The notes under the pieces: model-generated | Seen by the model: the letters and a program-made list of their open reading frames with translations, nothing else | What the model was told of the DNA's origin: nothing | The model's database searches: none | Made by a program: the position numbers and the translations under genes | Source of the DNA: Eubacterium sp. | Lineage (GTDB): Bacteria; Bacillota; Clostridia; Lachnospirales; Lachnospiraceae | Direction of reading: 5' to 3' | Assembly: GCA_017938215.1 (NCBI GenBank) | Contig: JAGBBZ010000006.1 | Span: 1 to 64,000 of the forward strand | DNA length: 64,000 nt | Part shown: positions 1-64,000 of the stretch, in pieces | How positions within the stretch are numbered: position 1 is the stretch's first letter | How the letters are laid out: each line of letters opens with the position of its first letter

Positions 1-5
1 CAGAG

Positions 6-875
6 ATGTTAGATGGTACGTTTCAGGAGTCGTTTGATGGGACGCAATACAAAGAAACGTATGATTGTCATTTCCTCTTATTGTTATGGGCGGAGAATGA
101 TGAAAAACGGGTGTATTTTTTTAGTGATACCAAGCGTGTCCGTGCCTTGGAATTTTTGGATTATCTTCTTCCTGAATTTGGATTGGTACGAGGAAATGCG
201 ACGGAGGCAAATGGAAGAATTGCAAGTACTATATTACAAGTGCAGATGTCAGAGATCGATATAACGGATTCGCTGCACTATTTTTTGAAGATGTCGAATT
301 CGTATTTTTGTGATTGCGATTGTGTTTTGGCGAGGGAATATGGTGTGGAACATGGTGATGAGATCATGAACTTACCAATCTATGTGAAAAAGCATATTCC
401 CTGGGCTTATGTTCGAAGTATAGATTTGGTAAAACAAGGAGAGAACATTCACATTAAGTCGTTGGAAAATGAATCTGGATTGGAGATTATATCCGATGAG
501 AAAAATTATATCATGATTGGTTATCGCGGTGAAGTCTATGATATCAAGAAAGAAAAATTTGAACGTACATACGAAACCACAGAGGAACCATTGGATGTAT
601 TTGTGCAAATGATGGATATGTTACCGGCAGCAGAGATTCAGTCTACGGGAGATTATGTTAGCTTGGAGGAGATGGCACGATTATGTTATCCTAAGAGTGG
701 TGTAGGTATTTATGCAAAGAAATTAGAGAAACGAACCAAGGTATTTCCAGTGGGGGATGGGCAGGAATATTTTTTGGGACGACCAGGAGATTATATGGCA
801 GTCAGACCAGATGATCTTTGTGATATTTACATAATTGAAAGCGAGATATTTTATCGTACATATGAGGAAAAGTGA
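6..875 (+). CDS. Hypothetical protein, 289 aa, start uncertain at window edge
   Basis: I do not recognise this protein. It is acidic, has no signal peptide or membrane segment, and looks cytoplasmic. A Cys pair pattern (FCDCDCVLA) lies near residue 102. The C-terminus, PGDYMAVRPDDLCDIYIIE followed by FYRTY, reads like the PGDY...DIY..E..IF..TY ending that I recall from other uncharacterised bacterial proteins, but I cannot name a family. The ATG at 6 lies at the window edge, so its ribosome site cannot be judged and the true start may lie outside. The next gene has its own consensus promoter, so this one is not its operon partner. Confidence 0.6.
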   Translation: MLDGTFQESFDGTQYKETYDCHFLLLLWAENDEKRVYFFSDTKRVRALEFLDYLLPEFGLVRGNATEANGRIASTILQVQMSEIDITDSLHYFLKMSNSYFCDCDCVLAREYGVEHGDEIMNLPIYVKKHIPWAYVRSIDLVKQGENIHIKSLENESGLEIISDEKNYIMIGYRGEVYDIKKEKFERTYETTEEPLDVFVQMMDMLPAAEIQSTGDYVSLEEMARLCYPKSGVGIYAKKLEKRTKVFPVGDGQEYFLGRPGDYMAVRPDDLCDIYIIESEIFYRTYEEK

Positions 876-995
876 TTGCACTACCCCATCATTCCCCTTA
901 AAACGGAGAATATGGTATATTCTTTTTGGGTGAGAAGTTGGCGCGAAATGCTGAAAATTCGGCGGTTTGCGTTTCTTTGAAGAGATGCTTGGGAA

Positions 996-1024
996 TTGAC
1001 AAAAGACGTATCATTTTATATAAT
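996..1024 (+). promoter_or_regulatory. Consensus sigma-A promoter of the chemoreceptor gene
   Basis: TTGACA at 996-1001, a 17-base spacer and TATAAT at 1019-1024 match the housekeeping consensus exactly. Transcription should begin near 1031, which rules out start codons upstream of it for the chemoreceptor. No sigma-28-type motif, common on chemotaxis genes, is evident. Confidence 0.88.
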
Positions 1025-1066
1025 GAATATAGACGTGGGTGGAGAACATGGATGGAGGACGAAAAG

Positions 1067-2797
1067 ATGAGAAAGGAAAAAACAAAGTTAAAGACAAAGA
1101 TTAAGTTGAAAGGGCTTATGGGACAATTGGTGTTGTTGTTTTCAGTGCAGATTTTTATTATCGTACTGATATGTAACACGATGTCAGCCATTGGTTATGG
1201 AGATATTGCATATTCAGAAGTGAAAGAGTGGTTGCATTCCACTAACTTTAGTGTATATGAACTGTTTGATCATATGTCACAAGGAGAGTATTCTTATAAC
1301 AATGAGGTGCTGAAAAAAGGAAGTATGGAACTTACTAGTGAAGTGCTTGATGAAATCAAGGCTGAAACTGGTGTGGATGTCACAATTTTCTGGGGTGATG
1401 TGCGAGCAATTACTACGATTGTGAAAGAAGATGGTAGTCGTGCCGTGGGAACGACAGCAGATCCTGCGATTTACGAAAAAGTCATGAAGGGTGAATCGGT
1501 ATTTTTGGAAGATGTAGAGATTTTGGGACGAGATTATGCCGTATACTATTCGCCAATGAGACAGATAGGAAGCGATGAAATCGTAGGTATGTTCTTTGCG
1601 GGACGCGAAAAAAGCGCCATTACAGATATGATTAATGCGCAGACGTTTAAAACGGATAGTTACGCATTTTTGTTTATGATTATTATGATCATTATTGATT
1701 TCTTTATTTTGCGAGGCTTGATTCGTCGCATTAAGAGAGCGGAAGCGAACCTTGCTTTGATGGCAGAGGGAAATCTTGTGTTTGAGATTGAACCATCTGA
1801 TTTGGCAAAGAAGAATGAAATTGGTGATATTTGTCGAAGCCTTGAAAAACTACGTGAAATTATGCATGAAATGATTGAAAAAATTGATGATTCGGCAAGT
1901 TCGTTGAAGCAGACAAGTGGTGAATTTGGAGAGAAATTTGATGGAATCGTATCTAACATAAACGAAATTGATAAAGCGATGGAAGAAATCGCGAAAGGTA
2001 CAGCCGAGCAAGCTGGTGAAGCGGAGATAGTTAGCGATAAGATGAGTGATTTGGAAGGTGTTATCAATGTAGAAAAAGCTGCCGTTGAACAGTTAAATGT
2101 ATCCCTTGCTTCTATCGCAGAACATTCTGACAGTGCTAGTGAGAATGTAGAGCAGTTGACAGAGATTAATGCAAAGACAAATGAAGCCATTGCGTTTGTA
2201 AATGAGCAGACAATGGTTACAAACTCTTCCGCAGAGGATATTCAGAAGGCAATTGAGTTGATTACAGATATCACAGAGCAGACAAATCTTCTTAGTTTGA
2301 ATGCTAGTATCGAGGCGGCGAGAGCTGGTGAAAACGGAAAGGGATTTGCTGTGGTGGCAGATCAGATTCGTAATTTGGCGGAAGAGTCTTCAAAGAGCGC
2401 ACAGAAAATCAGTGAAATTGTGCAGGTGCTTTTGAGTAACTCCGAAGCTTCGGTGGAGCAGATGAAGACTGTTGTGTCTAGTATTGGAGAACAAACAAAA
2501 CGGCTAGATGAGACAAGAACCGCATTTGGCGATTTGTATAAAGATGTTGCTGTTTTGAAAGGTGTATCGGAGAATATCAGTACACAGACGGAAGCCCTTG
2601 ACAAGTTACGTGCTGTGGTTGCTGATGCTGTTGCTAATTTGGCAGGTGTGACAGAAGAAAGTGCAGCATCTGTCCAAGAAACATCCGCAAGTATGCAGAC
2701 ATTGAATGGAAATGTAATGCAGTGTACAGATGATACAACCAAATTGGTTTCTTTGAGTAAAGATCTTGCAGAGCAAGTAGACCAGTTTGAAATATGA
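1067..2797 (+). CDS. Methyl-accepting chemotaxis protein
   Basis: Transmembrane chemoreceptor of 576 residues that would signal to the CheA/CheW array. It has an N-terminal membrane helix (about residues 14-36), an extracellular single-Cache-like sensor containing AVYYSP, and a second helix ([19 protein letters not shown]). A HAMP domain and a long cytoplasmic coiled coil follow. The hairpin tip [16 protein letters not shown] is the conserved MCP signalling motif. The frame is open back to 926, but the promoter at 996-1024 excludes that start. GGAGG at 1054-1058 lies eight bases before the ATG at 1067. An ATG at 1052 is the alternative. The ligand is unknown. A hairpin terminator follows at 2846. 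Confidence 0.93.
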
Positions 2798-2845
2798 TAG
2801 TGCTTCTAAATCGTAACACATAATACAGAGTGAAATGATTTTTGC

Positions 2846-2889
2846 CAGAGAGGAGTCGGTTCGTAAGTGGAATGACTTCTCTCTGTTTT
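2846..2889 (+). terminator. Terminator after the chemoreceptor gene
   Basis: CAGAGAGGAGTC at 2846-2857 pairs with GACTTCTCTCTG at 2874-2885 with one G-T wobble, followed by TTTTA. It separates the chemoreceptor from the PHP gene, whose ribosome site lies just downstream. Confidence 0.7.
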
Positions 2890-2910
2890 AATATTAGAAA
2901 GGAAGAAGAT

Positions 2911-3642
2911 ATGTATCATAAAGATTATCCGTATTTATACGAAACGCATTTACATACATGCCAAAGTAGCGCCTGCGCTCAGGCGACAGGAAAAGATATG
3001 GCACGAGTGGCAAAGGAAGCGGGATATGCAGGGATTTTTGTAACCGACCACAGTTGGGGAGGGAATAATTGTATTGATGCTACATTGCCTTGGCAAGATT
3101 GGGTGCATGAATTTTGTAAGGGTTATGAAGATGCAAAAGCCTGGGGAGATGCCAATGATTTTCAAGTGTTCTTTGGGTATGAGGCAGGTTATCAGGGAAC
3201 GGAATTTTTGATTTACGGTGTGGACGAAGCGTGGCTTTGTGCTCATCCAGAGATAAAAGATGCTACGGTGGAAGAACAGTATCAACTGATTCATGGTGCA
3301 GGGGGAATGGTGATTCATGCCCATCCTTACCGGGAAGAATGGTATATCCCGGAAATTCGCCTTTTTCCTGAGTGGGTGGATGGTGTGGAGGGAATCAATG
3401 CCACACATTCCAGTTCAAAAAGTATCAGTCACAATGATCCAGAGTATGATACACTGGCAATTGCGTATGCTAAGAAACATGACTTGCCAATGACTGCAGG
3501 CTCGGATATTCACAGTACAAATTTATTTGGGGGCGGTATGGCATTTGCTACAAAGCTCGCTTCAGTACAAGATTTTTGTCAACGTGTGATGGGGAGAGGG
3601 CATTATTTGCTAACCAACGGAGAAAATGTAACATTGGTGTGA
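2911..3642 (+). CDS. PHP-domain metal-dependent phosphoesterase
   Basis: A 243-residue protein of the PHP (polymerase and histidinol phosphatase) superfamily. The first metal-binding motif HLHTC is near residue 14. Later motifs are TDHSWGG near residue 47, IHAHPYR near residue 136 and AGSDIHS near residue 198, which together supply the usual metal-ligand histidines and aspartates. Family members hydrolyse phosphate esters or sugar phosphates; the substrate here cannot be read from the sequence. The ATG at 2911 has AGAAAGGAAGA just upstream. An upstream TTG in the same frame lies inside the preceding terminator and is unlikely to be used. It appears to be a single-gene unit. Confidence 0.85.
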   Translation: MYHKDYPYLYETHLHTCQSSACAQATGKDMARVAKEAGYAGIFVTDHSWGGNNCIDATLPWQDWVHEFCKGYEDAKAWGDANDFQVFFGYEAGYQGTEFLIYGVDEAWLCAHPEIKDATVEEQYQLIHGAGGMVIHAHPYREEWYIPEIRLFPEWVDGVEGINATHSSSKSISHNDPEYDTLAIAYAKKHDLPMTAGSDIHSTNLFGGGMAFATKLASVQDFCQRVMGRGHYLLTNGENVTLV

Positions 3643-3649
3643 GAATTCG

Positions 3650-3678
3650 TTGATTATTTTAAAAAAAAGTGGTAGGAT
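3650..3678 (+). promoter_or_regulatory. Probable promoter of the 41-residue peptide gene
   Basis: TTGATT at 3650-3655 and TAGGAT at 3673-3678 are separated by 17 bases. It sits directly after the PHP stop codon and about 38 bases before the peptide start. Confidence 0.45.
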
Positions 3679-3716
3679 ATAAGAAGTGGAAGTGACAGAG
3701 GAAAGGAGATGCGTGG

Positions 3717-3842
3717 ATGGAAGCGATTATACTTGGCGGATTGGCAGTGGTACTTATCGCTGTTGTGGTAGTTCTTGGTGCTGTATCAGCGATAGTTGCA
3801 GCGGCAAAAGATACGTTAAAAGATGAGGGGGACGAAGTGTAA
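3717..3842 (+). CDS. Small single-pass membrane peptide, 41 aa
   Basis: A short open frame starting at ATG 3717, with AGGAAAGGAG eight bases upstream. The product has an N-terminal hydrophobic helix (IILGGLAVVLIAVVVVLGAV) of about 27 residues and a charged tail KDTLKDEGDEV, so it should be a membrane-anchored peptide. Good ribosome-site spacing, a plausible promoter and the ordered helix-plus-charged-tail layout argue that it is real. I do not recognise a family. It lies just upstream of a tRNA gene and might be co-transcribed with it up to the terminator at 3958. Confidence 0.6.
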   Translation: MEAIILGGLAVVLIAVVVVLGAVSAIVAAAKDTLKDEGDEV

Positions 3843-3875
3843 GTATCTTTTGTTTGGTGTATTATATTTGAAAAA

Positions 3876-3950
3876 CGGGGTATGGCTCAGTTTGGCTAGA
3901 GCGCATCGTTCGGGACGATGAGGCCGCAGGTTCGAATCCTGTTACCCCGA
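3876..3950 (+). tRNA. tRNA-Pro (anticodon CGG)
   Basis: A full cloverleaf can be folded. The acceptor CGGGGTA (3876-3882) pairs with TACCCCG (3943-3949), the D stem is GCTC/GAGC, and the anticodon stem is CATCG/CGATG with loop TTCGGGA. The T arm is GCAGG-TTCGAAT-CCTGT. Bases 34-36 are CGG, reading the Pro codon CCG. The discriminator is A at 3950. The CCA tail is not encoded, since TGA follows. Confidence 0.95.
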
Positions 3951-3957
3951 TGAAAAG

Positions 3958-4000
3958 AAAAGCACGGAATTCCTTTGTTTGTGGGGGCCGTGCTTTTTTT
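3958..4000 (+). terminator. Terminator after tRNA-Pro
   Basis: AAAAGCACGG at 3958-3967 pairs perfectly with CCGTGCTTTT at 3988-3997, followed by further T residues. Confidence 0.85.
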
Positions 4001-4051
4001 GCGGTACAAGACCGACAAGACTCATTGTGCAGAATGTTCGCTTTTCAATAT

Positions 4052-4438
4052 TTATTCTGCGTCAGTGATGATCTGTTCGCTTAGTTCCAATATTTGTCCA
4101 GCATATTTTTTCTTGCGGGAAGCAAGTGTGCGCTTATAGATTGGGTAGTTGATGCATACAATAAAGATGCCGATGAGCCCGATGATAATGCCAGGAATCA
4201 TCATGTTGTCCTTGATGGTAATGCCGAAATATGTACCAGCTTCGATGGCATCCATGGCAAAGGTCATGCCGGTACCCATTACCAGCGAGCCGACAATTCC
4301 GAAGATGGTTGCAAAGCGATTGGCAGGACGTTTTACCTTTGCGTCAAGGCGACGAAGGGCGTCGAGAGCAGTGCTTTCCTTTTCCATATACTGTGTGCGG
4401 ATTTTCTGCGCGATAAAAGTCTGATCATTTTTGTTCAT
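4052..4438 (-). CDS. Two-helix membrane protein, 128 aa, function unknown
   Basis: A small protein with a charged N-terminus (residues 1-40, containing LDALRRLDAKVKRPAN) and two hydrophobic segments (about 43-62 and 80-99). A basic stretch IYKRTLASRKKKYAGQI and an acidic helix end the protein. AGGAGG precedes the ATG at good spacing. From memory, close relatives occur in many Lachnospiraceae and some carry the name dihydropteridine reductase, but nothing here supports that enzymatic role. A membrane scaffold or regulatory protein is equally possible. It is divergent from the M15 peptidase gene. Confidence 0.75.
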   Translation of the reverse strand: MNKNDQTFIAQKIRTQYMEKESTALDALRRLDAKVKRPANRFATIFGIVGSLVMGTGMTFAMDAIEAGTYFGITIKDNMMIPGIIIGLIGIFIVCINYPIYKRTLASRKKKYAGQILELSEQIITDAE

Positions 4439-4621
4439 TGTAGTTACCTCCTGTGTTTGATGTTATGAGCTCATTATAGATTTGAATTGTTTTTGAAATG
4501 ATTCTGAAATGTTTGAGAAATGTTAAAATGAGATTTTTCCACAAGTTTTTCTACTTGTGAAAAAAAACAATTTGATGTAAGATAAATGATGTATGATATT
4601 TCATTGAAAGGGGATGTGGTA

Positions 4622-5317
4622 GTGAGAAAGAAACATCTGGGGCGTTATGTAGCGGTTGCTTTCGTGCTAGTGGCAGTGTCGGCAATTGTTATAGGGAAGC
4701 CATGTCAGGCGGCGAAAAATAAAGTTCATACCTATAAGAAGGGATTTACGTACCAGAAAATTGATGATGAAATCGCGCGACGGATGAAAGGAAAATCCTA
4801 CAAAAAAGGTGCGAAAATATCGCTGAATCAGTTGCGTTATCTTCGAATGCGTTACATTGACTTTGAGGGAAATGTGCAGGACGGAGAGATGATCGTAAAT
4901 AAGAAAATCGCCAAGCGAACATTGAAAGTATTTTATCGTTTATACAAGATAAAATATCCAATCCAGCAAATGGTGCTAGTGGATGAGTACGATGCGGATG
5001 ATGAGTCTTCCATGGCAGCAAATAATTCATCAGCTTTTAACTACCGAACCATTGCAAATACAAATCGTTTATCGAAACATAGTTTGGGGATGGCGATTGA
5101 TATCAATCCGAGAGTGAATCCTTACATTACGTCTTACGGAATTGCGCCAGCCAATAGCAAGGTGTACAAGGAAAGAAACGTGGCGAAGTGTCGAGGAAAA
5201 TACAAAAAATGTATGATACATCATGGAGATAAGGTGTACAAAATATTTAAGAAATATGGATTTTCCTGGGGCGGAGATTGGAAGAATTCGAAAGACTATC
5301 AGCACTTCGAAGCGTAA
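4622..5317 (+). CDS. Secreted M15-family (D-Ala-D-Ala carboxypeptidase-like) peptidase
   Basis: A 231-residue exported peptidase of the VanY/M15 fold, expected to trim peptidoglycan stem peptides at the cell surface. A signal peptide covers residues 1-28 and ends at CQAA. The zinc motif HxxxxxxD is H153 (SKHSLGMAID) with D160, and the third ligand is H228 in DYQHFE close to the C-terminus. The start is chosen as GTG 4622 because AAAGGGG lies eight bases upstream and the product then begins with a classical n-region. An in-frame ATG at 4586 lacks a ribosome site. The MATE gene follows after 24 bases and is probably co-transcribed. Confidence 0.85.
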   Translation: MRKKHLGRYVAVAFVLVAVSAIVIGKPCQAAKNKVHTYKKGFTYQKIDDEIARRMKGKSYKKGAKISLNQLRYLRMRYIDFEGNVQDGEMIVNKKIAKRTLKVFYRLYKIKYPIQQMVLVDEYDADDESSMAANNSSAFNYRTIANTNRLSKHSLGMAIDINPRVNPYITSYGIAPANSKVYKERNVAKCRGKYKKCMIHHGDKVYKIFKKYGFSWGGDWKNSKDYQHFEA

Positions 5318-5341
5318 TGCGAAGCAGAGAGGAAACAAACC

Positions 5342-6679
5342 ATGACAAAAGATTTAACAAAGGGAAATGTCCGCTCGGTACTTTGGGCGTTTACCATTCC
5401 CATGTTTATTAGCGTTGTATTTCAACAAATGTATAACATCGCAGATAGTGCCATTGCAGGAAAGTTTGCTGGAGAAAATGCGTTGGCGGCAGTGGGGGCG
5501 TCCTACCCCATCACCATGATATTTATGGCCATTGCAGTGGGGAGTAATATCGGATGTTCCGTTGTGATTTCCCGGTACTTTGGAGCAGGGGATATGCGTC
5601 GTATGAAAACAGCAATATTTACTACGTTGATTGCCAGTACCGTGTTATCCGTGGTGCTTACCATCCTTGGGCTTTTGCTGTCAGCACCGCTTCTAAGGAT
5701 GATTCATACGCCACAAAATATTTTCTGTGATGGAAATTTGTATTTGAAAATATACATCGGTGGTTTGCTCTTTGTTTTTCTGTATAACGTGGCCACGGGC
5801 ATTTTCACATCTCTTGGAGATTCCCGGACGCCGTTATATTTTCTTATCGGTTCCTCCGTGGGAAATGTGGTGCTGGATCTCGTTTTTGTTATCGTATTTC
5901 GATGGGGTGTAGCAGGTGTCGGTTGGGCGACGTTCATCGCACAAGGTTGTGCGTGCATATTGGCATTGCTTACCTTGCTTCGGAGAGTGAGAAAGATTCC
6001 CACTGGACATGGAAAAATTATGTTGTATTCCCATGCAATGTTTTTAAGGATTTGTCGCATTGCGGTACCAAGCATTTTGCAGCAGAGCTTTGTGTCTGTG
6101 GGTAATATATTTATTCAAAGTCTTGTAAATCGCTTTGGTTCCGGTGTTATCGCTGGATATTCGGCGGCGATGAAACTGAATACCTTTACGATTACTTCCT
6201 TTACTACCTTGGGAAATGGCTTGTCTAGTTTTACTGCTCAGAATCTGGGGGCAGGAAAGCCAGAGCGGATACGGAAAGGATTTCATGCTGGAACATTGTT
6301 GGGGTGGATTATTGCCGTTCCGTTTATTATTGCCTTCTTCTTTTTGAGCGAGACAGTGTTGCAGATTTTTATGGAACACGGTGGTGGTGAGGCAATGGAG
6401 ACAGGAAAAGAATTTTTGCGAATGGTAGCCCCCTTTTATCTAGTGATTTCGGTGAAATTAATTGCCGATGGAGTGCTACGAGGGAGCAGTGCCATGGCAG
6501 GATTTATGATTTCTACATTTACAGATTTGATTTTACGCGTTATACTAGCATATGTATTGGCGAGATTTTTTGGAAGTACAGGCATCTGGATGTCTTGGCC
6601 AATCGGATGGTCGGTGGCAGCAGTGTTGTCCTTGACCTTTTATAAGAAAACAGTCGCATTACAAAATGCGAACCGATAG
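5342..6679 (+). CDS. MATE-family efflux transporter
   Basis: A 445-residue polytopic membrane protein with about 12 hydrophobic segments in two homologous halves, the MATE layout. N-terminal landmarks typical of the family are FTIPMFISVVFQQMYNIADS and GKFAGENALAAVG, and the second half repeats the pattern at SILQQSFVSVGNIFIQSLVN. MATE proteins export drugs or cationic metabolites using Na+ or H+ gradients; the substrate cannot be predicted. AGAGAGGAAAC precedes the ATG. The gap to the G3E GTPase is only 27 bases, so the two may share a transcript. Confidence 0.92.
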   Translation: MTKDLTKGNVRSVLWAFTIPMFISVVFQQMYNIADSAIAGKFAGENALAAVGASYPITMIFMAIAVGSNIGCSVVISRYFGAGDMRRMKTAIFTTLIASTVLSVVLTILGLLLSAPLLRMIHTPQNIFCDGNLYLKIYIGGLLFVFLYNVATGIFTSLGDSRTPLYFLIGSSVGNVVLDLVFVIVFRWGVAGVGWATFIAQGCACILALLTLLRRVRKIPTGHGKIMLYSHAMFLRICRIAVPSILQQSFVSVGNIFIQSLVNRFGSGVIAGYSAAMKLNTFTITSFTTLGNGLSSFTAQNLGAGKPERIRKGFHAGTLLGWIIAVPFIIAFFFLSETVLQIFMEHGGGEAMETGKEFLRMVAPFYLVISVKLIADGVLRGSSAMAGFMISTFTDLILRVILAYVLARFFGSTGIWMSWPIGWSVAAVLSLTFYKKTVALQNANR

Positions 6680-6706
6680 AGTGTAGATTTGAAAGGAGAA
6701 AGAAAC

Positions 6707-7858
<1,152 letters not shown>

Positions 7859-7875
7859 GAAAGGCGGAAAGATTC

Positions 7876-8829
7876 ATGTTTGGAAATAAAGAAATACCGG
7901 TATATCTGTTTACCGGATTTTTGGAGAGTGGAAAGACAACTTGTATCCAAGAAGTCATCGAGGAAGGGAACTTTTCCGATGGTGCAAAAACCCTTCTTAT
8001 CCTTTGCGAAGAGGGCGAGCACGAAATCGACGACCAGCTTTTGATGCAGAATAAAATTTCCTGCGTTGTTATGGAAGACGAGGATGAATTCACCGAGGAA
8101 ATGTGTAAGAAACTTCAGGAGAAATATAAGCCAAATCGTGTGGTGATCGAGTACAATGGAATGTGGGATTTGGAAGAACTGTATGGGGAGATTTTGCCAG
8201 AGACGTGGATTGTGGTTCAGACCTTTACTACAGTAAATGCTCAGACTTATGAAGTTTATAGCAATAACATGAAGCCGTTGCTGATGGCGCATTTTCAAAT
8301 GTCAGATTTGGTTATCTTCAATCGTTGCGACGATAATATGAACAAACCGGCAGCAAGACGTAGCGTAAAGGCGATTAATCGTCGGGCGCAGGTGCTTTTT
8401 GAAGCGGAAGACGGTTCCGTGGAAAGTAACATCGCAGAGGAATTGCCTTATGATATCAATGCAGACTTTATCGCATTAGAAGACGATGACTTTGGCCTTT
8501 GGTATCTGGATATCAGTGAGAATCCGAAGAAGTATGTCGGTAAGACCATTCAGTTTAAAGGACAGGTATATCGCAACCGTACCTTCCCGAAGGATGCCTT
8601 TGTGCCAGCTCGAATGGCGATGACTTGCTGTGAGGATGATATTGCAAAGATTGGATTTATGTGCCATTATCCAAAGGCGGCAGAGTTCAAGACGAATTCA
8701 TGGGTGACAGTAACGGTAAAAGTAAAAACCCAGAAGAGCAAAAAACATGAGGGGGATTTCCCGGTGTTATATGCAGATAGCGTGGAGCCGGCGGAGCCAC
8801 CAGCAGAAGAACTTGTATATTTTGGATAA
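7876..8829 (+). CDS. G3E GTPase fused to a YcgQ/TIGR03943-like C-terminal domain
   Basis: A 317-residue protein in two parts. Residues 1-185 form a CobW-like P-loop domain with Walker [12 protein letters not shown] (residues 13-23) and guanine-recognition motif NRCD near residue 152. The CxCC metal motif is absent. Residues 205-317 ([20 protein letters not shown], then MTCCEDD and GFMCHYP) resemble the C-terminal half of YcgQ/TIGR03943 membrane-associated proteins, normally a separate polypeptide encoded beside a permease and a G3E GTPase. The fusion suggests the two families work as one unit. It lies directly downstream of the His-rich GTPase, with an AGAAAGGCGG ribosome site. Confidence 0.8.
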
Positions 8830-8879
8830 TTGTGATACTATTGAAAAGGATATTAAATGAATTTGGAGGAGAAAGTAAA

Positions 8880-10085
8880 ATGGCTAAGATTCAGATGACA
8901 ACGCCGCTTGTGGAGATGGACGGCGACGAAATGACTCGTATTTTATGGCAGATGATCAAGGATGAGCTTTTGTTGCCATACATTGATTTGAAGACAGAGT
9001 ACTATGATCTTGGACTTGAGTATCGTAACGAAACCAACGATCAGGTAACCATTGATTCTGCAGAGGCGACGAAGAAATATGGCGTTGCTGTTAAATGTGC
9101 AACCATTACACCAAACGCAGCTAGAATGGAAGAGTATGATCTGAAAGAAATGTGGAAATCACCAAATGGTACGATCCGTGCTGCTTTGGATGGAACCGTG
9201 TTCCGTGCACCAATTTTGGTAAAGGGAATTATTCCTTATGTAAGCAATTGGACAAAGCCGATTACGATTGCACGTCATGCTTATGGTGATGTATATAAAA
9301 ATACAGAAATCAAAGTTCCAGGGAAAGGAAAAGCAGAGCTTGTGTTTACTGCTGAGGATGGAACAGAGACGAGAGAAGTAATCCATGAATTTAACGGCGA
9401 AGGAATTCTTCAGGGTATTCACAATACGAAAGAATCCATTTCCAGCTTTGCAAGAGCATGCTTTAGCTATGCGATTGATACAAAGCAGGATTTATGGTTC
9501 TCTACAAAGGATACCATTTCAAAAAAATATGACCATACATTTAAAGATATTTTCCAGGAAATTTACGATGCTGAGTATAAAGAAAAATTTGAGGAACTGG
9601 GAATTGAATATTTCTATACCTTGATTGACGATGCGGTAGCTCGCGTTATCCGTTCGGAAGGTGGATTTATCTGGGCTTGCAAGAACTACGATGGAGACGT
9701 TATGTCGGATATGGTAGCAACTGCGTATGGAGACCTTTCTATGATGACTTCCGTATTGGTATCACCAAGTGGTGTATATGAGTACGAGGCTGCACATGGA
9801 ACTGTACAGCAGCATTATTACAAACATTTGAGAGGGGAAGAAACTTCTACAAATGGAATTGCAACGATTTTTGCATGGACCGGTGCCCTTCGTAAGAGAG
9901 GAGAACTTGACAATATTCCTGAACTTATGGAGTTCGCAGATAAGCTTGAGAGAGCATGTATTAAGACAGTAGAAGATGGAAAGATGACAAGAAGTTTGTC
10001 CTTGATTTCTTCTTGTGAAAACCCAGTTGTTCTTAATAGTCAGGATTTCATCAAAGCAATCCGTGAGACATTTGATGCTTTGTAA
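8880..10085 (+). CDS. icd: NADP-type isocitrate dehydrogenase
   Basis: A 401-residue enzyme converting isocitrate to 2-oxoglutarate and CO2. It matches the homodimeric (eukaryote-like) IDH subgroup: [16 protein letters not shown] at the N-terminus, [20 protein letters not shown] and [16 protein letters not shown] for substrate binding, and [12 protein letters not shown] near the coenzyme site. In anaerobic Clostridia it usually serves glutamate synthesis rather than a full cycle. The start is ATG 8880, with TTTGGAGGAG upstream; an earlier in-frame start at 8832 has no ribosome site. A hairpin follows at 10107. Confidence 0.95.
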
Positions 10086-10106
10086 GAAGTAAAGATCAAT
10101 AGAGAC

Positions 10107-10140
10107 AAGCCGTGTGCTGGAAGTGGTACGCGGCTTGAGT
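10107..10140 (+). terminator. Hairpin terminator after icd
   Basis: AAGCCGTGT at 10107-10115 pairs with ACGCGGCTT at 10128-10136 with one wobble. The following T tract (GAGTTTTATG) is short, so efficiency may be partial. Confidence 0.5.
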
Positions 10141-10191
10141 TTTATGTATACCGAATGATGCAAGTGAGCAGGAGAAAGGAACGAAGGGAAC

Positions 10192-11256
10192 ATGAGAGAA
10201 GGAGTGTCTGTAATCGTGCCAGTATATAATGCAGAAAAATATTTGACAGAGTGCATCGAAAGTGTATTGGCACAAGACTATGAAAATGTGGAATTGATTT
10301 TAGTCGATGATGGTTCCACGGATGGTAGTAGGGATATTTATGAAAAGTATGCCACAGAGCATGCAAATATAAAGATTTGCCGACAAAAGAATAGCGGACC
10401 GGCAGAGGCTCGTAACAATGGAATTCGACATGCTGTGGGGGAATACTTGGTCTTTGCTGATGCGGATGATTACCTGGCAGATGCTGGTGTGATTTCGAAA
10501 ATGGTGAAAATGCTTCAGCATACACAGGCAGACATTGTGGTTGGAGATTACATGCGGCTTTGGAACGGAAAGCTTTTGTCGGCAGAAGGAAATCGATCCT
10601 TTAGCCAGACGCCAGTTAATCGTGGTGCCTTTCGGTTTCAAGGCTTCTTTTCGGTGGGAACATTGTCCTATTTATGGGGGAAATGCTACCGAGCATCCTT
10701 TTTGAAAGAACACCAGCTACATTTGGGTGATTTTTCTTATGGTGAAGATAAACTATTTAATATGAGCTGTTATGTAAAAGGGGCAACGTACGCATTCATC
10801 GATGAGCCGGTGTATGTGTACCGAAAAAATGAGGATTCTGTTTCTTACAAATTCCGCGCCGATACGGTGCAAGGGTGGCTTGGAATCGCGGAAGAGATTC
10901 AACGTGTCATTGACGAAGAACAAAAAGACTTTTGTGGGGATTTGACAGCGTATACCATTTTCTTTGCCAGCTTTTTCGATGGAAAAATGTATTATCAGTA
11001 TGACGATGGAAAAATGCCGGCAGTGAAACAGGTATTGAAACAATATGCGGAATCTACGTTGGCAAAACGATACTTCAGAGAATTGGCAAAAGGAAAACGT
11101 CTAAAAGAGATTCCGTCGCTGATGTGGCGAGTGATGATGTGGGGGTTTGCTGTTGGTATGAATCTGCGTTGGTACGGTCTTTTGGCGCTGGGAATCAAGA
11201 TTTTGGTGGAATTGCGAATCGATGAGCGATTGTCAGATACTGGGAAACGAGAGTAA
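10192..11256 (+). CDS. Family 2 glycosyltransferase
   Basis: A 354-residue GT-A fold transferase, probably adding a sugar to a surface polysaccharide. The N-terminus VSVIVPVYNAEKYLTECIES, the nucleotide-binding DDGSTDGS near residue 43 and the DADD metal motif near residue 92 are typical. The C-terminal part (MWGFAVGMNLRWYGLLALGI) is hydrophobic and may contact the membrane. AGAAAGGAACGAAGGGA precedes the ATG. It stands between icd and the pel operon, which has its own promoter at 11358, so it is probably a separate transcription unit of the same polysaccharide locus. Confidence 0.88.
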   Translation: MREGVSVIVPVYNAEKYLTECIESVLAQDYENVELILVDDGSTDGSRDIYEKYATEHANIKICRQKNSGPAEARNNGIRHAVGEYLVFADADDYLADAGVISKMVKMLQHTQADIVVGDYMRLWNGKLLSAEGNRSFSQTPVNRGAFRFQGFFSVGTLSYLWGKCYRASFLKEHQLHLGDFSYGEDKLFNMSCYVKGATYAFIDEPVYVYRKNEDSVSYKFRADTVQGWLGIAEEIQRVIDEEQKDFCGDLTAYTIFFASFFDGKMYYQYDDGKMPAVKQVLKQYAESTLAKRYFRELAKGKRLKEIPSLMWRVMMWGFAVGMNLRWYGLLALGIKILVELRIDERLSDTGKRE

Positions 11257-11357
11257 AAGACAAAAAATGAGCAACTTATATCGAAAAATGACTTATGTAT
11301 TTGACAGTTATTGCCGATAAATTACTTGTGTTGTGCTGAGGGATGAAGTGTAAAATC

Positions 11358-11386
11358 TTTACAATTCCCCTTGAATATAGTATAAT
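11358..11386 (+). promoter_or_regulatory. Promoter of the pel-type operon
   Basis: TTTACA at 11358-11363, a 17-base spacer and a perfect TATAAT at 11381-11386. It precedes the PqqD-like gene, and the following genes are spaced or overlapped without gaps, so it should drive the whole run to about 25.5 kb. The rest of the 175-base leader shows no recognisable c-di-GMP riboswitch core. Confidence 0.82.
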
Positions 11387-11430
11387 AGAGGGATAATGAA
11401 ATAGAAAAAAGTATGAAGGGATTCGATAAA

Positions 11431-11709
11431 ATGTCATTCTGTTTAAATCAATCAAAGGCCAGATATCAATTGCGATATGCGGCGGGGATCTACTGGTTGC
11501 TAGACATGGAGCAGCCAGGAATTCCTTATCAGAAACCGCTCCCCATGAATGAGACGGGTGCTGAGATTTGGCATATGCTCGGACAAGGAATGTCGATGGA
11601 GAATATGGCAAAGACCATGAGTCAGCAACATGGTGTTTCGGAAGAAGAGGTTAGGCAGGATATACAGCAGTTTTTGCAACAACTACAACAGTATCACATC
11701 ACTATTTAG
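11431..11709 (+). CDS. PqqD-like peptide-binding (RRE) protein
   Basis: A 92-residue protein with the PqqD pattern: an N-terminal beta region, PMNETGAEIWHMLGQGM as the conserved N.TG..iw..l core, then helices with SEEEVRQDIQQFLQQL. PqqD proteins and RRE domains bind leader peptides and present them to modifying enzymes. It is the first gene of the pel-type operon, 21 bases before the PelD fusion, an unusual place for this family. GAAGGG lies ten bases before ATG 11431. An earlier in-frame ATG at 11413 lacks a ribosome site but cannot be excluded. Confidence 0.75.
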   Translation: MSFCLNQSKARYQLRYAAGIYWLLDMEQPGIPYQKPLPMNETGAEIWHMLGQGMSMENMAKTMSQQHGVSEEEVRQDIQQFLQQLQQYHITI

Positions 11710-11730
11710 ACAAGCGACATGGAGGTTGCG

Positions 11731-13908
11731 ATGAACATTTTATTGATTGGCGGTTCCAGTAGTTTAATGAATCAGATGATTATAAAGTTGAAAAAGGAAG
11801 GTCATCGGATTTATTTGTTAACAGGAGAACGATATGCCAGAAAGTCCTATGAAAAAGTATTTGAAGTATATCATTTTTCTTATGAAAATGACAGTTTAAG
11901 AGAGATTTTTGATAGTGTCAGCCCGGATGTAACATTGTTTATGGGGGCATATGACACAAACTATATGTGGCAGGATAGCGAGCGGGAGTCTGTTCGTTAT
12001 ATTTCTGGGTTAATGAATATGTTGGTGGCATATTCTACAGTAAAGAAAGGGAAGTTTATTTACCTTTCTTCCCAAGAAGTGTACAGTCACAGTTATGAAG
12101 AAAATATTACAGAAGACGTTCCGCCAAGTGCATCTGGAATGCGCGGAACAACTCTTGTACAGGCAGAGAAAATATGTCTTGATTTTCGGGAGAATTGGGA
12201 ACTGCCTGTTTTTGTGTTGCGTTTAGATCAGTTATATAGCATTCCCAAGAAACGAGAAGAAGTGAATCACATATGTGCAAAAATGTGCCTAACGATGTTG
12301 GAGTCCGGATATACTACGGCGGACAAAAAGACGGTGGGTTCCTTTTTGTATGAGTCCGATGCGATTCAATTTATCTACCAGATTATATCTGCGAGAAAAA
12401 CCAATCATTGGTTATACAATATTGCAGCGACAGAGCCAGTGAATGAAGTGGAAATCGCAGAGATGATTCGAGAGGCTATGGGACAGGAGATGCAGATTAT
12501 CGAAGTGGAAAAAGGAGGATATTATCGACGTGTCCTTTCCAATGAGAGATTTGCACAGGAGTTTGATGCTTCGATTTATCATCCGTTGGAAAGTGGACTT
12601 CAAAAACTGGCAGCGTATATGGAAAAGCACAAAAATGTATTTTTGCTTGGGGAAGAAGAACGACTTCCATGGTGGAAGCGAGCGATTCAAAAATGTGGAT
12701 GGCTCTTAAAAGCAGCGGTACCATTTATCGAGAATATGATCTGCTTTATTCCATTCTTTATGTTAAATAACCGTACCGTAGGGAGTCAATATTTTGCGCG
12801 GTTGGATTTTTACTTGTTTTACGTGTTACTGTTTGCCATTGTTTATGGACAGCATCAGGCGATATTTTCAGCGGTGTTGGCAGTGTGTGGGTATTTGTTC
12901 CGACAGATGTATACCCGAAGTGGATTTGAAGTTATGTTGGATTATACCACATACATTTGGATGGCACAGTTGTTCATATTAGGTTTGGTTGTGGGATATA
13001 TGCGCGATCAGATTCGTGCCATCAAGAGTGAAGGTGCTGAGGTACAAGAACATTTGAATCGACAACTGGGGGATATCCGGGATATCAACAATAGTAACGT
13101 TCGGGTGAAGGATGTATTGGAAAAACAAGTGATTGATCAGAAGGATAGTATCGGAAAGTTGTATAGTATTACGTCTACCTTAGATCAGTACACACCAGAA
13201 GAAGTTCTTTTCTATGCCGTTGAGATTTTATCGAAGATATTGCGCAGTCCGGATGTTGCCATTTATACTGTGTACAATGATTCGTATGCTCGTATGTTTT
13301 CTGCCAGTTCTTCGGTGGCGAGAAAGCTCGGAAACTCCATCCGCTATCCGGAAATGGGAGAGATGTATCAATGCTTGTTGGAACAAAAAGTATATATCAA
13401 TCGCCAGTTGGATGAGAAATATCCTTTGATGGCAAATGCCATTTATGAAAATGATGAGATGAAAATGATTGTCATGGTGTGGGGAATTCCATGGGAGCGA
13501 ATGACGTTGGGGCAGGCCAATCTTTTGGTGGTTATCAGCTATTTGATTCAGAATGCCACATTGCGTGCCAATCGTTATATGGCAGCTCTTGAAGAGGAAC
13601 GTTATCTTGGAGATACGAAGATTCTTGAGCCAGAGGCCTTTACTTCGTTGGTTATGGCATATCAGAAGGCAGAAAAAAAGAATCTTACCGAATGTACCTT
13701 GTTGCGAATCGAGGCGTCAAGTGGCTATGAGCAGGTGTCACTTGTGCTGATGAAAAATCTTCGTCAGACGGATTATCTGGGAACGTTAAAGGATGGAAAG
13801 TTGTATGTTCTTTTGGCAAATACCGATCGAGATGAGGCGGCAATCGTTATCCAACGTTTTGCAAAGGCAGGATATCAAAGTAAGATTGTGGAAAGAATCG
13901 AGGGATGA
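11731..13908 (+). CDS. pelD: PelD-like c-di-GMP receptor with an N-terminal degenerate epimerase domain
   Basis: A 725-residue membrane protein expected to gate Pel polysaccharide synthesis. Residues 1-290 resemble an NAD-dependent sugar epimerase, but the Rossmann glycine motif is degenerate (IGGSSSLMNQ) and the catalytic YxxxK has Val143 in place of Tyr, with Lys147 kept. Four hydrophobic segments cover about 325-430, then a coiled coil, a GAF domain (about 455-620) and a degenerate GGDEF domain. That last domain keeps the I-site R678-Q-T-D681 and has lost GGDEF (KDGKL). This TM-GAF-GGDEF order is the PelD layout. ATG 11731 has GGAGG five bases upstream; ATG 11719 is the alternative. It overlaps the pelE region. 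Confidence 0.85.
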   Translation: MNILLIGGSSSLMNQMIIKLKKEGHRIYLLTGERYARKSYEKVFEVYHFSYENDSLREIFDSVSPDVTLFMGAYDTNYMWQDSERESVRYISGLMNMLVAYSTVKKGKFIYLSSQEVYSHSYEENITEDVPPSASGMRGTTLVQAEKICLDFRENWELPVFVLRLDQLYSIPKKREEVNHICAKMCLTMLESGYTTADKKTVGSFLYESDAIQFIYQIISARKTNHWLYNIAATEPVNEVEIAEMIREAMGQEMQIIEVEKGGYYRRVLSNERFAQEFDASIYHPLESGLQKLAAYMEKHKNVFLLGEEERLPWWKRAIQKCGWLLKAAVPFIENMICFIPFFMLNNRTVGSQYFARLDFYLFYVLLFAIVYGQHQAIFSAVLAVCGYLFRQMYTRSGFEVMLDYTTYIWMAQLFILGLVVGYMRDQIRAIKSEGAEVQEHLNRQLGDIRDINNSNVRVKDVLEKQVIDQKDSIGKLYSITSTLDQYTPEEVLFYAVEILSKILRSPDVAIYTVYNDSYARMFSASSSVARKLGNSIRYPEMGEMYQCLLEQKVYINRQLDEKYPLMANAIYENDEMKMIVMVWGIPWERMTLGQANLLVVISYLIQNATLRANRYMAALEEERYLGDTKILEPEAFTSLVMAYQKAEKKNLTECTLLRIEASSGYEQVSLVLMKNLRQTDYLGTLKDGKLYVLLANTDRDEAAIVIQRFAKAGYQSKIVERIEG

Positions 13909-13913
13909 TGACC

Positions 13914-14813
13914 ATGTGGAAATATGTCATTCTATTGGTTATTAATATAGTAATCGTATTAGGATATATTATCTGGAATCAAACGAAACGAACAAAACAG
14001 ACATTGAGTATCGTCTCAAAGTCTATTGTGATGTTGTTATGTCCGTTGGCGGGACCACTTTTTGTGTTTCTTGGGCATGTGATTTATCGTTGCTTTTTTC
14101 ACGATGAAGTAAATCTGGATGATGTGATTTTTAAGAAAGATCGTGTGGAAACCTATACCCATGCAGATGAAGAGCGTGGTCGTACAGTGGTTTCTATGGA
14201 AGAGGCTTTGGCCGTTACGGATAAAGATAACCTGCGTAATCTGATGTTAAATGTTGTCCGTGGAGATATTCGTGATTCCTTGGCGTCCATTGCGCTGGCG
14301 CTGAACAGTGAGGATTCTGAGACATCTCATTATGCGGCATCGGTGCTTCAGGATTCTCTCAATGACTTCCGTGCTACGGTGCAGAAATGTTATAATGAGA
14401 TTAAAAAAGGGGAAGAAAATCAGTTGGAGTATGTGTTGATGTTGCTTGACTATATGGACCAAGTATTGCGACAGCAGGTATTTACGCAGATGGAGCAATG
14501 CTCTTTTGTGAAGCGAATGGATGAAGTGTGCGAGATTTTGTACGAGATCGCACCGAAAAAGATGACAAGTCATCACTATGAATCCATTTGTCTGCGATTG
14601 CTGGAAATTAAGGAATATGATATTTGCAAAAAATGGTGTGAGCGTTCGGTGCTTGGCTATCCAAACACATTATCCACCTACACATGTCAGCTGAAATTGT
14701 ACTTTTCCAATGGAGACAGGAAAAGCTTTTTCCGTGTGTTAAATGCCTTAAAGCAATCCAATGTTGTAATTGATAATGAAACGCTGGAACTCATTCGTGT
14801 GTTCCAAGAGTAA
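13914..14813 (+). CDS. pelE: PelE-like membrane protein with helical repeats
   Basis: A 299-residue protein with two N-terminal membrane helices (VILLVINIVIVLGYIIW and IVMLLCPLAGPLFVFLG) followed by a cytoplasmic alpha-helical TPR-like region. It contains NLRNLMLNVVRGDIRDSLAS, where scaffold-type PelE proteins carry their repeats. In Pel systems PelE binds PelD and PelG in the inner-membrane synthase complex. The assignment rests on topology, size and its place directly after pelD. AGGG at 13901-13904 gives nine bases to ATG 13914. ATG 13905, which overlaps the pelD stop, is an alternative. Confidence 0.75.
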   Translation: MWKYVILLVINIVIVLGYIIWNQTKRTKQTLSIVSKSIVMLLCPLAGPLFVFLGHVIYRCFFHDEVNLDDVIFKKDRVETYTHADEERGRTVVSMEEALAVTDKDNLRNLMLNVVRGDIRDSLASIALALNSEDSETSHYAASVLQDSLNDFRATVQKCYNEIKKGEENQLEYVLMLLDYMDQVLRQQVFTQMEQCSFVKRMDEVCEILYEIAPKKMTSHHYESICLRLLEIKEYDICKKWCERSVLGYPNTLSTYTCQLKLYFSNGDRKSFFRVLNALKQSNVVIDNETLELIRVFQE

Positions 14814-14834
14814 GAGGAATGGACGGTATTACAA

Positions 14835-17159
14835 ATGTCGATGGAATTATTAACCATATTACAATTTAGCGAGGTGTTTTGTGCCTATTTTTTCATGACG
14901 GTAATATTGCCGGCGTTTGTTTTGCGTGCCAAGATAAGGGGGCGGAGACTGTCTGAAAAATTCCTCATGAGCTTTTTGGCTGGAAATTTCTATTTGATGA
15001 ATCTGGTATTTGCGCTACAACTTCTGAAGATATCGAATCAAGGAACATTGATTTTGGGGACAGTGGTTCCTGCATTTTTTATTTGGATTCGCGTAAATCA
15101 TATTCCATTCATGGCGACCGTGCACGACTTTTGGCGAGGAATACGACGACTTTCTGCAGGATACTTGGGATTTAAGACCATTGTGGTGCGAGGATTGGAA
15201 GGACTGGGAGCTGCGATAAAAAAAGGGACGAAATGTTTGGGACGAGCTTTTATTCGTCGTCCGTTGGAATGGTTGTTGCTTTTGGTGATTCTGGGACTTT
15301 TGGGTTATTTCTACGGATGGCAACTGTTAAAAGGATATGGCTATACCGCATCGGATACCCCTGTGCATATGTATTGGCTTAATGGAATGGAGCGTAATCA
15401 GATATTTATCGATGGTGTTTATCCGTTTGGTTATCATTGTATTATTTACTATATTCATGCAGTGTTTAAAGTGGACACCTATGTAATGATGCGCGTATTT
15501 TCTTTTGTGCAAAATATTATGATTCACATGGTTTTAGTAGCGGTGATTCGTTTGTGTTGCAAGAGTCGCTATATTTCATATGCTGCTGTTGGAATGTATA
15601 CCATTGGTGGTTTGCTGCAAGCAAATACATATTTCCGTTTTTTGTCTGTGCTTCCACAGGAATATGGGATGCTTTTCATTCTTCCCTCGGCTTATTTTGC
15701 CTTTAAGTTTTTTGAAGAGCGTCAGAAGGAATTGAAAAGAGACCAAAAAAAGAAAGGTGAGTCCTTGGTCTGCTTGGTGTATTTTGCAATGAGTTTTTCC
15801 ATGACTTTGGCAGTACATTTTTACGATACAATGATTATTGGTCTGTATTGTGTAGGAATTGCTGTTGGATATATTTTCTGGTTTGCACGGAAAACGTATT
15901 TTGGGACAGTGGTTGTCACCTGCTTTATCAGTGTAATGATAGCGGTTTTGCCGATGGGAATTGCCTTTGCCACGGGAACACCACTACAGGGATCGCTGGG
16001 TTGGGGGATGAGTGTTATCAATGGTTCCAGCGACGAAGAAACGGATGAGGAAGACGAAGAGGGAATGACTCAGCTGGAAAAGGATGGCGCGGTAGTAACG
16101 TATTATGATGCGGATGGAAATTTGATTAAAACCACTGCGGATACAGAAAGTTTGGAAGAAGTTCCATCCGTGGTTCCGGAACCATTGCTTCCGAAACTTG
16201 CAAGAGCGTGGGATAAGTTATGTGGTGGAATTACCAACTATGTATTAAATGATCCGGCACCTTGGGGGTACTTGGTGGTTTTGGGAGCAATCGGTATGCT
16301 ATTTGTTCTCGGAGTACTGTTCTTTTTATTACGAAAACGTTGCTATGGGGCGATGCTCATATCGACAGCTGCCTATATGGTTCTTATGGTGATTTTGCAG
16401 GCAGCAGGAGACCTTGGAATCCCTGAATTGATGGATAAAAATCGATGCCGTATTTACTTTGCCTATTCCTTGCCGGTGGTATTTGCTTTTGCTATCGACG
16501 GTGTTATTCGATTGGTTGTGTGGAAACGGAGTTGGTTCCGTGCCCGTAATGTTATCTCTTTTGCGTGTGTTGTTGCCGTTGCAATCTTTTTGCAGGACCC
16601 GCAGTGGAGAAAGGAACCCTTGGAGACTACTATGTTAGTAACAAATGAAGCAATTACATGCCTCACGAATATTATTGCTACAGAAAAAGATTTTTCCTGG
16701 ACCATTGTTTCTGCCAACGATGAAACTCAGATGGGATTGGATCATGGCTATCATTATGAGGTGATTTCGCTTTTGCGTGAGATGGAGTTACGTAATATGG
16801 AACCGGATGCAAAACCGGTGATTCAGATTCCGACAGAAAGCGTATATGTATTTGTGGAAAAGGTGCCGTTGGATTATACCATCATGTATGAAGGGAGCGG
16901 GCAGCATATTTCTGAGGATGGAGCGTTGAGAAATCTTCCAAGTGTTGGTGGAATCGATATGTATATGGGAGAAAATCGTTGGATTGTGATGTCTCGTTTG
17001 TATTATTGGGCACAAGAGTTTCAGCGTCAATATCCGAATGAGATGAAAGTATATTTGGAGACGGATGACTTTATATGTTATAAAATTGAGCAAAATACAT
17101 ATCGATTGTTTAATTTTGCTATTGATTATGGCTATAATTCACGAAAGGGTAATGGGTGA
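14835..17159 (+). CDS. Large polytopic membrane protein of the pel-type operon, 774 aa
   Basis: I do not recognise a named family. About twelve hydrophobic segments cover residues 10-590, followed by a soluble C-terminal region of about 170 residues. An extracytoplasmic-loop-like motif GYTASDTPVHMYWLNG with a nearby YPFGYHCIIYY recalls the acidic first loop of GT-C glycosyltransferases, which would fit transfer from a lipid-linked donor, but this is inference. A strongly acidic insert (SSDEETDEEDEEGM) precedes a 60-residue polar stretch. It sits between pelE and the DUF2194-like gene and overlaps the latter, so it should be part of the same synthase. Pseudomonas-type pel operons have no obvious counterpart. 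Confidence 0.75.
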   Translation: MSMELLTILQFSEVFCAYFFMTVILPAFVLRAKIRGRRLSEKFLMSFLAGNFYLMNLVFALQLLKISNQGTLILGTVVPAFFIWIRVNHIPFMATVHDFWRGIRRLSAGYLGFKTIVVRGLEGLGAAIKKGTKCLGRAFIRRPLEWLLLLVILGLLGYFYGWQLLKGYGYTASDTPVHMYWLNGMERNQIFIDGVYPFGYHCIIYYIHAVFKVDTYVMMRVFSFVQNIMIHMVLVAVIRLCCKSRYISYAAVGMYTIGGLLQANTYFRFLSVLPQEYGMLFILPSAYFAFKFFEERQKELKRDQKKKGESLVCLVYFAMSFSMTLAVHFYDTMIIGLYCVGIAVGYIFWFARKTYFGTVVVTCFISVMIAVLPMGIAFATGTPLQGSLGWGMSVINGSSDEETDEEDEEGMTQLEKDGAVVTYYDADGNLIKTTADTESLEEVPSVVPEPLLPKLARAWDKLCGGITNYVLNDPAPWGYLVVLGAIGMLFVLGVLFFLLRKRCYGAMLISTAAYMVLMVILQAAGDLGIPELMDKNRCRIYFAYSLPVVFAFAIDGVIRLVVWKRSWFRARNVISFACVVAVAIFLQDPQWRKEPLETTMLVTNEAITCLTNIIATEKDFSWTIVSANDETQMGLDHGYHYEVISLLREMELRNMEPDAKPVIQIPTESVYVFVEKVPLDYTIMYEGSGQHISEDGALRNLPSVGGIDMYMGENRWIVMSRLYYWAQEFQRQYPNEMKVYLETDDFICYKIEQNTYRLFNFAIDYGYNSRKGNG

Positions 17160-18967
17160 TGGCGATGGTAACGAAACGTAAATTTCTGACCATGGCGGTC
17201 ATGATGTTTGTTCTGCTTTTTATGTTCCAGTTTACGCAGGTAATGAAAGAAGCAGGAAATGAATACGACACAAATGAATATGCTGGAACGTCTGAATTAA
17301 ATAAAAATGATGTTTGGGAAGACAGCGGCAACAATTCTGCTGTGTTGATTGGCACAGAAGAAAGTTTATTAGGAAATGTGGCGAAACAATGGTGTACCTA
17401 CACGAAGAGAAGCTTTCATGTGTATGAAACGTTAGTGGAGTGTCCGAGTGAGACATTGAAGGAAGCAGATGCTATCTTGATTGATCCCTCTCATATAGAG
17501 TATGAACGTCAAATGTCATTGTTGACATTGCGAGTGGAGCAGGGGGCAGATGTGGTGTTTCTTTCATTGCCAGAATCTGATATGATTAAAGAAAATGAAC
17601 AGTTACAGAAGCTTTTAGGAATTGATGAAGTAAAAGCAGAACAGGTGCAGTTAGAAGGAATTAATCTTTTCACTGGCTTCCTTTTGGGAGGACAGACAAT
17701 TTACAAGCCAAAGGATGAAAAGGAAAAGCAGGAACGTCAGGATTTGGATTTGCAGATACCTTGGTATGTGACAGGAAATGCCAGCAAAACTTACATGGTT
17801 GGAATGATGTCAGATACCAGTGTGAAAAATGAACAGCTGCCAGCCATTATTTGGCGAAATTCATTGGGGACAGGAAATGTATTTGCTGTGAATGGTGATT
17901 ACATGTCAGAACTTACAGGCATTGGAATTCTGGATGCGATGATGGCAGAGTGCAATGAGTATGATGTGTATCCGGTCGTAAATGCGCAAAGTTTGGCAGT
18001 GGCGAATTTTCCAGGATTGGCTGCAGAAAACGAGGAAGAGATGAATCGATTGTACAGTCGTGATCAGGTGGCAGTATATCGTGATATTTTGTGGCCGAGT
18101 TTGTACTCTACAGTGGAAAAAAGTGGCTCGCAGTTGACTTGTTATCTCGCGCCGCAGTTTGATTACACGGATGGAAACGAACCACAAGTAGATCAGCTGG
18201 TTTTTTATTTGAAACAGTTAAAAGAAAAAGGAGCCGAGGCAGGGCTTTCCATGGAATATGTAAAGGGAAGCGGTTTGGCGGATAAGCTGACAAGAGATGA
18301 CGCATTTTTTGAGTCGGCAGGCAGTGATTACGAGTATGGATCGGTTTATATGCCAGAGGTAGACACGGAAGTAATAGAAACCTGGAGAAGAATTTCCCGT
18401 TATGAAGGATTGGACACGATAATATCACAACCGGTAGAAGAGGAGCCGATTTTATCTTATGTAAACGAATGCATGACTCGTCAGTTTGTGACTAGTAGTG
18501 GAATTTCTCATACGTTTTCAGAAGATTTGCGGATGAAAAGTATACAGACATCATTGGGCTATTCTAACATTGTGTTGGATATGAATCAAATTTCCTGGCC
18601 AAAGAAAGAAAGTGATCGCTGGGAAATTGTATCGGAGCAATTTTCAAGTAATATTAATACGTATTGGAAGCCATTTGAAATGTTTGCGCAGACAACAGCA
18701 TCCGAAAGCGACGAAAGGATTCGTGGATTTTTAGCGATGGATTATGAGGATTCGCGAGAGGATAATGTGATTCAGATTCAGGTGGAAAAGAAAACGAATC
18801 AGGTTTGGATGGTATTGCGTACCCATGGAGAAGATATTGAAGCAATAACAGGTGGTGAGTTTGTCGAGATTGAAGATGATGCGTATTTACTTTGCATTCA
18901 GGACGATATATGTCGAGTGACCACCAAGTCAAAGGATCAGTTGAAGTATCCGCTTCCAGAGAAATGA
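17159..18967 (+). CDS. DUF2194-like anchored extracellular protein, possible PelA deacetylase equivalent
   Basis: A 602-residue protein with a signal anchor (residues 11-27, MAVMMFVLLFMFQFTQV) and a large extracytoplasmic region. Size, position before pelF and fragments such as LAPQFDYTD and SSGISHTFSEDLRM fit DUF2194, the family that I recall occupying the PelA-deacetylase place in Gram-positive Pel loci. I cannot see an intact family-4 esterase metal triad (D-D-H-H), so it may be a non-catalytic binding protein or have diverged. ATG 17159 overlaps the upstream stop by one base, with AAAGGG nine bases before. It ends eight bases before pelF. Confidence 0.65.
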   Translation: MAMVTKRKFLTMAVMMFVLLFMFQFTQVMKEAGNEYDTNEYAGTSELNKNDVWEDSGNNSAVLIGTEESLLGNVAKQWCTYTKRSFHVYETLVECPSETLKEADAILIDPSHIEYERQMSLLTLRVEQGADVVFLSLPESDMIKENEQLQKLLGIDEVKAEQVQLEGINLFTGFLLGGQTIYKPKDEKEKQERQDLDLQIPWYVTGNASKTYMVGMMSDTSVKNEQLPAIIWRNSLGTGNVFAVNGDYMSELTGIGILDAMMAECNEYDVYPVVNAQSLAVANFPGLAAENEEEMNRLYSRDQVAVYRDILWPSLYSTVEKSGSQLTCYLAPQFDYTDGNEPQVDQLVFYLKQLKEKGAEAGLSMEYVKGSGLADKLTRDDAFFESAGSDYEYGSVYMPEVDTEVIETWRRISRYEGLDTIISQPVEEEPILSYVNECMTRQFVTSSGISHTFSEDLRMKSIQTSLGYSNIVLDMNQISWPKKESDRWEIVSEQFSSNINTYWKPFEMFAQTTASESDERIRGFLAMDYEDSREDNVIQIQVEKKTNQVWMVLRTHGEDIEAITGGEFVEIEDDAYLLCIQDDICRVTTKSKDQLKYPLPEK

Positions 18968-18975
18968 GGAAAGAC

Positions 18976-20433
18976 ATGAAAATATGTGTTGTGGCAGAGG
19001 GATGTTATCCCTATGTAGTAGGCGGTGTTTCTAGTTGGATTCACAGCTTGATTAAAAGTTTTCCGAATATTGAATTTGTGCTATTAACCATTGTGGCAAA
19101 TCGTTCCCAAAGTGGAATTTTTGCCTATGAATTACCAGAAAATCTGACCGAAGTACATGAAGTGTATTTGGAGGATTTTGATTGGGAAGGTGGCGAGAAC
19201 AAGAAGCGTAAATTCCGGTTGAATAAAAAAGAATACCGAGCACTGCGTAGCATTGTTTTGAATCAAGAAGTGGATTGGGATGGCTTGTTTCAGTTGTTTC
19301 GGGAGAAATCCTTTTCCATTGATGATCTTCTTATGGGCCCAGATTTCTTTCACATTGCCAGAGAATGCTATAAGATCCGCTATCCGCAGATTGTATTTTC
19401 GGACTTTTTGTGGACGTTACGTTCCATATATTTGCCTCTTTTCCTTGTGATGAAGACAGAGATTCCGCAAGCCGATCTTTATCACTGTGTGGCGACTGGA
19501 TATGCCGGTGTTCTGGGAAGTATGGCAAAAAGCTTATATCAATGTGGATTACTTATCTCAGAGCATGGGATTTATACAAGAGAGCGAGAAGAGGAAATTA
19601 TTAAGGCGGAATGGGTAGAAGGAATCTATAAAAATATATGGATTGAACAGTTTAAAAAAATGTCCAAGGTGGCCTATGATCGGTCGGATATGGTGACGAG
19701 TTTGTACGAGCATGCAAGGAGCCTGCAGATTGAATTAGGATGTTCCGAGAAAAAGACGCTTGTAACACCAAATGGAATTGACACAAAGCGCTTGGCGAAT
19801 CTCCCGGGGAAAGAGGGAGAAGAGGCAAAGATGATTCACATCGGCGCTGTGTTGCGTGTGACACCGATTAAAGATGTAAAAACAATGATTCAGGCATTTG
19901 CTTTTGCAAAAGAAAAAGTGCCGAATCTGAAGTTATGGATTATGGGACCATGCGATGAAGATAAGGAATATGCTCAGGAATGTTTTGACTTGGTAGAAAC
20001 ACTTCATGTGTCGGATGTGGTTTTTACCGGACGAGTAGATATTCGAGAGTATCTTGGGCGAATGGACATGACAATCTTGACCAGTATTAGTGAGGGACAG
20101 CCCCTTACGATTTTGGAAAGTTATGCAGCGAAAAAGCCGGTAATTGCCACGGATGTAGGTAATTGTCGTGAGTTGCTGTATGGCAATGAAGATGGGATTG
20201 GCTCAGCGGGAATCCTTACGCACATTATGAATTTGGAGGAAATCTCTGATGCCATGGTGGAAATGGCAGAAAATCAGAAAATGCGTCTGGAAATGGGAGT
20301 CAATGGATACAAACGTCTTATGAGTAAATATAAAATAGAAGATATGAAAGTAATTTATCAGGCGATTTATAAGGGATTTGCCAAAAAATTAAAGAAGCAA
20401 TGGGAGGATAAGCCCTTTGTTATTGAGGAATAG
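18976..20433 (+). CDS. pelF: PelF, family 4 glycosyltransferase of Pel polymer synthesis
   Basis: A 485-residue cytoplasmic GT-B transferase. The N-terminus MKICVVAEGCYPYVVGGVSS is the PelF hallmark (DUF3492), with the donor-binding end ISEGQPLTILESYAAKKPVI and ATDVGNCRELL. In characterised systems PelF uses UDP-N-acetylhexosamine to polymerise the Pel chain. It lacks membrane segments and should dock on the PelD-PelE-PelG complex. GAGGAAA six bases upstream supports ATG 18976; the frame is open farther upstream inside the previous gene, but those starts would overlap it by over 70 bases. pelG follows after 15 bases. Confidence 0.93.
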   Translation: MKICVVAEGCYPYVVGGVSSWIHSLIKSFPNIEFVLLTIVANRSQSGIFAYELPENLTEVHEVYLEDFDWEGGENKKRKFRLNKKEYRALRSIVLNQEVDWDGLFQLFREKSFSIDDLLMGPDFFHIARECYKIRYPQIVFSDFLWTLRSIYLPLFLVMKTEIPQADLYHCVATGYAGVLGSMAKSLYQCGLLISEHGIYTREREEEIIKAEWVEGIYKNIWIEQFKKMSKVAYDRSDMVTSLYEHARSLQIELGCSEKKTLVTPNGIDTKRLANLPGKEGEEAKMIHIGAVLRVTPIKDVKTMIQAFAFAKEKVPNLKLWIMGPCDEDKEYAQECFDLVETLHVSDVVFTGRVDIREYLGRMDMTILTSISEGQPLTILESYAAKKPVIATDVGNCRELLYGNEDGIGSAGILTHIMNLEEISDAMVEMAENQKMRLEMGVNGYKRLMSKYKIEDMKVIYQAIYKGFAKKLKKQWEDKPFVIEE

Positions 20434-20448
20434 AGAGGAGACGTATCG

Positions 20449-21894
20449 GTGGCAGGAATTGGAGTAAAGCTGAAAAGTATATATGACAAAAATACCTTAA
20501 CTACAAATATTCTTGGTATGGGATACAGTACCGTGATTACCATTGCACCCATGGTCCTCGTTATTGCGGCGATTATGGCGATGCAGATTGTCTTGCAAAT
20601 ATCCCGATGCGGATATTCCGAACGAGAGTTGTTTGCGTGTACGGTATTATACATTTTTATCTTTGCGTTACTAACGGCATCTCCATTTAATTCTGTGCTT
20701 TCGCGATATATGTCGGATGTGATTTATGAAGAGCGGTACCAAGACATTTTGCCTTGCTTTTATACGGGAATGATAATGAATGTGGTATTTAGTAGTTTGT
20801 TTGGCATTCCATTTTGTGTGAGAGAATATTTGGTAAGCGATGTTTCGTTCGTGTATGTATTTGCAGGGTATTGTGGATACATCGCATTGGTTCTTGTATT
20901 TTATCAAATGCTCTACTTGTCAATTTGCAAGGATTATAAGAAAATTTCATTCTTTTTCTTAGTAGGAATGCTATTCACTTTGCTTGTATCCTTGCTTTTG
21001 GTGTATGTGTTTCAGATAGAACGAACCTTTTCTATGTTAGTGGCATTGGATTTTGGATTTTTGTTGATTGCAGCATTGGAAATCGCAGTGATACGCAGTT
21101 ATTTCCATGAAAATAGCGGAGAGTACAAGCGTGTGCTGCATTATTTTAAGCTGTATTGGAAATTGGTGGCTACGAACTTTTTGTATACTCTGGGATTGTA
21201 TATTCACAATTTTGTGTTTTGGACTACAGACTTGCGAATGGTGGTGGCAAATACATTTGTCAGCGTGACGTCCTATGATTTGGCCACTTGTCTTGCTATG
21301 TTTACGAATATTTCTTCCAGCGTGATTTTTATTTCTCGTGTGGAAATGTATTTTCATGAAAGATATAAGGCATATTCCGAGGCGGTTATCGGTGGACGAG
21401 ATATGGACATTGAGTTGACCAAGAATCGAATGTTTCGCCAGTTAGCAGAAGAATTGATGAATCTTGTACGAATCCAGTTCATCGTATCGGTTATCTTGTT
21501 CTTTGTATGTATTATTTTGTTGCCACAGTTTGGTTTTGGCGGTATGGTAATGAAAATTTATCCGTGTCTTGCAGCGGGATATTTTATTCTGTTTGTTATG
21601 TATGCGGCAATTATTTTTCTGTATTATTTTAATGATTTGAGCGGAGCGTTAGCTACTGCAATTGTATTTTGTAGTTGTACGATGTTGGGGAGCATTGTGG
21701 CGACGCATTTTTCTGAAATATGGTATGGAATCGGAGTTTTCGCGGGATCTTTCCTAGGATTTTGCGTAGCATATTTTCGATTGAAGTGGTTGGAAGGACA
21801 TTTGGATGAGCATATTTTCTGTCGGGGAACGATATTACAGGCAGGACATGGAAAGCGACCAGCATCTAAAGTGTTTGACCGATATGCAAAATAA
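20449..21894 (+). CDS. pelG: PelG, Pel polysaccharide exporter of the MOP superfamily
   Basis: A 481-residue integral membrane protein with about twelve helices that should carry the Pel chain across the membrane. The N-terminus GVKLKSIYDKNTLTTNILGM followed by GYSTVITIAPM is characteristic of PelG. The start is GTG 20449, with AGAGAGGAGAC upstream. It is directly downstream of pelF, the usual order. No outer-membrane PelB/PelC-like gene is present, as expected for a Gram-positive. Confidence 0.92.
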   Translation: MAGIGVKLKSIYDKNTLTTNILGMGYSTVITIAPMVLVIAAIMAMQIVLQISRCGYSERELFACTVLYIFIFALLTASPFNSVLSRYMSDVIYEERYQDILPCFYTGMIMNVVFSSLFGIPFCVREYLVSDVSFVYVFAGYCGYIALVLVFYQMLYLSICKDYKKISFFFLVGMLFTLLVSLLLVYVFQIERTFSMLVALDFGFLLIAALEIAVIRSYFHENSGEYKRVLHYFKLYWKLVATNFLYTLGLYIHNFVFWTTDLRMVVANTFVSVTSYDLATCLAMFTNISSSVIFISRVEMYFHERYKAYSEAVIGGRDMDIELTKNRMFRQLAEELMNLVRIQFIVSVILFFVCIILLPQFGFGGMVMKIYPCLAAGYFILFVMYAAIIFLYYFNDLSGALATAIVFCSCTMLGSIVATHFSEIWYGIGVFAGSFLGFCVAYFRLKWLEGHLDEHIFCRGTILQAGHGKRPASKVFDRYAK

Positions 21895-21915
21895 ATGTAT
21901 GAGGAGGAAAAAGGT

Positions 21916-22338
21916 ATGGAAACAGGACAAATATTGCGTATGATGATGGTAGCAGCAAGTGTGATTTTATTGTTGCTTACCACATTATCATTAGCAAAAC
22001 GAAGATTAAAGGAACAATTTGCGCTACTTTGGGGCGTGATCTCGGTATTGGTTTTTCTGGGAGGCATTTTCCTGCGCCCAGATACGTGGAACGAGTATAT
22101 CAGCAATACCGGGACTTTGATTATCATCGGGGGAATTGCATGTGTCGTTTGGTGTCTGTTCTTTTTAAGTACACAGCTATCTGTACTCAGTCGTAAAAAT
22201 CAGGAGTTAGCCATGCAGGTTTCTCTGTTGAACCAGGAAAATGAGAGAATTATGGATGAGTTGAAAAAGACGCAGAAGATGAATCAGAAAGTGTTGGCGG
22301 AGGTGGCTGCCCATGAAGAAAATACTATTTGTCATTAA
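21916..22338 (+). CDS. DUF2304-family membrane protein
   Basis: A 140-residue protein with three hydrophobic helices (near residues 8-26, 38-54 and 67-87) and a C-terminal coiled coil (NQELAMQVSLLNQENERIMD). The core LKEQFALLWGVISVLVFLGG is typical of DUF2304 proteins, which are encoded beside glycosyltransferases and are thought to assist them at the membrane. ATG 21916 has AGGAGG at good spacing; an earlier ATG at 21895 overlaps the ribosome site. The 3' end overlaps the next glycosyltransferase by 26 bases. Confidence 0.82.
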   Translation: METGQILRMMMVAASVILLLLTTLSLAKRRLKEQFALLWGVISVLVFLGGIFLRPDTWNEYISNTGTLIIIGGIACVVWCLFFLSTQLSVLSRKNQELAMQVSLLNQENERIMDELKKTQKMNQKVLAEVAAHEENTICH

Positions 22339-23521
22339 TACGTTAGGATGCGCTGGTGCGGAAAATGCGATGCTGGAGTTTATGCGTAATCTGAATCCGG
22401 AGAAATATGAGGTATCTCTGTTTGTGTTGATGAATCAAGGAGAAATGATTCGGCAATTGCCATCCCATGTCAAGGTGTTAAATGTGAATCTTTCGGATTC
22501 TTCGGTACTAAGTAAAGAAGGAAAAGCGGAACTGAATCGTTATATTTTGCGTACCATGTTTCAGCAAGGAAGTGTGTGGAAAAATCTCCCGTATTTGCTT
22601 CGTAACTTCTTTTCCATGTTGGGGAAAGGCAAAATTTTGCCGGACAAGCTTTTGTGGAAAGTGATGTCAGATGGTGTGGCACCGATGACAGAACATTATG
22701 ATATGGCGGTGGCCTACTTGGAAGGTGGTTCTGCGTATTACGTGGCGAATCATGTAGAGGCAGACAAAAAAGTGGGATTTGTTCATATTGATTACGGAAA
22801 AGCAGGCTACACCAGGGCACTGGATCAGGGATGCTATGATACATACGAAAGAATCTATGGGGTTTCCGATGAAGTAAAGGAGCATTTCGTGGAAATGTAT
22901 CCAGAGTATGAGAAAAAAACGGAGGTCTTCCATAATATGGTAAATCAAACGCGAATTCGAGAGCGGGCACAATTGCCAGGAGGATTTGAAGATGATTACG
23001 ATGGGACAAGAATTCTTACCGTGGGACGTTTGACTGCGCAGAAAGCATATGAGATTGCAGTGGAGGCCATGAAGTTATTAAAGGAAAATGGCTACCAGGT
23101 GCGTTGGTACGTGCTGGGAGAAGGAGAAGAACGAAAGTCATTGGAAAAACAGATTCGGGAATATGGGTTGCAGGAAGATTTCATGCTTTTAGGAGCAAAG
23201 GAAAATCCGTATCCATATTACGCTCAGACCGATTTGTATGTACATGCCACAAGATACGAAGGAAAAAGTATTGCCATTCAGGAGGCACAAACCCTTGGAT
23301 GTACGATTCTTGTTTCGGATTGTAGTGGAAATCGAGAACAGGTAGAAGTTGGTGTGGATGGGCAAATGTGCGATTTAACACCAGAAGGAATTTATGAAGG
23401 CATTGTATCGCTGCTGAAAGATAAAGAAGCTTGTCGGCGTTATGGAGAAGCGGCAGGGAAAAAGGATTTGGTGGAGAGAGAACAGTTAGAGCGTTTTTTG
23501 GCGTTAATGAACGAAAAATAA
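22313..23521 (+). CDS. Family 4 glycosyltransferase
   Basis: A 402-residue GT-B glycosyltransferase. The acceptor domain begins MKKILFVINTLGCAGAENAM. The donor domain shows ILTVGRLTAQKAYEIAVEAM, then HATRYEGKSIAIQEAQTLGC with the E-x7-E pattern. It is expected to act in the cytoplasm on a lipid-linked or polymeric acceptor. It is translationally coupled to the DUF2304 gene by a 26-base overlap, with GGAGGTGG inside that gene acting as ribosome site. Sugar specificity cannot be predicted. Confidence 0.88.
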   Translation: MKKILFVINTLGCAGAENAMLEFMRNLNPEKYEVSLFVLMNQGEMIRQLPSHVKVLNVNLSDSSVLSKEGKAELNRYILRTMFQQGSVWKNLPYLLRNFFSMLGKGKILPDKLLWKVMSDGVAPMTEHYDMAVAYLEGGSAYYVANHVEADKKVGFVHIDYGKAGYTRALDQGCYDTYERIYGVSDEVKEHFVEMYPEYEKKTEVFHNMVNQTRIRERAQLPGGFEDDYDGTRILTVGRLTAQKAYEIAVEAMKLLKENGYQVRWYVLGEGEERKSLEKQIREYGLQEDFMLLGAKENPYPYYAQTDLYVHATRYEGKSIAIQEAQTLGCTILVSDCSGNREQVEVGVDGQMCDLTPEGIYEGIVSLLKDKEACRRYGEAAGKKDLVEREQLERFLALMNEK

Positions 23522-23542
23522 GAGACATGGAGGTATCTTATT

Positions 23543-24322
23543 ATGAAAGAAAAAAGTACGAAAGAATTACTAATTATCATTCCAGCATACAATGAAGAAA
23601 AAAATATTGAGAAATTGTTGGATCAGCTGGAGAGTCCGGAAATTGCAGCGATTGCAGATGTGTTGATTATGAATGATGCGTCTTCGGATGCTACAAACTG
23701 GATTGTAAAAGGAAGAAAGTACGAGATTGTCACACATGTATTTAACTTGGGGTATGGTAGTGCCCTTCAGTTGGGGTACAAATATGCGATTCGTCGTGGT
23801 TACGAGTATGTGATTCAGATGGATGCGGATGGTCAGCATGATGTGTGCAATATACCAGTAATTTATAAAGCACTGAAAACCAAGGATGAAAATGGGAAAT
23901 GTCCGGACATTGTGCTCGGATCTCGATTTATGGAAGGTAGCACGGAATTTCCGGTATCCTTTGCAAAGAAACTGGCTTGGTCGTTGTTTCGTGGGATGAT
24001 ATATATGGGGACAAAGCGTCGTATTGCAGATCCTACTACGGGATTACAGGGGTTGAGTCGACGGGTGGTTATTTTTTACTCCCAATACAATCATTTTGAT
24101 GACAAGTATCCGGATGCCAATATTATCATGCAGATGCTCCTGTTAGGATTTCGTTTGGTGGAGGTACCTGCGGTTATGCATCAACGTACAGAAGGGGTTA
24201 GTATGCATTCTGGATTAAAGCCGATTCTATACATGTTCCGCATGGTATTTTCGATTATTGCGGTGTGGATTGGAATCCGTGGTTTCAAATTAGATGCAGG
24301 AGCAGCAGATGAAAGCGAATAA
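23543..24322 (+). CDS. Family 2 glycosyltransferase, dolichol-phosphate-mannose-synthase type
   Basis: A 259-residue transferase with ELLIIIPAYNEEKNIEKLLD, MNDASSDAT and the DADGQHD metal motif near residue 95, the DPM-synthase-like subgroup of GT2. FRGMIYMGTKRRIADPTTGL and a C-terminal hydrophobic segment (MFRMVFSIIAVWIGI) complete it. Enzymes of this type commonly load a sugar onto undecaprenyl phosphate, which would supply a GT-C-type transferase. GAGACATGGAGG precedes the ATG. It overlaps the next gene by 14 bases. Confidence 0.88.
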   Translation: MKEKSTKELLIIIPAYNEEKNIEKLLDQLESPEIAAIADVLIMNDASSDATNWIVKGRKYEIVTHVFNLGYGSALQLGYKYAIRRGYEYVIQMDADGQHDVCNIPVIYKALKTKDENGKCPDIVLGSRFMEGSTEFPVSFAKKLAWSLFRGMIYMGTKRRIADPTTGLQGLSRRVVIFYSQYNHFDDKYPDANIIMQMLLLGFRLVEVPAVMHQRTEGVSMHSGLKPILYMFRMVFSIIAVWIGIRGFKLDAGAADESE

Positions 24323-25508
24323 ATGGAAAACAGAGAAAACATCTTTGCAGGAAAGTACGGAGATGTTGTTAAATCCTGGGTGTGGGTGGTATGAGATTCA
24401 TTCGTTTTGGGTGGAGAAAGAAGTGTCGGAGGAAGAAATCCAAGCTTGTCTGAATCCGGAACACTCCTTGGTTCTGGTACGCATTCACCTAGGGGCATAT
24501 CAAAATGCGCCGTTGGATGCCACCGCGCTAAAACATATCAAACAAATTTTGTCTGTGTTTGAAAGAGCCAAAAAGGACGTTATTTTGCGATGCTGTTACG
24601 ATTTTGAAGGAATGGGGATGGCACAGGAGCCGGGCGAATTTTCCAAAGTTGTGACGCATATGAACCAAGTGGCAAATGTAGTGGCACAGTACGAAAATGT
24701 TGTGTATCTGTATCAAGGAGTTTTGCTAGGCAGTTGGGGAGAAATGCATACGTCAAAGTTTTTGCGACTGGAGAACATCGCTGAATTGTCAGAGATTTTT
24801 CGCAAAGCAACCAAGGAAATGGTGTGGCATGGCGTCAGGAAGCCAGAATTTAAGTCATCCAATTGGGAAAATGTCACGATTTTTGATGATGGGATTTTGG
24901 GGTCTCCCACACACCTTGGCACCGTGGATTTCCCAACAGAAATGGTAGAGCTGGAGAAGATTGGTTTGAATTCTCCATATGGTGGCGAGATTGTCGGTGG
25001 AGAAGATGCTCTGTCATGGTCGCTCATGGAGACGGTAGAGCGATTGGAGAGATTGCATGTCAGTTATTTGAATTGTCGCCATGACGAAACATTGTTGCAA
25101 CATTGGGAACAGCAAAGGGTGGAGACAAATGATGCTTGGAATGGCATGAATGGAAGGGATTACATTGGCCGACATTTGGGATACCGTTTTTATGCGAATG
25201 GATGGCAAGAGAAACGGCGTAGTTCCCTGGCAGATTCGATGTGTCTGGAAATATATATTGAGAACAAAGGATTTTCGGATATATATGAAGAGGTGGAGTG
25301 GCACCTGCTTCGGCAAGAGGAACAAATGGGGGTACAATCCATGAAAGGGGTGTGTCCAAGTGGAAGAAAAATCCGGCTCACTTGGGAATTTCCAAGAAAA
25401 GCCGGGACTTACTATCTTGCTTTGCGACGAAGGAAGGATAAACGACCAATATATCTGGCAAATCCTTCCGATGAACTGGGAAGAATGTGTTTGGGAGAGA
25501 TTATTTAG
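24309..25508 (+). CDS. DUF4874/DUF4832-type protein, cytoplasmic form
   Basis: A 399-residue protein with an N-terminal NPGCGWY motif and barrel-like strands (LVLVRIHLGAYQNAP, DVILRCCYDFEG, GVLLGSWGEMH). A C-terminal domain contains HLGYRFYANG and beta strands. This pattern, NPx(C/Y)G followed by GxxG-WGEMH and a jelly-roll-like end, matches DUF4874 plus DUF4832 proteins, thought to be glycoside-hydrolase-like; no activity is established. There is no signal peptide, unlike its paralogue immediately downstream. ATG 24309 has AGGAG six bases upstream. Its stop overlaps the convergent paralogue by four bases. Confidence 0.75.
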   Translation: MKANKWKTEKTSLQESTEMLLNPGCGWYEIHSFWVEKEVSEEEIQACLNPEHSLVLVRIHLGAYQNAPLDATALKHIKQILSVFERAKKDVILRCCYDFEGMGMAQEPGEFSKVVTHMNQVANVVAQYENVVYLYQGVLLGSWGEMHTSKFLRLENIAELSEIFRKATKEMVWHGVRKPEFKSSNWENVTIFDDGILGSPTHLGTVDFPTEMVELEKIGLNSPYGGEIVGGEDALSWSLMETVERLERLHVSYLNCRHDETLLQHWEQQRVETNDAWNGMNGRDYIGRHLGYRFYANGWQEKRRSSLADSMCLEIYIENKGFSDIYEEVEWHLLRQEEQMGVQSMKGVCPSGRKIRLTWEFPRKAGTYYLALRRRKDKRPIYLANPSDELGRMCLGEII

Positions 25509-26911
25509 TGTATGGTTAAAGTTCCCAGAGGAAGTGAGCCGTCGCTGGTAGCTTCTTTATTTGCAAAATGAATGGGAAGCTTTGTTGCAGGATCATACAT
25601 TTGGAGAGAAATTTTGTATTCGCCCTTGGAAAGCTTTGGAAGCTTAATGGAAGTTTCCATGCCTTCACGTTCAGGCATAATCCTGCGAGTATCAAGCTCG
25701 ACCGGATGTGAGGTGGTTTCCATCGTTTCTGTATGGGTAAGCTGGAGCGTCGTATCAAAGGTGCGATAGGACGGAGCAAAGCCGGTGTTGGAAAAGGAGA
25801 GGAAAAGTTGGTCCTTTTGGAGCGATGAGCTGGTTACGACAAAACGATAGCCCAAATGGGCTTCCACGTATTCATAGCCAGTGCATCCATTAAAAATATC
25901 CGCATCCTCTCCGCGATAGATGGTGCTTTTCCATTTATTCAGTACCTTGCCATCATAATCACAGCTGAGATAGGAAACGTGCATTGTGGCGAGATCTTGA
26001 GCAGCCTGAGGAAAATCGTTGTATGAATTTTCAATAATGACTTCCCCACCATTGGGAACGTAACGACATAATTGGTTTTGAAAATTCAGTTCTTCTTCTC
26101 GAGTCCCCTTTTCAGAAAGGTCTGTGGAAGAGGAATATGAGGTGTCGTCGTAGGTGCCACAATCCAATACATTTCCCATCATGCCATCGTTATAAAGACC
26201 GAGACGAGAGGGAAGAGTGCCAGTGTAGCTTTCGTTGTTGCTCAAAGGATTCTTCTGCCCGGTAATGGCTCGCAGATGTGAAGGGGTGCGAACTGCCAGA
26301 AAGATATTTGGATCAATCACGTCTGCCAACTTCTTCATAAGAATTTGGATGTGTTCATTGGTGCCATAGTTCGTCTGATTCATTTCACCACAGTTGCCGG
26401 TGAAGACGCCTTGCAAGGAAAAAATGTGCCCCACATGGCGATTCACAACAGAAGCAACCTGGTCCATATGCGCCATGAGTTGAGTGATTTCGCGAGGCTC
26501 GGTTTCCAAAGCTTTTCCATCCCAATCATAAAGAAAGCGAAGAATAAGCTGCTTGTCAGCGGAGGCAAAGGTTGCTAGGATGTGGTCCAATTGCTGAAGA
26601 GCATTGGAAGAAATATCTTTATTTGAATAGTTTTTCAGGTTGATTTGTAAGAGTACCAGAGACTGGGTGTCGTTTTCCAGCATTTGTCGGCACCAGATGT
26701 CCGCATCGGTTCGAGATGCTTCAGATAAGGTATATCCATATAAGTGAAAAAAACCACAGTAAGGATTTTGCACGAATGTATTACTTTCATTTAGGGGCGT
26801 GCTTTTATATGAAAATTTGGTTTTGGTAACAAAGGAAATCAAACCAAAGGCAAGGATGAAAAGGAGTAGCACTGCTACCCAAGGGAAAGGTTTATGACGA
26901 AATCGTATCAT
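25505..26911 (-). CDS. DUF4874/DUF4832-type protein, membrane-anchored paralogue
   Basis: A 468-residue relative of the preceding gene, encoded on the opposite strand. A signal anchor covers residues 12-28 (VAVLLLFILAFGLISFV), so the bulk is outside the cell. Matching motifs are NPYCGFFHLYGY, LILRFLYDWDGK, GVFTGNCGEMNQ and EAHLGYRFVV. Some 25 residues are inserted around the YTGTLPSRLGLYNDG region relative to the cytoplasmic form. It may bind or process the exported glycan. AGGAGCTATAATC precedes the ATG, a weaker ribosome site than its neighbours have. It is divergent from the flippase. Confidence 0.75.
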   Translation of the reverse strand: MIRFRHKPFPWVAVLLLFILAFGLISFVTKTKFSYKSTPLNESNTFVQNPYCGFFHLYGYTLSEASRTDADIWCRQMLENDTQSLVLLQINLKNYSNKDISSNALQQLDHILATFASADKQLILRFLYDWDGKALETEPREITQLMAHMDQVASVVNRHVGHIFSLQGVFTGNCGEMNQTNYGTNEHIQILMKKLADVIDPNIFLAVRTPSHLRAITGQKNPLSNNESYTGTLPSRLGLYNDGMMGNVLDCGTYDDTSYSSSTDLSEKGTREEELNFQNQLCRYVPNGGEVIIENSYNDFPQAAQDLATMHVSYLSCDYDGKVLNKWKSTIYRGEDADIFNGCTGYEYVEAHLGYRFVVTSSSLQKDQLFLSFSNTGFAPSYRTFDTTLQLTHTETMETTSHPVELDTRRIMPEREGMETSIKLPKLSKGEYKISLQMYDPATKLPIHFANKEATSDGSLPLGTLTIH

Positions 26912-26997
26912 GATTATAGCTCCTAACTAAATTGATATGATTAGTATAGCACAGGATGAAAAAGATTACGACAAAAAATGTAATAGGAGGTGTCGAT

Positions 26998-28542
26998 GTG
27001 GTGGAAAAAAGTAGAACGGAACATTCTGTAAGAAATACAACAGCAGCTATGGTTTCAAAAATTGTGGCAGTGTTGATGGGATTTGCCACTCGTGTTGTAT
27101 TTACACATACATTAAGTGAAAGCTACGTCGGCGTTAACGGGTTATTTTCTGACCTTTTAAATGTATTAGCGTTGTCGGAACTGGGAGTAGGAACAGCCAT
27201 AACCTACGCATTGTATCGGCCGATTGCTGAGGGAGATACAGAAAAGCAAAAGTCTTTGATGCAGTTGTATTGCTTTTTCTATCGCATTGTAGCCGGAATT
27301 GTACTAGTGGCTGGTCTGGCAGTTATACCATTTATGGATCTTTTGATTAAAAACCAACCGGATATTGACCATTTGATCTTGATTTATCTCATGTATCTGG
27401 CAAATTCGGTATTGTCCTATTTGTTGATTTACAAGAAAACGCTGATTGACGCTCACCAGCTTAGTTATCTGGGAGAAGTGTACCAGATGACAGCGATTTT
27501 GATTCAGGATGTTTTTCAGATCATATTACTTTTGACAACCCACAATTTTATTTTGTTTTTGGTGGTGTATATGATTTGTACCGTCGGAAACAACGTGGCG
27601 ATTTCACGGAAGGCGAATCAGCTGTATCCATATTTGAAGGATAAGAATATTCAGCCATTGCCGAAGGAAGAGAAAAAAGGAATTTTTAAAAATATTCGTG
27701 CCATGCTTATGCATAAGATTGGAGATGTGGTGGTAAATAATACAGACAATCTGCTTTTGTCTTCCATCGTAGGAATTATTAGTGTTGGCTGTTATTCCAA
27801 TTATTATCTGATCATCGGATCCATTCATCAGCTTATGAGCCAAGTGTTCCGAGGGATTACTGCCAGTGTGGGGAATCTTGGAGTGACCGAAAATCCCGAG
27901 CGCGTAAAACGAATCTTTGAAAGTTCGTTTTTTGTGGGGCAGTGGTTGTATGGTTTCGCGGCCATCTGTCTATGTGAACTATTGAATCCTTTTGTAGAGG
28001 TTAGTTTTGGAGAACAATATGTATTCCCAATGAGTGTGGTAGTGATCCTGTGCGCGAATTTCCTTATCACAGGAATGCGTCAAGCGACATTGGTATTTCG
28101 CGATTCTCTTGGATTGTTTTGGTTCGACCGCTACAAGTCTTTGGCAAGTGCGTTGTTGAACCTGATGATTTCGATTTTATTGGCAAGACAATACGGAACG
28201 GCGGGAGTGTTCGGAGGTACCATCATCAGCACCATACTTACATCGTTTTGGGTGGAACCGTGGATTCTTTATCGACACTCGCTTAAGGCAAAGGTACGGA
28301 TGTATTTTATCCGTTATGCCATGTATATTTCGGTGATAGGAATTGCCTGGGGATTGACTCATATGATTTGTGTATCTTTTCACGGGACACCATGGCAACT
28401 CATCGGGAAGCGTTTGATTCCATGTATCTTTGTTCCAAATGTTATTTTTCTAATCTGTTATTTCCGTACCAGTGAATTTGGCTTTTTGTGGCAGAAGGCA
28501 AAAGGGATATGGAATCAATGGAGAGGAGGAAGACGAGGATGA
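26998..28542 (+). CDS. Polysaccharide flippase of the MOP superfamily
   Basis: A 514-residue membrane protein with 12-14 hydrophobic segments, related to Wzx-type oligosaccharide flippases. Typical features are VRNTTAAMVSKIVAVLMGFA with TRVVFTHTLSESYVGVNGLF at the N-terminus, and LNLMISILLARQYGTAGVFG near the end. It should move lipid-linked sugars across the membrane. AGGAGG at 26985-26990 lies seven bases before GTG 26998, which I prefer over an ATG at 26956 that has no ribosome site. Its last bases overlap the start of the nucleotidyltransferase gene as ATGA. Confidence 0.85.
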   Translation: MVEKSRTEHSVRNTTAAMVSKIVAVLMGFATRVVFTHTLSESYVGVNGLFSDLLNVLALSELGVGTAITYALYRPIAEGDTEKQKSLMQLYCFFYRIVAGIVLVAGLAVIPFMDLLIKNQPDIDHLILIYLMYLANSVLSYLLIYKKTLIDAHQLSYLGEVYQMTAILIQDVFQIILLLTTHNFILFLVVYMICTVGNNVAISRKANQLYPYLKDKNIQPLPKEEKKGIFKNIRAMLMHKIGDVVVNNTDNLLLSSIVGIISVGCYSNYYLIIGSIHQLMSQVFRGITASVGNLGVTENPERVKRIFESSFFVGQWLYGFAAICLCELLNPFVEVSFGEQYVFPMSVVVILCANFLITGMRQATLVFRDSLGLFWFDRYKSLASALLNLMISILLARQYGTAGVFGGTIISTILTSFWVEPWILYRHSLKAKVRMYFIRYAMYISVIGIAWGLTHMICVSFHGTPWQLIGKRLIPCIFVPNVIFLICYFRTSEFGFLWQKAKGIWNQWRGGRRG

Positions 28543-29753
28543 TTTCTAAGGAAGAAAAATGGTTAATGCAAGCATTAAGTGCTGCGCTTCGAGGGACAGA
28601 TACCGAGACGGAATCCATGGAAAAGGTAGAAGTGAATTGGAATCGAGTTCTTACCTTGTCGCAGACTCATGCGGTGGTACCCTTTTTGTACTCCCTTGTG
28701 GAGTGTGGTGGGATTCATTCCAACATAGTTCCTTCGATTCAAAATACTTGTATCCAAACGGTACAACAAAGTTACCGACTAATGTTTTTGACTCATTATG
28801 TGGTAACGCAATTGGAAGCTGCAGGAATTCCTGTAGTGGTGTTAAAAGGGGTATCTGCTGCGGCGCTATACTCTGTGCCGGAATTGCGCAAATCCGGTGA
28901 TGTGGATTTGTTTTTGCCGCAGGCGGAAGAAACGTTGGAGCGGGCAGCGAAGGTGATGGATGAGGCTGGTTTTTTGCGTGAAGTGGAACAGCGTGTGAAT
29001 CACCATCATGTATGGCGTACACCACAAGGAATTGAGATTGAACTTCATGTTATGTTGGCAGAGCCTTTTGATGATGAAGGTGTGAATCGGATTTTGGCGG
29101 ACATATCTCAGAATGTGTCACAGCATATGGAACGCAAGGAAATTATGGGACTGTCATTTCCGGTACTAGCGGAGGCGTACCAAGCGTATCAGTTATTGCT
29201 TCATATGTTGCAACATTTTTTACGTTCGGGCTTTGGACTGAAACTATTGTGTGATTGGGTTGTGTTTTGGAATCGAAACATATCGAAGGAAGAGATACGT
29301 CAATATAAGCACCTTATTAGAGAAAGTGGTTTGGAAGGTTTTTCCGATATGGTAACGTGGATTTGTATGAATCACTTGGGGCTTTATGAATCCAAAGGCA
29401 AACAGATTATTTCTCCGAAGAACATGAGTGAGCGCTATGATTCTTTTTTGGAAGATATTTTGGAAGCTGCTGAATTTGGGCAAAATGACGAGGCGCGAAT
29501 GGTGGTGCTCCGTGGTACTGGGTTGAAGGATTATGTGAGAGAGTTTCATCATCAAATGAAATTAACATATCCTACGGAAGGGAAAAAAATAATTCTTTGG
29601 CCGATATTATGGACTAAACTTTTCCTTCAATTCTGCCGAAACAATAAACAGATACGAAATGTGTCCACGCGACAAGTGTTGAAAAAGGCGAGAGAGCGAA
29701 GTCGAAATATGGCTAATCTTCGTCTGTTTCAAAAAAATGGGAAAAAAAGTTAA
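28539..29753 (+). CDS. Nucleotidyltransferase-fold protein (NTP_transf_5-like)
   Basis: A 404-residue cytoplasmic protein with the minimal nucleotidyltransferase core of the NTP_transf_5 family: VVVLKGVSAAALYSVPE followed by KSGDVDLFL, whose Asp-x-Asp should bind Mg-NTP, and EIELHVMLAEP as the third acidic strand. Genes of this family often lie next to PqqD, HPr-kinase-like and exporter genes in peptide clusters; the substrate is unknown. AGGAGG at 28524-28529 gives nine bases to ATG 28539, which overlaps the flippase stop as ATGA. The next gene has its own strong promoter. Confidence 0.82.
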   Translation: MISKEEKWLMQALSAALRGTDTETESMEKVEVNWNRVLTLSQTHAVVPFLYSLVECGGIHSNIVPSIQNTCIQTVQQSYRLMFLTHYVVTQLEAAGIPVVVLKGVSAAALYSVPELRKSGDVDLFLPQAEETLERAAKVMDEAGFLREVEQRVNHHHVWRTPQGIEIELHVMLAEPFDDEGVNRILADISQNVSQHMERKEIMGLSFPVLAEAYQAYQLLLHMLQHFLRSGFGLKLLCDWVVFWNRNISKEEIRQYKHLIRESGLEGFSDMVTWICMNHLGLYESKGKQIISPKNMSERYDSFLEDILEAAEFGQNDEARMVVLRGTGLKDYVREFHHQMKLTYPTEGKKIILWPILWTKLFLQFCRNNKQIRNVSTRQVLKKARERSRNMANLRLFQKNGKKS

Positions 29754-29771
29754 TAAAATAATTGTAAAGTA

Positions 29772-29801
29772 TTGACAAAAAGTTATATCATGGTATATAA
29801 T
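29772..29801 (+). promoter_or_regulatory. Strong promoter of the precursor-like gene
   Basis: TTGACA at 29772-29777 and TATAAT at 29796-29801 with an 18-base spacer in a very AT-rich context. It is followed by a short leader and GGGGGAATTTA before the start codon. The gene is a single-gene unit closed by a strong terminator at 30247. Confidence 0.82.
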
Positions 29802-29850
29802 GTCAATACAATTGAGTTACTGTTGAAAAAAATTTAAATGGGGGAATTTA

Positions 29851-30228
29851 ATGATGAAAAATTACTCAAAACCAACAATTATGATAAACGATGAATTGAG
29901 CGAAGGTGTATATGCAGCAAGTGGTTGCTATACAGTAAACACGATCGTTCGTCAGGATCAGCAGGAAGGTCGTACGGATTATCGTATTCAGGTGAATGGA
30001 AGACATGAAGCAGATCATTCGAATCATAAACAGACATTGACGATTTCCTTTAATATTCCTGTTGAGTATAAGTCTAGTAACGGTACTTTGGTAGGACTTT
30101 CTACAGGAACAACTCTTGTAATTGATTATGACTATACTCAGAATCCAACAGATAACATCGGTCTTGGTGACTTGATCGTATCTGCTGATCAAGGACTTGA
30201 GATTACAAGTGTTAAGTTGACAGACTAA
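29851..30228 (+). CDS. Precursor-like 125-residue protein with leader-type N-terminus
   Basis: A small protein in two parts. Residues 1-26 form a leader-like segment (KNYSKPTIMINDELSEGVYA followed by ASGC) with no classical signal peptide. Residues 27-125 look like a compact beta-sheet domain rich in Thr, Asn and Asp, with RTDYRIQVNGRHEADH and DNIGLGDLIVSADQ. From memory, similar ELxEGVYAASG starts occur on short Lachnospiraceae proteins next to PqqD and ABC genes; this is unverified. Its own consensus promoter, strong ribosome site and terminator suggest high expression. The downstream exporter, PqqD-kinase fusion and signal-peptidase-like protein make it the likely exported substrate. ATG 29854 is an alternative start. 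Confidence 0.72.
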   Translation: MMKNYSKPTIMINDELSEGVYAASGCYTVNTIVRQDQQEGRTDYRIQVNGRHEADHSNHKQTLTISFNIPVEYKSSNGTLVGLSTGTTLVIDYDYTQNPTDNIGLGDLIVSADQGLEITSVKLTD

Positions 30229-30246
30229 TTCGAAAAAGATGATATG

Positions 30247-30280
30247 AAAAACAGGTGTGAAATTCACACCTGTTTTTTTT
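30247..30280. terminator. Bidirectional terminator between precursor and ABC genes
   Basis: AAAAACAGGTGTGA at 30247-30260 pairs perfectly with TCACACCTGTTTTT at 30264-30277 around a three-base loop. T residues follow on the + strand and A-rich sequence precedes, so it can serve both convergent genes. Confidence 0.9.
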
Positions 30281-30283
30281 ACA

Positions 30284-32050
30284 TTAAAAATCATGAATCA
30301 TTGTATCAATTTCTTTTTGATCCAGAATAACACAAGCTTTGTCTTGGATTCGATAAACTCGATTGCATATGTTTAAAACCGATGGTCGATGTGTGGTCAC
30401 AATACAAGTTCTCGGATATTTATCCTCTTGAATCTGTTTTAATATTCGGCGTTCTGTAGCCACATCCAAAGCAGATGTAGCTTCGTCTAATAATAAAATT
30501 GGTGAACGACGAAGAAGCGCACGTGCAATGGATAGACGCTGTGCTTGCCCTTCGGAAAGTCCACCACCTCGTTCTTTCAATGGGGTTTCAATGCCTGTCG
30601 GCAATTTGTTGACAAAGTCCCAAGCGCAGGCCATTTTTAGAACTTTGATAATTTCTTCATCCGTGGCATCTGGTTTTACATTTCGCATATTCTCAGCAAT
30701 CGTTCCCGAAAACATAGTATTTCCCTGCGGTACATAAGAAAATACTTTACGACAGGATGGCGTAAGTGGAAGTGCTTCTGAACCATCTACATTCTCCAAA
30801 CAAAGGGTTCCGTTTTGTGGCGTTAAAAGTGCTAAAAGGAGACGAAGCATCGTGGTTTTACCTTCCCCGGAGGGTCCTACAAGGGCAATGATTTCATGAG
30901 GATTTGCCACCAGAGAAGCCGCTTGGAATACACAGGCGCCATTGGCATAGGTATAGTCGATATCCGTCGCTTTTAATCGGATTCCATTGGTTTTGTTCTG
31001 CTGTTCGAAAGCAATTACCGCTTCATCTTGACTGAAATCTTCTTTTGGCATTTCTAAGATATCCATGAGACGACCAGCAGAAGTAGTAATACTGATTGCA
31101 TTTGGTACGAGGGAAATCAAGGAATTCAACGTACCTGTCAATGTACCAGAAAGAGATAAAAACATGGTCATGGTACCATAGCTGATAATTCCCGCCCAAA
31201 CGCGGTAAATTCCCCATCCATATGAAGTGTAGGACACAATGAGTCCAACCACAGCCATAAGAATGGAGGAGAACATAGACATGCGCTGGAAGTCCATACG
31301 CATGGTAAGATATTCTTTTTGTAAATTCTTAAGGTAACGGACGTAAAGAGGAATCAAGTCAAAGGCTTTAATGGTCTGAATGTTGGAAAAGGCTTCCTGA
31401 TTAAATCCAGACATGCGAGCATTTAAGTCCGCACTACGTTTGTTGTTATTTATCATACGATTCATCAATGTTTTTGACATAAGCAGTGTTACTGGAATGC
31501 CGACAAATGAAAAAATAGCAAAGGTGGCATCATAGTAGATCACGATGGCAAAGGCGCTAATGAATTTGAACGTATTAATGATAAGACTTGGAATCCAATT
31601 CAATATACCATTGGAGATGGCAGAGGCATCCGAGCTCCAGCGAGTCAAAAGGTCACCGGTATGATAGGAGGCAATGGACTCCCAATCCGTAACAAGCATT
31701 CTAGAAAAGATATCGGCTTTGATCTCATTGTCCACCTTCATACTGATCCAGTTCGAAATATAGCTGGAAAATTGGTTGATGACGATGCTGCCGAGGGCAA
31801 GTCCAACCATGGCGCAAAATGTTTTCAAAAGTGCTCCGGTTTGGTGACCGGTAATCATATCAATTAAATCCTTGGAAACCAGATTGCTCCCGAGGGCGAT
31901 GCCAGTTCCAAGAAGTCCAATAAACGTATAAAAAATGATAGCTAGCCAGTAACGTCTGGCGTATTGGTAAATCCATTTTGTCTGATGGAGCATATCTTGT
32001 AGTCGCCCTTCTCGAATTCGACGACCGATAAATTTTATTTTTTCCAACAT
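30284..32050 (-). CDS. ABC exporter (fused permease and ATPase)
   Basis: A 588-residue half-transporter. Six membrane helices cover about residues 35-310. The ATPase domain has Walker A GPSGEGKTT, Q-loop YVPQGN, signature LSEGQ, Walker B ILLLDEATSALD and H-loop TTHR. It has no N-terminal C39 peptidase, so any leader removal must be done by another protein. ATG 32050 has GGAGGG seven bases upstream and shares one base with the stop of the PqqD-kinase gene (TGATG), so the two are translationally coupled. In context it probably exports the precursor-like protein encoded convergently. Confidence 0.92.
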   Translation of the reverse strand: MLEKIKFIGRRIREGRLQDMLHQTKWIYQYARRYWLAIIFYTFIGLLGTGIALGSNLVSKDLIDMITGHQTGALLKTFCAMVGLALGSIVINQFSSYISNWISMKVDNEIKADIFSRMLVTDWESIASYHTGDLLTRWSSDASAISNGILNWIPSLIINTFKFISAFAIVIYYDATFAIFSFVGIPVTLLMSKTLMNRMINNNKRSADLNARMSGFNQEAFSNIQTIKAFDLIPLYVRYLKNLQKEYLTMRMDFQRMSMFSSILMAVVGLIVSYTSYGWGIYRVWAGIISYGTMTMFLSLSGTLTGTLNSLISLVPNAISITTSAGRLMDILEMPKEDFSQDEAVIAFEQQNKTNGIRLKATDIDYTYANGACVFQAASLVANPHEIIALVGPSGEGKTTMLRLLLALLTPQNGTLCLENVDGSEALPLTPSCRKVFSYVPQGNTMFSGTIAENMRNVKPDATDEEIIKVLKMACAWDFVNKLPTGIETPLKERGGGLSEGQAQRLSIARALLRRSPILLLDEATSALDVATERRILKQIQEDKYPRTCIVTTHRPSVLNICNRVYRIQDKACVILDQKEIDTMIHDF

Positions 32051-33213
32051 CACAAATCCCTCCGTATATGATCATCGATTATGGATTTCATATAATGAGC
32101 GGCCGCAGGTTCCTTTGTACAAAGAAGCCGAGTGACCAGTATATTTTCAGCTACATTTTGAGCAAATATAAGATTATCGTCAAGCATATGCGCGGTCCAG
32201 CAAGGAGAAATCATCCGTTGGACAATGCGTAAGGCCTGTTCATCAGGAGATAGAGTAACACATTCATTGGTGGCGAATTGTTTTAAAAATATAATTCCAC
32301 CTAAAGGATAGGTTCCGGGATCTGCCATACCAGATGTACCACACCAAGGAGTTCCGTGAATGCTAGGAATTCCGTCAAAACAAGAGATAAGATTCACATC
32401 GCCATTGAGAATCGGTGTATCAAAGGCGTCCTTCCAAAGATTGGTGTGGGTGGATTTCCCAGTGCCGGAAGACCCGGAAAATAACCACGCTTTCTCCTTA
32501 TACCAAAGGGAAGCAGAGTGAATTGCGCGGAATCCTAAAGTCTGTGCCCGGTAGAGAAAAAGCATGCGAATGGCATGGAAGATATCTTCTTGTAATATGT
32601 CACGATAAGGAAGATGGCAACGAATCTGGGCGCGACTTCCATCTTTGTGAATGCGTGCTTCTTGAATTTGCTTTGCCTGTGGAAAAAGAATGGTATATTC
32701 TTCTGCGTGCTGGCTTACAATAAGCTCTTCGGTACATATCAATAAGGCACCTCCGGTGGATGTAACAGTGGGGCCGGAAGTTGTAAGGATCTCAATGGTG
32801 AGAGAAGGTGTGTCATGACATTCCGACTGAATAAATGGTGTAAAGTTATCAGAAATGGCCTCTTTGGGACCGGAAATGCAAATCGAAATTCCTGCAATAT
32901 GTAGATACGTGTCATGGGATGAGTGACGGCTGTTTGTGTCATCTTCCAGCATTCCCCAAGCCGATAGCTGCGAAAGAAATGAGTTCATATCCTGTTCTAA
33001 TTCAGGAATTTCTTCTTCGAGTGCTTCGTATTTCTTTGTAAAAGCAGAAAGGAGCTCCTGGTGGCTGATTTCCTCTTCCAGCGCTAACCACAAAAATTCT
33101 CCCGCTTCATTTATCTTCATTCCACGGCGATGTTCCGCAATGTTTTGCCCATAGGGAAGAAGATACGGTATATTATGAATATGAGTTAATTGATAGCCAT
33201 TTGTTCGTTTCAT
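32050..33213 (-). CDS. PqqD-like domain fused to an HPr-kinase-like ATPase
   Basis: A 387-residue protein. Residues 1-95 follow the PqqD/RRE pattern (IPYLLPYGQNIAEHRRGMKI, INEAGEFLWLAL, then an acidic helix with EIPELEQDMNSFL). Residues 200-387 form an HPr-kinase/phosphorylase-like domain: FRAIHSASLWYKEKAWLFSG leads into Walker A GSSGTGKSTHT near residue 248, and NGDVNLI follows at the HprK-type acidic site. Related kinases in lasso-peptide clusters phosphorylate a precursor serine; here the target would be a bound leader, which is inference. It is the first gene of the leftward pair, behind the symmetric promoter at 33241, with AGGAGG upstream of the ATG. Confidence 0.82.
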   Translation of the reverse strand: MKRTNGYQLTHIHNIPYLLPYGQNIAEHRRGMKINEAGEFLWLALEEEISHQELLSAFTKKYEALEEEIPELEQDMNSFLSQLSAWGMLEDDTNSRHSSHDTYLHIAGISICISGPKEAISDNFTPFIQSECHDTPSLTIEILTTSGPTVTSTGGALLICTEELIVSQHAEEYTILFPQAKQIQEARIHKDGSRAQIRCHLPYRDILQEDIFHAIRMLFLYRAQTLGFRAIHSASLWYKEKAWLFSGSSGTGKSTHTNLWKDAFDTPILNGDVNLISCFDGIPSIHGTPWCGTSGMADPGTYPLGGIIFLKQFATNECVTLSPDEQALRIVQRMISPCWTAHMLDDNLIFAQNVAENILVTRLLCTKEPAAAHYMKSIIDDHIRRDL

Positions 33214-33240
33214 GCGAATACCTCCTACTTACTAGTTTTC

Positions 33241-33273
33241 ATTATAGCATTATTTGTAAGAAAATGCTATAAT
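33241..33273. promoter_or_regulatory. Symmetric divergent promoter in an 11-base inverted repeat
   Basis: ATTATAGCATT at 33241-33251 and AATGCTATAAT at 33263-33273 are perfect inverted repeats 11 bases apart. Each arm carries a TATAAT -10 box pointing outward, and each arm's TAGCAT is correctly spaced (17 bases) to be the -35 of the opposite promoter. The two promoters serve the PqqD-kinase operon (left) and the signal-peptidase-like gene (right). Since they overlap, one polymerase should block the other; a dimeric regulator could also bind. Confidence 0.72.
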
Positions 33274-33315
33274 GGTGCAATAGAAGTCACAAATTATTTG
33301 TAAAGGGGGATGAAG

Positions 33316-33768
33316 ATGTCAGAGCATGTGGAGATTGAAAAGGAATTGGAAAAGGGAAATATCATTCAGGTGAAGCCGAGAGGATATAGCATGTATCCGC
33401 TGTTTGTGCCGGGGCGGGATGAGGCATTGATCCAGAAGACAGGGAGCGATGGATTGCGCCGGGGAGATGTCGTTTTGTATCGCCGAACAGGAAGTATATT
33501 GGTGTTACATCGAATCTGGAAACGTCAGGGAGATTCGTTCTATATGGTGGGAGATAACCAGAGAGAAGTGGAAGGTCCTCTTCCTGCTAGCCAGATTCGG
33601 GGACGCATGATTGGCATAATACGGAAAGGAAAACATATTTCAGTAGAGCACCCTGTATATCGGTTATATAGTGGGGTGTGGCTTTTGTTAAGACCCTTTC
33701 GTCCGGGAATATCTCGGGGGATTCACAGAATAAAGACATGGATGGGGAAGAATCGAATGGGAGAATAA
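33316..33768 (+). CDS. S24/S26 signal-peptidase-like protein with Ser-His type active site
   Basis: A 150-residue protein. PRGYSMYP (residues 22-29) holds the nucleophilic Ser. RRGDVVLYRR leads to VLHRIWK, where a His replaces the Lys of bacterial type I signal peptidases, as in ER-type and SipW-type enzymes. FYMVGDNQ is the GDN box. Hydrophobic segments are weak, so membrane attachment is uncertain. AAGGGGG lies six bases before ATG 33316; ATG 33310 abuts the ribosome site. It shares the divergent promoter with the exporter operon, and is the best candidate for cutting the precursor-like protein. Confidence 0.82.
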   Translation: MSEHVEIEKELEKGNIIQVKPRGYSMYPLFVPGRDEALIQKTGSDGLRRGDVVLYRRTGSILVLHRIWKRQGDSFYMVGDNQREVEGPLPASQIRGRMIGIIRKGKHISVEHPVYRLYSGVWLLLRPFRPGISRGIHRIKTWMGKNRMGE

Positions 33769-33812
33769 ACAACCTCTCTTTTGCATAGGATGTATGCGAA
33801 GGGAGGTTGTTT
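33767..33812 (+). terminator. Long hairpin covering the SpoIID-gene ribosome site
   Basis: The sequence from 33767 to 33787 pairs with 33793-33812 (about 19 pairs with a five-base loop). It ends in TTGTTT and so resembles a terminator for the signal-peptidase-like gene. The same 3' arm contains GGGAGG (33801-33806), the only good ribosome site for the next gene. Confidence 0.7.
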
Positions 33813-33815
33813 CAT

Positions 33816-35627
33816 TTGAGACGAGTTGTGGGGATATGTGTTGTCATACTTATCTTTATATGTGGTACCAGTGGAGTGTGGTTGTATCGATCATGGGAAA
33901 CGGGGGTCATGCCTTGGGAAGAGAGCGAATTACGAAATGTGTATATATGCAAAGAAGAGGGAACTGTTGTGTTGGTTCATGAAAAGGGAAGAAAGACAGA
34001 ATATAAAGTGAAAGGGGCGATTCGAGAACAAGCGTATCAAGGGATAGCGGATGTGTACGTTCGCGGGACAAGAGTAACAAAAGTGATTTGTAAACCAGAA
34101 AAAGTACGAGGAAGAATATTGGAAATTGGAGAGGAATCGCTGGATGTGGAAAACTATGGGATGCTGAAGCAAGCGACGAATTGTACATATTACATTGCCG
34201 ACTCGGGTTTTCAGGAGGGAAAACGTGAGGATTTGTACATCGGCCAAGAGGATGCAGAATTTGTGGTTGCGAACGGTGAGATATGCAGTGTGATTTATCG
34301 CCACGAGAAGGAAAATGAAACAAAGGAAAGGAAAGAAAACATTCGCGTTATGATTAAAACCGATGGATATGCGGGATATGACCATGGAGCAGTGACGCTG
34401 CGCGGGACATCAAAAATGTATGTGAAATCCGGAAAAGCTGTAAAAGAATATGCACCAGGTGAACAAGTGGAATTTACACCAGAAAACATGAAGGAAAAAC
34501 GTAGTGTTGTAACGAGTGAAGAAGGTGGACGAATTGAAGTGCTTTCAATAAAGCGAAACATGGGGAATCCAAGTTATCGAGGACGCTTGGAACTGGTAAA
34601 GGCAGAAGGGGGCATACATATCATCAATGAACTGGACGTGGAAGAATATCTGTACGGTGTAGTCCCTAGTGAAATGCCTGCGGATTATGAAAAGGAAGCA
34701 TTAAAAGCGCAGGCGGTGTGTGCCAGAAGTTATGCGATCCAACATATAAGAAACCATCGCATGAAGGAAATGGGGGCTCATGTGGATGATAGTGTGTCCT
34801 ATCAGGTTTATAACAATATCAATGAAGACGGGCGCTGTAATCAAGCAGTGGATGAAACCAAGGGACAGAAGGTGTATCACGAGGAAAGCATAGCGGCTAC
34901 GTACTTTTTTTCCACTTCTTGTGGAGTTACAACCTCGTCAAAGGATGTCAGTTTTACAACGAAAGAAGTTCCATATCTTACAGGGAAATTACAGGAAAAA
35001 GTACTTCCTCAGAATGGCGATATCCAGAATGCTCAGCTGGTATCTGGGATGTTGGGAGAAGAGTCATTGTTCAAAAAATTTCTAGAGGAAGACAGAGACG
35101 TGTTGGAAAAAAAGCAGCCTTGGTATCGTTGGCAGACAACAATCTCCAAAGAGGATATGCAACACAATATCAATGCTAAGATTGGCGCAAGAAGTCAGGC
35201 AGTGAGTGAAAAGATTCAAGTGAAGCAGGCGGATGGAAGTTTCGCCTCTCAATACATTCAAAGCATTGGAACGTTAAAGAAGGTGAAGATGAAAGAAAGA
35301 GGAACGGGTGGTGTGGCGACCATGGCAGTTTTGTATGGAAGCGAAGCTACGGTGCGCGTGTATTCTGAGTACAACATTCGTATGTTGCTATTTCATGATA
35401 ATGCAATTATACGAAAAAATGATGGGGCAGAAGTGTCTGGTCTGACAATGTTACCAAGTGGTTTTTTTGTAATGGAACCTGTGGGAAACATGTATGAAAT
35501 CCGTGGAGGAGGATTTGGTCATGGTACCGGAATGAGCCAGACAGGAGCCAATGAACTGGCACAGAGTGGTAAGAATCATACGGAGATTTTGCAATACTAT
35601 TTTCCGGGGGTGGAAGTGAGGCCATAA
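33816..35627 (+). CDS. SpoIID/LytB-family protein
   Basis: A 603-residue protein with an N-terminal membrane segment (VVGICVVILIFICG) and a long extracellular region. The SpoIID domain is clear: DVEEYLYGVVPSEMPADYEK with the catalytic Glu of SEMP, EALKAQAVCARSYAIQ, FFSTSCGVTT, and GFGHGTGMSQTGANELAQSG followed by ILQYYFPGVEV. SpoIID proteins are peptidoglycan lytic transglycosylases acting on glycan stripped of stem peptides; LytB relatives enhance autolysins. The start codon is probably TTG 33816, nine bases after GGGAGG, which lies inside a hairpin. It is convergent with the YihY gene, five bases away. Confidence 0.9.
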   Translation: MRRVVGICVVILIFICGTSGVWLYRSWETGVMPWEESELRNVYICKEEGTVVLVHEKGRKTEYKVKGAIREQAYQGIADVYVRGTRVTKVICKPEKVRGRILEIGEESLDVENYGMLKQATNCTYYIADSGFQEGKREDLYIGQEDAEFVVANGEICSVIYRHEKENETKERKENIRVMIKTDGYAGYDHGAVTLRGTSKMYVKSGKAVKEYAPGEQVEFTPENMKEKRSVVTSEEGGRIEVLSIKRNMGNPSYRGRLELVKAEGGIHIINELDVEEYLYGVVPSEMPADYEKEALKAQAVCARSYAIQHIRNHRMKEMGAHVDDSVSYQVYNNINEDGRCNQAVDETKGQKVYHEESIAATYFFSTSCGVTTSSKDVSFTTKEVPYLTGKLQEKVLPQNGDIQNAQLVSGMLGEESLFKKFLEEDRDVLEKKQPWYRWQTTISKEDMQHNINAKIGARSQAVSEKIQVKQADGSFASQYIQSIGTLKKVKMKERGTGGVATMAVLYGSEATVRVYSEYNIRMLLFHDNAIIRKNDGAEVSGLTMLPSGFFVMEPVGNMYEIRGGGFGHGTGMSQTGANELAQSGKNHTEILQYYFPGVEVRP

Positions 35628-35632
35628 TACGA

Positions 35633-36463
35633 TTATTCGGACCGGTGCTTTGCGATAAATTGGTTGATAAGTGCACCGATAAACAGAATGTTCATGCATA
35701 CATACATCCAGAGCATAAATAGCACAATATATGTGAAACTTCCATAGATGGATGCATAGTTGGTGAAATGGTCAATGTAAATGGAAAAAAGATAACTAAA
35801 AATAATCCACATAGCAGAAGTGAAAAATGCTCCTGGAGTTTCCGACTTGATCTGTGGTTTTCTCTCTGGCAGAAATGCATACATCAGCAAGAAGAATAGG
35901 TAAAAAATGACAAAACCAAGGATCGGGCGTAGGGAGGAGATTCCGATATACCACGGTGTTTCAATGGGGGAATAGGAATCAATGGTTGCTAAAATGCGGC
36001 TTCCATAAACAAATACAATCAGAGATATTAGCAAAACGATGGCAAAAGCTAGGGTGTACATAAAGGAATAGAAACGTTTCACAAACCAGTTTCGTGGCTT
36101 GCCTGCGCCGTAAATTTTATCCAAACCAGAAGTGATTCCGATAAATCCTCGTGAGCCTGCCCATACAGTGGCAAGAGCTGCCAGTGACAAACGGGTGCCG
36201 GAGCTTTTGGTATATGCTTCGTGAATCCACCCGCTCAGCACGTGATTTAATGTACCTGGTAAATACTGGTCTAGTAACATAAGAATGTTATCTTCCACAA
36301 GTGGAGTGTGGCGAAGAAGAGAGAAGAAAAACATAACGAAAGGAAAAAATGAAACCATAAGGAAAAACACTACATGTGCAGAGTGCACAGATAGTGTTTT
36401 TCTGCTAAATTCCCGTTGAATCCATTTTCCCATATACTGAAACTGTCTTACAATTTTTCTCAA
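35633..36463 (-). CDS. YihY/BrkB-family membrane protein
   Basis: A 276-residue inner-membrane protein with six hydrophobic segments. The family core is present: AHVVFFLMVSFFPFVMFFFS near residue 30, LAALATVWAGSRGFIGITSG and LDKIYG in the middle, and FMLWMYVCMNILFIGALINQ at the end. The family was once named RNase BN, and that activity is not supported; its function is unresolved. AGGAGG-like sequence (ATAGGAGGTCG) precedes the ATG. It looks like a single-gene unit between the SpoIID and subtilisin genes. Confidence 0.92.
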   Translation of the reverse strand: MRKIVRQFQYMGKWIQREFSRKTLSVHSAHVVFFLMVSFFPFVMFFFSLLRHTPLVEDNILMLLDQYLPGTLNHVLSGWIHEAYTKSSGTRLSLAALATVWAGSRGFIGITSGLDKIYGAGKPRNWFVKRFYSFMYTLAFAIVLLISLIVFVYGSRILATIDSYSPIETPWYIGISSLRPILGFVIFYLFFLLMYAFLPERKPQIKSETPGAFFTSAMWIIFSYLFSIYIDHFTNYASIYGSFTYIVLFMLWMYVCMNILFIGALINQFIAKHRSE

Positions 36464-36533
36464 AACGACCTCCTATATTGTTTCGATTCATCTATAATAA
36501 GTATATGTAGAATTTGGGAAAAAATCAAGGAAT

Positions 36534-38840
36534 TCATCGTTTGATTTTGATTTTTATCGTAGCTTTTTTACCACTGCCGTCTTTGGCCTTTGCGGTAATC
36601 TTCACGGTATGTCCAATTCCTTTTTTCTTCGCTTTTACTACTCCTTTTTTGGTGACAGTGGCCCATTTCTTCTTGGAACTCTTCCAGCGAACCTTTTTGT
36701 TTGTGGCATTGGATGGTGTAACAACGGCTTTTAATCGAAGTTTTTTGCCAGCGCGAAGTGTTTTTTTCTTTCCTTTGATTTTAATTTTCTTAACTTTTCT
36801 ATTTTTAACGGTTGGATTGGTTTCCGTGTGGGGACTTATTGTAATCGTGACAGGAACCAATTGTTTGCCAGGCGTTGTGGTGGTCGTGGTCGTACTGGTA
36901 GTTGTGGTTGTAGTAGACGGTGCTTCTGTTACGACATAATTGTCTAAGGAAGTTAAATCCAAAACACCACCAGAAGAACACTTGGTCCGGAGACTGCGAC
37001 TTGTCCTTGTGTTGGAAACCAATCGTTGCTTACGATTGTAACTATCATCCGTCGGATACAGTTCGGCGATGAGACCGATGGCACCAGCTACCATTGGAGC
37101 AGCCATGGAGGTTCCTCTCATGATTTCATACTTGCCCAGTGCGTCGAGGTCAGGATTTGCGGTGGAAATACCGATGTTATCCAAATAGTATGTACTGGTT
37201 CCCACTGCTTGACCATCTGCTTCCATACCGAGAATTTTAAAATAGGTCTTACCATCGGAAGAAATGTAAAAACGATTCTCATCACTTCCCAGTTCGCCAC
37301 GGGATACTTTCACGACATGTTCCCAAGTCATATCGCCAAGTGAATCCTCATATCCCATGAAAAGAGAAACATAATGAGTGTCTTCCGGATTTAAGTCAGC
37401 ATCGGTGACATCTAAGTAGATGTATGTGGATTTGTCGGAGTGTGTTGGTGTACCAAAATCCAAGTCCCAACGCAAGCTTCCCGAATCATCACCGCCTTGA
37501 TAATTTGTGGAGGCGGCATATCGGAGATCCGCGTCGATACGAGAGCTGATGGATAACTCCTCATCATGATATAGAGAAGATAATTCGCTGGCTTCATCCA
37601 TCGGAAAATACTGGAATGTCAACTGTTCTTCCAATGTTTCGTCATAATAACCAGGAAGATATGTCGTTTCATGGTAGGTGGAGAGGATTTCTTCGCCAGG
37701 GGCAAAGAGGTCCACGTCTCTGCTTCCGTAATCGGAAAAAACAGATGCCCCATCGTTAGGGGTTGAGGAACCTGTAACAAGCATGTAATTTCGTAAGGAA
37801 GACTTCATATCATACATATCATAAGGGCAAATTTGACCTTGGTCGATATCGTGATTCAAGGAATCATTTCCAGAGGCGAAAACAAAGTTGATTCCCATGC
37901 CTCCCAGTTCGTTGATTAAAGCGGCCATTGTTGAGTTGGAAGTGCCGCCACCCCAAGAGCAGTTAACAGCCACAATATTTACACCGGCTAATTTGGCCCG
38001 ACGGAGGTAATTCAGCGCTTCGATAACAGTGGAATTGTCCGTGTAGCCATCTGCGCTAAATACCTTGAGGGACATGAGTTTTGCATTGGAAATGCCGGTA
38101 ATACCAACGCCATTATTGGCCACAGCGGCAATGCTTCCGGCACAATGAGTGCCATGTCCGTTGTCATCCTGACAATTTGAATTGTGGTCGACAAAATTGT
38201 AGCCGTTGGTTCCTTCTAATGTATCGGAAGTGTTTTGCCATATATGGGGAGCAAGGTCCTCGTGAGTAGTGTCGACTCCGGTATCCATAACAGCCACAAC
38301 CGGTGCGTCGGAACGAGGCATATCGGACACGGCAGAAAAGGAAATTCCCGAAGAAGTTCCGAGCTTGCTATCGCCATCCAGATGCCACTGTTTATCTGCA
38401 AAAGGATCTGTGGTTGTGGTAGTTAGATATTGTCTGTAATTTGGTTCCACACTTACGACGTAGGCGTTATTTTTCAGTTTGCTTACCAATTCTTTGGTTG
38501 AATATGTAGCAGAAGAAACTTTTGAAACGTAAAGGTCTTTTTCTTCTAGGAAATCTTGTTGTTTCGGCGTTTCTGCCAATGTCGCCGCATCGCCAAGGGG
38601 AGTGGTCTCTTCGACGGTGATGTTTTCATCAAAAGAAGTAGTCCCTTTTTGAGTGAGACTGGTCTCTTTTGGTGTTGCTAAAGTAACGAGAACGGTTCTC
38701 TCTTCATAAGGGCAATTGCTGAAAGCGGATTGCTCAGCGGAAGAAGAATATGATACCGTTGCTTGCGCCGTTCCCATAGGTTGCAATACCCCACTAAGAA
38801 GTGCCACAGAAAGGAATCCTGCATAAAGTTGTTTTTTCAT
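36534..38840 (-). CDS. Secreted subtilisin-like (S8) serine protease with C-terminal Ig-like domain
   Basis: A 768-residue exported protease. It has a signal peptide (residues 1-26, to MGTAQA), an inhibitor-like propeptide to about residue 140, and a catalytic domain with D186 (VAVMDTGVD), H229 (NGHGTHCAG) and S578 (RGTSMAAPMVAGA). About 180 residues lie inserted between the oxyanion Asn region and the Ser. A Thr-rich linker near residue 645 leads to a Lys-rich Big_2-like domain (KKLRLKAVVTPSNATNKKV). No LPXTG or other sorting signal is visible, so it may bind the wall through the basic domain. ATG 38840 follows GAGGAG; ATG 38855 overlaps that ribosome site. Confidence 0.93.
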   Translation of the reverse strand: MKKQLYAGFLSVALLSGVLQPMGTAQATVSYSSSAEQSAFSNCPYEERTVLVTLATPKETSLTQKGTTSFDENITVEETTPLGDAATLAETPKQQDFLEEKDLYVSKVSSATYSTKELVSKLKNNAYVVSVEPNYRQYLTTTTTDPFADKQWHLDGDSKLGTSSGISFSAVSDMPRSDAPVVAVMDTGVDTTHEDLAPHIWQNTSDTLEGTNGYNFVDHNSNCQDDNGHGTHCAGSIAAVANNGVGITGISNAKLMSLKVFSADGYTDNSTVIEALNYLRRAKLAGVNIVAVNCSWGGGTSNSTMAALINELGGMGINFVFASGNDSLNHDIDQGQICPYDMYDMKSSLRNYMLVTGSSTPNDGASVFSDYGSRDVDLFAPGEEILSTYHETTYLPGYYDETLEEQLTFQYFPMDEASELSSLYHDEELSISSRIDADLRYAASTNYQGGDDSGSLRWDLDFGTPTHSDKSTYIYLDVTDADLNPEDTHYVSLFMGYEDSLGDMTWEHVVKVSRGELGSDENRFYISSDGKTYFKILGMEADGQAVGTSTYYLDNIGISTANPDLDALGKYEIMRGTSMAAPMVAGAIGLIAELYPTDDSYNRKQRLVSNTRTSRSLRTKCSSGGVLDLTSLDNYVVTEAPSTTTTTTSTTTTTTTPGKQLVPVTITISPHTETNPTVKNRKVKKIKIKGKKKTLRAGKKLRLKAVVTPSNATNKKVRWKSSKKKWATVTKKGVVKAKKKGIGHTVKITAKAKDGSGKKATIKIKIKR

Positions 38841-38965
38841 ACGATGTCTCCTCATTTCTAAAAAACTGTTTATGAATTGAATTTATTTGTTGTTTTTTTC
38901 CTTTGTAACTGTTATGATTATAATAGTATAAAAGTGTGTCGAAAACGTGAAAGGAGTGTGGATTC

Positions 38966-40051
38966 ATGCTTTTTGTTAAAGTGGATGAGTTAAAGCCGGG
39001 CATGCGTCTCGGAAAACCCATTTACAATAAAAACGGAGTTCTTTTGTATGATCGTGATACAAAGCTGACCATGCAGGCGATATATGGTATCAAAAATTTT
39101 GGGTTGATGGGATTATACATATTGGAACCAGCGGAGCCGGTACCGCCGATGACAGAAGAAGACATTAACTTTGAGCGGTTTCAGACCATGGCTGTGTTCA
39201 GTATACGAGAAGATTTGGAACTGCTTGCATCAGGGAAAAAGGATAAAGGTTTGGATTGGCTATGCAGTCTGGTTATAAAGAATTATGCTGGTATCAATCA
39301 CAAAATCAATTTTGTGCAAAGTCTGCGAAGCAGCGAGGATTTTGTGTACAAACATAGTATCAATGTTGCGATATTGACAGCAATCATAGCGGGACGCATG
39401 AGTATGCCACCGGCACGAATCAATTCTTTGGTAAAGGCGGCGCTTTTGCATGACTGTGGTGGTGTGAAAGTGAAGGGCGTTACGGATGCGGATGAAAACG
39501 ATGAAATTAAAGGTCTTGTGAAGATCAATACTTACGAGATTTTACGAAACAATAATGATTTGGATGAAGGCATTTATCGTATGATTCAGCATATGCAGGA
39601 GTTGTACACAAGAGGCGATGATAGTAAAGTTTCGGATGTGGCAAAGGCAGATGTCAATGCAGCCATTCTCCTTGTGGCAGATGCCTATGATCGTATGACT
39701 GCGATGAAGTCCTACGCAGAGCCAACGAGCGAAGTGCGAGCGTTGCGTGAACTTTTGGCGAATCCGGAAGTATATGATCCGGTTGTGGTACAGGCGCTGA
39801 TCAATGGAATTAATGTCCTGTATCCGGGAGTTTGTGTGGAGCTTACGGATCATGTTCGTGGACTTGTTATCATTGAAAATCCAATGGATATTTTCAAACC
39901 TTGGGTGCTTAGTTTCCATGATAATCAGTTGTATGATTTATCCAGCCCATCCGCGTGTGATGGTCTTGAGTTGGTGGACATCATGAAGACTATGGACAAT
40001 CGTATCAAGCTGGATCGCGAGCTTTTGAAGGAGTATCAGACACTGAAATAA
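38966..40051 (+). CDS. HD-GYP-like protein lacking the GYP motif
   Basis: A 361-residue cytoplasmic protein. The N-terminal 60 residues (VDELKPGMRLGKPIYNKNGV) match the domain commonly in front of HD-GYP c-di-GMP phosphodiesterases. HD residues are present: H130 (FVYKHSINVA), H162-D163 (LLHDCGG), H209 (MIQHMQ) and D239/D242 (VADAYDRMTA). The GYP loop after H209 is replaced by ELYTRGDDSKVSD, and HDIGK has become HDCGG. It may still bind metal or c-di-GMP, or it may be regulatory. AAAGGAGTG precedes the ATG. A role in controlling the c-di-GMP-dependent Pel locus is possible but unproven. Confidence 0.82.
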   Translation: MLFVKVDELKPGMRLGKPIYNKNGVLLYDRDTKLTMQAIYGIKNFGLMGLYILEPAEPVPPMTEEDINFERFQTMAVFSIREDLELLASGKKDKGLDWLCSLVIKNYAGINHKINFVQSLRSSEDFVYKHSINVAILTAIIAGRMSMPPARINSLVKAALLHDCGGVKVKGVTDADENDEIKGLVKINTYEILRNNNDLDEGIYRMIQHMQELYTRGDDSKVSDVAKADVNAAILLVADAYDRMTAMKSYAEPTSEVRALRELLANPEVYDPVVVQALINGINVLYPGVCVELTDHVRGLVIIENPMDIFKPWVLSFHDNQLYDLSSPSACDGLELVDIMKTMDNRIKLDRELLKEYQTLK

Positions 40052-40106
40052 TCAATGTTGCTATAAGAAATCTTGAATATTTCCTTATTTTTAGGGGAAT
40101 TGTACA

Positions 40107-40135
40107 TTGACTTTTTCAGAAAAAGCTTTTATTAT
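40107..40135 (+). promoter_or_regulatory. Promoter of the ileS transcript
   Basis: TTGACT at 40107-40112, a 17-base spacer and TATTAT at 40130-40135. Transcription would start near 40142, immediately before the T-box leader. Confidence 0.7.
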
Positions 40136-40141
40136 AGAAGA

Positions 40142-40403
40142 GAATAAAGACGATGATGGAGACAGTAGCAGACAGAAGAAAGTCCTAGTGAGCCGGAGAT
40201 AGTGGAAAACCGGTACGAGTAGCTTTCTGTGAAGATCCCTCCTGAGTTGAGAAGCCGAACGAGCGGTCTAGTAGGTTGATCCGGGTTCTACCGTTATATG
40301 GAAAACTTTAAGCAAATGATAGATGGATTTGTTTGAATGTCAAAACAGGTGGTTAATGAAACGTATTTATGGGCTTTCATCCTTTTTTGGGTGGAAGCCC
40401 TTC
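40142..40403 (+). promoter_or_regulatory. T-box leader (isoleucine) upstream of ileS
   Basis: The leader has the T-box order. GAGCCGGAGATAGTGG with AAAACCGG is the stem I apical region. GAAG-ATC at 40231-40237 supplies the Ile specifier codon ATC. GGTTGATCCGGGTTCTACCG is the stem II/III region. AGGTGGT (40347-40353) holds TGGT to pair with the tRNA ACCA end. A hairpin follows: GGGCTTTCATCC (40371-40382) with GGGTGGAAGCCC (40389-40400). The usual ACCGCG after TGGT is replaced by TAATGAAACG, and no T tract follows the hairpin, so the decision may differ from the textbook form. Confidence 0.82.
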
Positions 40404-40412
40404 GTAGTATTA

Positions 40413-40464
40413 GGAGGCAAGGTGCGCGTGGCGCACCTGACAAGTTTGTTTCACAAACTTGATA
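40413..40464 (+). repeat. Double-hairpin repeat, copy 1 (before ileS)
   Basis: After GGAGGCA, stem 1 is AGGTGCGC (40420-40427) with GCGCACCT (40431-40438). Stem 2 is CAAGTTTGT (40441-40449) with ACAAACTTG (40453-40461) around a TTC loop. A second copy with compensating changes lies before sspA at 56058. Here it separates the T-box hairpin from the true ribosome site AGGAGG at 40470. Confidence 0.8.
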
Positions 40465-40482
40465 GAATAAGGAGGTAATTAG

Positions 40483-43400
40483 ATGTACGAAAAAGTCTCA
40501 ACAGGTTTAAACTTTGTTGACAGAGAAAAAGAAGTAGAAAAGTTTTGGAAGGACAATGATATCTTCAAGAAGAGTATTGATCTTCGCGAAGGATGTCCGA
40601 CTTACATGTTTTACGATGGACCGCCTACGGCAAATGGTAAGCCACACATCGGTCACGTATTGACTCGAGTAATCAAAGATATGATTCCAAGATACCGTAC
40701 CATGAAAGGCTATCAGGTACCACGTAAGGCTGGTTGGGATACCCACGGTCTTCCTGTAGAGCTGGAGGTTGAGAAGCTTCTTGGTCTGAATGGAAAAGAG
40801 CAGATTGAAGAGTATGGTATGGAACCATTCATTAATAAATGTAAAGAATCCGTATGGCAGTACAAAGGTATGTGGGAGGATTTCTCTGGTACCGTTGGTT
40901 TTTGGGCAGATATGGATAACCCATACGTAACCTACGACGATGACTTTATCGAGTCCGAGTGGTGGGCATTGAACCAGATTTGGAACAAAGGCCTTTTGTA
41001 CAAAGGATTTAAGATCGTTCCTTACTGTCCTCGTTGTGGTACTCCACTTTCCACAGCGGAAGTATCCCAGGGATATAAGACAGTGAAAGAGCGTTCCGCC
41101 ATCGTTCGTTTTAAAGTGGTAGGAGAGGATGCTTATTTCCTTGCATGGACCACCACACCATGGACATTGCCAAGTAACGTGGCACTTTGTGTGAACCCGG
41201 ATGATACGTATGTGAAAGTAAAGGCAGCAGATGGTTACACATATTATATGGCAGAAGCACTTTTGGATTCCGTGCTTGGTAAGTTGGCAGATGAAGAAAA
41301 TGGCGTGAAGGCATATGAAGTTCTGGAGACATACAAAGGAACGGATCTTGAGCGCAAAGAATATGAGCCATTGTTTGCTTGTGCAAAGGATGTGGCTGAC
41401 AAACAGAATAAAAACGGCTTTTTCGTTACATGCGACAGCTATGTAACCATGTCCGATGGTACCGGTATCGTACACATCGCTCCTGCATTCGGTGAAGACG
41501 ATGCCAATGTAGGACGTAAATACGACTTGCCATTTGTACAGTTTGTAAATGAAAAAGGTGAGTTGACAGAAGAGACTGCGTATGCAGGTACTTTTGTTAA
41601 GGATGCAGACATGCAGATTCTCACTGACCTTGAGAAGGAAGGAAAACTCTTTGAAGCTCCAAAATTCGAGCATGAGTATCCACACTGCTGGAGATGTGAC
41701 ACGCCATTGATCTACTATGCAAGAGAGTCTTGGTACATCAAGGAAACAGCAGTAAAAGAAGATTTGATCCGTAACAACAATACGGTAAACTGGATTCCGG
41801 AGTCCATCGGAAAGGGACGTTTTGGAAACTGGTTGGAGAATATCCAGGATTGGGCGATTTCCCGTAACCGTTACTGGGGAACTCCGCTGAACATCTGGGA
41901 GTGTGAGTGCTGTGGACATCAGGAGTCCATCGGAAGCCGTGCCGAACTTGCAGAGCGTTCCGGGGATCCGGAAGCTGCGAAAGTAGAGCTTCATCGTCCA
42001 TACATCGATGCCGTGACATTTACTTGTCCGGATTGTGGTAAGACCATGAAGCGTGTACCGGAAGTGGTTGACTGTTGGTTTGACTCCGGTGCGATGCCAT
42101 TTGCGCAGCACCACTATCCATTTGAAAATAAGGAGCTCTTTGAGTCTCAGTTCCCGGCACAGTTTATCTCTGAGGCGGTGGATCAGACTCGTGGATGGTT
42201 CCATTCCTTGATGGCAGAGTCCACATTGCTTTTCAATAAAGCACCGTATGAGAATGTTATCGTTCTTGGCCATGTACAGGATGAAAATGGTCAGAAGATG
42301 AGTAAGAGTAAAGGAAATGCCGTGGATCCATTTGATGCGTTGGAGAAATATGGCGCGGACGCAATCCGCTGGTATTTCTACGTGAACTCTGCACCATGGT
42401 TGCCGAACCGTTTCCATGGTAAGGCAGTTATCGAGGGTCAGCGTAAGTTTATGGGAACTTTGTGGAACACCTACGCCTTCTTCGTACTGTATGCGAATAT
42501 TGATAATTTTGATGCCACAAAATATACATTGGATTATGATAAATTGTCTGTGATGGACAAATGGCTTCTTAGCAAGTTGAATACGGTTGTGAAGGAAGTG
42601 GATGAAAACCTTGGCAATTACCGAATCCCTGAGACAGCAAGAGCACTTCAGGACTTTGTGGATGACATGAGTAACTGGTATGTTCGTCGTTGTCGTGAGC
42701 GTTTTTGGGCAAAGGGCATGGAGCAGGATAAGATTAATGCATACATGACATTGTACACCGCTCTCGTAACCATCAGTAAGGCAGCAGCACCAATGATTCC
42801 ATTTATGACAGAGAGCATTTATCAGAATCTTGTGTGCAGCATCGACAAGAGTGCACCAGAAAGTATTCATTTGTGTGACTTCCCAGAAGTGAACACCGCA
42901 TGGATTGACAATGATTTGGAGAGCAAGATGGATGAACTTCTTCAGATCGTCGTACTTGGTCGTGCTTGCCGTAACGAGGCAAATATCAAGAATCGTCAGC
43001 CAATCGGAAAATTGTATGTTAAGTCAGACAATGAATTGTCCGATTTCTATAAAGAGATTATCGCAGAGGAATTGAACGTGAAAGAAGTAGTATTTACTGC
43101 CGACGTTCGCGACTTTACAACCTATGCTTTTAAACCACAGCTTCGTACCCTCGGTAAGAGATTTGGAAGCCGTTTGAATGCATTGAAAGAAGTATTGGCT
43201 GGCTTGGATGGAAATGCAACGATGGATACGTTGAATGCAACCGGTGAGGTTACCATTCATGTAGAAGGAACCGATGAGGTTCTGGCAAAGGATGATCTTT
43301 TGATCGAGTCCGCACAGATGGAGGGCTATGTATCTCAGGAAGATCGTGGAATCACAGTTGTCATTGATACCAACTTGACAGAAGAACTCATCGAGGAAGG

Positions 43401-43650
43401 TTTTGTACGTGAGATCATCAGTAAGATTCAGAACATGCGTAAGGATGCCGGATTTGAAGTGATGGATCACATTGAAGTGTACGAAGTAGGTAGTGACAAA
43501 ATCACAGAAGTGATTACAAGAAATGCCGATGAGATCAAAGCAGAAGTCCTTGCGGATAAGATTATTCTCGGTGATATGCAAGGTCATACCGCAGAGTGGA
43601 AGATCAACGGTGAGGAGGTAACACTTGGAGTGGCTAAAAACTCGTTTTAA
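40483..43650 (+). CDS. ileS: Isoleucyl-tRNA synthetase
   Basis: A class I synthetase of 1055 residues that charges tRNA-Ile. The ATP signature is GKPHIGHV (HIGH) near residue 50 and KMSKSKGNAVDP (KMSKS) near residue 605. WDTHGLPVELEVEK marks the family, and the CP1 editing domain lies between. Length and the DTHGLPVE variant match the longer, eukaryote-like IleS2 type, a group that includes naturally mupirocin-tolerant enzymes; tolerance here is not shown. AAGGAGGTAATTAG precedes the ATG. Expression should respond to uncharged tRNA-Ile through the T-box. The stop lies 46 bases before the next start. Confidence 0.96.
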   Translation: MYEKVSTGLNFVDREKEVEKFWKDNDIFKKSIDLREGCPTYMFYDGPPTANGKPHIGHVLTRVIKDMIPRYRTMKGYQVPRKAGWDTHGLPVELEVEKLLGLNGKEQIEEYGMEPFINKCKESVWQYKGMWEDFSGTVGFWADMDNPYVTYDDDFIESEWWALNQIWNKGLLYKGFKIVPYCPRCGTPLSTAEVSQGYKTVKERSAIVRFKVVGEDAYFLAWTTTPWTLPSNVALCVNPDDTYVKVKAADGYTYYMAEALLDSVLGKLADEENGVKAYEVLETYKGTDLERKEYEPLFACAKDVADKQNKNGFFVTCDSYVTMSDGTGIVHIAPAFGEDDANVGRKYDLPFVQFVNEKGELTEETAYAGTFVKDADMQILTDLEKEGKLFEAPKFEHEYPHCWRCDTPLIYYARESWYIKETAVKEDLIRNNNTVNWIPESIGKGRFGNWLENIQDWAISRNRYWGTPLNIWECECCGHQESIGSRAELAERSGDPEAAKVELHRPYIDAVTFTCPDCGKTMKRVPEVVDCWFDSGAMPFAQHHYPFENKELFESQFPAQFISEAVDQTRGWFHSLMAESTLLFNKAPYENVIVLGHVQDENGQKMSKSKGNAVDPFDALEKYGADAIRWYFYVNSAPWLPNRFHGKAVIEGQRKFMGTLWNTYAFFVLYANIDNFDATKYTLDYDKLSVMDKWLLSKLNTVVKEVDENLGNYRIPETARALQDFVDDMSNWYVRRCRERFWAKGMEQDKINAYMTLYTALVTISKAAAPMIPFMTESIYQNLVCSIDKSAPESIHLCDFPEVNTAWIDNDLESKMDELLQIVVLGRACRNEANIKNRQPIGKLYVKSDNELSDFYKEIIAEELNVKEVVFTADVRDFTTYAFKPQLRTLGKRFGSRLNALKEVLAGLDGNATMDTLNATGEVTIHVEGTDEVLAKDDLLIESAQMEGYVSQEDRGITVVIDTNLTEELIEEGFVREIISKIQNMRKDAGFEVMDHIEVYEVGSDKITEVITRNADEIKAEVLADKIILGDMQGHTAEWKINGEEVTLGVAKNSF

Positions 43651-43696
43651 AGCGAGGTTTCAGAAAAAGGTAAAGTATGAAAGCGAGGAAGAGAGT

Positions 43697-46150
43697 ATGG
43701 ATTTTATTACAGAACATGATCGTAAGATGCAGTTGAAGAACGACATTGAGAACTATATGAAACTGTTGTTTCGTAAGCCTGTGGAGAAAGCATCTCCACA
43801 GCAGTTGTTCCAGGCGGTAGCTTACGCAGTAAAGGATACGGTTGTTGATGATTGGTTGGACACACACAAACAATATACAGAGCAGGATGTAAAGACGGTA
43901 TACTATTTGTCCATGGAATTTTTGATGGGTCGTGCCCTTGGAAATATGATCATTAACTTGAAGCAGGACAAAGTGGTTCGTGAAGTATTGGAAGAGCTTG
44001 GTGTGGACTTGGATGCCATCGAGGATCAGGAGCCGGATGCAGCGCTTGGCAATGGTGGTCTGGGACGTCTGGCAGCATGTTTCCTGGAGTCTTTGTCTAC
44101 TCTTGGCTATCCTGCGTACGGATGCGGTATCCGTTACAAATATGGTATGTTCATGCAGAAAATCGAGAATGGTTTTCAGGTTGAGGCACCGGATGATTGG
44201 TTAAAGGATGGAAACCCATTTGAAATGAAACGTCCGGAGTATGCCGTAGAGGTTAAATTCGGCGGTTATGTAGCAGTTCGCAGAGATGAGAACGGTCGTG
44301 ACCGATATGTTCAAGAGGACTATCAGTCTGTTAAAGCGGTACCATACGATGTGCCTGTTGTGGGCTACGGAAATCGTATCGTAAATACCCTTCGTATCTG
44401 GGATGCAGAGGCAATCGATACATTTAACCTGGAGTCCTTTGATAAGGGAGATTATCAGAAGGCAGTGGAGCAGCAGAACTTGGCTCGTACCATCTGTGAA
44501 GTATTGTATCCAAATGACAATCACACCGCAGGGAAAGAGCTTCGTTTGAAACAGCAGTATTTCTTCGTATCTGCCAGCATTCAGCGTGCTGTGACAAAAT
44601 ACATGGAAACGCATGACGACATTCATGGCTTGCCTGAGAAAGTGTGCTTCCAGCTCAATGATACCCACCCAACGGTAACGGTACCAGAGTTGATGCGAAT
44701 CCTTTTGGACGAGTACTTCCTTGAGTGGGACGATGCATGGGAGATCACAACAAAAACATGTGCGTACACAAACCATACCATCATGTCAGAGGCATTAGAG
44801 AAATGGCCAATCGACTTGTTCTCTCGACTTCTTCCTAGAATCTATCAGATTACGGAAGAGATCAATCGTCGTTTCCAGAATAAGATTGCAGAGCAGTATC
44901 CTGGAAATTTTGAGAAAGTTCAGAAAATGGCAATCATTTACGATGGTCAGGTAAAAATGGCACATCTTGCTATCGCAGCAGGATTCTCCGTAAATGGTGT
45001 GGCTCGACTTCACACCGAGATTTTGAAAAATCAGGAGTTAAAAGACTTCTATGAGATGATGCCAGAGAAATTTAACAATAAGACAAATGGTATTACCCAG
45101 AGACGTTTCCTTCTTCATGGAAACCCACTGTTGGCAAGCTGGGTATCCGGTAAAGTTGGTCAGGGCTGGATCACAGACCTTTCCATTTTGGATAAATTGA
45201 CTCCATTTGCCGACGACGCAAGAGCAAAGCAGGAGTTTATGGATATCAAACACCAGAACAAGATTCGTCTTGCAAAATATATCAAAGAACACAATGGCAT
45301 CGATGTGGATCCAAACTCCATCTTCGATGTACAGGTAAAACGACTTCACGAGTACAAACGTCAGTTGTTGAACATTCTTCATGTAATGTATTTGTACAAT
45401 GAAGTAAAAGCAAATCCAGATATGGATATGGTACCACACACATTTATCTTCGGCGCAAAGGCTTCTGCGGGATATCGCCGTGCAAAAGCCATCATCAAGC
45501 TGATTAACAGTGTGGCAGATGTGGTAAACAATGATGCGTCCATCCGTGGAAAGATTAAAGTGGTATTTATCGAGAACTACCGTGTCAGCAACGCAGAGAT
45601 TATCTTTGCGGCAGCAGATGTTTCAGAGCAGATTTCTACAGCAAGTAAAGAAGCATCCGGAACCGGTAACATGAAATTTATGCTCAATGGTGCTCCAACC
45701 CTTGGAACCATGGACGGTGCGAATGTAGAGATCGTGGAAGAAGTAGGCGAAGAAAATGCATTTATCTTTGGACTTTCTTCTCAGGAAGTTATCGACTTCG
45801 AGCACAACAACCAGTACAATCCACGTGACATTTACAACTCCGACCCAGCCATCCGTAAGGTGGTTGACCAGTTGATCGATGGCACATACGGTGATCCACA
45901 GTTGTACCGCGAGCTTTACTCCTCTTTGCTGGATAGCAATGGATACGAGCGCGCAGACCAGTACTTCATCCTGAAGGATTTCCGTTCTTACGCAGAGGCA
46001 CAGAAGAAAGTGGATGCAGCATATCGTGACAAGGAAGCATGGGCGAAGATGGCGATGCTGAATGTGGCGAAATGTGGTAAGTTCTCTTCGGACCGTACGA
46101 TTGAGGAGTATGCGAAGGAGATTTGGAAGCTGGAGAAAGTGACACTGTAA
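43697..46150 (+). CDS. glgP: Glycogen/starch phosphorylase
   Basis: An 817-residue PLP enzyme releasing glucose 1-phosphate from alpha-1,4-glucans. Family landmarks are YYLSMEFLMGRALGNMIINL, ALGNGGLGRLAACFLESLST, QLNDTHPTVTVPELMRILLD, and the PLP-lysine region SKEASGTGNMKFMLNGAPTL followed by GTMDGANVEI. Codon use is strongly biased, as in highly expressed genes, and resembles ileS. ATG 43697 is preceded by GAGGAAGAGAG. The frame is open back into ileS, but those starts would overlap it. A giant palindrome begins directly after the stop and includes a terminator-like hairpin. Confidence 0.95.
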   Translation: MDFITEHDRKMQLKNDIENYMKLLFRKPVEKASPQQLFQAVAYAVKDTVVDDWLDTHKQYTEQDVKTVYYLSMEFLMGRALGNMIINLKQDKVVREVLEELGVDLDAIEDQEPDAALGNGGLGRLAACFLESLSTLGYPAYGCGIRYKYGMFMQKIENGFQVEAPDDWLKDGNPFEMKRPEYAVEVKFGGYVAVRRDENGRDRYVQEDYQSVKAVPYDVPVVGYGNRIVNTLRIWDAEAIDTFNLESFDKGDYQKAVEQQNLARTICEVLYPNDNHTAGKELRLKQQYFFVSASIQRAVTKYMETHDDIHGLPEKVCFQLNDTHPTVTVPELMRILLDEYFLEWDDAWEITTKTCAYTNHTIMSEALEKWPIDLFSRLLPRIYQITEEINRRFQNKIAEQYPGNFEKVQKMAIIYDGQVKMAHLAIAAGFSVNGVARLHTEILKNQELKDFYEMMPEKFNNKTNGITQRRFLLHGNPLLASWVSGKVGQGWITDLSILDKLTPFADDARAKQEFMDIKHQNKIRLAKYIKEHNGIDVDPNSIFDVQVKRLHEYKRQLLNILHVMYLYNEVKANPDMDMVPHTFIFGAKASAGYRRAKAIIKLINSVADVVNNDASIRGKIKVVFIENYRVSNAEIIFAAADVSEQISTASKEASGTGNMKFMLNGAPTLGTMDGANVEIVEEVGEENAFIFGLSSQEVIDFEHNNQYNPRDIYNSDPAIRKVVDQLIDGTYGDPQLYRELYSSLLDSNGYERADQYFILKDFRSYAEAQKKVDAAYRDKEAWAKMAMLNVAKCGKFSSDRTIEEYAKEIWKLEKVTL

Positions 46151-46152
46151 GG

Positions 46153-46366
46153 ACCGCGTCCACAACTTCATAGTGGAACGGAACTGTTTTTCTATGAAAT
46201 TATGTTTTTGACATAAAAATAAACACCGAAGTTTTATCTAAACTCGCAACTTATAAAATTTTATAAGTTGCTTCAGACAAAGATAAAACTTCGGATTTTT
46301 TATTTACAAAAACATATTTCATGACGAAAAACAGTCAAAGTTCCACTATGAAGTTGTGGACGCGGT
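46153..46366. repeat. 214-base near-perfect palindrome (MITE-like or giant hairpin)
   Basis: The ends are perfect 27-base inverted repeats (46153-46179 and 46340-46366). Inside are matched segments 46183-46192/46326-46335, 46194-46200/46316-46322, 46201-46210/46307-46316 and 46226-46239/46281-46294. A perfect 26-base palindrome forms the centre at 46246-46271. The whole element can fold into one long stem. The inner arm 46281-46294 is followed by ATTTTTTATTT, so it can act as the glgP terminator. No transposase and no clear target duplication are visible. Confidence 0.85.
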
Positions 46367-46388
46367 TTGTGTGTTGCAAAGGTGGGCA

Positions 46389-46500
46389 CTTTCGAAAATT
46401 GAATAAATTTAAAGTTTCGAAAGAGGTGTTGCATGTTCTGTGGTAAATATGGTATACTATTATTGGTTTCGAAAAATGAAAAAAATTAAAGTTTCGAAAG
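46389..46500 (+). promoter_or_regulatory. Two operator-like direct repeats with four TTTCGAAA boxes
   Basis: TTTCGAAA occurs at 46390-46397, 46415-46422, 46467-46474 and 46492-46499. Boxes in each pair are 25 bases apart start to start. The pairs form 35-base direct repeats 77 bases apart, joined by an A/T-rich ATTAAAG-type linker. The first pair lies upstream of the -35 box and the second just after the start of transcription. Confidence 0.75.
46429..46458 (+). promoter_or_regulatory. Promoter of the DUF4143 ATPase gene
   Basis: TTGCAT at 46429-46434, an 18-base spacer and TATACT at 46453-46458. It lies exactly between the two TTTCGAAA pairs, so the second pair would be in the 5' untranslated region. 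Confidence 0.6.
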
Positions 46501-46510
46501 CGGTGAGTGT

Positions 46511-47701
46511 ATGAGAACAATTATTAGAAAACAGTATTTTGATCGAATTATAGGATTGAAGGATACACCGGATATCAAGATTATTACGGGAATTCGTCGG
46601 TCTGGAAAGTCGAATTTAATGCAGGTATATATTGAATATCTGAAGGAGAATTTCGATGATGTTAATGTGATTTTTATTGACTTCATGGATTTGTACTATG
46701 AAGAGTTGAAAGAGTATCATGCCTTGCACAAATATGTGGAAGATAAGTATGAAAGTGGGAAAAAGAACTACTTATTTGTGGATGAAGTTCAGATGTGTCC
46801 TCAGTTTGAGCTTGCTATTAATAGTCTCTATACAAAGAAGAAGTATGACATTTATGTGACGGGATCCAATGCTTTTTTATTAAGTGCGGATTTGGCTACA
46901 TTATTTACAGGAAGATATATTGAGATTCATGTATTCCCATTTAGTTTTAAAGAATATTGTCAATATTTTGATGAAGAAGATAAAGATAAGCTTTTTGAAC
47001 AATATACCATAAAAGGTGGGTTGGCAGGTTCTTATGAGTACAACACAGATTTGGATCAAATTACGTATATTAAGGAAGTCTACGAGACAATTATTCATCG
47101 AGATTTAATTCAAAAATATAAGATGCCAGATACATTGGTGTTGCAGCGATTGAGCGAATTTCTAATGGATAATATAAGTAATCTTACTTCTCCAAATAAG
47201 ATAAGTGAAGTCCTTTGTGCAAACAATGTTACTACGAATCATGTGACAGTTGGAAAGTATATTAAGTATCTTTGTAATGCATTTGTTTTTTATGACATCA
47301 AACGATATGATATACGTGGTAAAAAATATCTGGAAACATCTGATAAGTTTTATCTGTGTGATGGAGGAATCCGATATGCGGTACTAGGTGAGCGTAATAT
47401 GGATTATGGACGGATATATGAAAACATGGTGTGCGTCGAACTACTTCGTAGGGGATATGACGTTTATGTGGGAAAACTATATCAAAAAGAAATCGACTTT
47501 GTCGCACAGCGTGGTGGGGAGAAGATATACATCCAAGTGAGTGACAATATTTCCAATGAAGATACGTTTAAGAGGGAATATGCTCCGCTACTTAGCATCA
47601 AGGATGCGTATCCGAAGATGATTATCGCGAGAACCAAACACCCAATGTACACATATGAAGGAATTCGCGTGTGTGATATTGTGGATTGGTTATTAGAGTG
47701 A
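46511..47701 (+). CDS. AAA_14/DUF4143-type ATPase
   Basis: A 396-residue P-loop protein. Walker A is TGIRRSGKSNLM near residue 27, Walker B is NYLFVDEVQMCP near residue 92, and the VTGSNAFLLSADLATLFTGR motif is typical of this family. The C-terminal DUF4143 part carries a PD-(D/E)XK-like core, YDVYVGKLYQKEIDFVAQRG with IYIQVSD. Such proteins are abundant in anaerobes and have no agreed function; a DNA-handling or defence role has been suggested. The nearest ribosome sequence is GCGGTGAGTGT, weaker than its neighbours. The palindrome, the operator repeats and this gene may form one accessory module. Confidence 0.88.
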   Translation: MRTIIRKQYFDRIIGLKDTPDIKIITGIRRSGKSNLMQVYIEYLKENFDDVNVIFIDFMDLYYEELKEYHALHKYVEDKYESGKKNYLFVDEVQMCPQFELAINSLYTKKKYDIYVTGSNAFLLSADLATLFTGRYIEIHVFPFSFKEYCQYFDEEDKDKLFEQYTIKGGLAGSYEYNTDLDQITYIKEVYETIIHRDLIQKYKMPDTLVLQRLSEFLMDNISNLTSPNKISEVLCANNVTTNHVTVGKYIKYLCNAFVFYDIKRYDIRGKKYLETSDKFYLCDGGIRYAVLGERNMDYGRIYENMVCVELLRRGYDVYVGKLYQKEIDFVAQRGGEKIYIQVSDNISNEDTFKREYAPLLSIKDAYPKMIIARTKHPMYTYEGIRVCDIVDWLLE

Positions 47702-47721
47702 ATGAAAGGGGATTTTGCAGG

Positions 47722-48174
47722 GTGAAAAGAATTATTGTAATTGCAAGTATTTGCATAGTGATAATAGGAGCCTTGAGCGGATGCGCAAGTTTGACGAACC
47801 CGGGGATTTTGGATGGATACACGGATTGTGAAGAAAATCTTGATTCAGATGGATTTCAGGATTATACAGACTATTGTAAATACTATTATGGGGATTCCAA
47901 GACTTGGGTGCAGTTTGAGCAGAGTAGCTTGTACGAGCCGGTGGGAGAACGCATTGATCTGGTAAAAGGGTATTTTGAAAATATGGAAGACTGGATGGAT
48001 ACGCAGGAGCGAAGTGACGAGTTTGACTTTGATCCCGCGTGCATCACGGCAGGAGATTATGTGTACATTGACTCGGAATATCCGGAAAATGGACCAAATC
48101 AGTACTCAAATTATGATGTGTACTTGTTTGATGTAGAGGAGCATGTGTTGTATTTTGTACATAATAATATATAA
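47722..48174 (+). CDS. Small lipoprotein, 150 aa, function unknown
   Basis: The product starts VKRIIVIASICIVIIGALSG followed by CAS, a lipoprotein signal peptide with lipobox LSGC. The mature part is acidic (EENLDSDGFQDYTDYCKYYY, then SEYPENGPNQ) and about 125 residues long. I do not recognise the family. GTG 47722 is preferred because AAGGGG lies ten bases upstream and the signal peptide then begins correctly; an in-frame GTG at 47686 would overlap the ATPase gene. No separate promoter is evident, so it is probably read through from the ATPase. Confidence 0.72.
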   Translation: MKRIIVIASICIVIIGALSGCASLTNPGILDGYTDCEENLDSDGFQDYTDYCKYYYGDSKTWVQFEQSSLYEPVGERIDLVKGYFENMEDWMDTQERSDEFDFDPACITAGDYVYIDSEYPENGPNQYSNYDVYLFDVEEHVLYFVHNNI

Positions 48175-48208
48175 GAGCATACTATTTGACGGAACAGCGG
48201 AAAATGAA

Positions 48209-48236
48209 TTGTGGTTTTTTGGAAAAGTGTTATAAT
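48209..48236 (+). promoter_or_regulatory. Probable promoter of the DUF3990 gene
   Basis: TTGTGG at 48209-48214, a 16-base spacer and a perfect TATAAT at 48231-48236, 34 bases before the start codon. Confidence 0.6.
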
Positions 48237-48269
48237 AAAGGAAAGGAATATGGTTAAGGTGGTGGTGGC

Positions 48270-48734
48270 ATGAAACTTTATCATGGAAGTAATCAAATCG
48301 TGGAAGTTCCAGAAATCCGAGTTGCAAAGTTTAATAAAGATTTTTATTTTGGATTCTATTGCACTATTATGAGAAAACAGGCGGAAAGATGGGCGACAAG
48401 ATTTGGAGAAGAAGGCTATGTTAATGTATATGAATATGAGCCGAATTCAGAATTAAAAATTCTCAAGTTTGAAGAAATGACGGAAGAATGGCTGGATTTT
48501 ATTGTAAATTGTCGAATGGGCAAACCTCATGATTATGATATTGTAGAAGGACCGATGGCAGATGATACAATTTACAATTATGTACAAGGATTTATTGATG
48601 GGAAATATTCTCGAGAACTTTTTTGGGGATTGGTTAAGTTTAAGTATCCGACTCAGCAGATTTGTTTTAATACAAAACGTGCCTTGGATACGCTGGAATT
48701 TTTGGAAGGAGTGTTAGTTCATGAGAAAAAATAA
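48270..48734 (+). CDS. DUF3990-type protein, ADP-ribosyltransferase-like fold
   Basis: A 154-residue protein whose N-terminus, MKLYHGSNQIVEVPEIRVAK followed by FNKDFYFGFYCT and KQAERWATRF, matches DUF3990. That family is placed in the ADP-ribosyltransferase superfamily by fold (YHGS would be the first NAD-binding strand). Such genes are often next to small DUF3791 genes and look like two-part toxin systems, though activity is unproven. Usual family copies have GKGFYLT where this one has YFGFYCT. AAGGTGGTGGC precedes the ATG. It overlaps the next gene by 14 bases, implying coupled translation. Confidence 0.75.
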   Translation: MKLYHGSNQIVEVPEIRVAKFNKDFYFGFYCTIMRKQAERWATRFGEEGYVNVYEYEPNSELKILKFEEMTEEWLDFIVNCRMGKPHDYDIVEGPMADDTIYNYVQGFIDGKYSRELFWGLVKFKYPTQQICFNTKRALDTLEFLEGVLVHEKK

Positions 48735-49161
48735 TAGTGCACTGTTTTTTACATGTAGTTTGATTGAATATATTTCTCGTCAAACCTTTAATCGAAGGAG
48801 TGCTGTGGTAGAGTATTTGGGGGAAGATATAGAAAGAATCTATAATTATGCAGATGTCTTTCACTGTGAGCCGATAGAGAAGGTGGCAGATGATTTTATA
48901 CAGAGAAATTCGATTTTGAATGGGGAATTCGATAATATATCAAATTGTCAATACAGTGTTCCAGATTATTGGGATATTGGGGAAGTGTTTGAGCGTTTGA
49001 TTGAAGATTGCTATGAGGAGGGTATGGTTATAAGTGGAATCCGTGAGGTGTACTCGTCATGGTTGGCTGATCAGATATTAAAATTTAATTCTGATTTGTA
49101 TTATCAATCAAGAGACTATTTGGCGCTTTGTTACAAAGAGGGAGAGGTTTTGCCCGCTTAA
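48721..49161 (+). CDS. Possible DUF3791-related partner protein, 146 aa
   Basis: An acidic, all-helical-looking protein (ALFFTCSLIEYISRQTFNRR, EYLGEDIERIYNYADVFHCE, then WLADQILKFNSDLYYQSRDY). The N-terminal 70 residues resemble DUF3791 (F.c.lIEyi.r.t...y.YaDvfhce), the usual partner of DUF3990; the remaining half is unfamiliar. The 14-base overlap with the DUF3990 gene suggests fixed stoichiometry, as in toxin-antitoxin pairs. If so, this would be the antitoxin or immunity side; that is inference. Confidence 0.6.
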   Translation: MRKNNSALFFTCSLIEYISRQTFNRRSAVVEYLGEDIERIYNYADVFHCEPIEKVADDFIQRNSILNGEFDNISNCQYSVPDYWDIGEVFERLIEDCYEEGMVISGIREVYSSWLADQILKFNSDLYYQSRDYLALCYKEGEVLPA

Positions 49162-49209
49162 TGTAGAGAAGCGTATCGTTTCAATTGAGACATGAGGCTA
49201 TCAGATAAG

Positions 49210-49247
49210 AAAAGAGTTTCAGATGTACAAGTCTGAAACTCTTTTTT
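49210..49247. terminator. Bidirectional terminator between DUF3791-like and XRE genes
   Basis: AAAAGAGTTTCAGA at 49210-49223 pairs perfectly with TCTGAAACTCTTTT at 49232-49245 around an eight-base loop, followed by TTT on the + strand. It sits between convergent genes. Confidence 0.88.
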
Positions 49248-49271
49248 ATACGTTCATATTACCTCGGAATG

Positions 49272-49616
49272 TTATTCCACATCCAATAATCGTTTCACAG
49301 CGTCCTGCATGGACGTCTTTTTTCGGTACGCTTTGATTATCTTTTGTTCTTCCACGGAAAGTGGGAAAGAATTTTTTTCCTCTTCGACAATGACATCGTA
49401 GCCAAATGTCTCCAAAATGTTATCAATCTGGTAGTAGGAGCACAGTTCCATCAGTGTGTCAGCGCTTGGTTGTGTAGTGCCGTTTTCCCAGGCGTAAATG
49501 GTTTTTGTGGCAGCGGGCATATTCTTGCTATCCAAGTGCTTGCTCACATCTTCGACGGAACGCTCATTCAATTTTCTGTAGTATCTTAAAACACGTGCAA
49601 TGTTCGGATTTTTCAT
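49272..49616 (-). CDS. XRE-family helix-turn-helix regulator
   Basis: A 114-residue DNA-binding protein. Residues 1-65 form a Cro/C1-type helix-turn-helix: NIARVLRYYRKLNERSVEDV, then KTIYAWENGTTQPSADTLME. The C-terminal half is acidic and helical. It is divergent from the phosphorothioation operon and the two promoters are back to back, so it is the natural candidate repressor for that operon. ATG 49616 has GAGGTG upstream; a GTG at 49625 is in frame but overlaps that site. Confidence 0.85.
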   Translation of the reverse strand: MKNPNIARVLRYYRKLNERSVEDVSKHLDSKNMPAATKTIYAWENGTTQPSADTLMELCSYYQIDNILETFGYDVIVEEEKNSFPLSVEEQKIIKAYRKKTSMQDAVKRLLDVE

Positions 49617-49636
49617 GCTTTTCACCTCTTCTTCCT

Positions 49637-49665
49637 ATGATAATGAAAGGATTCTTTAGTGTCAA
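49637..49665 (-). promoter_or_regulatory. Promoter of the XRE regulator gene
   Basis: Read on the minus strand, TTGACA (complement of 49660-49665), a 17-base spacer and TATCAT (complement of 49637-49642) form a near-consensus promoter, 21 bases from the start codon. Confidence 0.75.
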
Positions 49666-49685
49666 GAATTTTTCGTAAAAAAGGG

Positions 49686-49714
49686 TTGAATGTCTTGTAA
49701 AACAAGAATATAAT
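49686..49714 (+). promoter_or_regulatory. Promoter of the ssp operon with palindromic operator
   Basis: TTGAAT at 49686-49691, a 17-base spacer and TATAAT at 49709-49714. The spacer holds the perfect palindrome TCTTGT-AAA-ACAAGA (49693-49707), well placed for repression by the divergent XRE protein. Confidence 0.75.
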
Positions 49715-49764
49715 AATAGATATATGTTGAAATTCCTGGCAAACGAGAAAATGTGAGGGTGCAA

Positions 49765-49953
49765 ATGAAAACGACAGAAAAACTTCAAGTATACATAAAA
49801 GAACATGAGATATGTGTTGATGACATTGTGGCGGCAACCGGGGTGGAGAAGGTGTTGCTGAGCGGTGAAGCAGAACAGGCTCTGAATGCAACAGAGCTTT
49901 TGGAAGTGTGCGCATATTTGAAAATTGATCCAAAGGAGATCGCGGGGATATGA
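49765..49953 (+). CDS. Small helix-turn-helix-like protein, 62 aa, first gene of the ssp operon
   Basis: A 62-residue acidic protein with the pattern of a shortened XRE helix-turn-helix: LQVYIKEHEICVDDIVAATG, then ALNATELLEVCAYLKIDPKE. The usual second recognition region is short, so it may be a degenerate or accessory regulator. AGGGTG lies four bases before ATG 49765. The stop overlaps the start of the PAPS-reductase-like gene as ATGA, so the two are translationally coupled. Confidence 0.7.
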   Translation: MKTTEKLQVYIKEHEICVDDIVAATGVEKVLLSGEAEQALNATELLEVCAYLKIDPKEIAGI

Positions 49954-51629
49954 TTGAGTATTTGGATAAGGGAACGGGGAAAGAGTCTTTGGAAGCAGTA
50001 TCTCAGTTGTATTGGTGTGAGGATTGTCGCGTGCCGCTGTATGGGGAGATATGTGAGTGCTGTGGTGCAGAGGGAAGAAAATTTGTAAAAGATGCCCGCG
50101 TCGTATTTCCTGAGGAAAAAATGTTGTTGGAAATTTTGCTGGGGATGGATGTCGGGGAGTTAAATGAAGCATCCGTATGGAATGCTACGGGAAATGTTTA
50201 TTATCGGGATGGAGAGAGACTTGCATTGCGTATTTCCGGATTAAAAGAATTGGATAGTAAAGAGATTCGGGCGGTTTATGATGAACGGATTGCTCAGATG
50301 GATGACCGTGGTTTTCAGGATATGGTAGAGCGGTTTATCAAGGCAAACCACAGTCGTTATGTGGCAATCGAAAAAGAAGCCATGGACTATATCAAAGAAG
50401 AAACAAAGGATTTTGATTCTGGTGATATGTTCATTTCTTTTAGTGGCGGAAAAGACTCTACCGTGGTGGCAGATCTTGCAAAACGAGCTCTTGGTAATCA
50501 TAAGATTCTTCATATCTATGGAGATACGACGTTGGAGTTTCCCATGACAGAGCAGTATGTAAAGGAGTATCGCAAAGAAAATCCAGGGACCCTTATGCTG
50601 TCCTCGCGAAATAAAGAAAAGAATTTTGAGGATTTGTGCGAGATGCTTGGTCCGCCAAGTCGAGTGATGCGTTGGTGTTGTACTGTGTTTAAGACCGGTG
50701 CTATCAATCAGAAAATTGTTTCCCTGTTTGCAAAGCACAATCGTATTGTGGCATTTCAGGGAATTCGTCATAGCGAGTCGGCAAGCAGAAGCAAGTATGA
50801 GCGCACAAGTATGAATTCCAAGATTGCCAAGCAGGTGACATTGTGTCCCATTATTGACTGGTTTGATTTTGATGTGTGGCTTTACATTTTAACAAGAAAG
50901 ATATTGTTTAACTCTGCGTATCGTTTGGGATATGCCCGAGTTGGGTGTTACTGTTGCCCGAATAACAGCTTTTGGTCAGAATTTTTGTCTTCCGTATTTA
51001 TCCCAGAGGAATACGATCGCTTTCAAAAGTTACTTCTTGACTTCGCAAAAAAAGTAGGCAAAAAAGATGCGGACGTTTATGTGCGAGAAGGGAAATGGAA
51101 GGCGCGGCAGGGAGGAAATGGATTGGAATACGCAAGAAAGTCCATCGTATCCTTTGAGCCATGTGTAAAAGAAGAAAATGCATTTAACTATGAATTGACG
51201 AAGCCGATAGAGGACGCTTTGTATGAGTTATTTAAACCCTTCGGTACGATCAATATGGAACTTGGCAATAAGCGACTTGGCGAAGTGTATGTGATAGGAA
51301 AAGATGGAACGCCGGTTCTTACCTTGCAAGGACGCAAAGGACAGAATCGTCTCAAGGTGTCCATTCACAATATCAAGGCATTTCGGGCAAGAAATATACA
51401 GGCAGTGCGAGAACGAATAGACTGCCAGATTACAAAATATCAGATGTGTATGGGTTGCAAGGCGTGCGAGAGTGTGTGCCGATTCAATGCAATTACGGTG
51501 CGAGAGTGCCCGGATGGGACTACCGAGTACCGAATCAATGAGGACAAGTGCGTGAAGTGTCAGGAATGTGTAGGACATTTTTCCGTGGGATGCTACATGC
51601 GAAAAGTATTAACGATAAAACGAAACTAA
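49950..51629 (+). CDS. sspD: SspD-like PAPS-reductase-family protein with ferredoxin tail
   Basis: A 559-residue protein. The N-terminus has a zinc-ribbon-like Cys set (CEDCRVPLYGEICECCG, residues 23-39). The PP-loop domain has FISFSGGKDSTVV, with SGGKDST at 165-171, and WCCTVFKTGAIN and GCYCCPNNSFW supply further Cys. The C-terminus carries ferredoxin-like clusters, CMGCKACESVC near residue 500 and CVKCQECVGHFSVGC near 535. In Dnd/Ssp systems this family activates DNA for sulfur insertion. The neighbours (DUF4007, large ATPase, cysteine desulfurase, DUF262) define the system as Ssp-type rather than sulfate assimilation. Confidence 0.85.
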   Translation: MIEYLDKGTGKESLEAVSQLYWCEDCRVPLYGEICECCGAEGRKFVKDARVVFPEEKMLLEILLGMDVGELNEASVWNATGNVYYRDGERLALRISGLKELDSKEIRAVYDERIAQMDDRGFQDMVERFIKANHSRYVAIEKEAMDYIKEETKDFDSGDMFISFSGGKDSTVVADLAKRALGNHKILHIYGDTTLEFPMTEQYVKEYRKENPGTLMLSSRNKEKNFEDLCEMLGPPSRVMRWCCTVFKTGAINQKIVSLFAKHNRIVAFQGIRHSESASRSKYERTSMNSKIAKQVTLCPIIDWFDFDVWLYILTRKILFNSAYRLGYARVGCYCCPNNSFWSEFLSSVFIPEEYDRFQKLLLDFAKKVGKKDADVYVREGKWKARQGGNGLEYARKSIVSFEPCVKEENAFNYELTKPIEDALYELFKPFGTINMELGNKRLGEVYVIGKDGTPVLTLQGRKGQNRLKVSIHNIKAFRARNIQAVRERIDCQITKYQMCMGCKACESVCRFNAITVRECPDGTTEYRINEDKCVKCQECVGHFSVGCYMRKVLTIKRN

Positions 51630-51643
51630 TGGTGGTGTTGTAA

Positions 51644-52507
51644 GTGGCTAGAAATTATAGACTAAAAGGTCATGGTGGATTCATTATGCGAGAGGGCTGG
51701 TTTACCAAGGCCCTTGCTGCGGTGGAAGCGCAGCCGGATGTATTTACTCAGGACAATTTTTATGGAGCGGATATATTGGGCATCGGTACGGCTATGGCAA
51801 AGGCAGTGCGGTATTGGTTGACGGTGAGTGGTTTGATCGAGGAGCGAAGAGGTCAGGGAATATTTCTGACGACCTTCGGGGAAATGGTGTACAAACATGA
51901 CTTGTATCTGGAAGATGATTTTACGATATGGGCGTTGCATAAAAATATTGTAACAAACAAGGAAAAAGCCACATCTTGGGCATTGTTTTTTCAAGAATTT
52001 CCGGCTGGGGAATTTACAAAAGAACAGCTGACGGAGAGATTGTATGACCTGATTTTGCAGTACTCAGGAGAAGATGAGATTTCGGAGCGAAGCTTCCGGG
52101 ATGATTGTAATACATTGTTGCAAATGTACACAAAGACCAGTGAGATGAATCCGGATCCGGAGGAGAAGAATCAAAGTATCTTTGCGAAGCTGGAACTGAT
52201 TCGGAAAACGTATCGCGGATATCGCAAGGAGTATGCGGATGCACAGGTTTTGCCAAAGGAGATTGTTCTTTTATCTTTGGCGGATGTTCTTGGTTCGAAG
52301 GGAGTGAACATTGAGGATCTTCAAAATCAATTCGGAGGACCAGGGCGTGTGTTGGGACTAAGTCGAGTTGTGCTTAACGATTATCTGGATGAATTGGAAA
52401 ATGAGGGATATATCCGTGTGCATCGTACGGCTGGATTAGATGTTGTGTATCCGGCGGAAATGCCGACAGGAGACGAGATTGTAAAAAAATACTACGAAAA
52501 AGAGTGA
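51644..52507 (+). CDS. sspB: SspB-like DUF4007 protein
   Basis: A 287-residue protein with the DUF4007 pattern: LKGHGGFIMREGWFTKALAA at the N-terminus, DILGIGTAMAKAVRYWLTVS then GLIEERRGQGIFLTTFGEMV (a winged-helix-like pair), and a C-terminal winged helix (VVLNDYLDELENEGYIRVHR). In Ssp systems the DUF4007 protein SspB is the DNA-nicking component that opens the backbone for sulfur incorporation. The start is GTG 51644, after GGTGGTG, a modest ribosome site 14 bases behind sspD. sspC follows after seven bases. Confidence 0.82.
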   Translation: MARNYRLKGHGGFIMREGWFTKALAAVEAQPDVFTQDNFYGADILGIGTAMAKAVRYWLTVSGLIEERRGQGIFLTTFGEMVYKHDLYLEDDFTIWALHKNIVTNKEKATSWALFFQEFPAGEFTKEQLTERLYDLILQYSGEDEISERSFRDDCNTLLQMYTKTSEMNPDPEEKNQSIFAKLELIRKTYRGYRKEYADAQVLPKEIVLLSLADVLGSKGVNIEDLQNQFGGPGRVLGLSRVVLNDYLDELENEGYIRVHRTAGLDVVYPAEMPTGDEIVKKYYEKE

Positions 52508-52514
52508 GGCAACC

Positions 52515-55500
52515 ATGAGATTAGATGAAGTGATAAACATAGATAAACGATATCAAAATTCCATCAATTTAAAACTGGATGCGGGAAAAAATGAATTCAT
52601 TCAGCAATACATCCCAACGCAGGCGTCCGTTCGTATTTTATCTCGATATCTTCAGGATATTTATGAAGAGGGAAAAGAGAAGTCGACGCTATTGGTGGGA
52701 CCCTATGGGAAAGGGAAGTCGCATCTTTTGTTGGTGTTGCTTCGTTTGCTTCAGGACATGGATTCCGCGGAGGCGACAGCATTGATTAGGAAATGTGCCA
52801 ACGTGGATGCAGAGTTTGGCGCTAAGCTAAAAACGCATCAAAAGAAGCCTGTAAAGTTGATGCCGGTTATCGTATCTTTCGGGCGAGAGAGTTTGGAAGC
52901 TTCGTATCGCATGGCTATGATTCGTTCCTTGACGATGTTTGGGTTGGATGAATTGGTGCCAGACAGCTACTATTCTGTGGCGCTGGGTACCATTGACAAA
53001 TGGAAAAAGGAATATCCGGAAACCTATGGGACATTTGTTTCCATGCTTGGGGAATCCAAGGCATTGGAATTGGTTAACGGATTGAAGAAAAATAGAAAAG
53101 AAAGTCTTGAAAAATTTCGGGAAATTCATCCGAAATTAACCTCGGGAAGTCGTTTTGAACCGTTGATCGAAACCGATGTTCCGAAGATGTTTCAGGAAGT
53201 TACGTTGCTGTTGCAACGAAATTATGGATACGACGGAATTGTCATTGTCTTTGATGAATTTAGTAAATTCATGGAGGGTGAAAGCAAGGCAAATGTGTCA
53301 AAGGATATGGCGCTTGTGCAGGAAATGTGTGAATTGGCGCAAAATTCCAAGGAATATAAGATTTATCACATCTGCGTGGCACACAAAAGCATCAAGGAAT
53401 ATGCTGGCTATCTTTCCCGTGAAGTAATCAATGTATTTACGGGAGTGGATGGACGAATCCAAGAAGTGTTTTTTGATACCTTCGAGAAGAATAATTATGA
53501 ATTAATACAAAATGTAATCGAGAAAAAGGGACCATTTGACAAGTATTACAAAGAGTTAAATACAAAGATTTTAGCGAAGAGTTTTAATCTGGCGACCTTT
53601 GAAAATGATTTTGAATCAAGGGAAGAGTTTCAGGAAATTGTTCTGCGTGGATGTCATCCAATGACGCCACTTACCACCTATCTGCTTTTGAAAGTGAGTG
53701 CACAGATTGGGCAGAATGAACGCTCATTGATTACCTTTTTGGCAAATAAGGAAGAACATACACTGGCAAGCTATATCGAGGAAGAAAGCCTGGCAGGTTC
53801 CTTTGTGTACCCAGACCGCATCTTTGACTACTTTGCGCCGATTTTGAAAAAGGATATTCAAAACCAGAGAAATCACAATGAGTGGCAAAAGACTGTGGTG
53901 GCGTTGGCAGATGCAGAGACGCCAGAGGAACAACAGGTGTTGAAGACCATCTGCATGATTCGTATTGCTGGTGTGGCGGAGCGAATCGAAGCCAAAGAGG
54001 AAACTTTGGGAATTGCGTTGAATCGCTCCCGGGAGGAGATGCGTGAAATCCTGCAGAGAATGCTGAAAAAGGAAATGATCTTGTATCGTGAAAAGCTTTC
54101 TTCTTATGTCATTCGTCAAAAAATCGACGTGGATATCGAAGAACGACTTTCCGCAGTGGAAAATACACAATTAAACCGTGTGTCTATGGGAACGGAATTA
54201 GCGAAGTTAGATCATCGGAAATACGAGTTGCCACGACGTTATAATCATACCTATGAGATGACAAGGTATTTCACCTATTGTTTTGTGGAAGTGGAGGATT
54301 TTCTCAAGGATAAAAGAGGAACGTTTTTGGCGGATGTGGAAGGAAATCGTCAGCCGGATGGACAGATATTGTTGCTGATTGATCGTCAGGGAAACCGAGA
54401 AGAATTGGTACAGAAAAAGGTGGCTGGGTTAAAGAATCCACGCCTAGTCGTTTTATATCCGAAAAAGGCATTTGATGTGGATGAGATTGTGAAACGATTG
54501 TTGGCAATCGGTATTATGACAAAGGATTCGGAAAGCATCAATGCAGACAACGTTTTGCTGGAAGAACTAGCGATCCTAGAGGAAGAATATCGCTACAAAT
54601 TAAATACCATGTTAGACGATTTGTATCTGCCGGAAAAGGGCGTGTGCCAATTGTTTTATTGTGGTACCTGGAATACAGAAAATCTTAATGAAGGCTTGAG
54701 TCAAATATGCGAAAGCTATTATGGTAAGACACCCCGCATCAATCATGAGCTGGTGAACCGAAAGCAAGTTACCGCCCAGATTCGCAAGGCAAGAGGGAAT
54801 GTAATGGAGCGCATCCTTGATGGACAATCCTGCGAGGATTGGCGACAGGGAACCAGCGCGGAGGCGACGATTTATCGTGCCACTTTGTTGCACACAGGAG
54901 TGGATAAAGAGAATACTCAGAAAAAGTCATCTAAAGATGTGGAGCAGATGCGGAAAATTATACGAAATTTCATTGCAGAGGCAGATGGGAATAGCGTATG
55001 TTTTGCGGAGTTGTATGAGAAATTAAAAGGAAAGAAACTGGGCATGCGAGAAGGTATTATACCGATTTTTCTTGCGTGGGAATTGTCGTTAATAGAGGGA
55101 TTGGCTGTGGTGTATTACACCGGTGGTTCGGATTCGATGGGGCAAGAGTTAGTTCTTAGTGCCACAGTCCTTGATGCTGTGACAGAAAGTCCAAAGGATT
55201 ATTCTCTTTACTTGGAAAAAGGAACCATCGAGAAGGAAACCTATCTGGCACAGTTGGAGAAGCTTTTTGACTGTGATTCCAAGATGAGAATGTCCGAACG
55301 CTTGTATACGTTAGTGGAGACGATGCAACGCTGGTTTTTGGAATTACCATTATGTACCGTAAATGCATTTGCAAAGCATAAGGAATATGGTGGGTTGTGC
55401 AATGCACTCCGAGAGCGATTTTTAAATCCTCGGGAGTTTGTATTTGCGAAATTAGGTAAGATATTTGGAGAAAACAGACTGTCGGAATTGGTTGTTTTGG

Positions 55501-56057
55501 TGACAGGCGCAAAGCGAGAAATGGAGCTATATTATGGTGAACAGATCGCCAAGGTGGAGCAGCACGTGCGACAAATCATGGGACTAGCGGAAGGTTCCTT
55601 ACACTCAGAATTAGTGAGTTGGCATCACCGTTACAAAGACAATGTTCGCAGTGTAATACTATCCACAACCAGCGAGCGAATTCTGGGATTTACCGCTAAT
55701 CCATCTTCGCGAAATGAGGAGCATATCATCAATGAATTAGCCAAAATTTTAACAGGTTTTTATGTCAGTGATTGGCGGGATGAGTCCATTCAGTTGTTTG
55801 AAAAGCAATTGAAAGAAGTGGTGAAGGAAGTTGCCACGGAACGCAAGGAATCGGTGGAAGGGAAACGCCATCTTTCCTTTACCGGAAGCGATGGAACCAA
55901 GGTGGAAAAATACGTGGAACAGGCAGAAGAGGATGCGGTTTATCAATTTATGACGGCGGCTCTTCACGATGCCATCGATGAGTTTGGCGATAGCCTACAG
56001 AAGGAGCAGAAAATCGCAGCCTGTCTAGAAGTGTTAGAACAGTTGATTCAGAATTAG
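52515..56057 (+). CDS. sspC: SspC-like large P-loop ATPase
   Basis: A 1180-residue cytoplasmic protein. Walker A is GPYGKGKS at residues 62-69 (TLLVGPYGKGKSHLLLVLLR), and Walker B is IVIVFDEFSKFMEG near residue 243. Length, the early P-loop and its place between DUF4007 and cysteine desulfurase genes fit SspC, the ATPase of the single-strand phosphorothioation machinery. BrxC/PglY proteins of BREX have a similar layout, but no PglZ or PglX is present. The C-terminal third has no recognisable motif. ATG 52515 follows GAGGCAACC. The stop lies within the double-hairpin repeat at 56058. Confidence 0.78.
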   Translation: MRLDEVINIDKRYQNSINLKLDAGKNEFIQQYIPTQASVRILSRYLQDIYEEGKEKSTLLVGPYGKGKSHLLLVLLRLLQDMDSAEATALIRKCANVDAEFGAKLKTHQKKPVKLMPVIVSFGRESLEASYRMAMIRSLTMFGLDELVPDSYYSVALGTIDKWKKEYPETYGTFVSMLGESKALELVNGLKKNRKESLEKFREIHPKLTSGSRFEPLIETDVPKMFQEVTLLLQRNYGYDGIVIVFDEFSKFMEGESKANVSKDMALVQEMCELAQNSKEYKIYHICVAHKSIKEYAGYLSREVINVFTGVDGRIQEVFFDTFEKNNYELIQNVIEKKGPFDKYYKELNTKILAKSFNLATFENDFESREEFQEIVLRGCHPMTPLTTYLLLKVSAQIGQNERSLITFLANKEEHTLASYIEEESLAGSFVYPDRIFDYFAPILKKDIQNQRNHNEWQKTVVALADAETPEEQQVLKTICMIRIAGVAERIEAKEETLGIALNRSREEMREILQRMLKKEMILYREKLSSYVIRQKIDVDIEERLSAVENTQLNRVSMGTELAKLDHRKYELPRRYNHTYEMTRYFTYCFVEVEDFLKDKRGTFLADVEGNRQPDGQILLLIDRQGNREELVQKKVAGLKNPRLVVLYPKKAFDVDEIVKRLLAIGIMTKDSESINADNVLLEELAILEEEYRYKLNTMLDDLYLPEKGVCQLFYCGTWNTENLNEGLSQICESYYGKTPRINHELVNRKQVTAQIRKARGNVMERILDGQSCEDWRQGTSAEATIYRATLLHTGVDKENTQKKSSKDVEQMRKIIRNFIAEADGNSVCFAELYEKLKGKKLGMREGIIPIFLAWELSLIEGLAVVYYTGGSDSMGQELVLSATVLDAVTESPKDYSLYLEKGTIEKETYLAQLEKLFDCDSKMRMSERLYTLVETMQRWFLELPLCTVNAFAKHKEYGGLCNALRERFLNPREFVFAKLGKIFGENRLSELVVLVTGAKREMELYYGEQIAKVEQHVRQIMGLAEGSLHSELVSWHHRYKDNVRSVILSTTSERILGFTANPSSRNEEHIINELAKILTGFYVSDWRDESIQLFEKQLKEVVKEVATERKESVEGKRHLSFTGSDGTKVEKYVEQAEEDAVYQFMTAALHDAIDEFGDSLQKEQKIAACLEVLEQLIQN

Positions 56058-56106
56058 GGAGGCAAGGCGAGTAAGCTCGCCTGAAAAGTTTGCTTCGCAA
56101 ACTTTA
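56058..56106 (+). repeat. Double-hairpin repeat, copy 2 (before sspA)
   Basis: After GGAGGCA, stem 1 is AGGCGAG (56065-56071) with CTCGCCT (56076-56082). Stem 2 is AAAGTTTGC (56085-56093) with GCAAACTTT (56097-56105) around a TTC loop. Compared with the copy before ileS, most stem differences are compensated. The true ribosome site AAGGAGG lies downstream at 56117. Confidence 0.8.
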
Positions 56107-56127
56107 TGCGAAAAACAAGGAGGATAA

Positions 56128-57279
56128 ATGATATATCTGGATAATGCGGCAACGACGTTTCCGAAGCCGGAAGCCGTGTGGGATACATATGAATATTGGC
56201 AGCGTAACGCTTGTGTCAATGCTGGACGAGGGGGCTATAAAAGCGCCCGTCAAGCCAGTGAGATGATCGCGGAAACCCGAGAAAAAATCGCTGGTTATGT
56301 CGGAGCTGCGCTGGCAGAGGATGTAGTATTTACCTCTTCGGCAACCATGGCAGCTAACGTGGTGTTACAGGGACTTTCGTTGTCATCGGGAGACATCGTA
56401 TATGTGTCGCCTTACGAGCACAATGCCATCATGCGAACGCTCCATGCACTGGAGGAGCGCAAAGGAATCGTGGTGCGGGTGTTACCGGTAGATTCCCACG
56501 GCAGAATGGATATGGATGAGGCACGTACCTGTTTTGAAAAAGAAGTGCCACGTCTAATATGTGTGACTCAGGTAAGCAACGTAACGGGATACTGCCTGCC
56601 GTATTATGAACTTTTTACTTTGGCAAAAAAGTACGATGCTGTGACGGTGTTAGATAGTGCCCAGGGCTTGGGTGTACTGCCGGTTCATGTACTGGAAGAG
56701 AAGATTGATTTTCTTTTATTTGCCGGGCATAAGAATCTGTACGGACCTTTTGGTGTCGGTGGATTTGTCAATGGCTCAGGAATGGACTTGGAGCCTGTAA
56801 TACTAGGTGGTAATGGAAGTGATTCGCTGAATCTGGATTTGCCGGAAAAGGGAATCGAACGCTATGAAATCGGAAGTCCAAATCTGCCAGCCATGGCAGC
56901 GTTGGGGAAAGCGGTGGAATTGGTGGTTTCTGAACACGAGAAACGCTTACAACATGAGCGACGGTTGCTGAGTCTTTTACAGGAGAAGTTGGAAGTGATA
57001 CCAGGGGTTGTGGTGTTTGGAACTGAATTATCGCTGGAAGAGCGAGTGGGGATTTTGTCCTTTGCTTGCGAACGATACACGTCCGAGGACTTAGGGATGA
57101 TACTGGACGAGGATTTTGACATCGCAGTGAGAACCGGATATCATTGTGCGCCGCTGGTGCATGATGTGATCGGAAGTAAAGCGTATGGGGGAACGGTACG
57201 CGTGGGAGTGTCGATGTTTACAGTGGAAAAGGAAGTGGACGCCTTGGTGGAGGCGGTGAAGGAACTGATGGAGGAATGA
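56128..57279 (+). CDS. sspA: SspA-like cysteine desulfurase (aminotransferase class V)
   Basis: A 383-residue PLP enzyme that takes sulfur from cysteine as an enzyme persulfide. IYLDNAATTFPKPEAVWD is the family start, the PLP lysine is K202 in LLFAGHKNLYGPFG, and the sulfur-carrying Cys is C340 in RTGYHCAPLVH. Position inside the ssp operon makes it the sulfur donor for DNA phosphorothioation. In many Ssp hosts a genomic IscS-type enzyme does this. CAAGGAGGATAA precedes the ATG. The DUF262 gene starts four bases after the stop. Confidence 0.88.
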   Translation: MIYLDNAATTFPKPEAVWDTYEYWQRNACVNAGRGGYKSARQASEMIAETREKIAGYVGAALAEDVVFTSSATMAANVVLQGLSLSSGDIVYVSPYEHNAIMRTLHALEERKGIVVRVLPVDSHGRMDMDEARTCFEKEVPRLICVTQVSNVTGYCLPYYELFTLAKKYDAVTVLDSAQGLGVLPVHVLEEKIDFLLFAGHKNLYGPFGVGGFVNGSGMDLEPVILGGNGSDSLNLDLPEKGIERYEIGSPNLPAMAALGKAVELVVSEHEKRLQHERRLLSLLQEKLEVIPGVVVFGTELSLEERVGILSFACERYTSEDLGMILDEDFDIAVRTGYHCAPLVHDVIGSKAYGGTVRVGVSMFTVEKEVDALVEAVKELMEE

Positions 57280-57282
57280 GAT

Positions 57283-59553
57283 ATGGATTTAAAAGGAGCA
57301 AAACTTCGTAATGTTAACAATTTGTGTGCAGATATTGAGTCGGATGGTTGCATGCCAATGAAAATTAACATTCCGTGTTATCAACGACCATATAGTTGGG
57401 AAACAAAGCATATTACAAATTTAATAATAGATTTTCAAAAAAATAAGAGCGAAAATCAGAATGAGGAATATTTTATTGGTTCCGTTGTGTTGGTAAAGGG
57501 TGCGCAAGGGACAGAATGGCAGGACGTAATAGATGGTCAGCAAAGACTAACAACAATATTTTTGTTAAACTATTTAAAATTTATTACACTTAGAGCATAT
57601 ATTGAAGAATTAATAGGAATAAAGAAAATAAACTTGGCGGGACATTTAACAAATCTAGAAAAGTGTTACAAGTATTTGCTTGGAACGACAAAATGCGATA
57701 GCTTTCCAAAATTACGCGAAGATATTATGGAAAAATTAGATAAGTTAAATGAAGTTCAGGAAGAAGATAAGGATGAATTCTATTCAGATATACTAAAACA
57801 GTATCAGAGCGAAGTTGGTTTGCCGAAAAAGGATTTGACAGATATGGAGTGTTATAAAAGAAGTTATAGGACTAAGTTATATAACATGTTAGATTCCGAT
57901 CAATTAGTATTGTCATATAATCGAAGCTCGTATAATAGCAGATTGAAAGAAGCATTGTCAAATATTATGATTTTGGTTTCAAAAGATAGTGATCCGGAAT
58001 TTGTAAATTCATATGAGGGTGAGGATGCGGTTGTTGTACAGTATATTAATGCGATGAAAACAGAATTTGAAGTTCTTAAGGAAATGATTATATGTGAGGA
58101 GATTGAACCGTTAGAAAATGCAAAGAATATGATATTGGCCATTGATGAAATGCTTGTTAATATCAAATTTTGTGCAATTATAACAGGAAATGACAAAGAT
58201 GCCTACACTTTGTTCGAAGTGTTAAATGACCGTGCCTTAAAAATTGTAGATTTGGATTTGATTAAAAATCTATATTATAAGGAGTATTGTACAAAATCTG
58301 GAGATGATGATGATGTAATTGATAAGAATATTGAGATGCTGGATAAATTGTGGGGAGATAAGATTTTTGCACCTACATTAAAACAGGGACATGAAAAATT
58401 AATATCTTATCTTGGAACGGTTTATCTTACAGCAGATGAGGAATTACACATGAATAAGGTGGAGAAATATCGAGAAATTTTGGAAGATAAACACCTATGT
58501 ACATTTGATAAGACAAGTAGAAAATATAAATATGATAATGTAAGAAACGATATAGAAGTTTATCAGATGATAAAGCTAATTGTCGATGAGTATAAACTTG
58601 CAATTAATAGAAAGCCAAAGGCTGCAATAAAAGCAGAATGTGATATAAAAAAATCAATTACATACAAGACATTTCATTTACTTAATGCTCTTGATTTAGA
58701 CGGAGTTATTCCTGCATTAAGTAATATTATTGTAAAAAAATTTAGAAATGACTATGTAAATAATGGAAAGCAAGCGGGAATAAATGAGTTTAAAGATTAT
58801 ATAAACAGAATAGCAGATGATTGTGGACATAGTGTGGATGAGTTTATGGATATTCATGAGCTGGCATATGAATTATGGAAGTCAGCTTTATATGCAAAAG
58901 ATCATAAACGACCAAGAGAATTGGCAAAAATAGTTATTAAAAATGTCAATGATTCTTCTTATGCAATTGATAATGTAGTAATTAGTAATATGCTTTCAAA
59001 TCAAATGTTGAAAGAGTTTGATAAGTGGACGGAGGATTGGCAATATTCTGGTGAAAAGGGTAATTTGAAGATTAAGATTTTGTTTATCCATTTATTCAAG
59101 ATGAACAAAATTGGAGATGTGTTGAAATTACAACCAAGTATACATGCGTTTACAACGGATGAGATACAGTTAGATCATTTGGAAGCAGACAATCCGAGTG
59201 ACATATGTTTGGAAAAATATTTTACACCAAAAGATCCTAATGAACGACGAGAAAAATATGTTAGTGGTCTTGGTAATTTTATGATTCTTGATGATAAGAA
59301 TAATGTTTTTAAGAATAACAAACCATTATACGATGCGTTAGGAGATTACAATAATATGTGTACTAAGCATTGGCTAATAGAAGAGGTAAAAGAACTTCTT
59401 GATAGCAATATGTATTCTCGAACAGTTAAAATAATTAATACAGATTTCCGTGTGCCTAATGAGGAGTTTTTTACTGAGCGAAGAACAAGGTTAAAGAAGT
59501 ATTTCAAGGCAATGTTGAAAATGGAATTGAAAGATAGTGATGTGACATTATAA
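57283..59553 (+). CDS. sspE: SspE-like DUF262 restriction effector
   Basis: A 756-residue protein. The N-terminal DUF262 motifs are INIPCYQRPYSWE and DVIDGQQRLTTIFLLN (DGQQR at 84-88), the nucleotide-hydrolysis and phosphorothioate-sensing signature of SspE and GmrS. The C-terminus has a DUF1524 HNH-like nuclease: IQLDHLEADNPSD (H632), then SGLGNFMILDDKNN. In Ssp systems SspE attacks unmodified phage DNA. Codon use is markedly more AT-rich (many AAA, ATA, TTA) than in the four preceding genes, suggesting a separate origin. The start follows GGAGGAATGAGAT. A terminator lies at 59604. Confidence 0.82.
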   Translation: MDLKGAKLRNVNNLCADIESDGCMPMKINIPCYQRPYSWETKHITNLIIDFQKNKSENQNEEYFIGSVVLVKGAQGTEWQDVIDGQQRLTTIFLLNYLKFITLRAYIEELIGIKKINLAGHLTNLEKCYKYLLGTTKCDSFPKLREDIMEKLDKLNEVQEEDKDEFYSDILKQYQSEVGLPKKDLTDMECYKRSYRTKLYNMLDSDQLVLSYNRSSYNSRLKEALSNIMILVSKDSDPEFVNSYEGEDAVVVQYINAMKTEFEVLKEMIICEEIEPLENAKNMILAIDEMLVNIKFCAIITGNDKDAYTLFEVLNDRALKIVDLDLIKNLYYKEYCTKSGDDDDVIDKNIEMLDKLWGDKIFAPTLKQGHEKLISYLGTVYLTADEELHMNKVEKYREILEDKHLCTFDKTSRKYKYDNVRNDIEVYQMIKLIVDEYKLAINRKPKAAIKAECDIKKSITYKTFHLLNALDLDGVIPALSNIIVKKFRNDYVNNGKQAGINEFKDYINRIADDCGHSVDEFMDIHELAYELWKSALYAKDHKRPRELAKIVIKNVNDSSYAIDNVVISNMLSNQMLKEFDKWTEDWQYSGEKGNLKIKILFIHLFKMNKIGDVLKLQPSIHAFTTDEIQLDHLEADNPSDICLEKYFTPKDPNERREKYVSGLGNFMILDDKNNVFKNNKPLYDALGDYNNMCTKHWLIEEVKELLDSNMYSRTVKIINTDFRVPNEEFFTERRTRLKKYFKAMLKMELKDSDVTL

Positions 59554-59603
59554 TAGTCATGTTTTTTCGGAAGAGATCCTGTATATAAAGTATAATCTAA
59601 AAT

Positions 59604-59647
59604 GTGTTACCTGCATAGTGAAAATAATCGCAGGTGACACTTTTTTT
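59604..59647 (+). terminator. Terminator after sspE (repeat copy 1)
   Basis: GTGTTACCTGC at 59604-59614 pairs with GCAGGTGACAC at 59630-59640, followed by seven T. A related hairpin with the same AGTGAAAA loop lies at 59988. Confidence 0.85.
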
Positions 59648-59719
59648 CAGTATGAAATTATTTGACCTGTAACTTAAAAAGAGTTACCAGTATAAAAACT
59701 TGATATAGAGGTGATTGTG

Positions 59720-60005
59720 ATGAACAAATATCTGGAACAGACATTTCAGCAAAAGATAACGGTTCAAAAGTATGATATGCGGATGAAGTTACCATTGATG
59801 TATAAAAAATTGTAATATCTACTTGGCATAAATTGGCAATTTGGAGTTCTTAGTGGCAAAGCTATTGCACGCTATTAATCTATTTGCAATCAGGAAACAA
59901 CAACGTCAGATGGAGCTGGGGATAGGTTTGCGTTGCGTATTATATATTATATCTCAAGTAGATGAATTATTATGCAAAGGGAAAAATGTGTTACCAGCGG
60001 AGTGA
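59720..60005 (+). pseudogene. Decayed gene remnant in two frames
   Basis: A good ribosome site (GAGGTGATTGTG) precedes ATG 59720, which opens a 31-residue frame beginning MNKYLEQTFQQKITVQKYDM and stopping at 59815. A second frame, 59832-60005 (57 residues, containing AIRKQQRQMELGIGLRCVLY), continues in another phase. From memory the two pieces resemble the N-terminal and middle parts of one Lachnospiraceae hypothetical protein, so I read this as a frameshifted and truncated gene. The remainder is cut off at the hairpin starting at 59988. Confidence 0.5.
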
Positions 60006-60033
60006 AAAATGTTCGCTAGGTAGCACTTTTTTT
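59988..60033 (+). terminator. Second terminator of the same repeat type (copy 2)
   Basis: GTGTTACC (59988-59995) pairs with GGTAGCAC (60019-60026, one wobble) and AGCG (59996-59999) with CGCT (60014-60017), then seven T. It overlaps the last codons of the decayed gene. Confidence 0.8.
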
Positions 60034-60133
60034 CACAACAGAGGAAAGTGTTATATACTAATAAATAATACCGAGCATACGCTTGAGATAACAAGAAAAG
60101 CATCATAAGAGTATTTAAGGAGATATAGCTAGT

Positions 60134-60280
60134 ATGAAACGATTTAATGACTTTGTTGAAGAACAGCTGCAAGATGAAGAGTTCAAAAATGAATATGAAA
60201 ATATTCAACCAGAGTTAGATGTTATCGGAACGATGATTGAAAAAACGATTCAAAGGCAAGATACTTCAATATGTGATTAA
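60134..60280 (+). CDS. 48-residue fragment resembling the start of a HigA-type antitoxin
   Basis: The open frame from ATG 60134, after TAAGGAGATATAGCTAGT, encodes MKRFNDFVEEQLQDEEFKNE and continues YENIQPELDVIGTMIEK, stopping after 48 residues. The sequence FNDF.EEQL.DEEFK.EYE...PE matches the N-terminal extension of XRE/HigA-type antitoxins, which normally run on into a helix-turn-helix of about 55 residues. Here that domain is missing, and no toxin gene is nearby. It is probably a truncated remnant, though it may still be translated. Confidence 0.5.
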   Translation: MKRFNDFVEEQLQDEEFKNEYENIQPELDVIGTMIEKTIQRQDTSICD

Positions 60281-60313
60281 GAGTACTATCGAACGACAGA
60301 GGAGGGGTACGAT

Positions 60314-60487
60314 ATGTGTAAAGCAGTTGAAGATATGAGGAAAGAGTGTGAGCGAAATGGTTCAGACCAAATCAATCTTCTCAATGAAAAGCTCATGACA
60401 GACAATCGATTTGAGAATCTGAAACGCTCGATTACCGATCGACTGTTCCAGCAACAATTGATGGCGGAGTATCGAATCGGTCAGTAG
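60314..60487 (+). CDS. 57-residue small protein
   Basis: ATG 60314 has a very strong ribosome site (GAGGAGGGG) seven bases upstream. The product starts MCKAVEDMRKECERNGSDQI and ends LMAEYRIGQ; it is charged and helical. The MC.A.EDMR.E start is one I recall at the C-terminal ends of PD-(D/E)XK nuclease-transposase (Rpn-type) proteins and on small Lachnospiraceae proteins, so it may be a fragment. No function is assigned. It lies just before the terminator shared with the leftward pbuX gene. Confidence 0.5.
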   Translation: MCKAVEDMRKECERNGSDQINLLNEKLMTDNRFENLKRSITDRLFQQQLMAEYRIGQ

Positions 60488-60518
60488 AAGTATACGTAAG
60501 TTATCTTTCTTTTTTAAA

Positions 60519-60593
60519 AAAAATCCCCCTCAGATGTCTTAACTCGCTACCTTTCGGCAGCTCAGATATAAGACAATTCCGAGGGGGATTTTT
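60519..60593 (-). terminator. Terminator of the xpt-pbuX operon (bidirectional)
   Basis: AAAAATCCCCCTC at 60519-60531 pairs with GAGGGGGATTTTT at 60581-60593. An inner stem GTCTTA/TAAGAC extends it. On the minus strand a run of T residues follows, closing pbuX. Confidence 0.88.
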
Positions 60594-60607
60594 ATCTTCA
60601 AAAGATC

Positions 60608-61924
60608 TTATTCCAATGTTTCCTTTGGCAATACCAGATTCAAAATAATTGCCACAAGAAATACTGTTGCCACACAGTTATCCGCGAACACATTTTGTAC
60701 CACTTGCGGGAAAATGTGGAAGATTTCTGGTACCTGTGTGAAGCCGATTCCCACACTGAGGGAAAGAGCGGCGATGGTGATGTTGCGCTGGCTAAAGCCG
60801 CAGTTGCTGATCATCTGCAAGCCGCTGATGACGATATTACCAAACATCATGATGGTACAACCACCCAGTACAGCATCCGGCAATGTATTTAGGATTGCTC
60901 CGAAAAATGGGAAGAATCCTGCTAAAATCATAATGACAGCTCCCGTCCCGATGGTAAAACGATTGATTACTTTCGTCATGGCGATGAGTCCTACGTTCTG
61001 ACTAAAAGAAGTGATCGGCAGACATCCGAAGAGGGACGAAAGGGAACTGATAAATCCGTCACAGGCAAGAGAACCTGTGATTTCTTTATCGGTTACGTCA
61101 CGTTTCAACGCGGAAGCGGCGAGAGCCGATGTATCTCCGATGGTTTCTGTAGCAGATACAAGGAAAATCAATAAAACCGTTACGATTGGTCCTACGTGAA
61201 ATTCCGGTCGGAATGGAAGAAAATGTGGGAAGGAGATGATTCCGCAGTTCATAAGAGCGGAAAAATCCACGACACCCATGCAGGCGGCTACGATATATCC
61301 CACCACCAGTCCGAAAAGGACGGAAAGTTGTTTCCAATAGGATTTTGCTACAATCTGGAATACCAGACAACACATCAATGTGATAAAGCCAAGTAAGAGA
61401 TTCTGCCAGGAACCAAAATCCTCTGCTCCGGAACCACCACCAAAGGAAGTGGCACCCACGGATAGCAAGGAAAAGCCGATGGCGGTCACCACGCTGGCTG
61501 CTACAATTGGCGCTACAATTTTTCTCCAGTACTTGGCGAAGAGACCAAGAAGTCCCTCGACGATACCGCCCACCAGAACGGCACCGACGATGCTACCGTA
61601 TCCATATGTAGGTCCGATGGCGCAAAATACGCCCACAAAGGTAAAACTAATTCCCATAACCACAGGAAGTCCGGAACCAACTTTCCATAGAGGAAAGAGC
61701 TGGATTAAGGTACCGATACCGGCCATGATCATGGCACATTGCACCAAATTGGTTGTTTGTTCGGTGGATAATCCACAAGTCCCAGCCACAATTAGAATCG
61801 GTGCGATATTTGCCACAAACATGGCGAGGATGTGCTGAAGCCCGAAAGGAATCGCCTTCCCCACAGGAACATGCCCATCCAAAGAGTAAATGTTCTGAAT
61901 CGAACTTATTGCTTTCTTATTCAT
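60608..61924 (-). CDS. pbuX: Xanthine/uracil permease family (NCS2) transporter
   Basis: A 438-residue membrane protein with 12-14 helices of the nucleobase:cation symporter-2 family. Landmarks are PFGLQHILAMFVANIAPILI, PVVMGISFTFVGVFCAIG and VSATETIGDTSALAASALKR, the last holding the conserved substrate-site Glu. Placement directly after xpt indicates xanthine (or urate) uptake. The gap to xpt is 31 bases, with AGAGGATTTC before the ATG, so both should share one transcript. Confidence 0.92.
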   Translation of the reverse strand: MNKKAISSIQNIYSLDGHVPVGKAIPFGLQHILAMFVANIAPILIVAGTCGLSTEQTTNLVQCAMIMAGIGTLIQLFPLWKVGSGLPVVMGISFTFVGVFCAIGPTYGYGSIVGAVLVGGIVEGLLGLFAKYWRKIVAPIVAASVVTAIGFSLLSVGATSFGGGSGAEDFGSWQNLLLGFITLMCCLVFQIVAKSYWKQLSVLFGLVVGYIVAACMGVVDFSALMNCGIISFPHFLPFRPEFHVGPIVTVLLIFLVSATETIGDTSALAASALKRDVTDKEITGSLACDGFISSLSSLFGCLPITSFSQNVGLIAMTKVINRFTIGTGAVIMILAGFFPFFGAILNTLPDAVLGGCTIMMFGNIVISGLQMISNCGFSQRNITIAALSLSVGIGFTQVPEIFHIFPQVVQNVFADNCVATVFLVAIILNLVLPKETLE

Positions 61925-61955
61925 AAATGAAATCCTCTCATTTGCATATATTTAA

Positions 61956-62531
61956 TTAACGAAATGTAATGGTGCCTGTTTCATGATCCATCCCATCCAC
62001 GATGGCGAGAGATTCCAAGCGAATTCCCGTATCACGGATGATTTTACCACCATTTTGAAAGCCTTTTTCGATGGCGATACCGATACCTTCCACGGTAGCT
62101 CCGGCACTCTGCACGAGATCGATCAAACCCGCCAACGCACAACCATTGGCGAGGAAGTCATCGATAATCAATACGTGGTCGTCTGCCGATATGTATTTCT
62201 TTGAAACAATAACATCATACGTTTTTTTATGTGTAAAAGACTCAATCTTTGTGGAGTATACTTCTCCTTCCAAATTAATACTTTTTGATTTTTTTGCAAA
62301 CACAACAGGCACATCGAAGTGTTGAGCCACGATACAGGCGATGCCGATGCCGGAAGCCTCAATGGTGAGAATTTTATTGATTGGTTTGTCAGCAAACAAT
62401 CGTTTCCATTCTTTTCCCATTTCATTGAACAGATCAATGTCCATCTGGTGATTTAGGAAACTGTCTACTTTTAAGACGTTTCCCTCTTTTACGATACCGT
62501 CCTTTTGAATACGTTCTTTCAATAATTTCAT
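61956..62531 (-). CDS. xpt: Xanthine phosphoribosyltransferase
   Basis: A 191-residue enzyme converting xanthine and PRPP to XMP. The type I PRTase PRPP motif is [19 protein letters not shown] near residue 125, with [20 protein letters not shown] earlier, both typical of Firmicute Xpt. The first gene of the leftward xpt-pbuX operon. AAAGGAGG lies ten bases before the ATG. I looked for a purine riboswitch between 62532 and 62646, the usual control of this operon, and found no matching core; only a promoter and short leader are present. Confidence 0.95.
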
Positions 62532-62557
62532 TCGTAAAAAACCTCCTTTTATGGACT

Positions 62558-62586
62558 ATTCTACCACAAAAGGAGGCCTTTTCCAA
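62558..62586 (-). promoter_or_regulatory. Promoter of xpt-pbuX
   Basis: On the minus strand TTGGAA (complement of 62581-62586), a 17-base spacer and TAGAAT (complement of 62558-62563). The region also forms CCTCCTTTT/AAAAGGAGG pairing across 62542-62577, which could mask the xpt ribosome site in read-through transcripts. Confidence 0.6.
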
Positions 62587-62604
62587 TCTCTATTTTATTA
62601 AGTA

Positions 62605-62639
62605 TGTAACGATTCATACATTAAGTCCTGAATTGTTAC
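62605..62639 (-). terminator. Hairpin after the carboxyltransferase gene
   Basis: GTAACGATTCA at 62605-62615 pairs with TGAATTGTTAC at 62629-62639 with one wobble. On the minus strand it is followed by ATACTTAATAAAAT, without a good T run, so it may be a weak terminator or only a structure. Confidence 0.4.
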
Positions 62640-62646
62640 GTACTGC

Positions 62647-64000
62647 TTACAACGGAATATTTCCGTGTTTCTTATGAACAACATCCAAAGAACGTTTGTC
62701 AGAAAGCATCATGATATCACCGTAGATACGTTCTCTCGTTGCTTCCGGTTTGATGATTTCGTCCACGTAACCGTGCATGGATGCGATGCCAGGATTCATG
62801 AATTTTTCATTGTATTCATCAATTTTTTCCTGACGGAAAGCAGCTTTCTCTGCTGGTCCCAGATTCTTCATCTGTTTGCCGTACAAAATGTCAGCGGCAC
62901 CTTCAGCGCCCATAACTGCAATCTCAGCAGATGGCCAAGCGTATACAAAGTCAGAGCGAAGATGTTTACTGCTCATGGCGATATAAGCGCCACCGTATGC
63001 TTTTCTCAAGATGACATTGATCTTGATGGTAGTAGCCTCGGAGTATGCGTAAAGCAATTTCGCACCGTGACGGATGATTCCTTTGTATTCCTGATCTTTT
63101 CCAGGAAGGAAACCAGGTACATCAGTAAGAGTAATAATCGGAATGTTGTATGCGTCGCAATAGCGGATAAAGCGTGCCGCCTTATCACTGGAGTCGCAAT
63201 CCAATACACCTGCCATAAAATTCGGCTGGTTGGACACGATGCCCACTGCTACATCTTTGATTCGTCCGAATCCAACAACCACATTTTTCGCAAATTCTTC
63301 TTGAACTTCCACGAAGGAATTTTCATCCACAATACCATGGATAACGTCGTGAATGTCATATCCCTGGTTACTCTTCTCAGGGATAATATTTGCCAATGCT
63401 TCGTTAAACTGCATGTTTTCATTGTATTTCTGTGGTTTCGCGCCATCCTTCATGTGGATGCATCCATCCTCGTAGCATGGTGGAATCACAGCAAGAAGAT
63501 CACGAACCTTTTTGAAACATTCTTTCTCGGAAGGAGAGTGGAAATGTGCCACTCCGCTTCGTTGTGCGTGTACATTCGCACCGCCAAGAGCAGAAGCCGT
63601 AATATCTTCATTGGTTACACTCTTGATTACCTTTGGTCCTGTTACGAACATCTGGCTAATGTCGTCGATTACAAAGATAAAGTCCGTAATTCCTGGGCTA
63701 TATACCGCACCACCGGCACAGTTTCCGGCAATAATGGAAATCTGTGGGATATATCCGGATGCCATCGTATTGTAATAGAAGATTTCGCCATATCCGGCAA
63801 GGGCGTTAACGCCTTCTTGGATTCTCGCTCCGCCGGAATCGTTGATGCCGATAACCGGACAACGATTTTCGATAGCCAATTTAATCGCATTGGCGATTTT
63901 AAAGCCATGCTGTTTTCCTAGAGTTCCACCAATTACGGTAAAGTCTTCAGAATAAATGACAACCTTCTGACCTCCAATGGTTCCGTAACCAGTGATAACA
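62647..64000 (-). CDS. Biotin-dependent carboxyltransferase subunit (propionyl-/methylmalonyl-CoA type), 5' part outside window
   Basis: The C-terminal 450 or so residues of a roughly 515-residue acyl-CoA carboxyltransferase or methylmalonyl-CoA decarboxylase alpha subunit. The frame is open to the window edge: codons beyond 63880 read VITGYGTIGGQKVVIYSEDF then TVIGGTLGKQHGFKIANA, the conserved upstream region. Oxyanion-site motifs are NDSGGARIQEGVNAL, GNCAGGAVYSPGITDF and RKAYGGAYIAMSSKHL. It acts with a biotin carrier protein in propionate or succinate metabolism; which reaction cannot be settled from this subunit. A start inside the window (63879) would truncate the domain. Confidence 0.9.
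   Translation of the reverse strand, partial: VITGYGTIGGQKVVIYSEDFTVIGGTLGKQHGFKIANAIKLAIENRCPVIGINDSGGARIQEGVNALAGYGEIFYYNTMASGYIPQISIIAGNCAGGAVYSPGITDFIFVIDDISQMFVTGPKVIKSVTNEDITASALGGANVHAQRSGVAHFHSPSEKECFKKVRDLLAVIPPCYEDGCIHMKDGAKPQKYNENMQFNEALANIIPEKSNQGYDIHDVIHGIVDENSFVEVQEEFAKNVVVGFGRIKDVAVGIVSNQPNFMAGVLDCDSSDKAARFIRYCDAYNIPIITLTDVPGFLPGKDQEYKGIIRHGAKLLYAYSEATTIKINVILRKAYGGAYIAMSSKHLRSDFVYAWPSAEIAVMGAEGAADILYGKQMKNLGPAEKAAFRQEKIDEYNEKFMNPGIASMHGYVDEIIKPEATRERIYGDIMMLSDKRSLDVVHKKHGNIPL

Follow-up and report, generated by a model that had tools for sequence, protein, structure and literature searches.

Next to a Pel exopolysaccharide locus in the window, by which we mean the whole 64,000-nucleotide stretch of DNA analysed here, five genes encode an NTP_transf_5 nucleotidyltransferase-like protein, a 125-residue precursor, an ABC exporter, a fusion of a PqqD (RRE) domain with an HprK-related half, and a Ser-His peptidase of S26B-like type (Table 1). 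ORF and Pfam analyses confirmed all five genes and the positions assigned to them in a preliminary description, which had read them as a peptide or protein maturation and export cassette. Its five-gene unit is conserved, but the conserved neighbourhood extends further upstream, to a MATE-like gene and the Pel locus. The MATE-like gene overlaps the NTP_transf_5 gene and is co-conserved with it. Within the Pel locus, the DUF3492/GT4 gene, which we take to be PelF, and pelG are neighbours, as expected of such a locus (Pfam). Gram-positive Pel loci have been described as pelDEADAFG with DUF4832 as an accessory gene (PMC7112168), and, as far as the accessible text of that paper goes, the window resembles them in its PelF- and PelG-type genes and DUF4832; the accessory genes described in the same text include no leader-bearing cargo, RRE-kinase or ABC exporter.

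Table 1. Features of the cassette and of the adjoining Pel locus (positions in the window)
Feature	Position	Strand	Basis
Pel exopolysaccharide locus and associated genes	14004..26911	.	Pfam; similar genes recur beside relatives' cassettes
DUF2194 gene	at 17156		Pfam, Pel locus
DUF3492/GT4 gene	at 18892		Pfam, DUF3492 E 7e-77
PelG gene	at 20449		Pfam E 1e-150
DUF2304 gene	at 21895		Pfam, Pel locus
GT4 gene	at 22313		Pfam, Pel locus
GT2 gene	at 23543		Pfam, Pel locus
DUF4874/DUF4832 genes (two)	24294, 25505	+, -	Pfam, Pel locus
MATE-like flippase	26956..28542	+	MatE E 0.004, weak, under cut-off
NTP_transf_5 nucleotidyltransferase-like protein	28539..29753	+	Pfam E 9e-37
Perfect sigma-70 promoter of precursor gene	29772..29801	+	TTGACA-18-TATAAT
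Precursor, 125 aa	29851..30228	+
Leader, residues 1-25 (YxxPxI motif, EGVYAASG)	29851..29925	+	alignments of 8 and 15 homologues; 102 ORFs
Class A core domain of precursor, 100 aa	29926..30228	+	profile/sequence searches; beta-type inferred only from sequence pattern
Intrinsic terminator (10-bp perfect stem, 5-nt loop, T-run)	30250..30280	+	read from sequence
ABC exporter	30284..32053	-	Pfam ABC_membrane, ABC_tran
PqqD (RRE)-HprK-related fusion	32050..33213	-	Pfam and homologue profiles
HprK-like P-loop domain (approximate boundaries)	32116..32580	-	invariant residues
PqqD/RRE domain, fusion residues 31-88	32950..33123	-	Pfam PqqD E 7e-6
S26B-like Ser-His peptidase	33310..33768	+	TIGR02228, window protein under its cut-off

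Proteins of the cassette

Pfam matches of the ABC exporter comprise ABC_membrane, starting at residue 39, and ABC_tran, with no C39 or other peptidase domain among them, in agreement with the exporter lacking a peptidase as first described. Of the proposed PqqD-HPr-kinase-like fusion, the PqqD part stands by direct Pfam match, and the fusion-family profile also matches the lasso RRE TbiB1 (5v1u, E 1.6e-4). The HprK assignment comes from homologues, 37 of 57 matching the HprK-related kinase A model (HprK_rel_A, E<=0.1), and not from the window protein, which does not match this model and whose sole kinase-like match is ScmC (E 0.069). His232, the P-loop Lys253, Asn270-Gly-Asp272 and a GxPWCGxS motif are invariant in all 57 aligned fusions. 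With the HprK catalytic positions placed, presumably correctly, by spacing, His232, Lys253 and Asp272 of the His-Lys-Asp-Asp set are present in 57/57, but the first Asp is replaced by Asn270 in 57/57, which makes an HprK-like kinase activity uncertain. The NTP_transf_5 identity was upheld by Pfam, and D121, D123 and E168 are invariant in all 29 aligned homologues.

The label of a Ser-His signal-peptidase-like protein likewise holds, Ser27 and His67 being invariant in 49/49 aligned sequences. TIGR02228 is matched by 45 of these 49 homologues (E<=0.001), the NiSOD maturation protease model by 24, and the family profile matches SEC11C (7p2q, E 6e-4). Judged by hydropathy only, the best 19-residue segment reaches at most 1.45 in 48 of the 49 sequences and 1.81 in one.

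A common leader on unrelated cargo domains

The precursor, for which no Pfam or NCBIfam family scored above chance, had been called highly promoted, in line with its perfect TTGACA-18-TATAAT promoter: two such sites were found in the window versus 0.05 expected, and perfect promoters are enriched 5' of precursor genes. The terminator downstream, which we read by eye and which the automated scanner did not report, separates the convergent precursor and ABC genes.

Precursor homologues have a 24-residue leader in common, M-x-x-Y-x-K-P-x-V-x-x-N-x-E-L-A-E-G-V-Y-A-A-S-G, with Y5 and P8 invariant in the alignment of 8 homologues. Among 102 leader ORFs, whose Y, P and EGVY were partly selected by the search pattern, the YxxPx[V/I] motif appears as Y(-20) in 100, P(-17) in 100 and V/I at -15 in 92, while position -2 holds A, G or S throughout (102/102) if Gly0 is taken as the core start. 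Ser(-1) is the lone near-universal Ser/Thr position (101/102; next best 26), which would make it the prime acceptor candidate should every cargo be a substrate of the kinase. The leaders have no hydrophobic core, with a best 10-residue mean hydropathy of 0.76 on average and 1.24 at most (n=102), compared with 2.45 for the signal peptide of a giant protein (L089, see below) by the same hydropathy measure, which is not a signal-peptide predictor; Sec export of the precursors was rejected on this basis.

This one leader precedes unrelated cores, namely the class A domain of the window, a Cys-rich domain, CBM2-like domains and singletons. Comparison of core classes by hhalign gave 97.4% for A versus B, 0.2% for A versus C and 0.4% for A versus D. 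Leader ORFs occur at 74 loci, of which 23 have at least two and 21 have different core clusters, and leader-bearing genes also occur unlinked, elsewhere in cassette genomes (G022:C55, G029:C51). No solved relative of the class A core emerged from a profile search of PDB sequences, which gave chance-level matches only. All six scanned class D members match CBM_2 (E<=0.01, best 1.4e-7; the one score shown is 23.2 against a cut-off of 24), a seventh cluster member, L063:9587, having been included only in a separate scan in which 6 of 20 proteins matched CBM_2; the class D profile also matches the C. fimi CBM 1exg (E 0.003). Since the window core matches neither CBM_2 nor another known carbohydrate-binding family, the case for glycan binding depends on the class D cores and the Pel link.

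In two loci (L089, L098), a class A core lies without leader inside a giant protein bearing a Sec-like signal, and searches of their genomes found no full-length fusion, no leader and no PelG. Three of the 17 precursor-positive genomes of the precursor search were dropped as chance matches, named by eye: the correct strand reads as a FliP-like membrane protein (G128), a giant 8785-residue frame rich in repeats (G155) and a trigger-factor-like lipoprotein (G188).

Co-occurrence of the parts and their link to Pel

The cassette recurs in dozens of loci and thus more than by chance. The preliminary description would have been contradicted by precursor homologues standing mostly without partners, but the counts support it: among 40 relative loci for which 20 kb or more of sequence was covered, all have the ABC exporter, 38 the PqqD-HprK fusion, 34 the S26 peptidase and 27 NTP_transf_5. 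Pel genes are nearby in 29 of these loci and not in 11. NTP_transf_5 tracks Pel (23/29 Pel-positive versus 4/11 Pel-lacking loci), as does the MATE-like gene (21/29 versus 3/11), and these two likely form the polysaccharide-facing side of the system. The S26 gene is missing nearby in 6 of 11 Pel-lacking but in 0 of 29 Pel-positive loci, so another peptidase may serve the Pel-lacking loci without it.

Across 299 genomes of the window's family, with leader-positive defined as E<1e-5, PelG is found in 17/17 leader-positive genomes versus 35/282 others (p 1e-14) and the leader in 15/16 genomes with the full-length fusion versus 2/283 (p 3e-22), p-values that overstate independence because genomes share ancestry and no tree underlies the counts. 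Leader and PelG lie on one contig in 14 of the 17. Pel is a conserved partner of the cassette and not a chance neighbour; conversely, Pel does not need the cassette, as the 35 PelG-positive genomes without leader (E<1e-5) indicate. The sixteenth fusion-bearing genome (G096) has no PelG, and between its fusion and ABC genes lies a variant ORF with EGIYAGSG and without YxxP. A 68% complete genome (G146) has three leader ORFs, PelG and a small PqqD protein, with no full-length fusion, ABC exporter or S26 peptidase seen in the stretches read.

A first contig profile scan using the kinase alone gave no match. Second-tier kinase matches in G023 and G049, with ordinary neighbour genes and no cassette seen, were set aside; G221 and G047 represent sister clusters without this leader. 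Leader matches at E>1e-3 were not counted as positive (G047, G098, G117, G256, G267, G287); G256 and G267 carry PelG. Most carriers belong to Lachnospiraceae; further cases come from Coriobacteria and from a Solobacterium bin. The preliminary description did not include the conserved leader, the existence of several cargo families unrelated to one another, the unlinked cargo genes or the conserved Pel partnership.

Proposed mechanism and alternative explanations

We consider it probable that the cassette performs leader-directed ABC export of small, probably folded beta-rich domains that lack a Sec signal, in genetic association with Pel. At the sequence level this is supported by the conserved leader, the unrelated cargo families, the co-occurrence of the parts, the catalytic-type residues (one HprK Asp being Asn) and the Pel association, from which we infer export as such, the order of steps, the cleavage site, phosphorylation and glycan binding. 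Cargo would be strongly expressed from a promoter of its own; the PqqD half would bind the leader at Y-x-x-P-x-[V/I], in the way lasso B1 proteins bind YxxPxL; the HprK-like half may then spend ATP on marking or gating the cargo, the soluble-looking S26 enzyme would cut the leader off near AS/G, and the ABC dimer would export the core. Outside the cell, cores such as the CBM2-like ones of class D may join the Pel matrix or the cell surface.

Kinase/nucleotidyltransferase lasso clusters of the paeninodin and pseudomycoidin type share with the cassette a PqqD/RRE protein, a YxxPx[hydrophobic] leader, an HprK-related kinase, NTP_transf_5 and an ABC exporter, and differ from it in that here the RRE is fused to the kinase, the peptidase is of S26 type and the cargo is domain-sized and of several families. 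The lasso RRE motif is given as YxxPxL in the accessible text of PMC10368454. Lasso leaders have a penultimate Thr, whereas position -2 is never Thr in the 102 ORFs. In 16 cassette genomes, three of them less than 90% complete, the lasso B2 protease PF13471 exceeded its cut-off in one (G096, on another contig), and Asn_synthase PF00733 had matches in 16/16 genomes and on the cassette contig in 0/16, in keeping with the absence of lasso-specific enzymes noted before. A lasso peptide cluster was rejected for want of the penultimate Thr, of more than a single B2 match and of a cyclase in the cluster.

C39 peptidase-containing ABC exporters handle double-glycine leaders and remove them at export. 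The cassette resembles them in having a short leader at the N-terminus whose last residues are small, an ABC exporter and presumed leader removal; its ABC protein, however, has no C39 domain, on which ground this route was rejected, its leader terminates in ASG, and the RRE-kinase appears to recognise the leader and a separate S26 protein to cleave it. This S26 protein shares Ser-His S26-type sequence matches with the NiSOD maturation protease, which removes a soluble propeptide, and with Sec11-type signal peptidases; it differs from these in a substrate without Sec signal and perhaps also in membrane anchoring, hydropathy showing no clear anchor.

A more far-reaching version of leader-directed export, which we advance tentatively, is that of an undescribed secretion pathway in which a lasso-type tailoring module (RRE, HprK-related kinase, NTP_transf_5, ABC) would have lost its cyclase and turned into a general exporter. 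Here, cleavage by S26 and release would be controlled by phosphorylation of the near-invariant Ser(-1), located at the cut site, and the cargo would consist of a changeable set of lectin-like matrix proteins with a role in building or decorating the Pel biofilm.

It seems unlikely that the system is of RiPP type, with a secreted polypeptide whose core is phosphorylated by the HprK-like half and then glycosylated or nucleotidylated by NTP_transf_5. An HprK-type kinase (PsmK) together with an NTP_transf_5-type protein (PsmN) is the tailoring pair of pseudomycoidin, according to the accessible part of PMC9266682, and active-site residues are conserved in both the fusion and NTP_transf_5. Yet the cores, mostly of about 80–130 residues, belong to unrelated families with no common C-terminal residue, the leaderless Sec-type proteins have the same core in genomes without the full-length fused kinase, and NTP_transf_5 is missing nearby in 13 of 40 loci. 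We give still less credence to the exported protein being a carrier or terminator, joined covalently to polysaccharide through a phospho-Ser that the kinase and NTP_transf_5 would build, lipid-linked sugar coming from the MATE-like flippase: the NTP_transf_5 and MATE-like genes are adjacent in 35 of 40 loci having both and track Pel, but cassettes occur without NTP_transf_5, MATE or Pel nearby and the core families share no acceptor residue. A multi-product exporter of antibacterial, bacteriocin-like cores, for which the presence of several distinct cargo genes at a locus and their strong promoters might speak, is highly improbable given the CBM2-like class D, the association with Pel, the absence of an immunity-like gene beside the cargo in the window (ORFs read by eye) and the lack of a PADLOC match for the four proteins other than the ABC exporter, which also led us to reject anti-phage defence.

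Implications

Searches of full-text literature for the leader string, the gene combination and the Pel context returned no description, with subscription papers and preprints largely uncovered. A conserved gene set in some gut and rumen bacteria appears to recognise a short tag on small proteins, which are probably shipped out beside the Pel biofilm sugar; this looks like an undescribed secretion route made of parts otherwise known from peptide-antibiotic clusters. The system is testable, since strains that are named in the sequence records carry the cassette (Roseburia porci, Fusicatenibacter saccharivorans D41t1, Eubacterium plexicaudatum ASF492). If our reading is correct, gut and rumen bacteria would possess a secretion route for substrates that have no hydrophobic signal peptide, and a class of extracellular proteins would thereby lie hidden; RiPP leader recognition would be reusable for the export of whole domains, by means of a short, transplantable export tag, and the cargo would provide candidate protein partners of Pel in Clostridia.

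The Cassette Genes of the Window

Reading of ORFs together with family searches recovered all five genes that the preliminary description had claimed, namely an NTP_transf_5 gene (NTP5), the gene for the 125-residue precursor, an ABC exporter (ABC), a PqqD-HprK fusion (KIN) and a Ser-His S26-like peptidase (S26), in the 68%-complete genome carrying the window (G000, contig C38). The Pel locus upstream of the cassette contains PelG and a DUF3492/GT4 gene whose product we take to be PelF, and encodes two further conserved proteins listed below. Precursors are driven by strong promoters, as a perfect promoter consensus was present in 12 of 101 distinct precursor upstream stretches versus 3 of 848 for other ORFs, an imperfect comparison in that many of the latter stretches lie inside operons or have uncertain starts.

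Features of the window around the cassette and in the Pel locus
Feature	Position	Remark
Conserved Pel-locus protein	14004-14813	also in relatives; no Pfam match at E ≤ 0.01
Conserved Pel-locus protein	14835-17159	also in relatives; no Pfam match at E ≤ 0.01
MATE-like gene	26956-28542	overlaps NTP5
Precursor-gene promoter, perfect sigma-70	29772-29801	
10-bp stem and T-run, 3' of the precursor gene	30250-30280	read from the sequence

A Shared Leader on Different Cores

A single-sequence family search with the precursor gave matches in 17 of 299 genomes of the window's family, three of which were dropped as chance matches. The precursor family search returned full-length homologues and also matches limited to about residues 2–28 on otherwise different proteins. 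Y5, P8, E18-G19-V20-Y21, S24 and C26 were invariant across eight full-length homologues; in 15 proteins including divergent ones, Y5, P8, EGV and S24 were invariant and Y21 nearly so. Scanning one genome per species yielded 116 relatives, the best 80 of which fell into 79 loci with record titles mostly naming Lachnospiraceae or genera such as Roseburia and Acetatifactor. Other titles were Eubacteriaceae, Clostridiaceae, Oscillospiraceae, Gastranaerophilales (two loci), Olsenella porci, and Coriobacteriaceae and Solobacterium bins, the bins perhaps being mislabelled. Pattern extraction from 81 loci (L037–L117, including two from IMG/VR) gave 102 leader-bearing ORFs in 74 loci. Counted from the predicted cut region, every one of the 102 leaders has A, G or S at position -2, 101 have Ser at -1 and 100 have Gly at position 0, taken as core start; the extraction pattern itself imposes part of the Y, P and EGVY conservation, and EGVF, EGIY and EAVY variants outside this set mean that the EGVY motif is not absolute. 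According to hydropathy, the leaders contain no hydrophobic core. The two IMG/VR contigs with leader-bearing ORFs (L116, L117) may be of bacterial, not phage, origin.

BLAST linkage grouped the cores into a cluster of 76 (class A, that of the window, plus class B), 11 Cys-rich cores (class C), seven of class D, two pairs and four singletons, one of which (L055:9461, 40 residues) looks truncated and was kept among the 102. Profile comparison linked class A to class B (97.4%, E 1.5e-11) and showed no link of A to D or of A to C. The six class D members scanned singly all hit CBM_2 with E values no higher than 0.01 (lowest 1.4e-7; the single score shown fell just short of the Pfam cut-off), and the profile of these six matched the C. 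fimi CBM 1exg (E 0.003); the window's own core gave no CBM_2 or C. fimi CBM-type match in family and PDB profile searches. At least two leader ORFs occurred in 23 of the 74 loci, with different core clusters in 21, and two genomes (G022, G029) carry additional leader genes on contigs apart from the cassette. One leader combined with many cores and unlinked cargo looks like an export tag, not like a one-product biosynthetic cluster. Two leader proteins of genome G146 (L183:8763-9176, minus strand; L184:8474-8956, plus strand) have cores resembling a ubiquitin-type beta-grasp by eye, cassette genes being absent from the stretches read.

Two loci, L089 and L098, serve as a natural control: they hold a leaderless class A domain (matching query residues 26–125) within giant open frames that, by eye, have a Sec-like hydrophobic start and Cna-B-like repeats. 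This places a domain boundary at the leader end and indicates that the domain is compatible with an extracellular location. In these giant Sec-type surface proteins (L089:5957 onward, L098:6092 onward) the domain is inserted among the repeats. Leader and KIN fusion are missing together from the two genomes, both drafts of unstated completeness: leader matches were absent at E ≤ 0.05 (the same query being positive in 23/299 family genomes), and full KIN was not found in either, one having no match at E ≤ 1e-8 and the other a kinase-only match of 109 bits. PelG was likewise not found in the two.

Partner Genes and the Pel Locus

Profile searches of 77 loci (the 79 minus L089 and L098) detected ABC in 71, KIN in 61, NTP5 in 55 and S26 in 52, many of these loci being short contigs (the kinase match in L109's genome, for example, sits at a contig edge); among the 40 with at least 20 kb of sequence, the counts were 40, 38, 27 and 34, respectively. 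Full-length KIN (>360 bits) occurred in 16/299 family genomes, 15 of which had a leader by profile (E < 1e-5). The sixteenth, G096, carries between KIN and ABC an ORF that has EGIYAGSG and lacks YxxP. Two genomes were leader-positive and had no full KIN. In G213 a divergent KIN (24.7% identity) occurs together with ABC, S26, NTP5, MATE and Pel genes; in G146 (68% complete) the stretches read showed no full KIN, ABC or S26, a case that speaks against a strict leader–cassette rule. Class-wide, full-length KIN matches were confined to two of 391 genomes, both of the window's family. The earlier idea of a maturation and export cassette is supported and sharpened, and the genes almost certainly form a conserved, coherent unit.

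Coriobacteria of high GC content carry a cassette in L046 and part of one in L065 (locus GC 62% and 71%, respectively), which suggests an old inter-phylum transfer. Sister clusters recognized by eye (L152:7252-10783, L153:7743-11100) comprise ABC, separate HprK and PqqD genes and S26, with no EGVYAASG cargo seen; L152 adjoins another polysaccharide locus.

PelG, present in 52/299 genomes, was found in 17/17 leader-positive genomes versus 35/282 others (p 1e-14, such p-values overstating independence because genomes share ancestry) and in 15 of the 16 full-KIN genomes, the exception being G096. It shares a contig with the leader gene in 14 of the 17 (13 within ~16 kb; G135, ~28 kb) and lies on a different one in G025, G146 and G240. 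A Pel-locus gene was present in 29 of the 40 longer loci and in none of the other 11; Pel-positive versus Pel-negative loci had KIN in 29/29 versus 9/11, S26 in 29/29 versus 5/11 and NTP5 in 23/29 versus 4/11.

Proposed Mechanism and Relation to Lasso Peptide Systems

The PqqD part of KIN gave a profile match to the lasso RRE TbiB1 (5v1u; E 1.6e-4). YxxPxL in leaders is the recognition motif of lasso B1 proteins (PMC10368454), and the leader described here reads Y-x-x-P-x-[V/I]. Identity as a lasso cluster was rejected: the B2 family exceeded the cut-off in a single cassette genome of the 16, and there away from the cassette contig, and Asn_synthase homologues, although present in 16/16, were never on cassette contigs (three of the 16 genomes are <90% complete).

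We assign KIN to HprK because 37 of 57 homologues, though not the protein of the window, gave an HprK-related match at E ≤ 0.1 and because a His, the P-loop Lys and one Asp are invariant in 57/57. All 57 have Asn at the first Asp position; since other HprK-like proteins of these genomes carry DGD, NGD or NDD, kinase activity is plausible, not assured. In lasso systems, the tail Ser is phosphorylated by PadeK/PsmK, and addition of hexose to it has been linked to PsmN (PMC9266682). The cargo C-termini have no residue common to all, and Ser(-1) is the sole Ser/Thr position that recurs in almost every leader (101/102; next best, 26), for which reasons it is the predicted phospho-site, provided that the kinase acts on every cargo. 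The S26 proteins retain Ser and His in 49/49, their profile matches Sec11, and 24/49 matched the NiSOD maturation protease model; as hydropathy mostly gave no clear membrane segment, their sequences suggest leader cleavage on the inner side.

Histidine kinases with an N-terminal leader-like YxKPx[VLI] lie in HprK/PqqD/S26 loci (L152:6383-7189 and L153:6611-7528, both plus strand; L175:1754; L107:2264). The motif occurred in 4/13 histidine-kinase ORFs, recognized by motif, in fetched loci versus 2/957 ORFs of at least 200 aa in L037–L115, and these kinases might be bound by an RRE.

Literature searches with the leader string, the gene combination and the Pel context found no description of this export system. 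Export of its cargo by the cassette is very likely. That the whole represents an export system directed by the leader, made of lasso-type parts and linked genetically to Pel, we regard as the probable explanation, held slightly less firmly in view of the poorer fit of G146 and of the leader in G096. We also lean, a little less firmly, towards the notion that the cargo acts together with Pel or another glycan.
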